A stretch of 54,391 nucleotides of DNA from a virus, in IMG/VR virus record IMGVR_UViG_3300019093_000014, positions 1 to 54,391 of that record, one strand, 5' to 3'. This document shows, piece after piece, positions 1 through 54,391 of the stretch. The position numbers and the translations under genes are program-made. Under the pieces are notes generated by a model that worked only from the letters and a program-made list of their open reading frames with translations, did no database searches and was not told the DNA's origin. Numbering within the stretch: position 1 is the stretch's first letter; each line of letters opens with the position of its first letter.

Positions 1-357
1 CAAAGAACGTGGGCAATTCATCTTCAAAATTGAACTGTGGCCATTCAAATGAAATAGTAGATCCACAAATTCTTGTTGTTCCAGTAGGTCCCATAGTGGT
101 TCAGTCTCCATTAAAGTAGTAAGATGTAGTTCATCTCTAATGTCTTTGTAAACACTGAGATTCAAAAAATCAATTTTAAAATAGCCTCTATTTTCCGCTG
201 TTTTATAATCTATACTGGCAATATTAGTTACTGGGTCATAGGGTATATGTTGTGCATATATGCCCGTATTATGATGTGTATGATCTCTTCTTGCTCGTAT
301 ATGATCAATAATATTTAATATTTTTTCTCTATTTGCAAAGTCTATATCAATGTCCAT
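1..357 (-). CDS. DnaE-palm-like small protein (partial, 3' end outside window)
   Basis: The 119 visible residues run off the left edge without a stop codon. The N-terminus reads MDIDIDFANRE, matching the PDxDxDF active-site motif of bacterial DNA polymerase III alpha (DnaE). Next comes HHNTGIYAQHIP, placed like the HAGGVVIAP segment of DnaE. Then GYFKIDFLNLSVYKDI resembles the KFDFLGLRTL segment that carries the third catalytic Asp. This looks like a miniature of the DnaE palm without the PHP, fingers and OB parts. Similar short proteins are, from memory, conserved and unnamed in marine T4-like phages. Its ATG overlaps the stop codon of the upstream 54-aa gene (TAATG), so the two are probably translated together. 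Whether it polymerises anything is unknown; a T4-like phage should use its own family B polymerase (gp43), which is not in this window. Confidence 0.6.
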   Translation of the reverse strand, partial: MDIDIDFANREKILNIIDHIRARRDHTHHNTGIYAQHIPYDPVTNIASIDYKTAENRGYFKIDFLNLSVYKDIRDELHLTTLMETEPLWDLLEQQEFVDLLFHLNGHSSILKMNCPRSL

Positions 358-521
358 TAATGTGCCACCTCGCTGTTGAAGAAAATTAATCTAGCATTTT
401 TATGTAAGAATTCACAATATTTTTCTGCGTCCTCTAGTGTGTCAAATCCTTTTAATGCAACATGAATAGATTTTTCATCCTCATCAATTTCAAAACTTAT
501 TTCTAATTTAGTATACGTCAT
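357..521 (-). CDS. Small hypothetical protein (54 aa)
   Basis: This 54-residue reading frame sits between two coding genes. Its ATG overlaps the stop of the zinc-finger gene (ATGA at 518-521), and its TAA overlaps the ATG of the DnaE-like gene. This coupling on both sides, with no other frame filling the space, supports it as a real gene. The protein begins MTYTKLEISFEIDEDEKS and has an acidic N-terminal half. A segment reading GFDTLEDAEKYCEFLHKN looks like a short helix. I do not recognise a family. It has no signal peptide or membrane segment. Confidence 0.65.
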   Translation of the reverse strand: MTYTKLEISFEIDEDEKSIHVALKGFDTLEDAEKYCEFLHKNARLIFFNSEVAH

Positions 522-1198
522 AAATTACTTTCTTTAATAATTTGACGAGCAAAATCCGCATCATCTGGCATGGTTCTAAATTTTTTAAACCAAAAATCTG
601 GATCAATAGTTGAGCCAATTGACACCAATTGTTCATCATTTAATGTGCTTAATAATTTTTTTCCAGTGTCGCTATTCAATAAAATCCAAGGACTAATCTT
701 GCCATCCCTAATATCAAAAGTTGCTCTATTTGTGGACACATAAAGAAAATAATGATTCCAAACACTGTCATGTGTGTTGGCCCAATCAGTCATGTGCATA
801 ATAGATCTTTGTAGGGCCACTTCAACAGGTTCATTTTTAATCAAGTTTAAAACGTATTCTTCATATAAACTTTCTCTGCACCAATGATCTAATTTTACTC
901 CGCTAGTGACCACATAGTCGATATATTTTTCTGGATATAGTGGATTTACATTGCTTATAAAACTGCCAAACTTAACAAAGGCATTATAATAAGGACTTTG
1001 TGCAAATTCTTCGTAGGTTTTTGTTTTATCGTTTTTTTGACTAAGTTTATAAAATCTATCGTAGGTTTGATAGGCCATTTGAACATGTTTTTCATTTTTA
1101 GCCAAGTGTCTACGCTTCTGCTCGCACATATGTACGAACAGAGTTTTTTCTTTGGTAAACTTTGCCTTACAGTGTTCGCAACTATATGAATCTGTCAT
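518..1198 (-). CDS. Conserved marine T4-like phage protein with N-terminal zinc finger
   Basis: A 226-aa protein. Residues about 6-30 hold a C2H2/C2HC-like metal site: CEHC, then a His and a Cys (FVHMCEQKRR) spaced as in a classical finger. The rest is mostly helical and without known motifs; SPYYNAFVKFGSF is a recognisable stretch. Proteins with this layout (finger, then a roughly 200-residue helical domain) recur, to my recollection, in the replication modules of T4-like cyanophages and related marine phages, without an assigned role. The stop overlaps the ATG of the next small gene, and the start lies within the last codons of the gp62-like gene, so it belongs to the replication operon. 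Nucleic-acid binding is an inference from the finger only. Confidence 0.75.
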   Translation of the reverse strand: MTDSYSCEHCKAKFTKEKTLFVHMCEQKRRHLAKNEKHVQMAYQTYDRFYKLSQKNDKTKTYEEFAQSPYYNAFVKFGSFISNVNPLYPEKYIDYVVTSGVKLDHWCRESLYEEYVLNLIKNEPVEVALQRSIMHMTDWANTHDSVWNHYFLYVSTNRATFDIRDGKISPWILLNSDTGKKLLSTLNDEQLVSIGSTIDPDFWFKKFRTMPDDADFARQIIKESNL

Positions 1199-1662
1199 GA
1201 AAAATATTTTTTAATTTCTTCATCACTCCAGGCAAAATCAACGGCCAATTGTTTTAGTTCCTTGTTGGAATTAATTTTAGCCAATGTTTCAATGTCGCTG
1301 GATTTTAATTCAGGGTAAATTTTTTCTAAAAATTTTATTTTTTTATTATCGCCTGTTTTCTTTTTATGTCCAATCCATTCGTGGAAATATGCTTGTTTAG
1401 TTTCATAGCCACACATACAAAGCAATTGCCAAAGTAATTTAGGGTGTTTGCCCAGTGAGTAAAAATGTTTATTAAAATATTCGTTTGTGGCCAACACGTA
1501 GTGTTCTTGTATGTCTCTTTTGGGATTTTTCACAGAACTAACGTATCTATTCAAAAGGAAAAATTTTACCTCTTTTCTTTGTTCATCATCGAGAAGGTCC
1601 CAAATATCTCTGCCACCTTGATCGATGGCAGATAGGATTTCATTTAGTGTTATTTTGCTCAT
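1195..1662 (-). CDS. 62: Clamp-loader small subunit, gp62-like
   Basis: About 155 aa. T4 gp62 (187 aa) forms the clamp loader with the gp44 ATPase and places the gp45 sliding clamp on DNA. The C-terminus here, ELKSSDIETLAKINSNKELK followed by QLA and a Trp, aligns well by eye with the C-terminus of T4 gp62 (EL K...EVTKN....QLKKLALEW). The N-terminus, MSKITLNEILSAID followed by DIWDLLDDEQRK, fits the short helical pattern of marine phage homologues. The frame can also start at a GTG at 1671; I chose the ATG at 1662, the first ATG in the frame. It overlaps the upstream 86-aa gene by 23 bases, and its stop overlaps the zinc-finger gene start. No gp44 or gp45 gene is in the window, so the assignment rests on this similarity and on the replication-gene context. 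Confidence 0.6.
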   Translation of the reverse strand: MSKITLNEILSAIDQGGRDIWDLLDDEQRKEVKFFLLNRYVSSVKNPKRDIQEHYVLATNEYFNKHFYSLGKHPKLLWQLLCMCGYETKQAYFHEWIGHKKKTGDNKKIKFLEKIYPELKSSDIETLAKINSNKELKQLAVDFAWSDEEIKKYFS

Positions 1663-1900
1663 AGTTGACACTTAATTTATGTATTAGTATAGCACGATCA
1701 AGGGCTTTTTGTAAAGTAGGATTGGTCTTCGCTGCTGCTCTAATCTCCTGCCAAAGCATAGTTTGTTCAGCTTCTACAAGGAGATCACGTGCTCGTTGAC
1801 TCATGGAGTGCAATGTCTTTTCATTGGAGCCAAATGGTCTAACATAAACAGTTTCCCCTCCATCAGGACTTTCAAAGACCATCCTATCTTGATTCATCAT
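1640..1900 (-). CDS. Small conserved phage protein (86 aa)
   Basis: The protein begins MMNQDRMVFESPDGGETVYV and continues with a helical C-terminal half rich in Arg and Gln (SQRARDLLVEAEQTMLWQEI). Small proteins with the FESPDGG-TVY signature are familiar to me from T4-like marine phages, always as hypothetical. The ATG overlaps the stop of the upstream 168-aa gene (ATGATGA), so translation is probably coupled. The 3' end overlaps the gp62-like gene by 23 bases in another frame. The function is unknown. Confidence 0.7.
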   Translation of the reverse strand: MMNQDRMVFESPDGGETVYVRPFGSNEKTLHSMSQRARDLLVEAEQTMLWQEIRAAAKTNPTLQKALDRAILIHKLSVNYEQNNTK

Positions 1901-2403
1901 AATATTTTACTAATGTCAATTAGTTCATTTTGTCGACTAACTTCCTTGATAAAAAACACGCATTCTGGTTTTTCTTCAAATTCTAATGGGGTGACTAATA
2001 AATGATTATTACGCATTTTAGGAAAGTACCATTTGACATCATTGTAAAAATTTACTATTTCAATTGGTCGGTAGTCAATTTTAAAACTGCTTATGGGATT
2101 AAAAACTATGGCATCAAATCCACGGTCATTCAAGCTGGTCAGCGGCAGTATTTCTGCATCTATATTGCTAGAACTATCACCTACAGCAATACTCCAATCT
2201 ATGGGCATGGAAATTTCTTTGTCACCAATTTTTAGTACAATTGCTGGACTATTAAAGCTTTCTAAAAATATCAGTGGTACAAAAAAGAAATCTGGATTTT
2301 TTGGATCACTGTTATCCAATACAGCAAAACGAGTATCGTCGTCCACTTGATCGGGTAAATTATTCAATGAGAATAATTTATTTTCTAATGTTAATATTTG
2401 CAT
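1897..2403 (-). CDS. Conserved hypothetical protein (168 aa)
   Basis: The sequence has recognisable blocks: RFAVLDNSDPKNPDFFFVPL, MPIDWSIAVGD, PLTSLNDRGFDA and FYNDVKWYFPKM. I recall the same blocks in an unnamed protein next to uvsW in marine T4-like phages. It is mostly beta-like in composition, with no signal peptide, membrane segment or enzyme motif. It follows UvsW with a two-base gap and overlaps the next gene by four bases, so it is part of the uvsW operon. Its place between a helicase and a clamp-loader gene suggests a link to replication, recombination or gene control, but nothing in the sequence shows which. Confidence 0.75.
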   Translation of the reverse strand: MQILTLENKLFSLNNLPDQVDDDTRFAVLDNSDPKNPDFFFVPLIFLESFNSPAIVLKIGDKEISMPIDWSIAVGDSSSNIDAEILPLTSLNDRGFDAIVFNPISSFKIDYRPIEIVNFYNDVKWYFPKMRNNHLLVTPLEFEEKPECVFFIKEVSRQNELIDISKIL

Positions 2404-2405
2404 GA

Positions 2406-3875
2406 TTATTTTTGCCAGTCTATCTTTTCTAAAGAGAAAGGATAATGTGCGTCCTTATAAAATTTTTTTCGTTCTGTGAGATGACGTTTGGCAAATTTGC
2501 AAGTGCTAGTAATATCCCAAATTTTCACAAAGTCTTTGTCTTCGGCTCTTCTAATTCCTCTTCCAATGCTTTGAATAACTCGGACAAAACTTTTTCCTGG
2601 TTCCAAAAGGACCAGATTAAAAATCCTGGGTATATTAATCCCAACGGCAGCAACGCCATAAGTGGCCACGATAATTTTGTTGTCACTTGTTTTAATTTCG
2701 TCATATTCTTCTTTCCTATCTTTGGTCTTTACTTCGCCTGAAATAAACACACTGTCTTCGATTTCATTTACTATAAATTTGCCTGAGTCTATTCTGTTTA
2801 CTAATACTAGTGTGTTGCCTGATTCTGCTATTTGCTTAATTAATTTACTTACGAAGATCATCCTGTCTTCATCCGTGACAAGATACTTTAATTCTTCTGC
2901 ATATGTTCTAAATTCTGCCACATCTAATAATTGTGAAATAGTCACATGGCAATTACTGAGTACGCCTTTTTCCTGCAATTCATGAGCAGCAATACCGCCA
3001 ACTACGGGTCCAATTGATGCAAATATAACTTCGCTTTCGTGCTTGGCCTTTGGTACAGTGCCTGTCAATCCCCAACGTATACAGGCATTATTTAAGTTGC
3101 GTGTGAGTAAATTCTTTAGTACGTCAGCCTTGGCCATGTGTACTTCGTCAACAATAACTGCTCTAACACCATCTAAAAATTCCGCCAAAGTCAGTTGATC
3201 CTCTACGGCACCTTTGCTTTTCTTATCCAATATATTGAGACTTTGCCAAGTACAAATTGTATGAGTTTTATTTAAATCTTTACGATCACCATAGTATACA
3301 CCAACATCTAAGCCCACGTTAATATAGTCTTCTTCTGTTTGTTCAACTAGGCTTTTGTTGGGTACTATGGTAATAGTTCTGCCATATTGTTCACATAGTT
3401 GACTCAATGTGGCCGTAGTAATAGTTTTACCAGCACCTGTGGCAATTTCTTGTAAACTGTGTGGATTCTTTAAAAATGTATTAACAGCGTCAACTTGGTA
3501 ATCACGTAGCATGATAGGTTGACCAGCCATTTGATGACCTTCTGGCCATACTTTTCCTTGATCTTTCCAGTATGTTTCTGTTATTGGTTCAAAGTCAATA
3601 TTTACTGCTGTTCTATTGTCATTGACATCAGTAACTTCAATTTTCATCTCTTCTAGTAGTTCTAGAATCTTTTCTATTTGATATAAGTAGCCACTGCCAC
3701 CAATACTAAACATACTAATTGATCCATCCCAACGTCCCAATTTGTAGCTGGGGCGATGTCTTGCCGTGGGATCTTGAAATTTAAAAGTATTAGCCAACTT
3801 TCTTCGTGCTTCAATAGGAAGCCCTTCAAGTTTTATATTAACTTCATCCTTAATGATTAATTTACATGATGTCAT
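2406..3875 (-). CDS. uvsW: UvsW helicase
   Basis: This 489-aa superfamily 2 helicase is close to T4 UvsW (503 aa). UvsW unwinds R-loops and branched DNA, ending origin-dependent initiation and favouring recombination-dependent replication. Visible motifs are Walker A (ATGAGKT, about residues 144-150), the DEVH box (about 240), the SAT-like GLTGT (about 273) and motif VI (QSIGRGIRR, about 430-438). The N-terminal 100 residues match the UvsW substrate-binding domain, including the YKLGRWDG segment. The gene starts inside the last 14 bases of the 387-aa upstream gene and lies two bases before the 168-aa gene, so it is transcribed with both. In T4 uvsW is a late gene; here the nearest visible promoter is sigma70-like, which would give earlier expression. 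Confidence 0.93.
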   Translation of the reverse strand: MTSCKLIIKDEVNIKLEGLPIEARRKLANTFKFQDPTARHRPSYKLGRWDGSISMFSIGGSGYLYQIEKILELLEEMKIEVTDVNDNRTAVNIDFEPITETYWKDQGKVWPEGHQMAGQPIMLRDYQVDAVNTFLKNPHSLQEIATGAGKTITTATLSQLCEQYGRTITIVPNKSLVEQTEEDYINVGLDVGVYYGDRKDLNKTHTICTWQSLNILDKKSKGAVEDQLTLAEFLDGVRAVIVDEVHMAKADVLKNLLTRNLNNACIRWGLTGTVPKAKHESEVIFASIGPVVGGIAAHELQEKGVLSNCHVTISQLLDVAEFRTYAEELKYLVTDEDRMIFVSKLIKQIAESGNTLVLVNRIDSGKFIVNEIEDSVFISGEVKTKDRKEEYDEIKTSDNKIIVATYGVAAVGINIPRIFNLVLLEPGKSFVRVIQSIGRGIRRAEDKDFVKIWDITSTCKFAKRHLTERKKFYKDAHYPFSLEKIDWQK

Positions 3876-5025
3876 CGAGTTTTATGCTTATTGGTTTAGT
3901 AGGAGTATAGTATACTATAAGATCACAGGAATTGCAATATACTACACTTCGATTATTTCTAAAACTGTTAGTAAAAGATATAACTGCATCTGGTTGCCAT
4001 TCATTGTCGATCATGAATTTTGGCACTTTCCCATTTGAAATTCCTACAATTTTGGTATGTTTGTCTAATTTTTTATTAAATGAATTTTCTGCAATTAGTT
4101 TATTAAATTCAAATCCACTTTTTTTATTATCAAATCTAAAATAAATTCCTACATTATTTTTACTTGACTCATCTAAAGAATTTTTTAAATTTATCAGTTG
4201 GTCTACGCATTCTAAAGGTGCATACTCATTAAAAATGAATAAAATTTTCTCTCTTTTCAAGAGAGCTAAATTATTTAAAATGTCAATTAGTCCAACTTCG
4301 TTATACTTTAAAAAAACATTAATTTGATTTCTGTTGGCAATTTTATATGCCAAGACAGCCTTTATATTTTTGTCAAATTCTTGGTCAAATTGGTATTGAT
4401 AGCGAATTTTTCGATCTAAAATTAACAAATTATTTTCTGATAAATCCTCAGTAATTTTATTTTTAGGAAAATTTTCAAAATTAAATTTTTTGGAAATTAT
4501 GTTAATGTCCAAGTTTTTTATCTTTTCTACTAGTTCTAAAAAATCGTCAGAAAATTCAAAATTTAGTGGGACAAGTGCCTCATAAACGTCAATTATATTT
4601 TTTTCAACCAGTGGTAAGAAAGTATGCTTACCCTCATTGATTACACTGCTACAATTTAATTTTCTTTGTAAATTTTTTAGATATTTTGCTAAATCTTTTT
4701 CATAACTAAACATTATATCAATCATTGATCCATGATCTGAATCATGAAAAATACCAACTTTTTTAATAATTTCCAAATTTTTAAATGGTTTGCGCCAAAC
4801 TGGATTTTTAATAGCATCAACCAAATCAATACCAATGTCATCTAGATTTTTCAAATTTTCTTCTAAAATTTTTATTATTAAATTGGCTTGAGATTCAGTT
4901 ATATAGTCTTCATCGACCATTAATTTTGCCATAATTTTCAGTATTTTTTTATCTCTACTAGGTATTGCGCCATTGAGATTATCAATGCCTAAATTAGATA
5001 ATTTGAAAATAATATCATCTATCAT
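3862..5025 (-). CDS. Unknown 387-aa protein in the uvsW operon
   Basis: I do not recognise a family. The protein is Lys/Asn/Ile-rich and probably alpha/beta. Its C-terminal third has a Rossmann-like pattern: ILFIFNEYAPLECVDQL, then KIVGISNGKVPKF, then PDAVISFTNSFRNN and VVYCNSCDLIVYYTP. The CNSC pair near the C-terminus may bind metal or form a disulphide. It overlaps the start of UvsW by 14 bases, and the sigma70-like promoter at 5034-5062 lies just upstream. The predicted transcript start is only about two bases before the ATG and no Shine-Dalgarno is visible, so the mRNA may be effectively leaderless. No upstream in-frame ATG exists before a TGA stop. Operon position suggests a role with UvsW in DNA transactions; this is inference. 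Confidence 0.7.
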   Translation of the reverse strand: MIDDIIFKLSNLGIDNLNGAIPSRDKKILKIMAKLMVDEDYITESQANLIIKILEENLKNLDDIGIDLVDAIKNPVWRKPFKNLEIIKKVGIFHDSDHGSMIDIMFSYEKDLAKYLKNLQRKLNCSSVINEGKHTFLPLVEKNIIDVYEALVPLNFEFSDDFLELVEKIKNLDINIISKKFNFENFPKNKITEDLSENNLLILDRKIRYQYQFDQEFDKNIKAVLAYKIANRNQINVFLKYNEVGLIDILNNLALLKREKILFIFNEYAPLECVDQLINLKNSLDESSKNNVGIYFRFDNKKSGFEFNKLIAENSFNKKLDKHTKIVGISNGKVPKFMIDNEWQPDAVISFTNSFRNNRSVVYCNSCDLIVYYTPTKPISIKLDDIM

Positions 5026-5033
5026 AAGTATAG

Positions 5034-5062
5034 ATTTTACATGAAAGTCATAGTGAAGTCAA
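5034..5062 (-). promoter_or_regulatory. Sigma70-like promoter for the 387-aa/uvsW operon
   Basis: On the minus strand TTGACT (5057-5062) is followed by a 17-base spacer and TAAAAT (5034-5039). This is the same -35 hexamer and spacer as the promoter before gp55. Transcription would start near 5027, about two bases before the ATG at 5025. It overlaps the 3' end of the glycosyltransferase-like gene upstream, separating that gene from the uvsW operon. Confidence 0.55.
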
Positions 5063-5902
5063 GGTTAATTTATGTAATAATCTGTTCAATGGAACGCCAC
5101 TGACAATTTCTTCAATAGTCCATTCGGTATGAACTAGTTTTTTGAACCATTCAGTTCGATCTAACAAGTATGTGTCATCACTATGAGTAATTGGCATGGA
5201 AACTTCTGAAGCCAAACTACTAGCATCTGTGATCACCGGTATTCCATTGATAGCTGCTTGAACACCCACTCCACTGTTATAATTAACAATGGCGGAATAG
5301 TCAAAATTTAGGTCATATTTGTCATAGGTATTGGCAATTTTAATGGGCTTTACCATAGTGACGTTGTAATTTGTAAAATCACCAATGTCAAATCTTGGGT
5401 GTGATCGAACAACAATTTTTTTCTTGGTAAAATTTTGAATATTTTTTATTTGAGTTATGGTCCACTCTCTCACACGTTGGCCTGATTGCCATTGTAGGCT
5501 ATTTTCATGTTGGGTAGCAATTAAAATAGGTAAATTTTGATCAATTTTTTTACTCTGTAATTCAATGCCTATTTTTTTTGCTCTGTTGTCGTCCAAATCA
5601 GTTTCATTGGCATATATACCATTTTTTGTGATGTTATTTACGGCAACTTTCCAAGTACGTCCACGATCTAGTGCGCCTACTTCTAATATAAAAACTGGTT
5701 TTCCCTGTTTTCTGTAATATTCGTAAATTTGTTTGTTAGGAGCCATTCTTCCCTGCCATAGTACGCTCCAAATTAAGGCTGCATCAGCTGTCATGCTATT
5801 TTCTACAGGAGTAATATTAAATTTTTTACAACTATCTAAAAAACTTTGCCATATAGGTTGAGATTGTTGAGCTGTTTGGTAGGGAAAGTAGGATATATAC
5901 AT
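5048..5902 (-). CDS. Glycosyltransferase-like protein (GT-B / capsule-transferase type)
   Basis: A 284-aa protein that I read as a glycan-transfer enzyme of the capsule synthesis (KpsC/KpsS-like) kind. The C-terminal half has the pattern of a nucleotide-sugar binding lobe: VRSHPRFD (about residue 163), then DYSAIVNYNSGVGVQAAING (about 200-215) and IPVITDASSLASEV. In that superfamily a His/Arg loop and a Ser/Gly-rich helix cap contact the donor. The N-terminus, MYISYFPYQTAQQSQPIWQS, is not a signal peptide. No Shine-Dalgarno is visible before its ATG. The start is 16 bases from that of the divergent gene at 5919. Substrates cannot be read from the sequence. It is the first gene of the accessory region after the replication module. 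Confidence 0.6.
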   Translation of the reverse strand: MYISYFPYQTAQQSQPIWQSFLDSCKKFNITPVENSMTADAALIWSVLWQGRMAPNKQIYEYYRKQGKPVFILEVGALDRGRTWKVAVNNITKNGIYANETDLDDNRAKKIGIELQSKKIDQNLPILIATQHENSLQWQSGQRVREWTITQIKNIQNFTKKKIVVRSHPRFDIGDFTNYNVTMVKPIKIANTYDKYDLNFDYSAIVNYNSGVGVQAAINGIPVITDASSLASEVSMPITHSDDTYLLDRTEWFKKLVHTEWTIEEIVSGVPLNRLLHKLTLTSL

Positions 5903-5918
5903 ATATTATTATTTAATC

Positions 5919-6716
5919 TTGAAACTGCCACCTTTAATAGGGAAATTCCCTCAATCTGATGTTTGTTTTTTTGTAGCTGCTGATGAAAATTATTTTAATC
6001 AGCATGCCAAACCGTTGATTCACAGTATTAGAAAACATTTTTCATACCCCATACACTTTCATTTATACACGCCCAGTGAAGAGTCAAAAAATTGGTGTGA
6101 AGTCAATAGTATTAGTTATAGTTATGAGATTGTTGACGTAAAAATTGTGGATCCAGCATTTGAGATTTATCGTAATCTGCCTAATGATGAGGAATTACAG
6201 CGGCGTCGCAGTAAAATGATCAAGCCTGGTGAAAATGTTGAAAAAATTCGTTATGAGTTGATGAAAACTTATTATGCCTGTACTAGATTTATAAGATTAA
6301 GTGAGTTATTGACCAAACCTACCTATATTATTATGTTAGACACTGACAGTTTGGTTAGAAATAGGTTTGACTTATTAAGTAAGGAGTATGACATACACAT
6401 TTATGAAAAAAATCACAAAAAGCATGTAAAACATACTCAACATTTGGCCAGTACTATATTTTATACTGGGACTGACCGTAGTCTTCGTTTAATTCATGAT
6501 CATGCTCGATTAATCTTAGAGGAATATGCCAAAGATACCTTATATTGGTTTTTAGATCAAGAAACTTTAGATGTGGCTATACAAATATATTCTAAAAAGT
6601 CATTGTCTTTAAGTTTCGTTGATTTTGATATGAAAGAAACCAGTAGTATATGGTGTGCCAAAGGTCCTAGAAAAAATCTACCTATCTGGTTAGCAGAGAT
6701 TAAAAAGTATCTATAA
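5919..6716 (+). CDS. Glycosyltransferase, GT-A fold with DxD motif
   Basis: A 265-aa protein. The N-terminal VCFFVAADENYFNQHAKPLI followed by SIRKHF and IHFHLYTPS is the usual opening of nucleotide-sugar transferases of the GT8 type. YIIMLDTDSLVRN (DTD at about residue 140) is the metal-binding DxD motif. KHTQHLASTIFYTGTD and YWFLDQETLDVAI follow as in that family, where the acceptor and catalytic side sits. The frame has no ATG near its beginning; the only plausible start is the TTG at 5919, after an in-frame stop at 5889. No good Shine-Dalgarno is present. The stop lies one base from the convergent gene, leaving no room for a terminator. Donor and acceptor are unknown. Confidence 0.75.
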   Translation: MKLPPLIGKFPQSDVCFFVAADENYFNQHAKPLIHSIRKHFSYPIHFHLYTPSEESKNWCEVNSISYSYEIVDVKIVDPAFEIYRNLPNDEELQRRRSKMIKPGENVEKIRYELMKTYYACTRFIRLSELLTKPTYIIMLDTDSLVRNRFDLLSKEYDIHIYEKNHKKHVKHTQHLASTIFYTGTDRSLRLIHDHARLILEEYAKDTLYWFLDQETLDVAIQIYSKKSLSLSFVDFDMKETSSIWCAKGPRKNLPIWLAEIKKYL

Positions 6717-6717
6717 A

Positions 6718-7530
6718 CTATTTAAAATATTTAAAATTGTAGTCGTATAAAAGTCCTTTGCTTACGTAATTTTTAAAATCAGACTGATCTTTTAAAATAT
6801 CTATACAATCAGTTAAAAAATAATCTTGAAAATTCTCTGTACGAATATTATTAACATAAAAATCATAACTTAAATCCACCATTTTATATAGATTAGGTAA
6901 AGTTAAATGATTAACTCTAGCATCGACAACGGAGTACTTTACCCAAGCATGATACCAGTAATCCTTAAGAATTCCAACATTTTTAATCTCATTTTTAGAA
7001 ATATCAACTAATTTTATATTAGGTATATAAAGGTTTTTTGGAACTTTGCCTATTGTAGGAAAGATTTTGTCCTCTAATAATTCTAATAATATTATTTTGA
7101 TATTTGGATTATTTAATGCAAAATCTTTTATTAAATATTTGTATGCTAGATGATTGATATCTAGCAAATCGTAATCAAGATTTTCTTTGTACCAATTTAT
7201 ATGATGTTTATTTAGATTATAGTAAGTTGCATGATTCGGATTTATGACAAGTGGGTCATTAAAAGCTGCTGATGAACCTGGATGTTCAATTTGATATTGC
7301 AGAGCAAATCTGCCTACAGTACTTCTTACAAAAATTATCAAATCACCGTCTTTAAATTTATTTTCTTTAATATCATTGACAAACATCTTAATTGCATGTT
7401 CAGCACTGCCGCCGTTCACACTCTTATTATCAAGATCTGCTGACACTCGACTTGCTAAAATTTGAGCCCAAGATGGTCCTCTGTAGTTGTCGGAGGCCAA
7501 ATAGCTATCACCATAACCGTATATTTTCAT
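6718..7530 (-). CDS. SGNH/GDSL-hydrolase-like protein
   Basis: About 270 aa from the ATG at 7530. The start MKIYGYGDSYLASDN puts a GDS motif at residues 7-9, where SGNH hydrolases carry their nucleophile Ser. NGGSAEHAIKMF resembles block II, and DARVNHLTLPN near the C-terminus could supply the Asp and His. Such proteins are esterases or acetyl-transfer enzymes acting on glycans. The frame stays open to an ATG at 7584, but the late promoter at 7547-7554 lies between the two starts, so the downstream one is the sensible choice. A GxND block is not clear, so the enzyme assignment is tentative. It is divergent from the B12-type radical SAM gene and convergent with the GT-A gene. Confidence 0.55.
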   Translation of the reverse strand: MKIYGYGDSYLASDNYRGPSWAQILASRVSADLDNKSVNGGSAEHAIKMFVNDIKENKFKDGDLIIFVRSTVGRFALQYQIEHPGSSAAFNDPLVINPNHATYYNLNKHHINWYKENLDYDLLDINHLAYKYLIKDFALNNPNIKIILLELLEDKIFPTIGKVPKNLYIPNIKLVDISKNEIKNVGILKDYWYHAWVKYSVVDARVNHLTLPNLYKMVDLSYDFYVNNIRTENFQDYFLTDCIDILKDQSDFKNYVSKGLLYDYNFKYFK

Positions 7531-7546
7531 AAAATAATCTTTTAAA

Positions 7547-7554
7547 TATTTATT
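7547..7554 (-). promoter_or_regulatory. Late promoter (AATAAATA) for the SGNH-like gene
   Basis: On the minus strand AATAAATA lies 16 bases before the ATG at 7530. It differs from the T4 late consensus TATAAATA at one position. The same variant is seen before three other units in this window. Confidence 0.55.
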
Positions 7555-7569
7555 AAAGATTGTTTTAAG

Positions 7570-7577
7570 TATAAATA
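7570..7577 (+). promoter_or_regulatory. Perfect T4-type late promoter (TATAAATA), leaderless arrangement
   Basis: TATAAATA on the plus strand ends five bases before the ATG at 7583. In T4 this box occupies about -13 to -6, which would make the A of the ATG the first transcribed base. It sits back to back with the minus-strand late box, with 15 bases between them. Confidence 0.6.
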
Positions 7578-7582
7578 TTCCC

Positions 7583-9586
7583 ATGGATAAACATGTTTGG
7601 TTAGCAGAAAACGTTCTACCAAAAAACGACGGAACTGCACCTAGGAAAAAAAATCTTCAAAGCGTTACCTTTGAAAACGTAACTAGAAAAACTAGATTAA
7701 CTCTTTGTATTTTAGGGTGTTGGGGAATATATTTTCCTCCCTATAACCTAGCAAGATTATCTGGACTAACCAGAGCTGCTGGATTTAAAACCATTGTCTA
7801 TGATTTTAATGTTGATAGTCACCATAGGCTAAAACAATTTAATCTAGATGGCGCATGGGACGCCAATAACCACTACTATTGGTTTGAGGAAGATTATTTT
7901 AATAGATTACACTCTACACTAGAACCAATTTTAAGAGAGTATATAGATAAAATATTAGCTGATGACTCAGATATTATAGGATTTAGTCTATACGATACAA
8001 ATGTAGTGCCCACAGAATGGCTAATAAAAGAAATTAAAAAAATCAAACCAAATGTTAAAATTATAGTAGGTGGTCCAAATTGTCAAATGCCTGAATACAA
8101 TCCTTGTAAAGAAATTGACCATTATGTAATAGGCGAGGGTGAACAGGTACTAATTGATTTTTTAGAAAAATTTGAGAACAATGAACCTATATTAGATAGA
8201 AAATTAGGATCAGCATATAGCGATACAAGAATTGATATTGATAGTCTGCCATTACCAGATTATTCTGATTATGATTTTTCAAAATATACTAGTAGCTATG
8301 GGATAAGTGCAGAATTAAGCAGAGGTTGCGTAGCAAAATGCAGCTTTTGTAGAGAAACTTGGTTTTGGAAATATAGAAATAGAACTTCTGTAAGTATCTT
8401 AGATGAAGTTGAAGATCAATATAAAAAATATGGTATTAGCTTTATTTGGTTTATTGACAGCTTAGTCAACGGCAATCTTAAGGAACTTAGAGAATTTGTC
8501 AAAGGTGTTGTAGCAAGAGGATTAGATATTAAGTGGATGGGGTACTCTCGATGCGATGGGAGAATGGATTTAGAATATTTTCAAGACCTTAAAGCTGGTG
8601 GATGCGTTAATCTAAGTTTTGGAGTAGAATCTGGCAGTCAACATGTGTTAGACATGATGAGAAAAAAGGTTAAATTAAAAGAAATAAATGAAAATTTAAT
8701 TAATAGTAAAAAAGTAGGTATTTATAATCATGTTAATTGGATTGTTGGAGCCCCTGGGGAAACTATTCAAGCCATGGCCCATAGTCTGAATCTTATCTGG
8801 AATCATAGAAAAAATATTGATGGGATAAGCCCCGGTGCTACGTTAGGTGATAGCGCATTAACTGACTATGAATTCAACAGAGATCGATATGATATGAGCC
8901 CAACTGATCAGCTATTTTTAGGAAAGTGGTGGTCATTAGATTGGACTAATACTAAGCTTCATCGTTTCATAAGACTCAAATATTTTAATCTTTGGTTATT
9001 TTTATGTTCTGATAAAAAATACGGAGTTGTAAATAATAATCAAAATAGACCATTGATGCAAAATGACTATGAATTAGTGTTTGGGGATGATGTTTTTCTT
9101 GTGGATCAATTGGAATACGAAGAGTGGGATCACATGGTCATTAAACCAAATTTAGGAGTATTTGCAGATACTGTAGTAAATGAAATGTTCGGTGTTTTAC
9201 GTATGCTTTGGAGAGCCAAAGGAGCATATAGGATAAGCTTTTCTTTTGATAAGACCAAAGATAAAACAGAATTTGGTGAGTATATAAGCGATAACTTTGA
9301 TGCAAATATTGTATTTCAAATAGATCAAAATGGAATTTGGTCCAGTAAGCAAGAATATAAATTTCATCACGAGGGTGAATGGTGGTTAAAAGGCACTAAG
9401 TCTTTTCATTGTAAATGGGAAGGTCACGGTAAATGGTATGAAGATGCAAATTTATCTGAATCAACTACTACTTTTTTTGAAGGTAGCTCAGAAGGGGATA
9501 ATGAGTTAATATCATTAAAACATAGAGCTGGTGATAAAATAGTATCTGGGCAAACTAAAAAAGTGTTTATTATGGAAGTTATTTAG
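7583..9586 (+). CDS. B12-binding-domain radical SAM enzyme
   Basis: A 667-aa protein. Residues about 35-200 form a cobalamin-binding-like Rossmann domain: LTLCILGCWGIYFPPYNLAR, GFKTIVYDFN, DIIGFSLYDTN and KIIVGGPNCQ. The classical DxHxxG His motif for base-off B12 is not evident. Residues about 235-450 are the radical SAM core, with SRGCVAKCSFC giving the CxxxCxxC cluster motif. Supporting features are FIWFIDSLVNGN, LSFGVESGSQHVLDMM and NWIVGAPGETIQ. The family includes methylases of unactivated carbons and other SAM-radical enzymes. The last 150 residues are Trp/Gly-rich beta-like sequence (WWLKGTKSFHCKWEGHGKW) that I cannot place. The ATG directly follows a late promoter, giving an apparently leaderless mRNA. 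The 3' end overlaps the convergent gene by eight bases. Confidence 0.85.
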   Translation: MDKHVWLAENVLPKNDGTAPRKKNLQSVTFENVTRKTRLTLCILGCWGIYFPPYNLARLSGLTRAAGFKTIVYDFNVDSHHRLKQFNLDGAWDANNHYYWFEEDYFNRLHSTLEPILREYIDKILADDSDIIGFSLYDTNVVPTEWLIKEIKKIKPNVKIIVGGPNCQMPEYNPCKEIDHYVIGEGEQVLIDFLEKFENNEPILDRKLGSAYSDTRIDIDSLPLPDYSDYDFSKYTSSYGISAELSRGCVAKCSFCRETWFWKYRNRTSVSILDEVEDQYKKYGISFIWFIDSLVNGNLKELREFVKGVVARGLDIKWMGYSRCDGRMDLEYFQDLKAGGCVNLSFGVESGSQHVLDMMRKKVKLKEINENLINSKKVGIYNHVNWIVGAPGETIQAMAHSLNLIWNHRKNIDGISPGATLGDSALTDYEFNRDRYDMSPTDQLFLGKWWSLDWTNTKLHRFIRLKYFNLWLFLCSDKKYGVVNNNQNRPLMQNDYELVFGDDVFLVDQLEYEEWDHMVIKPNLGVFADTVVNEMFGVLRMLWRAKGAYRISFSFDKTKDKTEFGEYISDNFDANIVFQIDQNGIWSSKQEYKFHHEGEWWLKGTKSFHCKWEGHGKWYEDANLSESTTTFFEGSSEGDNELISLKHRAGDKIVSGQTKKVFIMEVI

Positions 9587-10955
9587 ATTCTATTATTTTT
9601 CTAATATTTCTACAATAGCAATCTTGCCCTAAAACTAATGTACCCACTGGCAAAGTATTTAAAAACCCTTTATAAAACTCTGTAGCCTTTTTCATTCCAA
9701 ACACAGTATTAGTAAAATCTGTAGCAAAAATATTACTAATATTAATTGCTGTCTTATCTACAAAATATTCCACTAAGCTAGTTGGGTGTTGTATGATATC
9801 AGCATTTGCAAATTTTACATTAACATTTCTAAATTTATCTATTAACTTATCAAAATTTAATTTACCCATAAAATATTCTTGAGTAATTTTAAAACTATTA
9901 TGAAAATCTAAAGTAAATTTTCCTTCTTTTCCAAAAACTTTATTTTGAAAAATTTTAAAATTGTCTTTATATGTAAAAGATTTTATTAAATCTTCTATAG
10001 GTTCGTTGTTATCATATATGTATTTGATCCATTCAATACTTAACGGGTTAAAATCATAAATGACAAGTTGACCGTTTTCGTTTATATTTCCCCTAAATAA
10101 TGTATCTAAAAATTTAAATCCAGCTGCTGGCAAAGCTATAGTATCAAATTTTTCTCCCATGAGTTCAAGGTCCATATTTTCACTATTCAATAACCATATT
10201 TGATCTTTAATAGATTTACATTGATTAATCAAGTTTTTTTGATTAGCATTTGCTTCGGGGTCGATATCTAATGTGGTTAATCCTTTAAAAAATCTTTCAG
10301 AATTATCTTCTGGATAGTAGTACGTTCTTTTATCTCTAACAGATTTAGGCCAATTTATTATATCAAAATCATTTCTAGCAGCAGTATCAATAAAATGCCA
10401 TCCTTGTTTGGCGTGGAATTGTTCTTTATATTCCCCATTAAATTTTATCCATAAAGGAGTATAGTCATCATGAAAATTTTCAACACTTCGTTCTATGACA
10501 GGAAGCTCTTTTGTTGTTCCAAACCATCCTCCAAATTTAGGAGAACCTGCCTTAATCCATTTTTTTGTATCAACTAATAAAAATTGATGATGTAACTCAT
10601 ACCATTTATCTTTCCAATCTAATACGTGAGCTGCTACAAAATAGTTTGGATTATTTTTTATTATTTCTTTTATTTCAAATAAGACGGACATGTCAAAAAT
10701 ACGTACACCTCCTGCAATCAACAAAACATGATCATATTCATTTGACAAATCATATAACGCGGTTTCAATGTTTATCGATTGATGTATGTCTATTGGGGGA
10801 TTTTTATCATTTGATAGTTGTTGAAATCTTAACGCATAAAATGTAGTAAACTCCATCATTCTATCCTCTAATTCATCATGTTTTAGGGCATCACTTGGAA
10901 AAATACAAATAGCTAGGTTTACGTCATTAATAAATGGTTCGGTAATTATGTTCAT
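9579..10955 (-). CDS. Unknown two-part protein (458 aa) in the radical SAM operon
   Basis: I do not recognise a family with confidence. The N-terminal half (LAICIFPSDALK, then YDHVLLIAGGVRIFDMSVLF, then YFVAAHVLDWKDKW) has the strand-helix alternation of a sugar-transferase or Rossmann fold, with no clear DxD motif. The C-terminal half (FDTIALPAAGFKFLDTLFRG, GQLVIYDFNPLSIEWIKY, NIFATDFTNTVFGM, VLGQDCYC) is reminiscent of a SAM-dependent methyltransferase, but the glycine-rich loop is unconvincing. It is the last gene of a tightly overlapping minus-strand operon: its ATG overlaps the stop of the hydroxylase gene by four bases. This suggests it acts on the same substrate as the hydroxylase and radical SAM enzymes. 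Confidence 0.7.
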   Translation of the reverse strand: MNIITEPFINDVNLAICIFPSDALKHDELEDRMMEFTTFYALRFQQLSNDKNPPIDIHQSINIETALYDLSNEYDHVLLIAGGVRIFDMSVLFEIKEIIKNNPNYFVAAHVLDWKDKWYELHHQFLLVDTKKWIKAGSPKFGGWFGTTKELPVIERSVENFHDDYTPLWIKFNGEYKEQFHAKQGWHFIDTAARNDFDIINWPKSVRDKRTYYYPEDNSERFFKGLTTLDIDPEANANQKNLINQCKSIKDQIWLLNSENMDLELMGEKFDTIALPAAGFKFLDTLFRGNINENGQLVIYDFNPLSIEWIKYIYDNNEPIEDLIKSFTYKDNFKIFQNKVFGKEGKFTLDFHNSFKITQEYFMGKLNFDKLIDKFRNVNVKFANADIIQHPTSLVEYFVDKTAINISNIFATDFTNTVFGMKKATEFYKGFLNTLPVGTLVLGQDCYCRNIRKIIESK

Positions 10956-11641
10956 AGTTGTTTTAAAGATTCACTTATAAGAGGTTGTATATTGAGACAA
11001 GTTTCCCCATGAATAATTAAATGATATCTATTTTTATCACTATTATTCCAAACAGCATGTTTGATTCCTAAATCTAAAATAAATCCTCTTCCTGGTTTAA
11101 AAGGAACTATTCCGTAATTTTCAAAAACAAATTCACAATCATCGGGGTTGGTCAGTGCAAAATTAAAAGGCCCAAATATCCGCCCGGTTCCATCAGTATG
11201 TGGCATTATATAACCATTAGGCGATAATTTCATAATCCTAATTCTGCCATAGTTCTTAAATGGAAGGGATTTGATAAACTCTGTTAATTTAGGGATTAAT
11301 TTACAAACACTTGTCCAAGTGTAACCGGCATCATCTTGGCTTTTAAAGCCGTATTGACTAAAATCTTCTGTTTTATCGTATTCGATTCCATGAATTGTCA
11401 CTGATTGCCAACCTTCATGTCCGTACGATTTAAATTTATCTTTACTTCTATGAAAAACAAAATAATCATCTAGAATAGTTAACTCATCTAAAAATTCTTG
11501 TTCGAAATAGTTATTGACAAATAAAGGTGCCCAAGGCCAATCACTCTGCCAAATATTCATTGGGACATTCTTAGGGACCCAATTATTTTTTTTATTTTTG
11601 AAAAAAAATTCTTTTAATTCTTCATTCATTTTATTAATCAC
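10952..11641 (-). CDS. Aspartyl/asparaginyl beta-hydroxylase-like 2-oxoglutarate oxygenase
   Basis: A 229-aa protein resembling the Asp/Asn beta-hydroxylase family: iron and 2-oxoglutarate dependent enzymes that hydroxylate a protein side chain or small molecule. The Fe ligands are visible as MPHTDGTGR (HxD, about residues 146-148) and GIKHAVWNNSD (distal His, about 195). A following Arg (KNRYHLIIHG) can bind 2-oxoglutarate. YGRIRIMKLSPNGYIMPHTD is the family core. The first codon in frame is a GTG at 11641 that overlaps the upstream stop (GTGA); an ATG four codons later at 11629 is an alternative, and neither has a clear Shine-Dalgarno. It is coupled on both sides to genes of the radical SAM operon, so hydroxylation is probably one step of the same pathway. 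Confidence 0.8.
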   Translation of the reverse strand: MINKMNEELKEFFFKNKKNNWVPKNVPMNIWQSDWPWAPLFVNNYFEQEFLDELTILDDYFVFHRSKDKFKSYGHEGWQSVTIHGIEYDKTEDFSQYGFKSQDDAGYTWTSVCKLIPKLTEFIKSLPFKNYGRIRIMKLSPNGYIMPHTDGTGRIFGPFNFALTNPDDCEFVFENYGIVPFKPGRGFILDLGIKHAVWNNSDKNRYHLIIHGETCLNIQPLISESLKQL

Positions 11642-12702
11642 ACTTGTTCTAGAATAATTTTTATTGTTTTATTTTTTTTAAGTTGAAATTCGCCATCATC
11701 GTCAAAATTTCTAACATTTTCATTATTTTTAATAATTGGGTGTTTTTTGTCAAAAACTGGCACCTTAGAAATTGAAACATCTGTTCCACAATGACATATA
11801 TGCTGTACACAAATTTCTGCTGTTACAGGTAATTCATTTTTTTCATGTTCATTAATATGAAACAAATCACCGCCTTGGAAACAATTACCTTTTTTAACCC
11901 AGCCCTCGAAACTTATAAAAAGACTTTCTAAACCAATATTACATGCCCACCCTCTAAAATCATTTTGTTCTGCGTTAATTAAAACGTTTGTATCACCGTG
12001 TTGATCCATGGTTCCGTCGTCATAATAAAATTCAGAATGTCCTAGTTTGCTTTTGTATTTAGGATTATTAGTCAAATATTTGTATATTGAAGCACTTTTT
12101 CCTACATTATTCTTAAACCATTCTTCCTGTTCGTCAGTATAATTGTTTCCTATAACTTTACCGGCCATTTCTGATAAAATTCTCACAGGTTCTACTTTTA
12201 TAAATGGACAATTCATATATTCATTAAATCTCTCAACACATTGGTCCCAATAACGATTGTCCATCATAATCCTAATAGCTACATGAGTATGGTTTGACGC
12301 TTTAATTGCCTTATCTAATAAAAATTTATCTTCAAATTGCGGATGATAACTAAAACAAATATAGCTTAGATAAGGAGCTATTTCATCCCAGTAACTAACA
12401 CTTCTGACACCATTACTTGTTATGCCAACACTATTGCCTGAATCATAAAATATTTTAACAAGTTCTCGAAAAAATGGACTTAGTGTAGGCTCGCCACCGG
12501 ATATAGAACAATGAATTGATTTGTATCTGTTTATTAATCGATTAATGAAAGATTTAGCCTTTTCCCAATCATAATGATGATTTGTTCCGGCATGAAGGGA
12601 GGGAGGGCAGTAATCACATTGGTTAGTACATATGTTATTGATCACCCAAGTCAACTGCATAATGTTTTTTGATTGTCTTATCTGAATGACTTTTTTATCC
12701 AT
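11638..12702 (-). CDS. Radical SAM enzyme with C-terminal auxiliary-cluster cysteines
   Basis: About 354 aa. NNICTNQCDYCPPSLH gives the CxxxCxxC motif near residue 22. ISGGEPTLSPFFREL (GGEP, SAM binding) and SVGITSNGVRS follow in the normal radical SAM order. The C-terminal region has additional Cys: GWACNIG, KKGNCFQGG, and EICVQHICHCGTD (CxxxxCxC). This is consistent with a SPASM/twitch auxiliary iron-sulphur cluster as in peptide-modifying enzymes. The frame is open to 12813, but that would overlap the upstream gene by 119 bases; the ATG at 12702 (MDKKVIQIRQSKN) gives an eight-base overlap like its neighbours. It lies between the 326-aa unknown and the hydroxylase. A peptide or protein substrate is likely by family, but not shown. 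Confidence 0.85.
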   Translation of the reverse strand: MDKKVIQIRQSKNIMQLTWVINNICTNQCDYCPPSLHAGTNHHYDWEKAKSFINRLINRYKSIHCSISGGEPTLSPFFRELVKIFYDSGNSVGITSNGVRSVSYWDEIAPYLSYICFSYHPQFEDKFLLDKAIKASNHTHVAIRIMMDNRYWDQCVERFNEYMNCPFIKVEPVRILSEMAGKVIGNNYTDEQEEWFKNNVGKSASIYKYLTNNPKYKSKLGHSEFYYDDGTMDQHGDTNVLINAEQNDFRGWACNIGLESLFISFEGWVKKGNCFQGGDLFHINEHEKNELPVTAEICVQHICHCGTDVSISKVPVFDKKHPIIKNNENVRNFDDDGEFQLKKNKTIKIILEQV

Positions 12703-13675
12703 GATCCATAATTTCCATATATCTAATTGATTCAAAACTTGTAAATATCTGATCATTCCATGCAAGCTTAGTATCACTATTTGGAACTTGCCAATTTCTT
12801 TGATCAGGATCAAAATCCATAAAATATTTATAATTAGTTATCAATTGTCCAATTTTAAATCGACCAAAACAAAACTTATTTAAATTATCAATAGGCACTT
12901 TCTTTCTTAACTCATAAGGCATATCAGCTAACCATTTTTCTATATGAAGGCCTCTATGATAATCAGAACAGTCAGGACCAAAGTTTATCCAAGTTTCTGC
13001 TGAAAACCTTTCTTGAGGTCTAACTTGATCTCGTTCTATCACTTCTAAATCGTTATCAGCATTGACCTTTAGCCAATCTTTACCTAAAGTGTTATATCCT
13101 AAATAAAGTCCGCCCCATTTAAAATCACGTTGCAACCAAATTTTGTCTGATTCTAGAATAGGTTGAAAAGTATCCTGAGGATAATAATCAACAAGTACTG
13201 CCATATTTGGAAAAGGATTATTATTACTTTTAACAACATCCTCATGTAAATGTATTAATTCGTTTAGTTTTAAAAAATTTTCATGTAACTCTTTTGTCCA
13301 AAAAACTTCGCCTAGCGCTGCTTTTGATTGTAATTCTACCAAATAATTTATTCGATCACCGTATTTTTCAAACTCTTCATGTAATGCATTTAATTCAAAC
13401 TCAGATAACTCACCTTTATTATCAAACCATGGAAGTTTGGAATCATAAATATTGTTTATTTTGATCACACAATCGTAGAGATCTTGTCTAACTCTGTCAA
13501 TATTTTTGTAAGTAGTATTTGTAAATCTATAAGTTAATTTTTTATTTTCATTTACTTGGTTTTTTAGGAATATATTAATCCATCTTCTTGCTAATTTGCT
13601 ATCATATATATTGAAGTATAAAGGATGCATTTCACCAGTTCTAGATATAAATTCTATCTTTAATTTTTTATTCAT
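12695..13675 (-). CDS. Unknown 326-aa protein between radical SAM genes
   Basis: I do not recognise this protein. It is hydrophilic with no signal peptide or membrane segment. Residues about 85-160 are helical and acidic (LSEFELNALHEEFEKYGDRI, LKLNELIHLHEDVV). The C-terminal half is aromatic-rich, with blocks such as DKIWLQRDFKWGGLYLGYNT, SAETWINFGPDCSDYHRGLH and NKFCFGRFKIGQLITNYKYF. It overlaps both flanking radical SAM genes by eight bases, so the ribosome should pass directly between them. That placement suggests a partner, scaffold or substrate-binding protein for the radical SAM enzymes. It has no core-like hydrophobic C-terminal tail or Gly-Gly leader that would mark it as a peptide precursor. 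Confidence 0.7.
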   Translation of the reverse strand: MNKKLKIEFISRTGEMHPLYFNIYDSKLARRWINIFLKNQVNENKKLTYRFTNTTYKNIDRVRQDLYDCVIKINNIYDSKLPWFDNKGELSEFELNALHEEFEKYGDRINYLVELQSKAALGEVFWTKELHENFLKLNELIHLHEDVVKSNNNPFPNMAVLVDYYPQDTFQPILESDKIWLQRDFKWGGLYLGYNTLGKDWLKVNADNDLEVIERDQVRPQERFSAETWINFGPDCSDYHRGLHIEKWLADMPYELRKKVPIDNLNKFCFGRFKIGQLITNYKYFMDFDPDQRNWQVPNSDTKLAWNDQIFTSFESIRYMEIMDHG

Positions 13676-14936
13676 AATGATTCCTTAATATATTATAATA
13701 ATCATTATATACATCTTTGAATTTTATTGGTCTAATGGAATCTAATTTTTCAATATAATCTAATAGATCTAAAAATAAATGACTATTGTCCTGAGAATTC
13801 ATTAAGTCTAACTGAGATTTAATTCTTTTCTGCCAAAATACATGCTGATTTAAAAAATCAAAAGATTCCCAATGGTTTATGATTTGCTTTTTAATTTCCT
13901 TAGGCAATACTGTTAAAGACAGGTATTTTGGCCAATGTGTAAATCCAACATAAAATAACCCAAAATGCTTTACCCCAATTTTTTTAAATTTTTGATCAAC
14001 TAATTTCATAGCAAAATTAGGCAAATTATAAACATTCATTGCATGTACAGTTGTTAAAATATTAACTTTTATATTGTTAGGGGAATTATCTAAAATTTTT
14101 AGGTTTTCGTATATTGTTGCCCAATCAGCAGGGTACCTAACATATTCGTTTCTTTCTGCCCAATCATCAATACTAAGTGAAAGCTCAACACCTTTAAATT
14201 TCTTCCATAGATCAAAAAATTTATCTTTTAATACTGTAGCATTAGTATGATATCTTAAAACAATATGTTCACAATCTCCAGTATCAACAAGATATTTTAT
14301 AAATGCTTCGTGATCTTTAATTAATAACGGTTCGCCACCCCCAAAAATGATATGTTTAATATCAGGTGCAAGATATTGTAAACTTTCCTGATTATGTTCT
14401 AAATGAAACCAATCAAACATTTTTGTATCGTCAATACTATTTGCTTTAAATTCCCAGTCTGATTTAGCCGTAGGATATACTAATATTTCGCTTAATTTTT
14501 TACTATCATTTAACCACTTACTGCTGTCCATCGGTCTGCACATAACGCATTGTAAATTACAAGTATTTCCAATTCTTAAATCTAAAGTTATGGGGTTAGT
14601 ATCAACAGATCCGTCTTCTTTGGTATTTTTTATTAAATTTTCTACAAACTCTTGTCCTAAGTTATTAATCCATAATTTATTTTCTATTTGACGATGACTT
14701 ATAATACCACTATCTTCTTCACTCCAGCAAGTGGAGCACTGACTGATTCTTTCCCCATTTAAAAAAGATATTCTTGCTTTTTTAAAATTTTCACTATTCC
14801 AAATCATTATAGGAGATTGATTATTTAAATTTAATCCAACTTCTGGTTTAGCTACACAACATAGTGGTACTTCGCCACTATTGTATGACGCAAAATGAAT
14901 CCATGGCTGAATACAAAAATTCTTTTTATCTAACAT
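13668..14936 (-). CDS. Twitch/SPASM-type radical SAM enzyme, permuted domain order (copy 1)
   Basis: A 422-aa protein. The first 80 residues carry the Cys pattern of a SPASM/twitch cluster domain: FCIQPWIHF, VPLCCVAKPE, MIWNSENFKKARISFL and ISQCSTCWSEE. In most SPASM enzymes this domain follows the core; here it precedes it. The radical SAM core starts near residue 120 with DLRIGNTCNLQCVMC (CxxxCxxC). IIFGGGEPLLIKDH (GGEP) and a strand-helix series follow (VVLR-type YHTNAT, VELSLSIDDWAERNEYVRYP). The C-terminus is helical with no Cys-rich domain. It is a paralogue of the next gene upstream (14926-16245), sharing the same order of motifs. Overlaps of 8 and 11 bases link it to its neighbours. 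Confidence 0.85.
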   Translation of the reverse strand: MLDKKNFCIQPWIHFASYNSGEVPLCCVAKPEVGLNLNNQSPIMIWNSENFKKARISFLNGERISQCSTCWSEEDSGIISHRQIENKLWINNLGQEFVENLIKNTKEDGSVDTNPITLDLRIGNTCNLQCVMCRPMDSSKWLNDSKKLSEILVYPTAKSDWEFKANSIDDTKMFDWFHLEHNQESLQYLAPDIKHIIFGGGEPLLIKDHEAFIKYLVDTGDCEHIVLRYHTNATVLKDKFFDLWKKFKGVELSLSIDDWAERNEYVRYPADWATIYENLKILDNSPNNIKVNILTTVHAMNVYNLPNFAMKLVDQKFKKIGVKHFGLFYVGFTHWPKYLSLTVLPKEIKKQIINHWESFDFLNQHVFWQKRIKSQLDLMNSQDNSHLFLDLLDYIEKLDSIRPIKFKDVYNDYYNILRNHYE

Positions 14937-16245
14937 TATTCATCCAAAAATATAATCTTTGATCAACATCTTCTAAATTTTGAGATCTTTCTCTATCCAA
15001 CGATTCAGTATAAATTTTAAATCTCTGAACTTCCTCACTCCAGTTTATGTTCCTAGGTTTTTGTAAAAGACCTATTATTCCTTGAAGACTGTTCATTGTT
15101 GCTTCAGGATGATAACCCATTTTAGTTTCTTTAAAGTTTAAAATTTCATCCAATGCTTGTTTTCGTAAATCGTCAGGTAATATATCGATATTCAAATGAT
15201 GAGGGTGTATATTGATTAAAAAATCAATAAAAATATTTTTATTATACTTGTTATTTAGATATTCAACCCATTGTAAAATATCTACAATATTAAAAATGTT
15301 GTATACTTGAACTGTAGGTGTTATCCCTAGATGAACTGAAGGAATTTTAACTAACTGCTCAACATTATTACTAATTGCGGACCAATCACTCGGTGATCTA
15401 ATATATTCATTTACTATGCCTATTCCATCAATACTGGCATTTATTTTAATTTCTTTAAACTTTCCAATAATTTCTAACCAATTTTTATTTAAATTAGTAC
15501 AGTTTGTGTTAAAGAATAATAATAAATCGCTTCTATTTGCTTCTATGCATTTTTGCATAAATTTAAAATTATTTTTTATTAACGTTGGTTCTCCCCCGGT
15601 CATATAAACTTTTTTTAATTTTGGTATTAAACTTATAATCTGATCCCACATTATATTGTGGTCAAACCAAACTTGATCTTCCATGACTGTCAATGGAAAT
15701 CTACCAAAAGTTTTCTTCCAAACAGACGCATAATCACTATCCTTTTCATTTAGCTCTATATGTTCCTTTGCTATTTGACTACTGTTCCAAGGATTACACA
15801 TTCTACATTTTAGATTACATAAATTACCAAGTCTTAAATCTAAATAAACAAGATCATCAAAAATATGGCCTTCATTTTCTAATGCTTGATCAATGATATT
15901 TTCTAATTGAGATTCCCCTAATCTCGACGACCATTCTTGATTTGCATGTTGTCGATTACTGGTTCTTCCGCTTTCCTCTTGAAGATAACAAACTTTACAC
16001 CCTTCTATTTTATTATCATTTAACATGTTAATTCTTATAGATTTTAAATCAGAAGAGTTCCATGCATCGCGTACAAAATTATCTTTACAAGAATAAAAAT
16101 TATTATTTTCATTTTTTAATTTATTATGAGATCCTTTAACCATACAGCAATACCTGACAGTAGTATCAGTATTAATCATCAAACTAACAAAAGGAATCGC
16201 ACAAAAACTTTGATTGTTAAAAAGATCTTTTAATTTTTTAGTCAT
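14926..16245 (-). CDS. Twitch/SPASM-type radical SAM enzyme, permuted domain order (copy 2)
   Basis: A 439-aa paralogue of the downstream gene. The N-terminal cluster domain reads FCAIPFVSLM, VRYCCMVKGS, DAWNSSDLKSIRINML and IEGCKVCYLQEES. The core follows with DLRLGNLCNLKCRMC (CxxxCxxC), KVYMTGGEPTLIKNN and IKINASIDGIGIVNEYIRSP. Both copies share the N-terminal cluster, the ISHRQ/TSNRQ segment after it and the (V/I)NEYIR / RNEYVRYP block. They therefore come from one duplication but have diverged widely, suggesting different substrates or successive steps. Proteins of this type are found, from memory, in marine phage genomes as 'twitch domain radical SAM'. The 5' end overlaps the upstream glycosyltransferase gene by eight bases. 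Confidence 0.85.
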   Translation of the reverse strand: MTKKLKDLFNNQSFCAIPFVSLMINTDTTVRYCCMVKGSHNKLKNENNNFYSCKDNFVRDAWNSSDLKSIRINMLNDNKIEGCKVCYLQEESGRTSNRQHANQEWSSRLGESQLENIIDQALENEGHIFDDLVYLDLRLGNLCNLKCRMCNPWNSSQIAKEHIELNEKDSDYASVWKKTFGRFPLTVMEDQVWFDHNIMWDQIISLIPKLKKVYMTGGEPTLIKNNFKFMQKCIEANRSDLLLFFNTNCTNLNKNWLEIIGKFKEIKINASIDGIGIVNEYIRSPSDWSAISNNVEQLVKIPSVHLGITPTVQVYNIFNIVDILQWVEYLNNKYNKNIFIDFLINIHPHHLNIDILPDDLRKQALDEILNFKETKMGYHPEATMNSLQGIIGLLQKPRNINWSEEVQRFKIYTESLDRERSQNLEDVDQRLYFWMNNVR

Positions 16246-17143
16246 TTTCTATTAAATCAACTCTATTATGAGGTTGATATACCATTTTGAAAAATTTAGA
16301 TTGTATACTGCCCAATGTGGCTACACTTAAATCTAAATTGTTAACTAATTCTTTTGCATAAAAATCTAATCTCTCAATGAGATCCATTTCTTTAACTTGA
16401 CTATGCCACATGTCTGTTAAATAGTCAAAATCTCGCACATTACGATAATCCCAATCAGTTAAATTGGTCATATAGCAGCCTTGTCTAGCACCCATCATAG
16501 CCCATAACCCGTTGTCAACGTCACTGCCAATATTACACCATATCATTAGTCTATGTAAGTTTTTCCAATGCACACCTTCTTTTACTGTAACTTTGGTCAA
16601 CTTGGCGCCACGGTCTAGACTCATTTTCACACCTTCTCTAAACCCTGCTCGCCATGCTTGAAAAGGTGTAGCGTTGTTATGTACATCGCTATAACAACCA
16701 TTCATTTGAATGTATTGATTATCCCAACAGAAATCAACTTGGCCCACGCGATCTTTAGGATCAGCATTTTCATGTGTACGCATGTTCATGACAAAGTCCA
16801 CAGTCCAACATTTTAGACCGCCATTGCCATACATTAGGCCATTGATAATATTATATCCACTCCAACTGATCACGCTATTTTCTAAATTGGGATATTTGGC
16901 TATGTCTATTTCTATGTTTAGAAAATCCCCACGAATTATGTTGTCGCCGTCCACTGTAGTAAATCTTGGAGTTTCGCTTAATTGAGCACAGGCTTTGTGG
17001 GCACTGTCACTGCCTTTAACTCCGTGTACACGTTTTGCCCAAGGCACTTTGGTCAATAAATCTGCATAATTTTTCTCAGCATTTGGTTCATCATAACTGA
17101 GATATATGATATCATAATCGAGTGGTCTGAATATTTTTGTCAT
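16238..17143 (-). CDS. Glycosyltransferase-like protein of T4-like marine phages (VDGDN motif)
   Basis: A 301-aa protein. DIIYLSYDEPNAEKNYADLL opens a GT-A type Rossmann half, followed by AKRVHGVKGSDSAHKACAQL. RFTTVDGDNIIRGDFL at about residues 58-73 holds a DxD metal and nucleotide-sugar site. A later DWDYRNVRDFDYL segment is typical of the phage family. I recall close relatives in T4-like cyanophages next to structural or fibre genes. A glycosyl-transfer role is inferred from the DxD motif and context. The gene overlaps the 219-aa gene upstream by four bases and the radical SAM gene downstream by eight, so the glycan and radical SAM parts of the region are one transcription unit. Confidence 0.7.
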   Translation of the reverse strand: MTKIFRPLDYDIIYLSYDEPNAEKNYADLLTKVPWAKRVHGVKGSDSAHKACAQLSETPRFTTVDGDNIIRGDFLNIEIDIAKYPNLENSVISWSGYNIINGLMYGNGGLKCWTVDFVMNMRTHENADPKDRVGQVDFCWDNQYIQMNGCYSDVHNNATPFQAWRAGFREGVKMSLDRGAKLTKVTVKEGVHWKNLHRLMIWCNIGSDVDNGLWAMMGARQGCYMTNLTDWDYRNVRDFDYLTDMWHSQVKEMDLIERLDFYAKELVNNLDLSVATLGSIQSKFFKMVYQPHNRVDLIEND

Positions 17144-17799
17144 ATTTTTGTTCTAATATATTGATATTTTTCAAAGATTTTTCTTGCATATACACTGACT
17201 CTAACTTCATCTTCATCTACTCGATCAAATGGCATTATGCAATAAAAGTTATTAATTAATTCGGTCATAGGCACTTTTAGTGTTTTATAAAGCACATTAG
17301 GATCATTAAATTCTGTTAAGTAGATCTCATAAATTTGATCAAAATACAATTTTCTATCACGTAATGATCTGGCTAGCGTGCCATTAATGTATATTTTCCA
17401 GCAAGTTTCTGTATAGTCTTGGATAACCGTGATGTCGTTAGTGGGATCATATTCTAAAGGAACACTTGTGTCCACTACATATGGAAATTGAAATATCACA
17501 TCATGCACACTTTGTAGTATTTCTTCTTGCTCATCTAATCGAATGAATGCATAGTCCTTGGCATCTGGACTGAAGACTACTTTATAGTTATGGATAACAT
17601 CTGTGCCTTCTAATAAGCTTTTAACTTGACTAAAAGTCACTGTGACCGATGGCAATGTCTGATCATTGGCCATGTTGGATATGCCTTTTATTTCCCCGGT
17701 TTCAGGTTCATAAAAGACAAATCTAAAATCATCTTGTTTAAGTTTGTTGTCGTAGGATTTTAAATCCTCTTCAGTAATGTCCCATTCTACTTGTAACAT
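17140..17799 (-). CDS. Unknown phage protein (219 aa)
   Basis: I do not recognise this family. The protein is acidic and beta-rich (EWDITEEDLKSYDNKL, FRFVFYEPETGEIKGI, VHDVIFQFPYVVDT, CWKIYINGTLARSLRD). It has no enzyme motif, signal peptide or membrane segment. INGTLARSL with nearby beta strands resembles the small repeated strands of phage tail and fibre proteins, so a structural or assembly role is possible. The ATG directly abuts the stop of the glycosyltransferase gene upstream (17800), and the stop overlaps the next gene by four bases. Confidence 0.7.
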   Translation of the reverse strand: MLQVEWDITEEDLKSYDNKLKQDDFRFVFYEPETGEIKGISNMANDQTLPSVTVTFSQVKSLLEGTDVIHNYKVVFSPDAKDYAFIRLDEQEEILQSVHDVIFQFPYVVDTSVPLEYDPTNDITVIQDYTETCWKIYINGTLARSLRDRKLYFDQIYEIYLTEFNDPNVLYKTLKVPMTELINNFYCIMPFDRVDEDEVRVSVYARKIFEKYQYIRTKI

Positions 17800-18642
17800 T
17801 TAGTTAATTCCCGTGATTTTTTCTAATTGATTCAATATGTAATCTGTTAAAAAACTATATTCTGTATAATGGAATAAGCCGTGTTGTTGATAGTTGCCTA
17901 TTTTAAGTTCACATTTTTTATTAAAATATGCCCCTATACTATCCTGCCAAGACTCAGTGGGACTCTCCCAATTTTGAATCATAGGCTTCATATGTGTAAA
18001 AGTTATGGGAGCATTTTTATGACTGATTAAATTTTCACAATCTAAAATCTTAGCAGCCAAACTCATAGTGACATCCATACTGGGCAATTTAGGATAGTTT
18101 ACATTGACATAACGTCCATAAAAAAGTTCCCAATTATTACTGATGTCTTCCACCCAATTGAAATACTCTTTGGAAAACTCGCTCTTTTTAAAATAAGCTG
18201 CACCAAAATAAAAATTTGGTAGATTATTACTATCAAAGGTTTTTCTATAATATCTACCAGTTATAATTTTTCCTCTATAATCTAACACATCACTAGTTAA
18301 AAATAGATTATAATTTTTTAAATAGTCCCACCAAAGATCTAAATTAGAGAATGCTAACATGTCAGCGTCTAATACAATAGTTTCATCGTATGGGCTACAA
18401 TGATAAAGTTTCCATCTATCTTCTGTCTTAAAAAAAGTCGTTGATTTATTTTGATCGCGCCAAGGTACTGGGACTATTTGATCAAATACCAAACGATATT
18501 TTTCAGGAATTTTATTATCAGTGACCAAGCTTATGTCAGCATCGGGCATATGATTTTTAATACTCAATGCCAATGCATACGCAGAACGTGTATATTTTTT
18601 TAATTTAGCATCTTCAGCAAAGATTAAGAACCCTTTAGACAT
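17800..18642 (-). CDS. Glycosyltransferase, GT-A fold, compact paralogue
   Basis: A 280-aa protein starting MSKGFLIFAEDAKLKKYTRS, with VTDNKIPEKYR after the first Rossmann unit. HCSPYDETIVLDADMLAFSN carries the DxD motif (DAD, about residues 92-94). PNFYFGAAYFKKSEFSKEYF and PSMDVTMSLAAKI follow in the acceptor half. The next gene upstream encodes a paralogue with the same start (MSKGVLIYA) and the same DxD block (SPFDETLVIDCDYL), but with about 370 extra residues between them. This compact protein therefore serves as the reference for the uninterrupted fold. The two genes overlap by eight bases. The donor and acceptor are not evident. Confidence 0.8.
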   Translation of the reverse strand: MSKGFLIFAEDAKLKKYTRSAYALALSIKNHMPDADISLVTDNKIPEKYRLVFDQIVPVPWRDQNKSTTFFKTEDRWKLYHCSPYDETIVLDADMLAFSNLDLWWDYLKNYNLFLTSDVLDYRGKIITGRYYRKTFDSNNLPNFYFGAAYFKKSEFSKEYFNWVEDISNNWELFYGRYVNVNYPKLPSMDVTMSLAAKILDCENLISHKNAPITFTHMKPMIQNWESPTESWQDSIGAYFNKKCELKIGNYQQHGLFHYTEYSFLTDYILNQLEKITGIN

Positions 18643-20626
18643 TTAATTCCTCATTTAATAATCTACTAATACTAAACTTATTCATAACATGAACATTAAT
18701 ACCATTAGTTTTCATAACGGTATATTCTCCACGATATTTTTCTTTTTCAATTAAAAATTTCATTTCAGTATTGGTATGTTCGAGTAATATGTCTTTGTCA
18801 ATAGTATAGTATAATTTTCCTGGCAAATCGTGTGCCCATGTACCGTTTTGGTAGCCATTCATAACATGTATAGCAATACTAAAAGCAAAGTCATTTCTAT
18901 ATAAACTTTGCTCTATTTGATAGACATATCTGTAATAATTCCAATTTTCTTGTATATGATTTAGGTAGTCAAAGAAAATTTCAGTATTTTTATTTTTTCT
19001 AAAAAAGAACACAGTGGCCCAATAAAAGTCAATACTTTTATCACTTAGTGTAATTAATCTTGGATCATATCTATATCCACTGAGATCTACAGCTTGTTTA
19101 TGTATTAGAAAATCGTGTGGTTGTTGCCAGCAATATTGTAATATGTCATTGTTAATTAGATAGTCGCAATCAATGACCAATGTTTCATCAAATGGACTTA
19201 ATTCAAAACTTTTAACACGAATATCATTTTTAAATCTTAGTTTTTTATGAGTCATTGCTCCGTCAAAATATTGACGATATTGTGGAGCAGAATCATATAC
19301 TAAAAATCTTTCTTTGGTATCTTCCCACAAATCATATCTAATTTTATCTTTAGTGTTATGTGCAAGATCATAATTTATTAATGACATCCACAAAACTCTT
19401 TCATGAAATAATATATCGCCTTTATTAAATTTGGTTTGCTGCGTTAATTCTTTAATGTTTTCTAAAACAACGTCATATTGAACAAGACTGAATTCTTCTT
19501 TTTCTTCGTATTCAGTATGACACCTATACAAAGTATTTTCATACCAAACATGTTGACCTACCAAATAGGGCAAATTGGGATACCATTTATCAATGTCAAT
19601 ACCTTCATAAACCCTAGTGAAATTATCTTCAATTTTATAAGTTTTTTGAATATTAATATTAGTTATGATTTCTTTTTTTCTCTGTCCATTAATATCACTC
19701 ATCCAAAGACTACGATTAAAAAGAATTATGTCACCTTTGGTTATCTCTTCTAAAATATTCCCGTCTTGAACATTTTCTAATATAATATCATATTGACTAG
19801 CCTTAAACTCTTCTTTTTCTTCGTATTCAGTGTGACATCTATACAAAGTATTTTTATGCCAAACGTGTTGGCCTACCAAATAGGGTAAATTTGGATACCA
19901 TTTGTCAATGTCAATACCTTCGTAAACTGGTTCAAAGTCTTCAATTTTATAAGTTATAATTTCTTTCTTTATATCAAATTTGCTCATCCATAAATTGCGA
20001 GTATATAAGACCAAATCGCCTTTGGATAACTTTTCTATAGCTTCACCATCTTGAACATTGTCAATTAATAAAATATATTTGTCTTTGCTAAATGTTTCGC
20101 CTTCAGTGTATTGAATTGCACATCTATACAAAGTATTTTCATACCAAACATGTTGACCTATCAAATATGGTAAATTGGGATACCATTTATCGATATCAAT
20201 GCCTTGATAAACCGCATCAAAGTCTTCTTGATTAAAAGAATATATAGTTTCTTTAACAACCTCAATTTCTACCTTTTCAACAACTTCAACAACTTCAACA
20301 ACTTCAACAACTTCAACAACTTCAACAACTTCAGGACCTTCATTAATTTTTTGCCATATAGTGCCATTATAAAATGCTAAACTGCCTACAGGATATTGCC
20401 ATGTTGGTGCCCAAGGAGCAACTTCTGCTTCTCGAACAACTTTGATAACCATGTCAACATCATCCTTATAGTTAGGATATTGTTGATATAACCAATCAGC
20501 ACTGTCAGTGACCAATGCCACAGGTATTCCCAAATGCTGTTTTACTCTTCTTGCTGCATTTAAGGCCAATTTAGCATAGTCAATCTGCTCATTGTTTAGA
20601 GCATAGATTAAAACACCTTTACTCAT
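18635..20626 (-). CDS. Glycosyltransferase interrupted by CBM5/12-like repeats
   Basis: A 663-aa protein. Residues 1-70 (MSKGVLIYALNNEQ ... VALVTDSADWL) and about 455-663 (SPFDETLVIDCDYL, DCD near residue 485) together make one GT-A glycosyltransferase, as shown by the 280-aa paralogue next door. Between them lie a short CBM-like motif (VGSLAFYNGTIWQ), a run of six Val-Val-Glu units, and three repeats of about 100 residues. Each repeat has IDIDKWYPNLPYL(I/V)GQHVW and LYRC, then KGD(L/I)(V/I)L(Y/F) and LWMS. The W...Y..G..V.Y....Y pattern is that of family 5/12 (chitin-binding type) modules. The insert would bind glycan next to the active site. Its start overlaps the 115-aa gene by four bases. 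A virion-bound role is also possible. Confidence 0.8.
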   Translation of the reverse strand: MSKGVLIYALNNEQIDYAKLALNAARRVKQHLGIPVALVTDSADWLYQQYPNYKDDVDMVIKVVREAEVAPWAPTWQYPVGSLAFYNGTIWQKINEGPEVVEVVEVVEVVEVVEVVEKVEIEVVKETIYSFNQEDFDAVYQGIDIDKWYPNLPYLIGQHVWYENTLYRCAIQYTEGETFSKDKYILLIDNVQDGEAIEKLSKGDLVLYTRNLWMSKFDIKKEIITYKIEDFEPVYEGIDIDKWYPNLPYLVGQHVWHKNTLYRCHTEYEEKEEFKASQYDIILENVQDGNILEEITKGDIILFNRSLWMSDINGQRKKEIITNINIQKTYKIEDNFTRVYEGIDIDKWYPNLPYLVGQHVWYENTLYRCHTEYEEKEEFSLVQYDVVLENIKELTQQTKFNKGDILFHERVLWMSLINYDLAHNTKDKIRYDLWEDTKERFLVYDSAPQYRQYFDGAMTHKKLRFKNDIRVKSFELSPFDETLVIDCDYLINNDILQYCWQQPHDFLIHKQAVDLSGYRYDPRLITLSDKSIDFYWATVFFFRKNKNTEIFFDYLNHIQENWNYYRYVYQIEQSLYRNDFAFSIAIHVMNGYQNGTWAHDLPGKLYYTIDKDILLEHTNTEMKFLIEKEKYRGEYTVMKTNGINVHVMNKFSISRLLNEELNV
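19330..20225 (-). repeat. Three tandem ~100-codon CBM5/12-like repeats
   Basis: Three consecutive units at about 19935-20225, 19625-19935 and 19330-19625. Each encodes GIDIDKWYPNLPYL and GQHVW, and about 50 residues later a second half-motif GD(L/I)...LWMS. Units 2 and 3 are more alike (LYRCHTEYEEKEEF in both) than unit 1 (LYRCAIQYTEGETF), which points to a more recent second duplication. Confidence 0.85.
20276..20329 (-). repeat. 9-bp tandem repeat, six copies, encoding (VVE)6
   Basis: The plus strand reads TTCAACAAC six times with no interruption, read on the minus strand as GTTGTTGAA = Val-Val-Glu. It is in frame within the interrupted glycosyltransferase gene, between the first short CBM-like motif and the three large repeats. 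It behaves as a linker and is prone to slippage in steps of three residues. Confidence 0.95.
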
Positions 20627-20970
20627 TGAGTCAATGCCTCTACGCTTCTATTCTTTTTAAGAAGTTGATAATCGTTATAATAACTGTTTGAAGCAATAAA
20701 ATATTGATCAATTACATCATCTAAAAATTGTTGTAAATCTCCGACTCTAACTGGTAAGTCGTTGTCGTCAATTACCACAACATCAGTGGTATTGCCCATG
20801 TCTATTAGTGTTTTGAGGAAAGTAATAAGATCTTTAGTAATAGTGAATGTGCCACCATTTTGATAGTATACACAATCAGTATGATATTTTTCTTTTAGAG
20901 CTCGTTTTTGATTATTTAGAGTCACCATAAAATTGGCAAACTCTAGAGCCTTTTCCAGTCTTTCGTCCAT
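20623..20970 (-). CDS. Small phage protein (115 aa), possibly a tail-fibre assembly helper
   Basis: The protein begins MDERLEKALEFANFMVTLNN. It has a charged helix, a beta pair around CVYYQNGGTFTITKDLITFL, then VVVIDDNDLPVRVGDLQQFL and a helix DDVIDQYFIASNSYYNDYQL. This order (strands, a 'DDNDLPVRV' loop, then a helix ending in aromatic residues) loosely resembles DUF4376-type proteins that follow fibre genes in phages, but the likeness is weak. A strong Shine-Dalgarno (AGGAG) lies five bases before the ATG, and it sits in the 3' arm of a possible hairpin. The stop overlaps the next gene by four bases. Confidence 0.65.
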   Translation of the reverse strand: MDERLEKALEFANFMVTLNNQKRALKEKYHTDCVYYQNGGTFTITKDLITFLKTLIDMGNTTDVVVIDDNDLPVRVGDLQQFLDDVIDQYFIASNSYYNDYQLLKKNRSVEALTQ

Positions 20971-20973
20971 AAA

Positions 20974-21010
20974 AACTCCTGCATTGTATATTAATTATCT
21001 GCTAGGAGTT
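20974..21010 (-). promoter_or_regulatory. Hairpin overlapping the ribosome binding site of the 115-aa gene
   Basis: On the minus strand AACTCCTAGC (21001-21010) can pair with GCAGGAGTT (20974-20982). This gives a nine-pair stem with one bulged A and an 18-base loop. The 3' arm contains the AGGAG Shine-Dalgarno of the downstream gene and is followed by a short T run, so it could act as an RBS switch or as a weak terminator after the 299-aa gene. Confidence 0.5.
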
Positions 21011-21023
21011 GGTGTTAGAAAAT

Positions 21024-21923
21024 TTATGGACCGCTGACGGTAGCTATTGTAGGTGCATTAACTGCCACATTAGCGCCAGTAGCACGATAGTGTTGTACAC
21101 GACTAGTAGTAGTGCCACCAACAGCTTCATCAATGGTATTACTACCAGAGGTAGAATTTCCAGCGTCGTTAAAGTTAATAATTAAAGTTAAAACGGTAGC
21201 TGTTCCTGTACTATTATTGGCAACATTACAAGAAGCTTGTACACTAAAAATATTATTTGCATAAGTAAGAGTACTGGTACTAGTTAAAATTGTCTGAGCC
21301 GAACTAGTTAACCCATACCAACCTATACTGGATCCAGTAACACCAGCTGTTGTATTAGTATATCCAAATTTTATAGTACCAATAGTGGATAGAAAATTGA
21401 CCCAAGCATTACCTTTTGCAAGAGTATCGGCAGCAGCGCCTGATGAACTATGACTAGGAACTATTCTTATTTCTCCGCCTGCATTAAAAAAGTATCTAGC
21501 ATTGGCAGCATCAGCAAAAGTCACAGTCACATTATGAGTACGTGACCCGTTCCAATTAGCAAAGGTTGGTGTTACCCCATCTACTGTTGTTGCTTGGTTA
21601 ACATTTAATGTAAATTTATTAGTTTGTAATGTGGTTGCCTGACTATTATAGGTGCTCCAATCACTGGCTGTAATACTGCCCCCAACTGACACACTAGGAG
21701 CTGTGCTTGCTGCATTTGTTTGATGGTAGGAAATTTTATCCAAATCAGTTTTTAAATTTTGCATTTGGCTGGCTGTTATATTATTGCCAGCCGCTACTTG
21801 GCTACTACTGACTACCTGACCATATCCTGTTTGCTCAGATCCAGTACCTAATACATTACCCACTATGGTCTGTATTGCATTATAATCTGCTGCTAGTATT
21901 GAATTTCCGCTGCCAATAGCCAT
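21024..21923 (-). CDS. Virion-type structural protein (299 aa)
   Basis: The protein is Ala/Thr/Ser/Asn-rich. Its opening, MAIGSGNSILAADYNAIQTI followed by VGNVLGTGSEQTGYGQ, is one I associate with structural proteins of T4-like marine phages. VAAGNNITASQMQNLKTDLD and ISYHQTN follow as in that family. The middle and end are beta-rich (FNAGGEIRIVPSHSSSG, TIKFGYTNTTAGVTG), consistent with an outer fibre or tip protein. It stands between the fibre genes and the accessory region. A late promoter (AATAAATA, 21939-21946) and a clear Shine-Dalgarno (AAAGGAA) precede its ATG, so it can be expressed independently of the fibre genes. Which virion part it forms is not known. Confidence 0.75.
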   Translation of the reverse strand: MAIGSGNSILAADYNAIQTIVGNVLGTGSEQTGYGQVVSSSQVAAGNNITASQMQNLKTDLDKISYHQTNAASTAPSVSVGGSITASDWSTYNSQATTLQTNKFTLNVNQATTVDGVTPTFANWNGSRTHNVTVTFADAANARYFFNAGGEIRIVPSHSSSGAAADTLAKGNAWVNFLSTIGTIKFGYTNTTAGVTGSSIGWYGLTSSAQTILTSTSTLTYANNIFSVQASCNVANNSTGTATVLTLIINFNDAGNSTSGSNTIDEAVGGTTTSRVQHYRATGANVAVNAPTIATVSGP

Positions 21924-21938
21924 TTTAATTCCTTTCGT

Positions 21939-21946
21939 TATTTATT
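21939..21946 (-). promoter_or_regulatory. Late promoter (AATAAATA) for the 299-aa virion protein
   Basis: On the minus strand AATAAATA lies 15 bases before the ATG at 21923 and overlaps the last codon of the upstream fibre gene. An AAAGGAA ribosome site stands between box and ATG. Confidence 0.6.
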
Positions 21947-23804
21947 ATAGTATTATACATTCTACTAGTTTAATACCAGCTTCAACGTTGGTTTCTAATG
22001 CTATGGCAAATGCATCATTGTGATTGCCAAATGCCTGTGCTGTTCCATTAGGAGCTGCTACTAGTCTTTGACCTTTAATAACGCTTCCATTAACTTTAAC
22101 TGGTACACGACCCTTTAGCGCAACTGCCACTCCGCCTTCTAATCCATCGTTCATCAAGTAAGCTGGGTTTTCAGATACAACTCCTATGGCACGGAATCCT
22201 GTTTGTGCTGCTGTGACTTCTTTATCTCCTCCAATCATTAATACGGTACCAACTTCATAGTTAGCATCAGGTAGATACTTTTCCGCCAAGTCAGCATATT
22301 TTGCTGTGGTCGAAACTCCATCAAATTTAATACATTTTAGTGTGTTTGTGTTTGGGTTATATGTTAGTGCATCATTATCAACTCTTAACTTATCAGTGCT
22401 AGTGTTGCCAGTAGTAAAAGTACCAGTAGTAAAAGTAACAAAATAATTAGTGTTAGAATCTGTGGTATTAGTGACTTCAATTCTTGAGGCTTCACCAACG
22501 TTAAACAATCCACTCAATGAAGTCCAAGCTAAATCACCACTGTCGTTTATAGCTAATACTTGTTTAGCCGTGCCTTTGGCTAAAAAGCTAGTTAAATTTG
22601 GCGAGCTTTGATAGACAATTGCTCCAGCACTGCCACCATTGATACTATCAGTATTATCTACAGCTCCAATAAATCTACGGGCCGTGATATCACCGTTACC
22701 ATCTCTAACAGCCGCAGTATTAGCTGTTGCTGCGGTTGCCCCAGTTCTATAAGTTCCGCCAACATTTAAATAGTCTGCTCTAGTAGCAGTGCCACTGACA
22801 TCGCCATTAAAATTAACAGCATAAACATTACTAAATTTATTATCACTTGATCCCACAGTACTATATTCAGAACCAGGTAATATGGCTACCCCTTGTAATT
22901 TAAACGGAATCTTTTCAGTGGTGCCTCCACCTTGAACATTTACTGTGGTCTTAAAAATTATAGATTTATCGGCTGAAACATTTTTAATAACAGCATTGGT
23001 ATTATCAATAAAAACAGCTAAATCATTACTATTCCCAACAGTAAATCCGTCGTTAAGAAATCTAGTACGAGTTTCAAAAATTGGATTGCCTGTTCTTACA
23101 AAATCAGTGGCAAGAAACCCATTTAATTTTACTGAATTTGATGCAGTCCCCCAATAGATATAATTGTCATCTGAAACTCCACTATTAGAAGTAGTATGAG
23201 CTAAAGTAATACCTATTTTAATTGTAGTAAATACTGCTGCTCCATTTTCAACTAGATCAGGATCTAGTTGAGTGACACCTGTTGGTAATGTAAACTCGGA
23301 TTTACTTATGATAAAAATAACTTTGCCGTCAATAATACCTTTAATAATTGGGTGAGGGTCGCCATTATTATCGTCAACGCTGGTACTTTTAAGTTCAGTA
23401 GTTTGTGCATTTTGAACAGCCTGTGGACCAATAAGTACAAAATTGTCGCCCCCGGAACAAGTATATAATTGATTGGTTTCAGTGTTATACCAAAAATCGC
23501 CTTGAGATAACCCACTAGGTTTAATCCGTCCTGTTTCAGTACCACCAGCACTTTTAAATTGAGAACCGTCAAAAAACTTTAGTTTTTTAACACTGGTATC
23601 ATACCAAATTTGCCCTGTTATCTTCCTAGAGGGAGCTGAGCCACTGGCAAAGTTTTCTAAAAGATGTACGATATTTTCATTTTGAACTTCACCGTAGCCG
23701 GCATAATTTCTGCCAATAAGACTGATATCTAATGTATTATCCACTGTGCCATCTTCTACAACTGCAACCAGTGTACCATCATATTTGTTAATATTATATG
23801 GCAT
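21945..23804 (-). CDS. Tail fibre / adhesin 1 (619 aa)
   Basis: The N-terminus (MPYNINKYDGTLVAVVEDGT, then LIGRNYAGYGEVQNENIVHL followed by LENFAS) is shared with the other two fibres and is probably the attachment domain. It contains two 'label-like' strands, GQIWYDTSVKKLKFFDGSQF and GDFWYNTETNQLY. The middle is beta-rich with FSNVYAVNFNGDVSGTATRA and RADYLNVGGTYRTG. The C-terminal 110 residues begin YADLAEKYLPDANYEVGTVL and are rich in Val/Gly (VALKGRVPVKVNGSVIKGQR). I recall this ending in fibre proteins of marine T4-like phages. It should bind a host surface receptor. A late promoter (GATAAATA) lies 19 bases upstream of the ATG. Confidence 0.82.
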   Translation of the reverse strand: MPYNINKYDGTLVAVVEDGTVDNTLDISLIGRNYAGYGEVQNENIVHLLENFASGSAPSRKITGQIWYDTSVKKLKFFDGSQFKSAGGTETGRIKPSGLSQGDFWYNTETNQLYTCSGGDNFVLIGPQAVQNAQTTELKSTSVDDNNGDPHPIIKGIIDGKVIFIISKSEFTLPTGVTQLDPDLVENGAAVFTTIKIGITLAHTTSNSGVSDDNYIYWGTASNSVKLNGFLATDFVRTGNPIFETRTRFLNDGFTVGNSNDLAVFIDNTNAVIKNVSADKSIIFKTTVNVQGGGTTEKIPFKLQGVAILPGSEYSTVGSSDNKFSNVYAVNFNGDVSGTATRADYLNVGGTYRTGATAATANTAAVRDGNGDITARRFIGAVDNTDSINGGSAGAIVYQSSPNLTSFLAKGTAKQVLAINDSGDLAWTSLSGLFNVGEASRIEVTNTTDSNTNYFVTFTTGTFTTGNTSTDKLRVDNDALTYNPNTNTLKCIKFDGVSTTAKYADLAEKYLPDANYEVGTVLMIGGDKEVTAAQTGFRAIGVVSENPAYLMNDGLEGGVAVALKGRVPVKVNGSVIKGQRLVAAPNGTAQAFGNHNDAFAIALETNVEAGIKLVECIIL

Positions 23805-23823
23805 TCCCTAAACCCCTTTAGAA

Positions 23824-23831
23824 TATTTATC
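23824..23831 (-). promoter_or_regulatory. Late promoter (GATAAATA) for fibre 1
   Basis: On the minus strand GATAAATA stands 19 bases before the ATG at 23804, in the 31-base gap between two fibre genes. The same 19-base spacing occurs before gp6 and before the 201-aa gene. Confidence 0.6.
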
Positions 23832-23835
23832 AAAA

Positions 23836-26676
23836 TCAAGCATTATCATCGACCCACCCTCTGGTAGCACCAGTATAAACTAAGTTAAAAGCTCGTCCTG
23901 GAGTAGTAATATTAATATCATTAGTAGTAGCATTAATTAAATTGCCGTTTCTTCTAATAAACAATTGGGCTGCGACACTAACCCCAGTTTGATCAATGAA
24001 TCGAATTTCATCCCCCACATTTGGTGTTAACGGCAATGTTATTTGAATATTATTATTGAATCTTACAGTATCTATTAATAGTCGATCTCCGGCCTTAGCT
24101 TCATAATTATTTCTAATCACTTGCCAAGCAAGTGTTAACTTGCCAGGGATATCAACTACTGTATCAGCATTACCAATATTAATAGTATCTACCTGATCTC
24201 CTATTCCAGTGCCGTCGTCAACAAAAAGATTTGCAATATTTGTTAAAGATTTGATCTGACCTTGTTCTAATATAAGATCTTCTTCTATTTGAGCGTTCCA
24301 AATTTTAGCTGTAGAACTAGGGCCGTAAATTTTTCCGTTAAGGTATATATCCCCAGTAACACCCAATGCGCGTGATGCACCAAATGTTCTCACTAAGTCT
24401 GAAGCTATAATTACATCTCTATTATCTTTAAATAATAGACCAGATCCTCCAAGACTATTAGCATTAGGGTCAATAGTTAAACTAATTAAATCATTGTTAA
24501 TAGTTAAATCATGTTGAATAGTGACCATACCGCCCACTTGTAGATTAGCAGTATCCTCAATGCGTCCTATCTTAATTTGACTGGCTACTGCACCGATTCT
24601 TAAGTCAGTGACAAATGATGGGAATAAATCAAATTCAGTTGTAAATTGACCTACAGTAAATGTTCCTTTACTATTAATACCTTGACCATTAACTGTGATA
24701 GATCCGTTAATTCCTAAATTATTTTTAATAAGAGTTTGACCAAAAGTATTCCCAACCTCAATACTAAATGCAGCTCCACCGATGGCCAAAGATCTAACAT
24801 TTTCGTTGAATACGCTGGCTGATAATGTATTAACATCGGATCTAATGTCAGCCTGTAAACCACCAGTTAATGAATTGCCTTTAATTACAATGTCGCCTTC
24901 AAAATATGCTGAAGAATTACGCACATACAATCTACCATCAGTAGAACCAATAACTATATTATCAGCTGTTCTCCCAAAATTTATATTTCTAACTTTATTA
25001 TCAAAAAGATAGACTGTTTCTGCCTTACTCTTTATATAAGCTGGTGTACTATCAGCATATCCTACATAAAATTCACCAATTACATTTAAATCATTATTAA
25101 TGTAAGTATTACCAGTTACAGCACCTATAGTAATAAAAGTAGCCTCATTGCCAAAATATATATTTTCTACGGTATCTGGTAAAAAATTAAAATATAAACC
25201 AGCAGGATTTGAACTAGTGATTTCAGCAGTTCCTGCCACGTCAAAAATTAATTTTTTTCTTAATACCAAATCTTCTTTGGCCAAAACATTTGCTTCAAAT
25301 TCAATGTTATTATTGGAATTTAAAAGTAAATTGCCCGATGTGGATCTAACTGTATTTCCTCTAATTAAAATATTACCTGTTTGAGTTTCACCAATTACTG
25401 ACAAACGATTTTGTATATCTACATCATTATTAAATTTAACTAAACCAGTAGTAACACTTCCAATGTTTATAGTATTTGCAGCAGAACCCATATTAATGGT
25501 TCTAACTGCGGTATTAAGCAAATTAAAATTAAGTAATGTGGAATTTAAACTACCGCCATTAATATTGACATTTCTTACAACATTTAAATCGTTATTGATG
25601 GTAGTAGTACCAGTACTACTACCAATACTAATCGTTGTAGCAGCGCCTGCCAAATTCAATGTTGTTGCTGTGGTATTGACGATATCAATTGAATTACTAT
25701 TAGTTACAATATTATTACGAAAATTAGCATCGCCATTGATATCTAATGTGGCCAACGGGGTCGAATTATATATGCCTATTCTTTTATTACCTGCACTGAC
25801 AAAAATAGCATCACTTGATGTATTAGTATTGTCTTTTGCATTTATGGCAAAATTACTATTTTGAATAGTATTTTTAATAACAGATAGCGCAGGACTTATT
25901 TGGAATATTAAATTATTAGACGAGCCTAATGTTAAAGGAGTTTGATTTATTATAGTTAAAGCACCATTGATAGCGCTATTTCCAACAGTTTGGACAAAGT
26001 TACTAGCATTAATAACATTGCCGAATGCATCAATTAAGTTTTGAGCATTTAATGCTGTGGCATAAAAATTAAATTCAGAAATTGCTGGTGTGAATCCCTT
26101 TTTTACCACACCAGTTATACCTTCAGTTTGTAAAGTACGCCCATTTGTGGTTAGATAATTTGGGGTGAATGTGTCTTTACTGAATATACCTAAAAGTACA
26201 TCCCCAATTTTTAACTTAATTAATGTTTTAATTGATCCGCTAATATCAGTTATATTAACAATTTCGTATCCAGATACACCTTGTTGAGCAGTATATATAG
26301 GGCCAGCTAATCGTGTGCCTTGACCATCATTAAAGTACAATTGTCTTCTTAAACTGTCAATCCATATATCGCCAGGACTTAACGCTGGCTCTGTACTACT
26401 GATCTGTGGCCTATTTGGTTCTTTAAAAACACTACCGTTAAAAATTCTAATTTTTTCTTCACTGGTATCATACCAAATTTGACCTTTGATTGGATACTTT
26501 GGAGCACTAGTACTAGCAAAATTTTCTAATAATTTAACAAAATTTTGATTAAATTCTAAACCATAGTTATTTGTACTCTTGCCTACCAAGGTCAAATCAG
26601 AGCTGATTTTGTCAACGCTATTGTCTAAAATATCAGCTAGGATAGTTCCATCAGTTTTAGTTATGGTATATGGCAT
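23836..26676 (-). CDS. Tail fibre / adhesin 2 with seven beta repeats (946 aa)
   Basis: The N-terminal ~110 residues (MPYTITKTDGTILADILDNS, FNQNFVKLLENFAS, KGQIWYDTSEEKIRIFNGSV, GDIWIDSLRRQLYFNDG) match those of the neighbouring fibres. From about residue 330 to 840 there are seven irregular repeats around a pattern like (I/L)N(I/M/F)G..A..I.IG..., for example INMGSAANTINIGS, IYFGNEATFITIGAVTG, INFGRTADNIVIGSTDG and LRIGAVASQIKIGR, spaced 35-110 residues apart. Such repeats form elongated trimeric beta shafts in phage fibres. The last 100 residues (GDEIRFIDQTGVSVAAQLFI, ending FNLVYTGATRGWVDDNA) would form the tip. Its ATG overlaps the stop of fibre 3 by one base, after an AGGA ribosome site. 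Confidence 0.82.
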   Translation of the reverse strand: MPYTITKTDGTILADILDNSVDKISSDLTLVGKSTNNYGLEFNQNFVKLLENFASTSAPKYPIKGQIWYDTSEEKIRIFNGSVFKEPNRPQISSTEPALSPGDIWIDSLRRQLYFNDGQGTRLAGPIYTAQQGVSGYEIVNITDISGSIKTLIKLKIGDVLLGIFSKDTFTPNYLTTNGRTLQTEGITGVVKKGFTPAISEFNFYATALNAQNLIDAFGNVINASNFVQTVGNSAINGALTIINQTPLTLGSSNNLIFQISPALSVIKNTIQNSNFAINAKDNTNTSSDAIFVSAGNKRIGIYNSTPLATLDINGDANFRNNIVTNSNSIDIVNTTATTLNLAGAATTISIGSSTGTTTINNDLNVVRNVNINGGSLNSTLLNFNLLNTAVRTINMGSAANTINIGSVTTGLVKFNNDVDIQNRLSVIGETQTGNILIRGNTVRSTSGNLLLNSNNNIEFEANVLAKEDLVLRKKLIFDVAGTAEITSSNPAGLYFNFLPDTVENIYFGNEATFITIGAVTGNTYINNDLNVIGEFYVGYADSTPAYIKSKAETVYLFDNKVRNINFGRTADNIVIGSTDGRLYVRNSSAYFEGDIVIKGNSLTGGLQADIRSDVNTLSASVFNENVRSLAIGGAAFSIEVGNTFGQTLIKNNLGINGSITVNGQGINSKGTFTVGQFTTEFDLFPSFVTDLRIGAVASQIKIGRIEDTANLQVGGMVTIQHDLTINNDLISLTIDPNANSLGGSGLLFKDNRDVIIASDLVRTFGASRALGVTGDIYLNGKIYGPSSTAKIWNAQIEEDLILEQGQIKSLTNIANLFVDDGTGIGDQVDTINIGNADTVVDIPGKLTLAWQVIRNNYEAKAGDRLLIDTVRFNNNIQITLPLTPNVGDEIRFIDQTGVSVAAQLFIRRNGNLINATTNDINITTPGRAFNLVYTGATRGWVDDNA
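24150..25690 (-). repeat. Seven degenerate beta-shaft repeats in fibre 2
   Basis: Seven protein-level repeats with a core like NIGxAAxxIxIGxxxG followed by a 'NNDL(N/G)' turn. They are diverged at DNA level, so no perfect DNA repeat is seen. The copies start near LNLAGAATTISIG (first) and end near INIGNADTVVDIPG (last). Confidence 0.7.
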
Positions 26677-28628
26677 TATAGAGTCCTACCGGTATAAATT
26701 ATAAATTTTAAATTGTTTAATGGATTATTATCAACAATATTCAATGGGCCACCAAGATTAGGTTTAATATTAGTACTATCATTGCTGAGATTAGGCAATT
26801 TAAATACAGGAATACCGTTTTCTTGATCCTGCCCAGTGGGAGTATAGATATTTCCAATAACACTGAATAATTCTGGATAATCCGATCTCTTTAAAGAAGA
26901 TCCATCGCAAATTCTATAACCAAATGGTAGATCATTATTAGGATTCCCTGACCATATGATAATTGACCCTATAGCCACACAAGGCAATGAGTTAATTAAA
27001 TCAGTTTTAGTAATTTTAAATAAGTTATTAGAAGTGCTTCCATTAATAGTTCTTTCGCCACTTACTAATAATAAATCATTATCGGTAAACTCGTCTATAT
27101 TATCTTTATTAGCAATAATATTTGAATTTAAAATAAATGTAATATCACCTGTGGTTTTATTTTTGCCATCCAACAGAATTGGTGCAGCTTGTGTATTTAG
27201 ATTAATCAAATTGTCTACAACATCACCAGTAAATTTAATAGTGATATGCTTAGTTAAATATTTAGAGTTATCTGCTGTGCCAGTCACATTGCCAGTTAAA
27301 TTACCAGTAATCATCGTTAATGCATCAATATTGTTTGCCCAAATATTGTTCCATATTTTTGTTTGACTTCCTAAACTATACTGTTCGGTAATTTTTGGTT
27401 CTATATTTTCTAGTTTGGACTTCCCTGTGACAGTCAATCCTACTGAGTTAGGATTTGTAACCATATCGATTGATGATCCTATGATCAAAGATTTGGCTAT
27501 TTTTGCCCCGCCCTCGGTATATATGCTTGGTTTATTTGGTTCTATAGCATCACTGTCATTTAGTTCCCTATCTAGGCCTGGTTTAAGAATTATTAATGAT
27601 TGATTAGACTTTATAGTTCCATTTACATCTAAACTTTGAGCGGGCGCAGTATTGTTAATACCAACTCTTCCAATTCCGGATCCAACATCTCCAGCATCAA
27701 TGGTCAAAATAGTCGCAGTAGCTAAACTTTTTTGAATTTTAAAATTTATTCTAGATCCAACATTTTTATTGGCGAACACACTTTCACCATTATCAACACC
27801 TATGCTTAATGATAAATCAGTACCTACTAGTACCCCGCTATCATTTCTAACATTAAACCCATATTTTGTTACGCTAAGTTGATCTGATCTAAGAAAATTG
27901 TTAGCAGCGACTACAGTATCTCCCACTATTAGAGATTCTGCTTTTTCACTGACTCCCCAAAATTTAACACCCTTTGAATTTGTTTGTGGAATATTATTAT
28001 TTAAATTTATTCCTTGTTTAATTATAGGAAATCCTGCTTCAACGGTTTTAGGAGTAAATTCACGATTACTGACTATGGCCACTTTAGTACTTTTATCATA
28101 TAATGCCAATACCGGTCTTGAGGTATTGTCAGCAGCATCAGTGATCAAATACGATTCAGCTATGGTTTTTTCATCAGTACTAGATGTTGGACCAATTAAT
28201 ACCCATGGGTTGCTGCCATCAGCGTAAATGTACAACTGTTTGTTAGTAGTATCAACATAAAAATCGCCTATATTAAAACCAGCAATCGGTGCTGTTGGGG
28301 GGATTGGTGATTTTTTAATAATACCCAATTGAATCCAACTTGTACCATCAAAAACTCTTAATCCTTTGGACAACTCATCATTTAATGAATTATACCAAAG
28401 TTGACCTTTCACTGGACTTCGGGGTCCAGAGTTTATATTTGAATTAGGATTACGAGCCGGACTTGCGAAATTTTCTAATAAGTGTAAAAAGTTTTCGCCA
28501 ATAATTTGTGTATATCCTGTAGAATTTCTTCCTATAAAAGTCAAGCTAGTGTCTGTGTTTGTTGCACCATCAGGCACCGAGTATACTCGGTCGCCAGCAG
28601 TATTGGTTATTGGTGTAGTATTTGCCAT
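26676..28628 (-). CDS. Tail fibre / adhesin 3 with C-terminal tail-collar domain (650 aa)
   Basis: The N-terminus carries the shared fibre domain: LTFIGRNSTGYTQIIGENFL, HLLENFAS, VKGQLWYNSLNDELSKGLRV, FDGTSW, and IGDFYVDTTNKQLY. The middle is beta-rich with VGINNTAPAQSLDVNGTIKS, a motif frequent in trimeric fibres. The C-terminal 100 residues are a phage tail-collar domain: AIGSIIIWSGNPNNDLPFGY, RICDGSSLKRSDYPELFSVI and PVFKLPNLS. This domain is known from T4 gp12 and other receptor-binding tips. Of the three fibres this is the most likely short-fibre or tip protein. A ribosome site (TAGGAA) lies six bases before the ATG. The stop of the 201-aa gene is one base away, so the pair is co-transcribed. 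Confidence 0.85.
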   Translation of the reverse strand: MANTTPITNTAGDRVYSVPDGATNTDTSLTFIGRNSTGYTQIIGENFLHLLENFASPARNPNSNINSGPRSPVKGQLWYNSLNDELSKGLRVFDGTSWIQLGIIKKSPIPPTAPIAGFNIGDFYVDTTNKQLYIYADGSNPWVLIGPTSSTDEKTIAESYLITDAADNTSRPVLALYDKSTKVAIVSNREFTPKTVEAGFPIIKQGINLNNNIPQTNSKGVKFWGVSEKAESLIVGDTVVAANNFLRSDQLSVTKYGFNVRNDSGVLVGTDLSLSIGVDNGESVFANKNVGSRINFKIQKSLATATILTIDAGDVGSGIGRVGINNTAPAQSLDVNGTIKSNQSLIILKPGLDRELNDSDAIEPNKPSIYTEGGAKIAKSLIIGSSIDMVTNPNSVGLTVTGKSKLENIEPKITEQYSLGSQTKIWNNIWANNIDALTMITGNLTGNVTGTADNSKYLTKHITIKFTGDVVDNLINLNTQAAPILLDGKNKTTGDITFILNSNIIANKDNIDEFTDNDLLLVSGERTINGSTSNNLFKITKTDLINSLPCVAIGSIIIWSGNPNNDLPFGYRICDGSSLKRSDYPELFSVIGNIYTPTGQDQENGIPVFKLPNLSNDSTNIKPNLGGPLNIVDNNPLNNLKFIIYTGRTL

Positions 28629-28629
28629 G

Positions 28630-29235
28630 TTATGTTCCTAGACCAGTTAGACTTTGTATTCTAACTGTATAGTCTATTTGAATAAGACGATTTAAACTTT
28701 TTTGTACAGGGTGAAATACCACATGAGTCAATAATCTACTTTGATTTGTATTACTAAATGACTTCAATCCTAATTCATCAAATACATATTCTGATTCATT
28801 ATTGTTTGTATTATCAAAAGCACTTTGGCCGCCTGGCTCGCCATAATCTAAAAAACAAGTGACAAACACATCAGTGTAATTTGTACCCGTGACATGGCGA
28901 GTTTCTATATAATTTCTTATAGGATCAGAATTAGTAATACTTCTATCGTCTACTACTTTGGTATATGTGGGGTTGTATAAATCGGCATTAATACCAGTAG
29001 AATTAGGTGTTAGATATGTAATAATACCTGTAGGATCTACTGCTGTTCCGCCGTTGCCAAAGGTCATTTCATAAATAAATCCTTGCCCAGAATTAGATAT
29101 GCTATTAGCCAATGCAATACTCATATTTTCATAATGAATGGCATTACGCTTATTGACATAAATTTCTTTAGAACTTGGATCCCAAATCTTAATATGCCCT
29201 TCTATATGAATACCGCCAAAGTCTTTGTTTTGCAT
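28630..29235 (-). CDS. Conserved structural protein of marine T4-like phages (201 aa)
   Basis: Recognisable blocks are GGIHIEGHIKIWDPSSKEIY, VNKRNAIHYENMSIALA, EMTFGNGGTAVDPTGIITYL, CFLDYGEPGGQSAFDN and YVFDELGLKSF. I recall these in a small structural protein coded between the baseplate and fibre genes of T4-like cyanophages. It is beta-rich and lacks enzyme motifs. From its position, it may connect fibres to the baseplate, but that is inference. A late promoter (AATAAATA) is placed 19 bases upstream of its ATG, so this gene starts the fibre operon. Confidence 0.78.
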   Translation of the reverse strand: MQNKDFGGIHIEGHIKIWDPSSKEIYVNKRNAIHYENMSIALANSISNSGQGFIYEMTFGNGGTAVDPTGIITYLTPNSTGINADLYNPTYTKVVDDRSITNSDPIRNYIETRHVTGTNYTDVFVTCFLDYGEPGGQSAFDNTNNNESEYVFDELGLKSFSNTNQSRLLTHVVFHPVQKSLNRLIQIDYTVRIQSLTGLGT

Positions 29236-29254
29236 GATTATTTCTCTATCAAAA

Positions 29255-29262
29255 TATTTATT
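29255..29262 (-). promoter_or_regulatory. Late promoter (AATAAATA) for the fibre operon
   Basis: On the minus strand AATAAATA lies 19 bases before the ATG at 29235, in the 38-base gap after the giant gene. It should drive the 201-aa gene and fibres 3 and 2. Confidence 0.6.
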
Positions 29263-29273
29263 TTATCCGCCAC

Positions 29274-32200
29274 CTAGTTTTTGGACTTGAATTTTAAAAA
29301 ATATGCTACGCTGTTGGTCGAATTAGCTATATCTTTGCCCGAGTCTTCCCAAACGGTTAATGTTTTTCTTACAACCTGTGTTTTAATTCCTGGCCTTGGG
29401 ACTGTATTTAATTGAATACGAGCGGTAGTTTCATCAATTGTAAAATCTGCAGGATATTCAACATCTCCCTCGGGGCTTTCTGGATGTATTGTTGGGTCGT
29501 GCATCCAATATTTGTTTTTTCTTTGTCTAACACCGCCTACGAAAATCTCGATTCCGTTTTTATTTGGAATATAAGGTAAATCAGTATCGGGTGCCCACTC
29601 ATGAATTTCCACCTTATCCTCATACGGGATTGTCTCAGTGACCCCAATATCAAATACTTCTGTACCTAAAGGATGTGTCTGAGGTATACCTGTCCCCCAA
29701 GTTCCTCTACGTAATTGAGTGATTGTATTTTGATTTTTAATGAAATACTCGATTCGTTCTCCATTAATGTAAACGACCCCTGGTTGATTTAATGTTATAT
29801 TCGGCTCACCCAATGCTGTGATGTTATCTAACTCAATTTCCTTATCAGAAAATTTTAAATCTTCGGCTAATTTGGTGGTTTTATTTTTGCTTAATCTCTT
29901 ATAATGAACTCTATTTAAAATATCTTTAAATTGCATAAATGCAATTGGATCTCTAGAAATATTTGTGCCAAAAGTCAATACTGAAAATACGTCATCAGTT
30001 GTTGGCAATATACTGAGTATTACTTCTTTTTTGTTTTCAGACAATATATAATCGCTATTGGGAATTAATAAAGTTTTATTTTTAGTTATCCAAACATAGT
30101 TAGTATTAATTATTGGTTCATTTAAGGTTAGTATTCCACCCCCAATTTTAATAGCATCCAAGTAATAAATTGAATTTACAAAATTGTCTATATTGGATAT
30201 TCGTTTATAATCACTACGCTGTATGTTTAATACATCATGATTATACATTGAAATAACTTCTATCTCAGTATTATCTGGATAAGAGTTCTTAAGTTTAATA
30301 TTTGCTATTTTTCCATCAGATCGATTCTCCGTAATTGGAGTAATTTCATAATCTGAATATTTGGTAATTGTAACTAATACTTTGGCGTTTTCAATATAGG
30401 CATTTGGCAGGATTTCAATTCGTTGTATAATCAAATTTATATTATAATCAGCACTCAACACAACTTCTTTGCCATCAATATAGACTTTATAGTCTTTGAT
30501 AATATCAAAAACGTCTGTTTGATTGACGCCGCCCTTGCCCAATGGTATATCATAATTATATTCGTTATTTTTTAATATGAATGAAAAAGAATCTGTAGAA
30601 TTTAATATTTGATTACCAACTCTAACTATTGTGTTTTGTGTTAACGGTAGTGATTTTCCAAAAAGAGTTGATAGATCATATGTTAAAGTAGTACCATCTG
30701 TTTTAAAAGTTTCTCTATACACTAGACTGGTAGTTTTGGATTTTTTAAAAATTACATAGTTTACTACTTGCCCAATAGCTAATTGATCTGTAAATTTAAT
30801 AGCTAATTTGTTTTCAATTGAATAAGATTTATCAGTTTTAACTATTGTAAAGTTTACAATTTCACCTGAAACTAATACCAATAATTCTAAATCATTCTGC
30901 CAAGCCATGTTCAACACTATTTCTTTAGTTGGGGTTGATATAATTTTATGATCAATTTCTAAAACATTATCACCATTAAATCCCATATTAATAATAGATA
31001 TTGGGGTTCCACGACTAGGCAGGTCATTAAATTTAACTAATAAATTATCAAAATCCACAACGTAATCGACATTGGGCGATAGTATATCAGGTCCAACTTT
31101 AACAATTACTGCTGATTTATTATTTGGATATTGGCCAATTTTATAATCAGAAGTGCTGCCATCAGAAATGTAATTGTCGCAGATAATGTCTGCTGACTCA
31201 TTGATTAATATGTCTGATACTTTGATTACCACTGTGTCTGCCACATGTCCTGGTAGCATTTCTTCTGGAGCTGGGCTAGTCAATGGGCTAATAAAACGAT
31301 CACCATCAATAATAATATCCTCGGCTTTTACTCCTGTAGCAGTCGCATATGTGCCTGTTTTAAAATTACCGCCTTCTACTAGCGTGTCATAAATTCTAAT
31401 ATCATCGCCATTGGATCTAGGATCCCACGCTTTTTCACCCCAAGGATTGTTTTCACTATCCCATTTTTCAGGAGGGTCAAAGTTTATTCCCACAATGCTA
31501 ACTCCGCCATAGTCAATTCCCGTCATTAGCTGAGCAAAATCCTTGCCTATCATACCACTTTCTGGATTGTAATAATGAGTAATTCTATCCAATGCTTTCA
31601 GATGATAAAAATCTTTTTTATAGTTAACAGTTATAGTAAAGATCTTTTTTGGGTCCTTTTTTACTGGCAGTGAGTTAAAAACTATTTTACCATAATAAAT
31701 TGTATGACTTCCATCAGGGCTAGGTTTACTAGTTTTTACCAATGAGTAACTACCTTTTAAAGCATCAATTTCAATGCCATCAATGGTAAACTTCACTGAA
31801 TTTTGATTTTTTTCAGTATTTGGACTGTATATTAAATCATAGGAAATAGTGTAACTGTCTCCAATAAAAGTTTCAGTTTTAGTTAAAGGTAGTATATTTT
31901 CTATTGGTTCTTTGGCATACCGATCAAATCTCAAAGCCATAGTATTGGTTCTAACTAAATCATTTTTAATTACAGCAGTGGCCCTAGCTTGTACTCCGTC
32001 AATATCTAAATGGCCTACTATTTTAATAATAGGTGCTTTGTAATATCCCGATCCTTCGGTCAATATTTCAATTTTTGTTACCTGACCTTTAGATATATAC
32101 GCTCTAGCTGTTGCCGGGACCAAGCAATCGCCCTCAATGTCTACTCTTGGTCTAGACAAATATCCACTGCCGCCATCAAAAACAAGTATTTCTTTAACGG

Positions 32201-35200
32201 AAAAACTAAAATTATCTAACCATAATCGCCAAGGATATTCTTGAACAATATTACTAAAATAAGTTAGATCTGCGTCAATCCTAGTTTGAGCCGCTACAAT
32301 TTGATTGTTAACAACAAATGATGGCAAATCAAAATCGGTAACTAGACTTTGTGAATTATCCATGTTGTTATAAACACTGACAAACTCTCTTATTTTAGTT
32401 CTATAAGGTTTAACTTCAGCAATATAACTTTCATAATCTTCTAAATTATCATTGTTATAGGTAATTTTTTGGCGTAATTTACCCACATTATGCAATGCTT
32501 TAACAAAACTAGTCTTAAAAATCCAATCTAAAAACGGTTGTTCTGACAGGGCATATTTGATACTTAAAAAGAAAAGATTTAGATAGATCATTCTACGATT
32601 GTCTATCAATATTTTATCTTTTAAAGTGTTTAAAATTATTCTTAATTCTGTGCTGCCAGAATTATCAAATTTATTAATGTCATATAAATTACTGTCGTAA
32701 CCAAGTCTATTATCTGTAAAATTATAAAATTTAGGACTTAATTGAATAGAACCATTTTGACGACCAATTACTTGAAAACTCTGTGTATAATCAATAGATT
32801 CTATATTAGAATATTTTTTTAACAATAACCAACCTGAACTTCCAACGTTATTAACTTTAACTACTTGACCTATTTTGATATCATTCACAAATAATTGATA
32901 TGTACTATCTACCACATAGTCTATTTTAGTATACTGATCATAACCATCTTCGTACCAATCAATATAATGCCAAAAATTAGTAACATCATATTCTTGGATT
33001 TTTATTTTACTCCAAATTTTATTACTATAGGCATAAATGCACCAATTGCCAAATACTGTACTATCACTTCGAACCAATACACAGAGAGACCTATATGATA
33101 TGCCTCTATTTGGAATATAGGGGGCAGTTGATGTTAAGATATCAAGATCATACCCCTCACCTTGAGATAAAATTTTAACTTCTAATATGCCGCCGGTATT
33201 ATTTAAAACTACTTGTGTTTTAACACCAATCCCACCGCCGGCAATAATATTTAATACTGGTGGATATTTGTATCCAGCACCACTTTCTAACACACTAATT
33301 GAAACTATTTTACCGTTTTCAATATTTAATTTAAGGTCTGGCTTTTTAAAAAATTCAACATTAATAAAGCGCAATTCTTTTTCAGTATCAATAACATAGT
33401 CATAAAACCCAAAAATTTCACTAGGTGCTAGGTCTTTCTTTACCAGATCAGTTAAATTTATATTTTCTATTTGGATCTTTTTAAATTCACTGTTAAATCT
33501 TTCAATAACTTGTTTAATAGCCTCTAATCTATTGACAAACATACTTTGTCTTGGTTTAAATTCTATCCCATATCGTTGCTTAGGTGATAGTGTTAAATCA
33601 GGAATCATTTTGCCATTTTCATCAAAGCCTACAAGACTATCGATCCATTTTCTTTCAATCTGTTTAGGAATTTCAGTTTTTTCGTTTTCACTAATAATTT
33701 TCCATTCGCTATGAACGTTTGCACTATGATCAATATTTGGTAACCAATATTGAACTGATAATACTACATCTTTAGAAGTTAATAAATTTCTAATATTGGT
33801 TAAGCTAATACTATTAGAATTGGTAAATTCAATATATTTTAATCCTTGTCCTTTGGGATTACTAATAATATTTGCAATTTCTAAAGCTGAATTTATTCTA
33901 CCATTTATATTAGGCAATGTGCTTTTGTTTTTTACCCAGAAATAATAAAGTGATGTAAATTTTTTAGACACTGAATCATATTTCTTCTTTATACTATATG
34001 CTAAACCACCATATAAACTAGTACCAGTAACTCCTTGAGATATGCCATCTATTGTGTTAGATAATATATCCCAATCCTCTGGAGAGATTTTAGATTCTAC
34101 CCATTCATAAATATCAATGCTGGCTGTTTCGTATAGTGTATTCCATGTATTATTTTTGTAAGTTATATCACCTATGTGAGCATCTAAGAATTTGGCTCTA
34201 CGTAAGTCCCACCATAATGTGCCAACTTGTTTGTCCAACCACGACATTCCGTCGTCCACATTGATATCTAATTGACTATCTAAGGTTGCATAGGAATATG
34301 TTGCTGGATCATAATAAGTTTTATATTTGATTTGTTCTTCAGCTTTGCCCGGGATCTTTCCTTGAATAATATCTACAATGTCCAAGTATGTTAATAACTC
34401 ATTAGTACGTCTATTATATAAAAATATTTTTTTAAATAGACTTAAATCAATTTTTGGACTTTCTTTTTCAATAATTTTCCAACTATAATCATTTCTATAA
34501 TGAGTATATACAGCACCACTTCTACGATCATTCAGTGCATTTGGTGCGGATATTATGATGTCATTATCAGCAGCAGCTACTTTATATCCATATTCATCAA
34601 TACCATCAGTTTCCACACTTAATGATTCTGCATAGATAAATTTATTTTCATATCTATCATACACATCTACGCGACCGGAGTCGAAGTTGATTAGATTTAC
34701 AGTACTATCATCATAATTTAATATTGTACTATCATCATATTTTACCGTACTATCTGCAAGAGTGCTATCTTCTATTGTACTATCATCATAATTGAACAAG
34801 TTATTTCTAGAACTATTTGCGTACTTACTATGAATAACTAGGGTTTTTTCATCGTTAACAAATTTAATGTAAGTTCCAAATTGTTCATCAGGATCAAGTT
34901 CACTATTTCTATCAGTTAATGTTTGAAATGGCTCATAATTTTTATAAATGCATACGGCCCGTTGTTGCGTGGTATTTTGTAAGACACCAGTTACTGCCAA
35001 ATAAGTTGCGTTTTCTGATAACGAAACGGCTAACCCGAATTGTTTATAATTTAAATTTGTTATTTCATAGATCATTGATTGATCTTTATCAAACTCATCA
35101 CCACTTCTTTGATAGATTAAAATTTTATCTTGAGGATCTGTGATTGCCAATGTTTTAGCCTTTTGATCCACATCAAAATCACTACCGTCTGATTTATCTA

Positions 35201-38200
35201 CTTGATCTAAGCATTGCCAAATGTTAGTAGAATTCTCTATAAGTTTATAATAATACACACTAGATCTATTACCGACAACTAATGAATAAGTTTCGTCGTA
35301 GGCAAATTTAATTTTATATCCAAAAGAATCAATTGAATTTGTTAATACATTCTCAAAAATGTATTTGCGAGTGAGCTCGTCGAATAAAAATAAACTAATA
35401 GACATTTCACCTGCAACGGCCAGCCAATTACCGTCATCGCTAAAAGCCAAACTTTTACCAAAATTATCTCTGTCTGAATTTATAATTTGAAGCAATGACC
35501 AATCTGATATGATTGATGGCTTATAGTAAACAAAAACTTGATTGTCAAATTTAGAAATTGCTAACCAATTTGAAGATTTACTAATAGATATAGTTTCACC
35601 AAATCTACTATTATTGGTGAGGGCTGTTCTGTAAATTTTATTTCTATCGTAAACTGAGTTGTTGGCCCATATTGCATATTTGTCGTCAACTGACTTATTA
35701 ATCCAAGCCAATTCGTTTTCTTTAAGATAGGAAGGAACTACTAAATCATCAATAGTATTAAATCTTTGTTTAGTTAATTTAAATAGTTTGGTTGATCGAA
35801 ACAAAAATTGCAGTGAATCATTAGGTGGAGAATAACTATCTAATGCTGTGGCTAGCACAATAGTTTTACTACTAATAGAATTAATTTTACAAAATAAATT
35901 TAATTTTTCATAATTTGCTGTTATGGCAATTAATTCACCCACTTCAAAATTAGGAATTTGATCTTGATCTAGTGTTATAGTTAACTCTTTATCTACAGGA
36001 TTAAAATTCAAATCAATAACAACATATGGCATATGTGTAAATCTATACACATTCCAATCATCATTAAATTCATTTAACTTAGGTTCAAATGCCGTCCAAA
36101 TATAATCTCCTGAGACAAAATTAATTGGATTTTGACTTAATAAATCTTCTAATTTGTCTGTGTTAAACTTAACTTGATCATATTTGACAAATCCAGGTGT
36201 ACGTAAAAATGGAATAAAGTTTTTGTTAGCAACCCAAATATTATTTTGATAATTCTTAGATCTTAGATAAATGTCTTTTTTAGTTTGTCTAATTATAAAA
36301 TCTAACGAAGCATCATTAGTTGTAGTTACTAGTTCAATAGCTTGTGGATTAATTTTAAATAAACTTTCATCTAGAACAAACTCTATTTCATCAAATGCAT
36401 CTTTACCGCCATATTGGCCCACTCTTATAGCCCACTCTTCAATAAAGTCTATGCTATCCTTGTCTTCAGCACTCAGCACATCAAATAATTTGTTTAAAGA
36501 ATTTATGCTGCCTTTTTCTTGAATCATCCCTTGATAAAACTTAAATTCACTTACATCATTTTTAATAATATTTTCTAAATACTGACGTTTTTGATAACCA
36601 ATTAAGTGCTGTGCCATTTTTTGTTGACCAACATCGAAGTTGTCACTGTCTAAGTCATAAAAATCTGTAAACTGCAAAGCTTTATAATCCCAATTAGGCA
36701 GTAATTCACTAGTAGGCTTGCTGTCTAATCGAATCCAATCAACTTTATTAAAAGTTTCTATTCCAGGTAGGAAAGTAGTTGCACTATAATAGAACTCTTT
36801 ATATCTAACTATCTCGCCAAGGTGATAATCCTTCCACGGTGTCCAATCATCAATATTAGCACGATCATAAATGAATCCTGGTGCATCTAAACTGCCATCC
36901 CAATTAATTGTTTTATATCCTGCAACTTGTATTTTTTCTTGCCTATAACCTGTTTCCAGATTATAAATTAGGTCATTAAATTGTGTCACATTGTCAATTA
37001 ATAAGACGTGTTCTTTTTGTACTAGATATATTGTAGCCCCATATATTCCTAAATTTTCATCTTTAGGCCTAAGTGTAAAAGTATTATCGTATCTTGTATA
37101 ATTTAAAAGATTAGGCGGATATGCTTTGCCATCTGCTGAAAATATTTCATAAGCATTATTCTGTTCTCTAAGATCATCTACAGTATTAAATTTTAAATTT
37201 AAATCCAATTGTAGTGCTGCCGGACTTAAACTGATAGCCGAAGCTCCATCCGAATTTAAACTTTCTAATCTAAAATAGTTAGCAGGATTAAAAGTTTCAC
37301 TTGGTGCTTGATCTTGTTTAGATCTATAATAATCTCCATTATAAAATACCACCGTACCTAATTTATAAGCTGTGTTTTCAGTCCATTCTATATAATTTTC
37401 ACTGCCCGAACTCCAATTTTGTGTAGTCCAAAATAAAAATTCTTTTATGCTAACATCCCAACTGGCCACATTTCTTAAATCTGGATTAAAATTATCAAAG
37501 CTAAATCCTTGATCTTTTAAATATTCCCCATGCCCTTGTAGGAAATCGACCACTTCCTGAATAGAATTTAATATAGTTCCATAGTTCAATACTACAGGAT
37601 CTCTTTGCCATTTTTTTCTTAAATTAGCAACAACTCCGCCAACAATTGGTAGTGCTGGTATTTTTTGTAAAAGATCATAACTGGGATTATCTTGACTAGC
37701 GTGACTGACCTTAACCCTATAATAATATCTATCAATTGATAATATATTACCAACCAAGTATTGTTGATTAGGTCTCCAATCAATATAGCTTTCACTAATA
37801 CCGCCCACATTGAGATTGACACCACTTTGTAGCCAAGGGTAATAATAAAAATAAGGATTAGTTTGATTATAACCTTTTATTACATATCCAATTCCACGTT
37901 TAGTTTTAATTTTAGTTATAATAACACCACTATAAGATAATTTTTTAGTTGGACTGCCAACATTTAAAAATATTTTATAGTTTTCATTTGGTATAAAAAC
38001 CCCTGCTTTAGCTGCTGAACTTTTACTATCTAATATAAGTTCATATTTTTCTTTACTGCTAAATCCTGCTAATCTATGACTTAATTTATTATTAATATTT
38101 TTTAAATCAGTTTTATATGTATCTAAAAATGAAGTATTATCACCTTGTAGATAATCTATGATATAATTAATTAAACCAGATGTAAACGTTCTAGTTGAAT

Positions 38201-41200
38201 CTTTTATTGTATTTGGTGTTTTAACGTCAGTCAAACGTAATCTTAAATTTGTATCTTTATAAACTAATTGATTATTATCATTTTTAACTATTCTTGAACG
38301 ATCAAAATAAGCAGCAAATACTCGATTTGGCTGCATTAAAATCATAGTTATTAGCAAACTGAAAGGATAATAACTGCTTCGACGCCAAGCTGTTTCTACT
38401 GGACTTTGGTCTCCAAATACATAGTTTTCGTTTGGGTTAGTATCAAATATACCTTGAGTTAAATTAGCTAGTATGGGATCTATCAAATTGCCTATTTCAT
38501 CAACTGGGGGGACATCAAGTACCGGCCTGGCAAATTTAGGATTTCTATTAACTGGCCTATTTGGTTCTCTAATAACGCCATTTCTAAGATCCTGCCAAAG
38601 AATCAAGTTATTTGATGTATATGGAGCTGTGCCATATGTATCTTCCCACCACTTTGGTTTAATACTAAATCCTAAACTTTCCCAAGGAGTTAAATGTATA
38701 CGATCTGTATCAAAATACCATTTATAAATGCCACGCCAAAATGCTGGAACATTGCCCCCATCTATGCCAATTGCTTCACTATAATTAAATGTAAAAGCAT
38801 TGTTTGAATTATAAACTAAAGATTTTGTAAAATCTTTATCAATTAACCCAGTCCATTTAAAAAAGCTAGGGCCTAAAATTTTATTAAATTCATCTAGTGA
38901 ATAGGCTGTTGGTCTATTAGCTCCTGGAATAAAATCATATATGTCCAATATATCTGTGTTATATTTGACTTTGATGTTATTAAAAATTCGTTTTTCTAAT
39001 TCTAATATTATATCATCTCTATAATCATTATACGCTAATATAACACTGCCGTCATGACCTTGTATTAAGTATTTTGGTTCAAGTAATGTAGTATCTAAAT
39101 ATTTTTGCGGCTCAAATTTAGGATATAGACCCAATACTGTTGGGGTGGATGGAATATAACAGCCATCAGTACTTTCATATTCATAAACAGTTATAATATC
39201 ATTTTCTTTGATGGGCGTTAATACTTCAATAAACCCATCAATGCCAAATATGTAATCTCTTTCATGAATTAGTTGAACACCATTTAAATAAACATTTACA
39301 GATTTATAGTTTAATTCATCCAGTGTAAATGGCGTAGACAAAGGATATTTTTTTACTCTATAATCCTGTACAGTAAAATTAGTTTGTTTACATGCCCCAT
39401 AACCTAATACATCACTAAAATAATAAGGTGCTGTTTTGGGATTTCCCTGATTAATTTCAAACAAAATTTGATCTACTGATTCTTTAACTGAAATATCATT
39501 TGATAATCCTATTAAATGCCCTATGAAATTTCTTTTAAATTTACCATAATCATCTCGAGCCCGTTCTAAAGATTTTAGAATATTGGCTGTCTTATTTGTT
39601 AAATGATACAATGATAAATTAATACTTCCACTATGTTGAACAAATTTTGTACCATAACTACTGACATTAGAAAGGTCTCTTAGATTGCCTATTCCTGGGT
39701 AAATTCCCTCAAAAGTTTGAATATTATCAATAATAGAATCCACATGATCAATTACTTCTCCCAAAGTAAAATCATTAATATTATTGTTTAATGGATTATT
39801 TTGAAAGTTAATAGGAAATTCGTATTTGCCATTGTTATTTTTAGTTTGTTTACTATAACATCTTAATGTGACAATGTCCATATCTGTCACAGCATTATCT
39901 AATACAACTATTTTGTAAACAATGTCATCCACTACAGAAAATAAATGCTTATCTAATCTTTTACCGTTTATATAAACTTTTACTAAAAGATCATCAAGAT
40001 TATTAATATCTTCATATACATCTATGGGAAAGTTATTTGTTAAATTAGAATTTTTATAAATTCTCACAATAGGCTGAACATTTTTTAATTTATTTGTAGT
40101 CCAGCCATTTAGATATTCAGTGCTTAATTTATTAACTTTTTTAATAAATTTGTTATCAGTACTTTCTGTTATTACTTCAGATAAGATTTTATAAGAAAAA
40201 GTATTTTGTAATAGGTCAAAATTAAAAAGAATGTCCCCCACATTGTTTATATTCTTATAACTTAAAGGGAACCCTAATTCAGAATCTTTTTTACCAGAGC
40301 CTATTTTATAGGAAAAAATCTTATTACCTGAAAAAGTCGAGCCATCATATTTGTTAACTTCAGTTAAATTAACTCCTTCTTCGTCGAACAAATCAAATAA
40401 TGGTTGTTGATTTTGAGTGGTTTTAGTTTGACCAACTATCCAAGTTGTTCCGTTATACCATAGCATTTGTGCTGTATATTTTACACCATTTTTAACTAAT
40501 ACTACATCATGTAAGTTTGGTTCCGTATCAGGCTCTTCCTCTAAATGAATCCTACGAACACCAATACTACTGTTATTTTCATGGGTCGTTATGAAATTTA
40601 CTCGATATATTTTACCATTAACTAACGGATCACTATCCCCAGTGAATAATATTCTATGCCCATCTACTAATTGAACATTATCGATGTTATATCCTAATGA
40701 GCCTTCTATAATAGAAAACACATCACTTGTAAAATCATCTACCAAATCAACATCCTGTTTGGGGCTGGTACCAAAGTTAAAAAGTTTTAAATTGGCGTCA
40801 AATTCTATAATTGGACGTTTAGCTCGTTGTGATTGATCAAATACTGGTTTCTGGCCAAGTGCAATAGCAGTTTTTTCTATAATAGATTCATGGAACCAAC
40901 GATTATATCTGCTCCAAGGGTTTCTATCTGCACTAGCTCTATTAATTGAAATATAGTCTTTAGCTACGGGCGAATATTTAACATCATTATATGGTAATTT
41001 ATCATAGCCAGTGTCATCAAAAGTCACATCATAATCTTTAGTATATGGTGCTACAATTTCTAATTGTTTTTCAGGTATAAGTTGAATTCGATCCCCAACT
41101 CCCTCGACATAAAAATCACCTTGACTATAAAATTCAGGGGTTACCTGACCTTTAAAATTGACTTTCATACCATTGCTCAAACTCAGTCCGCTGCGTAAGG

Positions 41201-42074
41201 TATAAGTTTGACTATTGATTATTTCATTTTCAACATCTATAGCAGTATTTTCTGTAATATCAAATATTTTAATAATGCCTGAAGCGTCAGGTGTATTTTC
41301 ACTAACGTAATAAAGCACGTCGGCACATTCTAATGGAACGGTAAAAGTTATTACACCATTTTCCACAGCATAATTGTCCACCCCATCTGTAAATCTATGT
41401 GCTTCGCCTATTTCTCTTTGAGTCTTTATACTAAATGGTTCATTAGGGCAATTAATTTCAAATTGATAAGTCTGACCACGATATAAAGTTAGTGATGGAT
41501 TTCTAGTTAACCCATCTGGAGTAAAAAGAAGTGCTCTATTATCACCCTCGTCACTTAGTACAACTTTGTAGGTTTTGATTATTTCCAGTTGTTGGCCAGG
41601 TATAGTTATAGCATCTGGTCCAAATGGCAACCAATAATAATGTGCAAAATTAACAATTTTATCCCAATCTATATGTGGTTCCCAACTGTAAAATTCTTGT
41701 TGATTAACTCGTTCATGATTGTTTGTTATGCCACCCAGTACATCTATAGTATTGATATAATCTAAATAATCTTTATAAAAAGTCACATTGCCTACAGTGT
41801 CTTCAATGACTAAACTAGGCTCAAGTTGATAATTTTTTCTATCTTGAATAGGCTCATTTAAAAAGATATCATTGGCAGAGGTTGCTTTGGAATTTTCCCT
41901 ACCTATATAACCGTTAAGGCGCCGTATTGTACCATTTTGAATTAGTTGATTAATTGTACCAGAAATAAATTTTTTATTGCTGTCACTTCTATAAAATCTA
42001 GGTATAAGATTTTCAGCTTTTCTTTTTTGATTAGGGTCATTTGAAGGAAACAAATCTGATTGGTTATCTGCCAT
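29274..42074 (-). CDS. Giant virion structural protein, baseplate region (4266 aa)
   Basis: This single uninterrupted frame takes up 12.8 kb. It occupies the place after gp6 where T4 has gp7 (1032 aa), so it is probably a baseplate or tail protein, though I cannot align it to gp7. The frame can be read from a TTG at 42077, but the ATG at 42074, seven bases after AGGGG and overlapping the gp6 stop, is preferred. Visible parts: a conserved N-terminus (LIPRFYRSDSNKKFISGTIN); several 'xVYxNGxxLxxxxDY' beta units (near 700, 930, 3660, 3870 and 4000); three CBM5/12-like motifs near 1430, 1560 and 1745; a beta-propeller-like stretch at about 2150-2520 (SKSSNWLAISK, AFSDDGNWLAVAG) holding a short DST repeat; and GSGY-type beta units near 2900 and 3280. 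Confidence 0.85.
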   Translation of the reverse strand: MADNQSDLFPSNDPNQKRKAENLIPRFYRSDSNKKFISGTINQLIQNGTIRRLNGYIGRENSKATSANDIFLNEPIQDRKNYQLEPSLVIEDTVGNVTFYKDYLDYINTIDVLGGITNNHERVNQQEFYSWEPHIDWDKIVNFAHYYWLPFGPDAITIPGQQLEIIKTYKVVLSDEGDNRALLFTPDGLTRNPSLTLYRGQTYQFEINCPNEPFSIKTQREIGEAHRFTDGVDNYAVENGVITFTVPLECADVLYYVSENTPDASGIIKIFDITENTAIDVENEIINSQTYTLRSGLSLSNGMKVNFKGQVTPEFYSQGDFYVEGVGDRIQLIPEKQLEIVAPYTKDYDVTFDDTGYDKLPYNDVKYSPVAKDYISINRASADRNPWSRYNRWFHESIIEKTAIALGQKPVFDQSQRAKRPIIEFDANLKLFNFGTSPKQDVDLVDDFTSDVFSIIEGSLGYNIDNVQLVDGHRILFTGDSDPLVNGKIYRVNFITTHENNSSIGVRRIHLEEEPDTEPNLHDVVLVKNGVKYTAQMLWYNGTTWIVGQTKTTQNQQPLFDLFDEEGVNLTEVNKYDGSTFSGNKIFSYKIGSGKKDSELGFPLSYKNINNVGDILFNFDLLQNTFSYKILSEVITESTDNKFIKKVNKLSTEYLNGWTTNKLKNVQPIVRIYKNSNLTNNFPIDVYEDINNLDDLLVKVYINGKRLDKHLFSVVDDIVYKIVVLDNAVTDMDIVTLRCYSKQTKNNNGKYEFPINFQNNPLNNNINDFTLGEVIDHVDSIIDNIQTFEGIYPGIGNLRDLSNVSSYGTKFVQHSGSINLSLYHLTNKTANILKSLERARDDYGKFKRNFIGHLIGLSNDISVKESVDQILFEINQGNPKTAPYYFSDVLGYGACKQTNFTVQDYRVKKYPLSTPFTLDELNYKSVNVYLNGVQLIHERDYIFGIDGFIEVLTPIKENDIITVYEYESTDGCYIPSTPTVLGLYPKFEPQKYLDTTLLEPKYLIQGHDGSVILAYNDYRDDIILELEKRIFNNIKVKYNTDILDIYDFIPGANRPTAYSLDEFNKILGPSFFKWTGLIDKDFTKSLVYNSNNAFTFNYSEAIGIDGGNVPAFWRGIYKWYFDTDRIHLTPWESLGFSIKPKWWEDTYGTAPYTSNNLILWQDLRNGVIREPNRPVNRNPKFARPVLDVPPVDEIGNLIDPILANLTQGIFDTNPNENYVFGDQSPVETAWRRSSYYPFSLLITMILMQPNRVFAAYFDRSRIVKNDNNQLVYKDTNLRLRLTDVKTPNTIKDSTRTFTSGLINYIIDYLQGDNTSFLDTYKTDLKNINNKLSHRLAGFSSKEKYELILDSKSSAAKAGVFIPNENYKIFLNVGSPTKKLSYSGVIITKIKTKRGIGYVIKGYNQTNPYFYYYPWLQSGVNLNVGGISESYIDWRPNQQYLVGNILSIDRYYYRVKVSHASQDNPSYDLLQKIPALPIVGGVVANLRKKWQRDPVVLNYGTILNSIQEVVDFLQGHGEYLKDQGFSFDNFNPDLRNVASWDVSIKEFLFWTTQNWSSGSENYIEWTENTAYKLGTVVFYNGDYYRSKQDQAPSETFNPANYFRLESLNSDGASAISLSPAALQLDLNLKFNTVDDLREQNNAYEIFSADGKAYPPNLLNYTRYDNTFTLRPKDENLGIYGATIYLVQKEHVLLIDNVTQFNDLIYNLETGYRQEKIQVAGYKTINWDGSLDAPGFIYDRANIDDWTPWKDYHLGEIVRYKEFYYSATTFLPGIETFNKVDWIRLDSKPTSELLPNWDYKALQFTDFYDLDSDNFDVGQQKMAQHLIGYQKRQYLENIIKNDVSEFKFYQGMIQEKGSINSLNKLFDVLSAEDKDSIDFIEEWAIRVGQYGGKDAFDEIEFVLDESLFKINPQAIELVTTTNDASLDFIIRQTKKDIYLRSKNYQNNIWVANKNFIPFLRTPGFVKYDQVKFNTDKLEDLLSQNPINFVSGDYIWTAFEPKLNEFNDDWNVYRFTHMPYVVIDLNFNPVDKELTITLDQDQIPNFEVGELIAITANYEKLNLFCKINSISSKTIVLATALDSYSPPNDSLQFLFRSTKLFKLTKQRFNTIDDLVVPSYLKENELAWINKSVDDKYAIWANNSVYDRNKIYRTALTNNSRFGETISISKSSNWLAISKFDNQVFVYYKPSIISDWSLLQIINSDRDNFGKSLAFSDDGNWLAVAGEMSISLFLFDELTRKYIFENVLTNSIDSFGYKIKFAYDETYSLVVGNRSSVYYYKLIENSTNIWQCLDQVDKSDGSDFDVDQKAKTLAITDPQDKILIYQRSGDEFDKDQSMIYEITNLNYKQFGLAVSLSENATYLAVTGVLQNTTQQRAVCIYKNYEPFQTLTDRNSELDPDEQFGTYIKFVNDEKTLVIHSKYANSSRNNLFNYDDSTIEDSTLADSTVKYDDSTILNYDDSTVNLINFDSGRVDVYDRYENKFIYAESLSVETDGIDEYGYKVAAADNDIIISAPNALNDRRSGAVYTHYRNDYSWKIIEKESPKIDLSLFKKIFLYNRRTNELLTYLDIVDIIQGKIPGKAEEQIKYKTYYDPATYSYATLDSQLDINVDDGMSWLDKQVGTLWWDLRRAKFLDAHIGDITYKNNTWNTLYETASIDIYEWVESKISPEDWDILSNTIDGISQGVTGTSLYGGLAYSIKKKYDSVSKKFTSLYYFWVKNKSTLPNINGRINSALEIANIISNPKGQGLKYIEFTNSNSISLTNIRNLLTSKDVVLSVQYWLPNIDHSANVHSEWKIISENEKTEIPKQIERKWIDSLVGFDENGKMIPDLTLSPKQRYGIEFKPRQSMFVNRLEAIKQVIERFNSEFKKIQIENINLTDLVKKDLAPSEIFGFYDYVIDTEKELRFINVEFFKKPDLKLNIENGKIVSISVLESGAGYKYPPVLNIIAGGGIGVKTQVVLNNTGGILEVKILSQGEGYDLDILTSTAPYIPNRGISYRSLCVLVRSDSTVFGNWCIYAYSNKIWSKIKIQEYDVTNFWHYIDWYEDGYDQYTKIDYVVDSTYQLFVNDIKIGQVVKVNNVGSSGWLLLKKYSNIESIDYTQSFQVIGRQNGSIQLSPKFYNFTDNRLGYDSNLYDINKFDNSGSTELRIILNTLKDKILIDNRRMIYLNLFFLSIKYALSEQPFLDWIFKTSFVKALHNVGKLRQKITYNNDNLEDYESYIAEVKPYRTKIREFVSVYNNMDNSQSLVTDFDLPSFVVNNQIVAAQTRIDADLTYFSNIVQEYPWRLWLDNFSFSVKEILVFDGGSGYLSRPRVDIEGDCLVPATARAYISKGQVTKIEILTEGSGYYKAPIIKIVGHLDIDGVQARATAVIKNDLVRTNTMALRFDRYAKEPIENILPLTKTETFIGDSYTISYDLIYSPNTEKNQNSVKFTIDGIEIDALKGSYSLVKTSKPSPDGSHTIYYGKIVFNSLPVKKDPKKIFTITVNYKKDFYHLKALDRITHYYNPESGMIGKDFAQLMTGIDYGGVSIVGINFDPPEKWDSENNPWGEKAWDPRSNGDDIRIYDTLVEGGNFKTGTYATATGVKAEDIIIDGDRFISPLTSPAPEEMLPGHVADTVVIKVSDILINESADIICDNYISDGSTSDYKIGQYPNNKSAVIVKVGPDILSPNVDYVVDFDNLLVKFNDLPSRGTPISIINMGFNGDNVLEIDHKIISTPTKEIVLNMAWQNDLELLVLVSGEIVNFTIVKTDKSYSIENKLAIKFTDQLAIGQVVNYVIFKKSKTTSLVYRETFKTDGTTLTYDLSTLFGKSLPLTQNTIVRVGNQILNSTDSFSFILKNNEYNYDIPLGKGGVNQTDVFDIIKDYKVYIDGKEVVLSADYNINLIIQRIEILPNAYIENAKVLVTITKYSDYEITPITENRSDGKIANIKLKNSYPDNTEIEVISMYNHDVLNIQRSDYKRISNIDNFVNSIYYLDAIKIGGGILTLNEPIINTNYVWITKNKTLLIPNSDYILSENKKEVILSILPTTDDVFSVLTFGTNISRDPIAFMQFKDILNRVHYKRLSKNKTTKLAEDLKFSDKEIELDNITALGEPNITLNQPGVVYINGERIEYFIKNQNTITQLRRGTWGTGIPQTHPLGTEVFDIGVTETIPYEDKVEIHEWAPDTDLPYIPNKNGIEIFVGGVRQRKNKYWMHDPTIHPESPEGDVEYPADFTIDETTARIQLNTVPRPGIKTQVVRKTLTVWEDSGKDIANSTNSVAYFLKFKSKN
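34700..34790 (-). repeat. Short DST repeat within the giant gene
   Basis: Five copies of D-S-T within about 30 residues (DDSTIEDSTLADSTV, then YDDSTILNYDDST), encoded by repeated TACTATCATCATA-like units on the plus strand. They lie in the beta-propeller-like section near residue 2445. Confidence 0.85.
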
Positions 42075-45000
42075 CAATAATCCCCTGTTCTGCTAGTAAT
42101 ATTTTGTTGTGACACCACCGTATTAGGTGAATTGATGATACCATCAGCTAATATATTACTAGCAGTTATAGTGCTAATTACTTCAATATCATCAGCAGTA
42201 GCACCATTGATAAAAATTTGATCGCTTTCTGCTTTAATTTCAAACAAACTTCCAAAACGCAAATCAGGTTGTCTAGGAACTATAATTATGTTTACTAGAT
42301 ATGGTGTAGTTCTACTCATAACATAGGCAACTAATTCACTGAAGTAAAAACTGTCACCAAAGTCCCAATTTTCTATGGCAAAAAATTCATTTATGGCCAA
42401 TAATACATTAGTTCTTATTTCATTATCACTGATAATCTGTTCAGAATTTTTAATAATTTTAAATGTGGCTCTTAGATTTAAACTGGCTTTGGGCCCAAAC
42501 AATACTTTATATTTTACTGGATGATATATAATTTCATCACTCATAGCCTTAATATTATTCAAACTTGGAGATAATACCAAATTTAATTCATCAGAACTGG
42601 CTGGGAAAGGTTCTTGATCTAAGGTGCCAATTAACCATTTTCTAAATTCTGAATCATATTGTTTGGTTAATACATAAAGATCCATGATATTAATCTGTCC
42701 AGGATCTATCCTAGACTCATAGTCTGCGCTATGTATATACTGGAATTTTAAATCTGATCTACCTTGAAAAACTTTATAATCTAAACTAGCAATAAATCTT
42801 CCTTGCGTTGCATTCCATTTTTGGACTGTTTTAGTATCTAAAAAATAATAATATTGATTATCAATTCTATCTATTAGAGATTCAATATTGGACTGAATAT
42901 ATATTATCGGTGTATTATTGCTAGAAACATTTTTAACGTATCTATAATCCAATTGTCCTGTGGCAACTTCGTATCTTTCTAAAATAATATATTTTGATTG
43001 ATCAGTACTGGGGTTTACAATAACATCAAACAAATCAGGGTCATCAACTACCCCATCATCGTTGCTATCATTAAAACTTATTTCTATTCTTTTAGTATCC
43101 ACATACCCATCTGCCCCTAAAAATTCTTGATCGACTTCCCAATTTAAATTATAGGTAAACGGGGATATTTGATTTAAACTAGTAGGATCTGAATTGATGC
43201 TTAATACTGTTATTTGATCCTTGACCACTAAATTACTTCTGCTATCATAAATTTTATTATTACTATCGTAATAAAAACGAATTTGATTATCACTTGCAAA
43301 AACATATTTTAATTTTCTAGATTTAACAACATAGAATTCTGTATCAGTGGTGAATAACAATAGCCAACTACTATCTAGTTTTTGATTACCATTGTCACCA
43401 GCTTTGCCAGTATTAAATTCATCAACAATATTAAGATTACTTTCAAATACTATTTTCCAGTTTTTAGATATTGTATCATATCTAAGACCAAAAGGCTTGT
43501 TAGCAAACACCAAATCAACAATAGTTGAAATTGTATTAGTATCTAATGAAGTTCTCCATCTTGGAATTATTTTGTTTAATCGTGAATTAGTTGGCACTTG
43601 AATATTTAAAGTTATGGCTCCATTGCCATTTGTTAAAATACCTGTATCTGCCTCACCTAATTTATTGCCTAAGCCATCATTGGTTATGCTAACAACTTTG
43701 GCCCAAATATATGTGACACCGCCAAATGGTATACCTGTACTAGGAATTTTCACAGTAGTATTACTGTCTAATGTGTTGAAATAAAATCCAGGTTGTGGAA
43801 CAAACTTAATTAAAGCGCCAGGTTCTACATTTTTTAAATCACTGTTTGTTGAGCCAATTACTATTTTAGCAAAATCTTTGAAATAACCAGTAGATTGATT
43901 AGTGTCCTTGGTCTGCTGAGTCCAAGTTAAGTTAGAAAAGATAATAGTTGTTTTACCAAATTTATCATAGTAAAAATTACGAAGGTTTAAATCCTTAATA
44001 ACATTAAAAACTTGATTATATACTACACCTTCAATATCAGTTTTATTAATATAATTAAATCTAAAACTATCTTCGTATTCTTGTTTATAAAGAATACCAT
44101 CATTGCCAAATAAATTTGTACTACTATATTTGCCAGTTGGATCATTGAGATCAAAATATCTACTAATACCGCTACTAGATCTATTGATAGATTTAATTTT
44201 TATTATTTCTTGACTGACACTTAATGGACTAATATTATAATCCTCTGCTGTGATCATACGATTTTGTGTATAATACGTGGCAGGAGCATTGGCCTTAATT
44301 TGTTCATTACTTTCAAATGGAGCACCATTATTAATACTAGATTGTAATCCCATAGTTAATGATATTACTTCACTTTGGCCGGTGTTCGAAACATATTGAA
44401 TTTCAACGACAACGTTTTTAATATCCTTAGGATTAATTGTATAACTAAGTCCATTACTGATACGATAATATATTCTAAAATTACCTAATGGCAATGTACC
44501 AAACGTACCGTCACTAAAGTTTATACTAATTCTATCATTGGCCCTAGTAATAACTGAATAGATATTTCTAATATTTTTCTTTAGACTATTATAAATTACA
44601 TTATTACCTTCAAAACTTGAGACTTTTGCCCAATATTCTGACTCTATTCCATCAGAGTTTAATTTGTAAAGCCAAACATCAGTATTATTAATGTTGTCAG
44701 AGTCAATATCAATAATTTCGTTAGTACTGGGATTTGAGATTGAAAATGTACCAGTATTCAAACTGCCCTGTCTAAAATGTAAAAAGAATCCAGAAGTGGG
44801 ACTTGAAGGGCCTCTTCCATCATCTCTATAAAGAAATGCCAAACTTTTCCCAACTTGCGGAGGATCCTCCATAATGTCAGTGCCATTTTCTATGGTAGTA
44901 CTGACAACTTCAAAATTCATATTTCTTCCATCTACAATTTTACTAAATCCATAGACTGGGATTATATTATTTGCTGACTGTAATCTATATTGTTCTGTTG

Positions 45001-45547
45001 GTATATTATAAATTACTGCTTTGTTATTCGGATTACCAAACTGACTATTTGCTGGCAATGCTGCATTAATTACTTTGATAAATTGTTCATACCAATTACT
45101 ATTGGCATTGTCATTCCATATTATTTCTTGACCTCGTAAATTTCTACCATTACTGTCAATAATATCTTGTGTTGTGCTGATGCTTTGAAATTTAAGTAAT
45201 CCGTTAGCAGCAAGATTACGTTTGGCGTTATATCCAATAGTTCTTGATAATCTTAGTACACTTTCTCTACGTTCAGCCAGTTCTAAAAAATTATCACGTG
45301 CATTTAGGTCTACTCTAAATGCAATACTTTGCCCTAAAAAAGCAATCATATCTATCAATGCTAGATATTCACTGCTTTCAATATAATCATTAAAATCTTC
45401 TGGATAATTTTCTCTTAGATAATCCACCATGACTCTGCGAAGATTTTCAAAGTCATAACTTTTAAAGTCCGCATTACGATAACTTTGATAGATTTTTTTC
45501 CAATCTTCGGCAACTAATAATCTATTTTGTCTATTGGTGGATGACAT
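42074..45547 (-). CDS. 6: Baseplate wedge protein gp6
   Basis: A 1157-aa homologue of T4 gp6 (660 aa), the wedge protein that forms the ring of the baseplate. The N-terminus is highly characteristic: WKKIYQSYRNADFKSYDFEN, LRRVMVDYLRENYPEDFNDY, IESSEYLALIDMIAFLGQSI and AFRVDLNARDNFLELAERRE. The C-terminal domain, with YHPVKYKVLFGPKASLNLRA and NEFFAIENWDFGDSFYFSEL, matches the baseplate J-like fold. The gene has the best late promoter on the minus strand (TATAAATA at 45567-45574) and an AAGGA ribosome site. Its TGA overlaps the ATG of the giant gene by one base, so the two are translated in series. The extra length over T4 lies in the middle, as in other marine homologues. Confidence 0.95.
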   Translation of the reverse strand: MSSTNRQNRLLVAEDWKKIYQSYRNADFKSYDFENLRRVMVDYLRENYPEDFNDYIESSEYLALIDMIAFLGQSIAFRVDLNARDNFLELAERRESVLRLSRTIGYNAKRNLAANGLLKFQSISTTQDIIDSNGRNLRGQEIIWNDNANSNWYEQFIKVINAALPANSQFGNPNNKAVIYNIPTEQYRLQSANNIIPVYGFSKIVDGRNMNFEVVSTTIENGTDIMEDPPQVGKSLAFLYRDDGRGPSSPTSGFFLHFRQGSLNTGTFSISNPSTNEIIDIDSDNINNTDVWLYKLNSDGIESEYWAKVSSFEGNNVIYNSLKKNIRNIYSVITRANDRISINFSDGTFGTLPLGNFRIYYRISNGLSYTINPKDIKNVVVEIQYVSNTGQSEVISLTMGLQSSINNGAPFESNEQIKANAPATYYTQNRMITAEDYNISPLSVSQEIIKIKSINRSSSGISRYFDLNDPTGKYSSTNLFGNDGILYKQEYEDSFRFNYINKTDIEGVVYNQVFNVIKDLNLRNFYYDKFGKTTIIFSNLTWTQQTKDTNQSTGYFKDFAKIVIGSTNSDLKNVEPGALIKFVPQPGFYFNTLDSNTTVKIPSTGIPFGGVTYIWAKVVSITNDGLGNKLGEADTGILTNGNGAITLNIQVPTNSRLNKIIPRWRTSLDTNTISTIVDLVFANKPFGLRYDTISKNWKIVFESNLNIVDEFNTGKAGDNGNQKLDSSWLLLFTTDTEFYVVKSRKLKYVFASDNQIRFYYDSNNKIYDSRSNLVVKDQITVLSINSDPTSLNQISPFTYNLNWEVDQEFLGADGYVDTKRIEISFNDSNDDGVVDDPDLFDVIVNPSTDQSKYIILERYEVATGQLDYRYVKNVSSNNTPIIYIQSNIESLIDRIDNQYYYFLDTKTVQKWNATQGRFIASLDYKVFQGRSDLKFQYIHSADYESRIDPGQINIMDLYVLTKQYDSEFRKWLIGTLDQEPFPASSDELNLVLSPSLNNIKAMSDEIIYHPVKYKVLFGPKASLNLRATFKIIKNSEQIISDNEIRTNVLLAINEFFAIENWDFGDSFYFSELVAYVMSRTTPYLVNIIIVPRQPDLRFGSLFEIKAESDQIFINGATADDIEVISTITASNILADGIINSPNTVVSQQNITSRTGDY

Positions 45548-45566
45548 TGGCAGTCCTTATACTTGA

Positions 45567-45574
45567 TATTTATA
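45567..45574 (-). promoter_or_regulatory. Perfect T4-type late promoter (TATAAATA) for gp6
   Basis: The minus strand reads TATAAATA 19 bases before the gp6 ATG, in the 47-base gap between gp25 and gp6. AAGGAC follows as the ribosome site. This box matches the T4 late consensus exactly and should be served by gp55. Confidence 0.8.
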
Positions 45575-45594
45575 GTAGATAATAAACTGCTAGT

Positions 45595-46035
45595 TTATCC
45601 GATTAATCCATTATCTTGATCAAATCTAAATCTCAATGATTCAGACACATTATAAGGAAGATAGAGTAAACTGCACTCAATTTGAATACCACTTTCATAG
45701 GCAGTGACAATTACGTCATTGGCTACTACTCTAGGATCATAGTTAATAATATCTTCAACATTTTGTAATATTAAAGCCTGTAATTCATCAGTTAGAGGTT
45801 CAAAAATTACATCCCAAATTATGGTACCGAATTCAGGATTCATTAATCTTTCACCTTGTCTCACATGGAAATGATTGATAATGTCCTGTTTGATCAGGGC
45901 CAAATCATAAAGAGCAAATGATTCAGTATCAGTACTCACTGAGCTAAACCCTCTATAAGTTCTTGGCAAGGGAGGTATTGCCTTAGGAGTTTTGCCCTTT
46001 ACTACTAGTTTTTCATAAAGACGTTGAATAGCCAT
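45595..46035 (-). CDS. 25: Baseplate wedge protein gp25
   Basis: A 146-aa protein of the GPW/gp25 family (T4 gp25, 132 aa), a sheath-initiating wedge component. Typical segments are LALIKQDIINHFHVRQGERL, MNPEFGTIIWDVIFEPL and VEDIINYDPRVVANDVIVTA. The conserved acidic and aromatic positions of the family (GERLMNPEFGT, FEP) are in place. Its start is two bases after the stop of gp5, and the next gene (gp6) has its own late promoter, so gp25 closes the gp48-gp25 operon. Confidence 0.93.
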   Translation of the reverse strand: MAIQRLYEKLVVKGKTPKAIPPLPRTYRGFSSVSTDTESFALYDLALIKQDIINHFHVRQGERLMNPEFGTIIWDVIFEPLTDELQALILQNVEDIINYDPRVVANDVIVTAYESGIQIECSLLYLPYNVSESLRFRFDQDNGLIG

Positions 46036-46037
46036 AA

Positions 46038-47789
46038 TTATTCTTCCTTTTGAATTTTAGCAAACGTATCAGTACTGGTGGTATATTTTTGCTTGTCAGC
46101 TGGTTGCCCTGACCAATATTCTGGTAAATTTTTGTCCACTAATAAAATTGATTCACTATTTTCTTCATTTCTCCCATCAATATCCCTGTCTGTTTTTTCA
46201 GGAGTAAATTGTTTTGGGTCTAAATTTTCATGATGTGCCCAAGGTTCGTGTGTTGGCACACGACGCATAATAGTATTAAATAATTTTGATCCCTTTTCAT
46301 CTGGTACACTATGGGTTTTCAATACTTTTGGTAATTCAGCTTCAGCAGCTTCAGCCGCAGTGGCTGCTGTAGGTGCTGCTGGTCCGTTAAGATTGATTGT
46401 GCTAGCGCTGAGTACTAAACTTGCTCCCCCAATACTAGTTGCACCGCCGCCTGTCCATTTACTGGCGCCGCCACTTTTAATATCAAGAGCTCCTCCAGCA
46501 GTAATCACGTTATTGCCTCCAGAATTAAGCTCTGAATTGCCCCCAGCAGTTAATTTATTATTGCCACCACTTTTTAAATCAAAATTACCGCCATTTTTAT
46601 GTAAATGATTTCCATCAATAGTAGTATTGACGTTGCCCACTACCCAATTAGATTGATTACCTTTTACTATGGAGTTTTGATCTTTAATTACTTCAGTCTG
46701 CATTTCGCCACCAACTTTGGTATTAAAATTTCTCCCACACTCCATGTTAATATCTCGATCAGCATAGAAATTTAAATCATTTTTTGTATGAACACTAATA
46801 CTATCTTCTGCATAGATATCTATTTTACCATTGCTAGACATTTCTAACCAAGTAGTACCACGAGCATTGCCTATGTAGATCAAATCTTCGCTATTGTGTA
46901 ATAATATTTGATGCCCAGTTCTTGTTTTTAGCCTAATTAGTTCATTATGGGGAATAGTAACATCGCCACCTTTTTCCTTTCCTTCAACTGATACGTATTC
47001 TGGAGGACCCTCGCCTGCTGTTTTTTTTCTAAGAAATTTATCATCACCGTCATCCATAACAAAACTAGAACCTCCTAGTCTGCTAACAAAAGTTGTAGCT
47101 TCGTTATCTATCTTACCTGTTTTAGCCTTTTTTGCGCCATTTTGTTTGTCTATGGGTCCTGGTGTACTAATTCCAAATACAGCACTGGGCCATTCTCTTC
47201 TAGCACTACTAGTAGTAATACCTCTGATATCATCTAATAGTAATCCTTGTTTATCTAATATATCTTTAAAAGGATGTATGGCCTTTTTAGTTTTAGTTAG
47301 GTCTGCTAGGGCTATTTGCGATGCTTTATGACTATATTCGACAACCGGCAGCCGTTTTTTAATATTTTCATTATTATAAGTCGTTGCAGCATATCCTGGT
47401 GTCATAAAATTCACACCAGGATTTTGTGCATTGTGTACGCAGCCAATCCAATAACCTTTTTTGGGATCTCCTTCTACAAATACTACCATCACAATGGAGC
47501 CAACATCAGGAGGTATCATCCACATGCCATAACTTTTTTGTGAATTATTATAATCTAATTCCCCTGTGGTATATTCTGAATCAGTATATCCCATAAACGG
47601 ACTCATATATCTTACCGAATGAGTTTGGCTTCCTTTTCTAGGTTCGCCGCCAACTTCCTGTAAAAGTTGAACTTGTAAATTTCCCATATATGCTGGATCT
47701 AAAAAACTGATGATTTTAGCTAGATATGGTCCAGGATTATTACTTTTAGTATTGTTATTATCCGATACTCTTTTATCTTGACTACCCAT
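46038..47789 (-). CDS. 5: Baseplate hub spike protein gp5, without lysozyme domain
   Basis: A 583-aa protein. The N-terminal OB-fold domain reads GPYLAKIISFLDPAYMGNLQ, MSPFMGYTDSEYTTGEL and WMIPPDVGSIVMVVFVEGDP, as in T4 gp5 and VgrG proteins. After about residue 230 there is no T4-lysozyme domain (no GLRLKIYKD-like segment or catalytic Glu context). Instead TRTGHQILLHNSEDLIYIGN leads to a beta-helix with repeated short strands (DINMECGRNF, GNVNTTIDGNHLHK, GGNNKLTAGGNSELNSGGNN), which forms the needle. Marine T4-like phages often lack the lysozyme part here. The C-terminus continues past the helix with about 110 charged residues. It starts one base inside the stop of the hub-like gene. Confidence 0.88.
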   Translation of the reverse strand: MGSQDKRVSDNNNTKSNNPGPYLAKIISFLDPAYMGNLQVQLLQEVGGEPRKGSQTHSVRYMSPFMGYTDSEYTTGELDYNNSQKSYGMWMIPPDVGSIVMVVFVEGDPKKGYWIGCVHNAQNPGVNFMTPGYAATTYNNENIKKRLPVVEYSHKASQIALADLTKTKKAIHPFKDILDKQGLLLDDIRGITTSSARREWPSAVFGISTPGPIDKQNGAKKAKTGKIDNEATTFVSRLGGSSFVMDDGDDKFLRKKTAGEGPPEYVSVEGKEKGGDVTIPHNELIRLKTRTGHQILLHNSEDLIYIGNARGTTWLEMSSNGKIDIYAEDSISVHTKNDLNFYADRDINMECGRNFNTKVGGEMQTEVIKDQNSIVKGNQSNWVVGNVNTTIDGNHLHKNGGNFDLKSGGNNKLTAGGNSELNSGGNNVITAGGALDIKSGGASKWTGGGATSIGGASLVLSASTINLNGPAAPTAATAAEAAEAELPKVLKTHSVPDEKGSKLFNTIMRRVPTHEPWAHHENLDPKQFTPEKTDRDIDGRNEENSESILLVDKNLPEYWSGQPADKQKYTTSTDTFAKIQKEE

Positions 47790-50170
47790 TATGGACCCCC
47801 TATCACGCCGCTATATCCAGCATCAGGCGGTGTATATGGTGATACTGCTGGCTTATCTGCTGTTTCTTTACTGTCTTGATTCATCATTCTTACCAGTTTT
47901 AATTGTTGTGTGAATACATTTCTTTCAAAACTACTTTCAACTTGAATAACTTTATATAATCCACTAAATCCTGGAACCACTTTGGCTTCTCCGCCAAAGT
48001 CATAACGACCTTGATCAGGATCAAGGTCAATGGGATTTCTAAAATTTACCACTACAAAAACTTCACCATCCTGTGCGTTTATGGCGCCATCTGAATTCAT
48101 TTCAGGTATATTAGTACTTTTTGCTGAATAATTTCCCATACCACTGTCGGCTATGTAATAAGGATCACCTAAAATTTTCAAACTAAGTTGTACCATATCG
48201 GCCTGAGAATTTAAAACTTTACTAAACTGTCTAGCAGCAATGGTGCTAGCATCTTCGCCAGCAGTAATGCCACCCCTTGATGCGCCCATTGATGTTTGAT
48301 CTGGTCTCACTTCCGCTTTATAAACAACCTTCTTATCAACAGCGGTCGACTCAGGACCACTGGAGGTTGCATTTTCAGGTCTTTTTTCATCTTGTAAATT
48401 TTGTTGAAGCGATTCATTATTCTTGCCAAGGTCGGCATTTATTGGCATATAAAACGACGCTTTAAAATCAATATTAAAATCTATGATATCAAGATTTTTT
48501 CCAGTATACAAGTACTCATATTTTTTAATGGCGTTGTACTTTTTTTCTTGTATTTTTTTAGCTGGTGCGGGTTTTGAAATAAAGTGAGTATAATCAATTT
48601 TATATGGAACTACTCTAAAAACAGTCAACGTAGGATAACGATTTTGTCCTTTAATTTCTTTAGTCGAGCTTAATATATAATATTGTGCTTCAATTCTAAA
48701 CCAATTTACTTTGCCATTCTTATCAATATTAACAGGGTCTAATGCTCTTCTTCCGTAATCACTGGCTAATAGTATTTCTTCAATGGCCGCTGTGATACTA
48801 GTCCCTATAGCAAATTTGGCAATGCCTTTGGTTTTTGAAATTTGTAAATTACCTCTTACCCATGTTCCAGTTTTTTCATCATAGACAGCGTCTTCTTTGC
48901 CAAAGATTGCCTCCGGTCTTTTTTTATCAGCTGCAAATCCAATAGGGCTACAACCAATAGGATTTATCATTGCATTTTGAACTATATTATTTCCCTCAAT
49001 TTCTACTCCCAAATTTGAAAAAAGAGTTTTATCATCATTTGCTATCTTTTTCTTATCTTCTGGTGAAATTGTGGCTCCGGGTGGATTCTTTTTATCGGTT
49101 GTTTCAGCTTGACCTTTACCTGTTTGTAAATCTATGGGAAAATATATTAAAACCTTATCAGCATCTGACTGATTATCTTTAGCTACTTTTGCCAAGTGAT
49201 CATTAATTGCTTTTTGTAAACTTTGTTTATGTTCTTCTGATCCTGTTTGCAACATTTCTTGTACTGAGCCACCTTCTATTTCACACGGCGTCAGTAAGGA
49301 ATTATTACTGGTATTGAACGCTTTTTCATTCCACGGATATGCTTCAACTTGATAAACAGACCCCTGCCCAGTAACTCGCATAGTAATTTCTCTAAGCTTT
49401 AAAGGAATGTTTTTTTTAGCCAAAGGAGCTGTGAAATTTTGTTGATTAGCTGTTAAATGGCCCTTGAATTCTATAGTCAATAATAATGGCATGCCTAACC
49501 AATTTTTCCATCCAGTTTGGATTGCTGCGGTTGTAATTTCTTGAAAGAACAGTCCTACACTATAAGGTTCTGTTACTGTAAAACTTACAGCAGTAGCATT
49601 AGTAGTTCCTGTAGCTTGATTATAGCCCATTATACCACTAATTTTAACATTGTCCATAAAACAATCAAATCTTCCAGAATTATTATTTGCTTTACTTTTA
49701 AAATTAGTTAATTGTATAGCATCTGAATCTTTTATATCACCAGTACCACCACTTTTCATTATGATAGGACCATAAATTCCTTTCCTATAAGTTTGATTTG
49801 GAAAATTAATTGCATTAGTTGTGAGCACACTAAGAGTAAAAATACAATTATAACTGTTAAATTGATTTAATTCATTGGGGAATGGTTCTCCTGGTTTACT
49901 TTTAATTTGAGATAATTCTTTACCACTCTCTATAATACCATTTAGGTCTATTGCTGCTGTTTGGTCAATCTCGGTAGGTATAACTTTACCAGGGATAGGT
50001 TTTGCACTACCATTTACTCCTGGCAATTTAGCCTGTCCTAATAAACCATTTAATGAGCTCTGAGCTCCAGATAGCGCTCCAGATATGGCATTAGCTGGAT
50101 TAATATTTTCTAATTTTTTAGTAATAGATCCCAAAGCGGTAGTGGCTGCATCTTTTAAATTAAAAGCCAT
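47789..50170 (-). CDS. Baseplate hub-like structural protein (793 aa)
   Basis: The N-terminal 60 residues are Ala/Gly-rich with coiled-coil character (AFNLKDAATTALGSITKKLE), as in the next protein (gp48-like). Further on, YNCIFTLSVLTTNAINFPNQ, GRFDCFMDNVKISGIMGYN and VSFTVTEPYSVGLFFQEI are typical of phage hub and tail-tube proteins. The C-terminus reads FVVVNFRNPIDLDPDQGRYD and GFSGLYKVIQVESSFERNVF. Its place directly before gp5, with which it shares one base, suggests it is the hub ring that holds the spike (the role of gp27 in T4). I see no clear sequence match to gp27, so the call rests on position and fold-like patterns. Confidence 0.7.
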   Translation of the reverse strand: MAFNLKDAATTALGSITKKLENINPANAISGALSGAQSSLNGLLGQAKLPGVNGSAKPIPGKVIPTEIDQTAAIDLNGIIESGKELSQIKSKPGEPFPNELNQFNSYNCIFTLSVLTTNAINFPNQTYRKGIYGPIIMKSGGTGDIKDSDAIQLTNFKSKANNNSGRFDCFMDNVKISGIMGYNQATGTTNATAVSFTVTEPYSVGLFFQEITTAAIQTGWKNWLGMPLLLTIEFKGHLTANQQNFTAPLAKKNIPLKLREITMRVTGQGSVYQVEAYPWNEKAFNTSNNSLLTPCEIEGGSVQEMLQTGSEEHKQSLQKAINDHLAKVAKDNQSDADKVLIYFPIDLQTGKGQAETTDKKNPPGATISPEDKKKIANDDKTLFSNLGVEIEGNNIVQNAMINPIGCSPIGFAADKKRPEAIFGKEDAVYDEKTGTWVRGNLQISKTKGIAKFAIGTSITAAIEEILLASDYGRRALDPVNIDKNGKVNWFRIEAQYYILSSTKEIKGQNRYPTLTVFRVVPYKIDYTHFISKPAPAKKIQEKKYNAIKKYEYLYTGKNLDIIDFNIDFKASFYMPINADLGKNNESLQQNLQDEKRPENATSSGPESTAVDKKVVYKAEVRPDQTSMGASRGGITAGEDASTIAARQFSKVLNSQADMVQLSLKILGDPYYIADSGMGNYSAKSTNIPEMNSDGAINAQDGEVFVVVNFRNPIDLDPDQGRYDFGGEAKVVPGFSGLYKVIQVESSFERNVFTQQLKLVRMMNQDSKETADKPAVSPYTPPDAGYSGVIGGP

Positions 50171-50476
50171 TTAAACACCCAATACTGAAAATAATGAAGC
50201 AGATTTTGGGATATAAAATTGTAGCCCTGGAACAAAATCAAATATAGGATCTTGAATAACATCTAAATTACGTTGCATAAAAACCCACCAGAGAGCTGGT
50301 GTTTGATACATGTCGTAACTTAATAGATCAGGTCTATAAGCATATTGACTTTCTAAAGTATATAAAAAGTCATCCATCTCTGCACTGACTGGTCTGATAG
50401 TCAATATGTTTAGATATTCATTGGTTACTTCTGTATTATACCAAGGGCTTGTTGTACTATACTCTATTATTTTCAT
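50171..50476 (-). CDS. gp53-like baseplate wedge protein (101 aa)
   Basis: A short protein with EYLNILTIRPVSAEMDDFLY, YAYRPDLLSYDMYQTPALWW and VFMQRNLDVIQDPIFD. The pattern 'YRPDLLSYDMY...LWWVFMQRN' is that of gp53 and related tail proteins, where 'P..LA..LYG.P.LWW....N' is conserved, followed by a proline-containing linker (IFDFVPGLQFYIPKSA). T4 gp53 is 196 aa, so this is a reduced form. Its ATG overlaps the stop of the gp48-like gene by one base, and its stop is directly followed by the hub-like gene. Confidence 0.6.
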   Translation of the reverse strand: MKIIEYSTTSPWYNTEVTNEYLNILTIRPVSAEMDDFLYTLESQYAYRPDLLSYDMYQTPALWWVFMQRNLDVIQDPIFDFVPGLQFYIPKSASLFSVLGV

Positions 50477-51495
50477 TATAAATACATTTTTCCTTCATAC
50501 CCGCCTGTAACAAAAGTCTTTAAATTGAATTCTCTTACTTGAGTTCTACTGTAAACTGGCATTAATGTTACACTAATTGAGCTATTTGTTGGCACATGAC
50601 TTGGCGCAACAGCCGCTGCTGACTGTGGACTCTTACCACCTGATGCGCTGATAACTTTGGCTAAATTTGCTCCAGTAGAAACAACACTTAAAAACTTACT
50701 AACTGATGTAGCACCTGAGGCATTGGCAATTCCTGATAATAATCTAGCACCTGCTCCAATTTTATCGGTTTTTGAAGCGCCATTACTGCCGGCAGATGAC
50801 TCACCTGGTGCTGGCTTATTTACATCCACACTGATATAATCACAATCTTTATTTAAGGTCACATTGAAACTTTTAACTACAACTGGTACATTTTTAAAAA
50901 CATAATCACCATACCCATTGAATTTTAATATGGGAGGAGGGTTTCCTGTATAAGGGCTATCGCCTGCATACATTTTAGTGACACTTCTTAAAAAATGTAC
51001 AGCAGCAATCCAATATTTGGCTTCTACCCAATCCTGTACAATGAATTCACCGTTTACAGTTATGTCACTGACCTTGCTGTTTTGATAGGCTATAAATTGA
51101 TAATTTTGATGAGTCAGTGTTTGTTCCCCATAAGTGGCACTATGGCTAATGCTTATTGTAGGAGTATACGGAAATATTAACCCTCCACTGTCTCTTATGG
51201 GCTGTAATAAAGTACCTGTCCCATATACTTCATTTAGGGATGCCGCATCCATTCCAGGAAGCGTTAATCTAACCCTCCAATCTGTACTCTTATCACTGAC
51301 CATGGTGGCTACGCTTTTGGCGTTTGCACCAAAACTATTACCACCTGTTGGGATATTTAAACTTCGTATGGCACTGGCCAATTTACCGGGATTTGATAAA
51401 TTATTTAATGCAGATGCCACATTGGATACTACATTAACTCCGGCAGCTATATTACCAAATGCACCTTTTGCAGCACTAATTGGGTCGAAAGGCAT
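50476..51495 (-). CDS. 48: Baseplate tail-tube cap protein, gp48/gp54-like
   Basis: About 339 aa. An Ala/Gly-rich N-terminal helix (ISAAKGAFGNIAAGVNVVSN) precedes DWRVRLTLPGMDAASLN. GGLIFPYTPTISISHSATYG is a block typical of the gp48/gp54 tube-initiator group. FIVQDWVEAKYWIAAVHFLR, YVFKNVPVVVKSFNVTLNKD and a C-terminal TLMPVYSRTQVREFNLKTFV follow. The frame has two close ATGs (51501 and 51495). The second is chosen because AGGAG is eight bases before it but only two before the first, and because the late box is then 20 bases away, like other genes here. Whether it equals gp48 or gp54 of T4 cannot be told. It is the first gene of the baseplate operon. Confidence 0.7.
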   Translation of the reverse strand: MPFDPISAAKGAFGNIAAGVNVVSNVASALNNLSNPGKLASAIRSLNIPTGGNSFGANAKSVATMVSDKSTDWRVRLTLPGMDAASLNEVYGTGTLLQPIRDSGGLIFPYTPTISISHSATYGEQTLTHQNYQFIAYQNSKVSDITVNGEFIVQDWVEAKYWIAAVHFLRSVTKMYAGDSPYTGNPPPILKFNGYGDYVFKNVPVVVKSFNVTLNKDCDYISVDVNKPAPGESSAGSNGASKTDKIGAGARLLSGIANASGATSVSKFLSVVSTGANLAKVISASGGKSPQSAAAVAPSHVPTNSSISVTLMPVYSRTQVREFNLKTFVTGGYEGKMYL

Positions 51496-51515
51496 ATTCA
51501 TTACTCCTTGACTAA

Positions 51516-51523
51516 TATTTATT
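51516..51523 (-). promoter_or_regulatory. Late promoter (AATAAATA) for the baseplate operon
   Basis: On the minus strand AATAAATA lies 20 bases before the chosen gp48-like ATG at 51495. Its upstream end abuts the -35 hexamer of the opposing gp55 promoter at 51523. Confidence 0.6.
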
Positions 51524-51551
51524 TGACTTTATAATATATGTATATTATAAT
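51523..51551 (+). promoter_or_regulatory. Sigma70-type promoter for gp55-gp47-gp46
   Basis: TTGACT (51523-51528), a 17-base spacer and a perfect TATAAT (51546-51551) on the plus strand. The predicted start near 51558 gives a 16-base leader with AGGA seven bases before the gp55 ATG. This can be read by host sigma70 RNA polymerase. Confidence 0.8.
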
Positions 51552-51573
51552 ATACCTAACACAGGACTGACTG

Positions 51574-52395
51574 ATGACCGTAAACTATCTCAACAATCGT
51601 GATCTCTTAGAGGAAATTCACAGAAGTAAAAATTCCTATAGCGTTTATTCTAGCCCAGAACATCACCAATACGATATTATTCTTCCCAGCTTGGAGAAAA
51701 TTAATATTAGAACCACAGCTGAAGCTAAACGCAATCGTGCCAAACGCATTGGTGACGAAAATTATTCACGTAGAAAAGCAGCAGGTGAAAAAATCAAAAT
51801 GGCTGACTGCGAAATAGATTATAAAAAAATTCCAAAGATTGATTTGGTCTTTAGAATTATGACCTATGAGCATATCCCAGTAAACAAAACACGTAAGAAA
51901 AGTCAAAAAACTGAAGCTGATGGCAGAGATAAAGTAAACTTTCCTCCTTTCCAACATTGGAAGTTTGATGAAAATGACGAACTTGTCTGTGTAGGCAAAA
52001 GTCATTGGAAAGGCACTTTGGACAAAGGTCGATTCAGTAAGGATCATGGGCAAATTTCAAATAACCTTGCTCGTATGTATATCAAACTATGTGAACGCTA
52101 TGCTACCCGAGGCAATGTCAGAGGCTACACATACAATGACGAAATGCGAGCACAGGCCATATTACAATTAACGCAAATTGGTTTGCAATTCAATGAGTCA
52201 AAAAGTAATAATCCTTTTGCATACTTTACTGCCGCGGTGACCAACAGTTTTGTACGCATTATCAATATTGAAAAGAAAAATCAAAATATTCGCGACGACA
52301 TACTAGAAATGAATGACATGGCACCTAGTTATACTAGAACCAGTAACGCTGAATATTCAGCAGGAGTACGTAGACATGAACGTGAGGAAGAATGA
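51574..52395 (+). CDS. 55: Late-transcription sigma factor gp55
   Basis: A 273-aa protein homologous to T4 gp55 (185 aa), which directs host RNA polymerase to TATAAATA late promoters with the gp45 clamp and gp33. The C-terminal half is the conserved part: GQISNNLARMYIKLCERYAT, YTYNDEMRAQAILQLTQIGL and NPFAYFTAAVTNSFVRIINI, the sigma region 2-like segment, then a short acidic tail. The N-terminal ~100 residues (AEAKRNRAKRIGDENYSRRK, IMTYEHIPVNKTRKKS) are basic and longer than in T4. The gene follows a sigma70-type promoter and overlaps gp47 by four bases (ATGA). This fits an early-made switch protein that then activates the late boxes listed here. Confidence 0.93.
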   Translation: MTVNYLNNRDLLEEIHRSKNSYSVYSSPEHHQYDIILPSLEKINIRTTAEAKRNRAKRIGDENYSRRKAAGEKIKMADCEIDYKKIPKIDLVFRIMTYEHIPVNKTRKKSQKTEADGRDKVNFPPFQHWKFDENDELVCVGKSHWKGTLDKGRFSKDHGQISNNLARMYIKLCERYATRGNVRGYTYNDEMRAQAILQLTQIGLQFNESKSNNPFAYFTAAVTNSFVRIINIEKKNQNIRDDILEMNDMAPSYTRTSNAEYSAGVRRHEREEE

Positions 52396-53405
52396 CAAAT
52401 CTTTTTAAACGTGTGGCCCTATTCACAGACATACACTTTGGACTTAAAAGCAACAGCGCCACACACAATCAAGACTGTGAAGATTTTGTAGATTGGTATA
52501 TTAGCAAAGCCAAGGAGTTAGACTGCGATGTGGGAATTTTTATGGGCGATTGGCATCATAATCGCAATAGCCTTAATATTACTACCATGGATTATAGTCT
52601 TAGGGCCTTGGAAAAATTAGGACAAGCATTTGATCAATTCTACTTTTTTCCTGGCAATCACGACTTATATTACAAAGACAAACGTGATATTCACAGCGTA
52701 GAATTTGGCAAATACATTCCAGGAGTTACCATAGTACACAAGCCCATAACTGTGGGCAATGTGACCATGTGTCCTTGGCTAGTGGGAGATGAATGGCGAA
52801 ACATAGGCAAAAAAGGCGGCAAATATATCTTTGGTCACTTTGAATTGCCTAGTTTTTTTATGAACGCCATGGTACAGATGCCAGATCACGGTGAGATTAA
52901 ATTAGAACATTTTCAAAATTACGAACTTGGCTTTAGTGGACACTTCCATAAACGTCAACAACAAAAGAACATGATCTATATTGGTAATGCTTTCCCACAT
53001 AATTACGCTGATACATGGGATGATGATCGTGGCATGTGCGTACTGGAATGGGGCGGGCAGCCAGAATATTATAGCTGGCCAGATCAACCCACTTTTAGAA
53101 CTGTTAAACTTAGCGAACTGATTGACAACGGTGCTAAAATTATCAAGCCTAAACAACATCTTAGAGTTACACTTGATATTGACATCAGCTATGAAGAAGC
53201 CAGTTTTATTAAAGAAACTTATCTAGCAGATTATGCCATTAGAGAATTGACCTTGATTCCAGAAAAACGTGAAATAGAATTGAGCAGCGACACTGATGTC
53301 AAAGCATTTGAAAGTGTAGATCAAATTGTGACTAATCAACTAATCAGTGTGGAAAGCGACACTTACGACGTAAACCTTTTACTAGATATCTATAACAACC
53401 TATGA
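52392..53405 (+). CDS. 47: Recombination nuclease subunit gp47 (Mre11-like)
   Basis: A 337-aa protein of the T4 gp47 family. With gp46 it forms the nuclease that resects DNA ends for recombination-dependent replication. All five phosphoesterase motifs are visible: FTDIHFG (about residues 12-18), MGDWHHNRNSL (about 51-61), FPGNHDLYYKD (Asn-His pair), FGHFELP, and FSGHFHKR (GHxH-like). Two metal ions are bound by these residues in Mre11 proteins. The last 90 residues (RVTLDIDISYEEASFIKETY) form the capping region. Coupled start and stop codons (ATGA) with gp55 upstream and gp46 downstream place it in a three-gene operon. Confidence 0.95.
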   Translation: MTNLFKRVALFTDIHFGLKSNSATHNQDCEDFVDWYISKAKELDCDVGIFMGDWHHNRNSLNITTMDYSLRALEKLGQAFDQFYFFPGNHDLYYKDKRDIHSVEFGKYIPGVTIVHKPITVGNVTMCPWLVGDEWRNIGKKGGKYIFGHFELPSFFMNAMVQMPDHGEIKLEHFQNYELGFSGHFHKRQQQKNMIYIGNAFPHNYADTWDDDRGMCVLEWGGQPEYYSWPDQPTFRTVKLSELIDNGAKIIKPKQHLRVTLDIDISYEEASFIKETYLADYAIRELTLIPEKREIELSSDTDVKAFESVDQIVTNQLISVESDTYDVNLLLDIYNNL

Positions 53406-54391
53406 TTCGTATCAAAGATTTAACTGTTAAGAACTTCATGAGCGTGGGTAATCAAACTCAAGCTGTAGATTTTTGCAAAGAACAACTTACACTGGTGCTA
53501 GGTGAAAATCTAGACCAAGGTGGTGATGACAGCGGTAGTCGCAACGGAACAGGCAAAACTACTATAGTTAATGCCTTAAGTTATGCCTTATTTGGACAAG
53601 CTCTTACTAACATTAAGAAAGATAACTTAGTTAATAAGACCAATAATAAGAACATGATTGTCACACTGAATTTTGAAAAAAATGGTGTGACATATAAAAT
53701 AGAACGTGGTCGTAGACCTAACATTTTTAGATTTTTTATCAATGGTGAAGAACAGGACACTGACAACATTGACGAAAGTCAAGGTGATGTTAGAGAAACT
53801 CAACGTGACTTAGACACATTGTTAGGCATGAGTCATGACATGTTCAAACACATTGTGGCACTGAATACCTATACTGAACCTTTTCTCAGTATGCGAGCTG
53901 CTGATCAACGAATGATCATTGAACAATTACTGGGCGTTACCTTGCTTAGTGAAAAAAGTGAAAGCCTAAAAGAACAAGTTAGACTGACCAAAGACGAAAT
54001 CAGTCAGGAGTCAGCTAACATTGAAGCTACTAAAAAGAGTAATGATCGTATTGAACAAAGCATTACTGGTTTAGAAACCAAACAACGAGCGTGGCGCAAA
54101 CAGCAAAAAGACGATTGTGAAAAGGTTGCCGAAAAGATTTTAGAATTACAAAACATTGACATTGAACAAGAATTAGCACAACATGCTCTATTAAAAAGTT
54201 ATGATGAACTAGCAGCCAAAATTCGAAGTCTCAACAAGGAAAAATCCACTTTAGAAACTGCTGTTGGACAGGCTGAAAAGTCTGTGAACAAGTACAAAAA
54301 AGAAGTGGAACAACTTGCTGACAAATCTTGTCCTTCTTGTCAACAACAGTTATTAGATCATAAACATGGCGAAATGACTGAGACTGCCTTG
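53402..54391 (+). CDS. 46: Recombination ATPase subunit gp46 (Rad50-like), partial
   Basis: The first 330 residues are in the window; the gene is cut by the right edge. IKDLTVKNFMSVGNQTQAVD is followed by LVLGENLDQ and GSRNGTGKTT, a Walker A loop with the inserted Gly/Asp-rich stretch known from T4 gp46. The Q-loop region (LNTYTEPFLSMRAADQRMII) and the start of the long coiled coil (LSEKSESLKEQVRLTKDEIS) follow. KSCPSCQQQL at about residues 309-316 is the zinc-hook CxxC that joins two coiled coils. The ATG overlaps the gp47 stop (ATGA). The second half with Walker B is outside the window. Confidence 0.95.
   Translation, partial: MIRIKDLTVKNFMSVGNQTQAVDFCKEQLTLVLGENLDQGGDDSGSRNGTGKTTIVNALSYALFGQALTNIKKDNLVNKTNNKNMIVTLNFEKNGVTYKIERGRRPNIFRFFINGEEQDTDNIDESQGDVRETQRDLDTLLGMSHDMFKHIVALNTYTEPFLSMRAADQRMIIEQLLGVTLLSEKSESLKEQVRLTKDEISQESANIEATKKSNDRIEQSITGLETKQRAWRKQQKDDCEKVAEKILELQNIDIEQELAQHALLKSYDELAAKIRSLNKEKSTLETAVGQAEKSVNKYKKEVEQLADKSCPSCQQQLLDHKHGEMTETAL

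Follow-up and report, generated by a model that had tools for sequence, protein, structure and literature searches.

The DNA analysed here (the window) is IMGVR_UViG_3300019093_000014, a linear viral fragment from IMG/VR that is 54,391 bases long. It encodes a T4-type baseplate wedge protein (gp6; 42074–45547) with ~33–36% identity to Atu_ph07, RaK2 and SCTP-2, homologues of a baseplate hub protein and a late sigma factor, and a UvsW-like helicase (2406–3875). Together with the fibre genes, these features show that the window comes from a T4-like phage of the jumbo type whose genome extends beyond it; this phage is large, uncultured and aquatic. The region considered below (Table 1) comprises fibre genes, conserved glycosyltransferase (GT)-like and small genes, eight cassette genes and a left flank, of which U265 is the final conserved gene ahead of the cassette.

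Table 1. Features of the fibre-cassette region (window positions)
Feature	Position	Strand	Remarks
U284	5048–5902	-	Left flank; GT-B-like by eye; 70% identity in sister phage; no family match above cut-off
U265	5919–6716	+	Left flank; GT-A-like, DTD motif by eye; 82% identity in sister phage; no family match
Exchangeable cassette	6718–16245		Eight genes: SGNH, B12-rSAM, P458, OH, rSAM, P326, TwA, TwB
SGNH-like protein	6718–7584	-	GDS motif; 40% identical homologue in L087 cassette; no Pfam match
B12-binding radical SAM (B12-rSAM)	7583–9586	+	667 aa; PF04055 and PF02310 above cut-off
P458	9579–10955	-	458 aa; GT-A-like N half, SAM-methyltransferase-like C half
OH	10952–11641	-	Asp/Asn hydroxylase-family 2OG dioxygenase; PF05118
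Radical SAM (rSAM)	11638–12702	-	354 aa (corrected start); PF04055; CTNQCDYC and GGEP
P326	12695–13675	-	326 aa; virus-only family; confident model, no similar PDB fold
TwA	13668–14936	-	N-terminal twitch radical SAM; NF033640, 360 bits
TwB	14926–16245	-	N-terminal twitch radical SAM; NF033640, 348 bits
GT301	16238–17143	-	Conserved, GT-A-like; DGD by eye; stop codon is cassette border
S219	17140–17799	-	Conserved protein, member of fixed block
GTa	17800–18642	-	GT-like; conserved DxD in family alignment
GTb	18635–20626	-	GT-like domain with variable insert of CBM5/12-like repeats; PF02839 weak, below cut-off
S115	20623–20970	-	Conserved small protein of fibre-GT block
F299, F619, F946, F650	21024–28628	-	Fibre/virion-protein genes; PHROG tail-fibre matches for F619 and F650

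All four proteins that a sequence-only reading of this DNA had taken for radical SAM enzymes score above the PF04055 cut-off (59.6, 37.1, 41.5 and 30.2 bits) and contain the CxxxCxxC motif; three also contain GGEP, which is missing from the B12 type encoded at 7583. The latter combines B12-binding and radical SAM domains, as a B12-dependent radical SAM enzyme should, and reaches no NCBIfam equivalog cut-off. TwA and TwB lie well above the curated cut-off of NCBIfam NF033640 (170 bits), and TwA shows the N-terminal Cys-rich twitch and CxxxCxxC of that family (C8, C26, C27, C67 and C70). The Asp/Asn hydroxylase-like assignment likewise stands, with 53 bits to PF05118 against a cut-off of 22.6 and an intact iron triad; H148, D150, H195 and R205, corresponding to the HxD...H and Arg of PF05118, are invariant in 34 of 34 homologues.

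Overlaps of 4–11 bases between these minus-strand genes had been described, and the coordinates bear this out for most pairs (4, 4, 8, 8, 11, 8, 4 and 8 bases); one pair abuts (17799/17800) and one start had been mis-set. For the latter, the radical SAM gene at 11638, we rejected the TTG at 12813 because its overlap with P326 would be 119 bases, and reset the start to the ATG at 12702. The true start of the SGNH-like gene probably lies ~54 bases inside the listed ORF, near 7530. Changes at codon position 2 are far fewer than at position 3 in each of the cassette genes compared, a sign of purifying selection. Given this pattern and the recurrence of the gene order in many contigs, the array is not a product of chance. 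An artefactual or chimeric window is unlikely as well, since the order GT301-Tw-Tw-P326-rSAM-OH-P458 recurs in two other contigs (L007, L088) and the TwB start overlaps the GT301 stop. The G+C content of positions 6001–16000, the cassette region, is 0.29–0.31, lower than in much of the remaining window (up to 0.38); the low value is in keeping with a separate ancestry.

The block fibres-F299-S115-GTb-GTa-S219-GT301 is nearly invariant among loci sampled by GTa, a family with at least 584 viral relatives, and GT301 is 93–95% identical in contigs L169 and L170 (93% in L170). In this survey of 46 non-redundant loci, chosen by GTa and not by radical SAM, the gene after the fixed block encodes a radical SAM protein in 39, and a radical SAM gene occurs within the sequenced stretch of 45. 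The family model used detected a hydroxylase in 0 of the 46, and the hydroxylase-P458 version thus represents one allele of a radical-SAM-rich island. Five genes of the region had been called glycosyltransferase-like. None of them (GTa, GTb, GT301, U265 and U284) matches a GT family profile in Pfam, and the one PHROG match is weak and to a PHROG without assigned function, so that the call derives from visual inspection for DxD-type motifs. The GTb insert contains three CBM5/12-like repeats and an EVVEVV run, and differs in length among near relatives (430 [partial], 471, 551 and 638 residues).

Comparison with a sister contig (L170), whose helicase is 98.6% identical to that of the window, delimits the cassette. 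The DNA of the two matches over window positions 1–6727 (84.5% nucleotide identity) and again from 16235 (88.6%). Between these points the sister is unrelated: the eight genes are absent, and ~11.3 kb take the place of 9.5 kb. The replacement genes have matches to GatZ/KbaZ, a HAD phosphatase, a shikimate dehydrogenase N domain, an NTP-transferase joined to APH, a mannose-phosphate isomerase-like cupin and DUF6071, and are accompanied by genes for GDS and GT-like proteins and by two of the twitch radical SAM type. This sugar-nucleotide-type gene set lends some support to the earlier proposal that the locus matures a glycan or the fibres. Conservation at the left border is based on this one sister. 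Homology of three further contigs (L169, L171 and L172) to the window also ends at the GT301 stop codon. In pairwise comparisons of GTa loci, where homology ends near GT301 the break mostly lies no more than 20 bases from the stop codon of that gene, with the reservation that some pairs may have diverged in these genes instead of replacing them. The same eight-gene set recurs in L087 at 40–65% identity beside different flanking genes. Moreover, the phages closest by gp6 (82, 65 and 55% identity) carry unrelated cassettes, and related cassettes occur in phages with gp6 identities of 36 and 46%. At the left junction, no structural border signal stood out, the predicted folding being no stronger than that of shuffled sequences. 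A variable gene set beside fibres and between conserved genes, as found here, is what characterizes a hypervariable host recognition island. On sequence evidence, these comparisons show that 6718–16245 is exchanged as one unit whose ends coincide with gene boundaries, and that it is co-inherited in conserved order with intact catalytic motifs. This exchange suggests that in these phages the chemistry of some surface structure varies, beyond the protein alone.

For two cassette proteins, P326 and P458, searches of Pfam, PHROG and NCBIfam came back empty, and tblastn against 50,697 phage records found neither these two nor GT301 or GTa. Scanning viral contigs with one protein at a time recovered no relatives, and family alignments were required; for P326, the profile was built from unfused members, keeping fused hydroxylase sequence out. 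Family-alignment searches then yielded 144 viral loci for P326 and 310 for P458. Neither family turned up among 84,980 genomes of bacteria and archaea, in a search by short conserved patterns that could miss distant relatives. Sequence searches of the PDB with the family profiles gave nothing for P458 and chance-level matches for P326.

The structure model of P326 is confident (pLDDT 92.9). Foldseek returned no PDB match for it at E ≤ 1e-3, and nine viral structural matches, one of them in Atu_ph07. Four nearly invariant residues, H99, E103, H142 and E145, are placed by the model on a pair of adjacent helices and may form a metal site. P326 is accompanied by radical SAM and/or hydroxylase genes in all 39 non-redundant loci: hydroxylase, P458 and radical SAM in 19, hydroxylase and P458 only in 11, radical SAM only in 7, hydroxylase and radical SAM in 2, and neither partner in none. 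In two loci (L265 and L268), small P326 modules devoid of GT genes adjoin fibre genes. As judged from these neighbourhoods and the fusions described below, the loci show P326 to be a hub that pairs with, and is fused to, either radical SAM or hydroxylase.

For P458 (model pLDDT 93.1), Foldseek matched majastridin, LH3 and COLGALT1 to the front part and NNMT to the rear, at E values of ~1e-4 to 1e-3; for the GT-A folds, E values of ~1e-4 come with a whole-chain TM score of only ~0.2–0.25. The N-terminal half has no conserved DxD; at the end of the strand where the motif would be expected, the residues are AGG, PDT, CQG or QSI. DxD is not universal among GT-A enzymes. As modelled, P458 would join a glycosyltransferase-like to a methyltransferase-like fold. 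Among 33 flanked non-redundant P458 loci, 27 contain the hydroxylase, 24 P326 and 20 a radical SAM gene.

Four kinds of fusion occur across the loci: P326-OH, P326-rSAM, OH-P458 and P458-B12rSAM (the last in L021, L025, L096–L099 and L147). Sampling by P326 and P458 finds two half-modules apart from each other, Tw-P326-rSAM and P326-OH-P458, and the window carries both. In a freshwater group (L116–L144), a single OH-P458 fusion of ~670 residues adjoins P326 in the replication gene region, next to an SbcCD-like gene, a VWA-type peptidase family and a clamp loader, and away from fibres, GTs and radical SAMs. The expectation that P326 and P458 always co-occur with radical SAM genes did not hold, as these are absent from 11 of 39 P326 and 13 of 33 P458 loci. 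The idea of a single pathway is supported in part: the genes are inherited together next to the fibres, and P326 was never found without one partner or the other, but P326-OH-P458 lacks radical SAM in 11 of 39 loci and Tw-P326-rSAM lacks hydroxylase and P458 in 7 of 39. Elsewhere, seven twitch radical SAM genes in a row are followed by P458 and hydroxylase (L149:337–9051). In marine virus AG-345-D19 (L006), a twitch radical SAM gene lies beside genes for a GDS protein and for sulfotransferase-like, amidinotransferase-like and carbamoyltransferase-like proteins, all by eye.

The sequence-only reading knew of no described phage system with this combination, which is too strong a statement. Pelagimyophages, likewise T4-like aquatic phages, have hypervariable host-recognition clusters with tail fibres, glycosyltransferases and radical-SAM cassettes in their structural region (Zaragoza-Solas et al. 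2020, PMC7029224). An Asp/Asn hydroxylase belongs to the core of those phages too. Divergence there, however, is described as gradual and not as complete replacement, whereas in the present case a stop codon marks the point at which the entire cassette is exchanged; P326 and P458 families, a hub or exact borders are not described. Metaviromic islands (Mizuno et al. 2014, PMC3909814) are similarly variable, rich in host-recognition genes and endowed with Fe(II)-dependent oxygenases, but are smaller (up to a few kb) and derived from read recruitment, and the text uses no glycosyl- terms. Agrobacterium phage Atu_ph07 carries an island (gp165–gp172) that also lies by fibre and baseplate genes and includes three radical SAM genes and, in gp166, a protein resembling P326 by predicted fold. 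Unlike the window, it has C-terminal SPASM-type radical SAMs and a CHxS-tailed protein, and is devoid of a PF05118 hydroxylase and P458. Beside its radical SAM genes, this island encodes a protein ending in CHSSCHASCHNSRSRR, the CDS with which the Atu_ph07 virion-protein gene cluster starts (PMC6102473). Atu_ph07 gp170 (L167:21119–22009), whose neighbours are a cupin-like gene and three of the radical SAM/SPASM type, ends in GVDFCHSSCHASCHNSRSRR. A second phage family, phrog_35144, ends in a stretch that matches the 32 C-terminal residues of gp170, and this tail may therefore be a portable modification tag. In Vibrio phages K566 and K567, four twitch radical SAM genes are interleaved with GT-like genes (L005:14962–22701 in K566, a cultured jumbo phage), but no P326, P458 or hydroxylase was recognised in that cluster. 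Collagen-modifying LH3 and COLGALT1 resemble the OH-P458 fusions, by a weak fold match, in joining a hydroxylase to a GT-A-like domain; compared with LH3/PLOD, PF05118 is another hydroxylase branch, P458 is without a conserved DxD and the fibres are without collagen-like repeats. A collagen-like fibre target was ruled out, as the fibres contain no Gly-X-Y runs longer than two. Hypervariable host-recognition islands with GTs, radical SAM enzymes and Fe(II) oxygenases are thus already published (PMC7029224; PMC3909814); new here are the precise ends of the replaced segment, P326 and P458 as virus-only families, the fusions that tie radical SAM to 2OG enzymes by way of P326, and the separable halves.

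We suggest, with a probability of roughly one half, that the genes between U265 and GT301 are an exchangeable cassette for chemical decoration in the host-recognition region, adjoining the tail-fibre operon. The conserved GT-like genes would build a core glycan on the fibre or another surface structure, which the cassette enzymes would alter by radical SAM oxidation or rearrangement, B12-dependent C-methylation and 2OG hydroxylation. P458 might add glycosyl and/or methyl transfer, the SGNH-like protein esterification, and P326 substrate presentation or a metal-dependent step. Swapping the cassette would then create a new surface chemistry while leaving the polypeptide backbone of the fibre recognisable. 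We infer the target, substrate and order of reactions; most simply, the neighbouring fibres would be the target. Several observations argue against such decoration: the freshwater P326 and OH-P458 fusion is located among replication genes, with no fibres or GTs nearby; the GT assignments find no profile match; the N half of P458 has no conserved DxD; the cassette encodes nothing for exporting a glycan across the membrane or polymerising it; and no precursor peptide was seen. In a bolder version, which we consider rather improbable, P326 would have a new fold, depend on a metal and bring radical SAM and 2OG enzymes to bear on one fibre-borne substrate, with large aquatic phages changing their surface chemistry by swapping whole cassettes beside conserved fibre and GT-like genes and the modifications being new to virions.

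The main competing explanation is that the cassette alters a host surface glycan (O-chain or capsule) during infection and thereby excludes competing phages, the fibres being mere neighbours. This is how GT-rich pelagimyophage clusters have been read (PMC7029224), and it would suit the sugar-nucleotide-type genes of the sister cassette. It fits less well that the genes lie within a fibre/late-structural operon, that the fibre-adjacent GT block is nearly invariant, and that the small GT-free P326 modules also sit beside fibres. Moreover, no gene for a flippase, a polymerase or a membrane GT turned up; we regard this explanation as unlikely, though a serious contender.

Less probable still is that radical SAM enzymes and hydroxylase perform a RiPP-like peptide maturation on a virion or host protein, with the GT-like genes unrelated. 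Named NCBIfam relatives of the radical SAM genes are mostly peptide maturases, and the Atu_ph07 island, with its tailed protein beside radical SAMs near fibre and baseplate genes (PMC6102473), offers a parallel. However, no precursor peptide, and no CHxxCH tail as in Atu_ph07, was found in the window or the related cassette loci; the coding density leaves virtually no intergenic space for a precursor, overlapping small ORFs being possible, and the sister's swap brings in sugar-type genes. That the genes are a loose set of auxiliary functions gathered in a hypervariable region is the least probable of these explanations: P326-OH-P458 and radical SAM genes do occur apart and cassettes vary greatly, but the conserved order, the overlapping starts, the four fusion kinds and the return of the full set in L087 beside other flanks speak for a common function.

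Tail-fibre variation is usually ascribed to change in protein sequence. The exact replacement of an enzyme cassette by the fibre operon suggests a second route of variation, which can be tested by mass spectrometry. The radical-SAM-rich island is present in hundreds of environmental contigs, and the two virus-only families linking radical SAM and 2OG chemistry, one of them with no similar solved structure, would offer enzymologists new partners and assign a function to the many radical SAM genes of marine phages.
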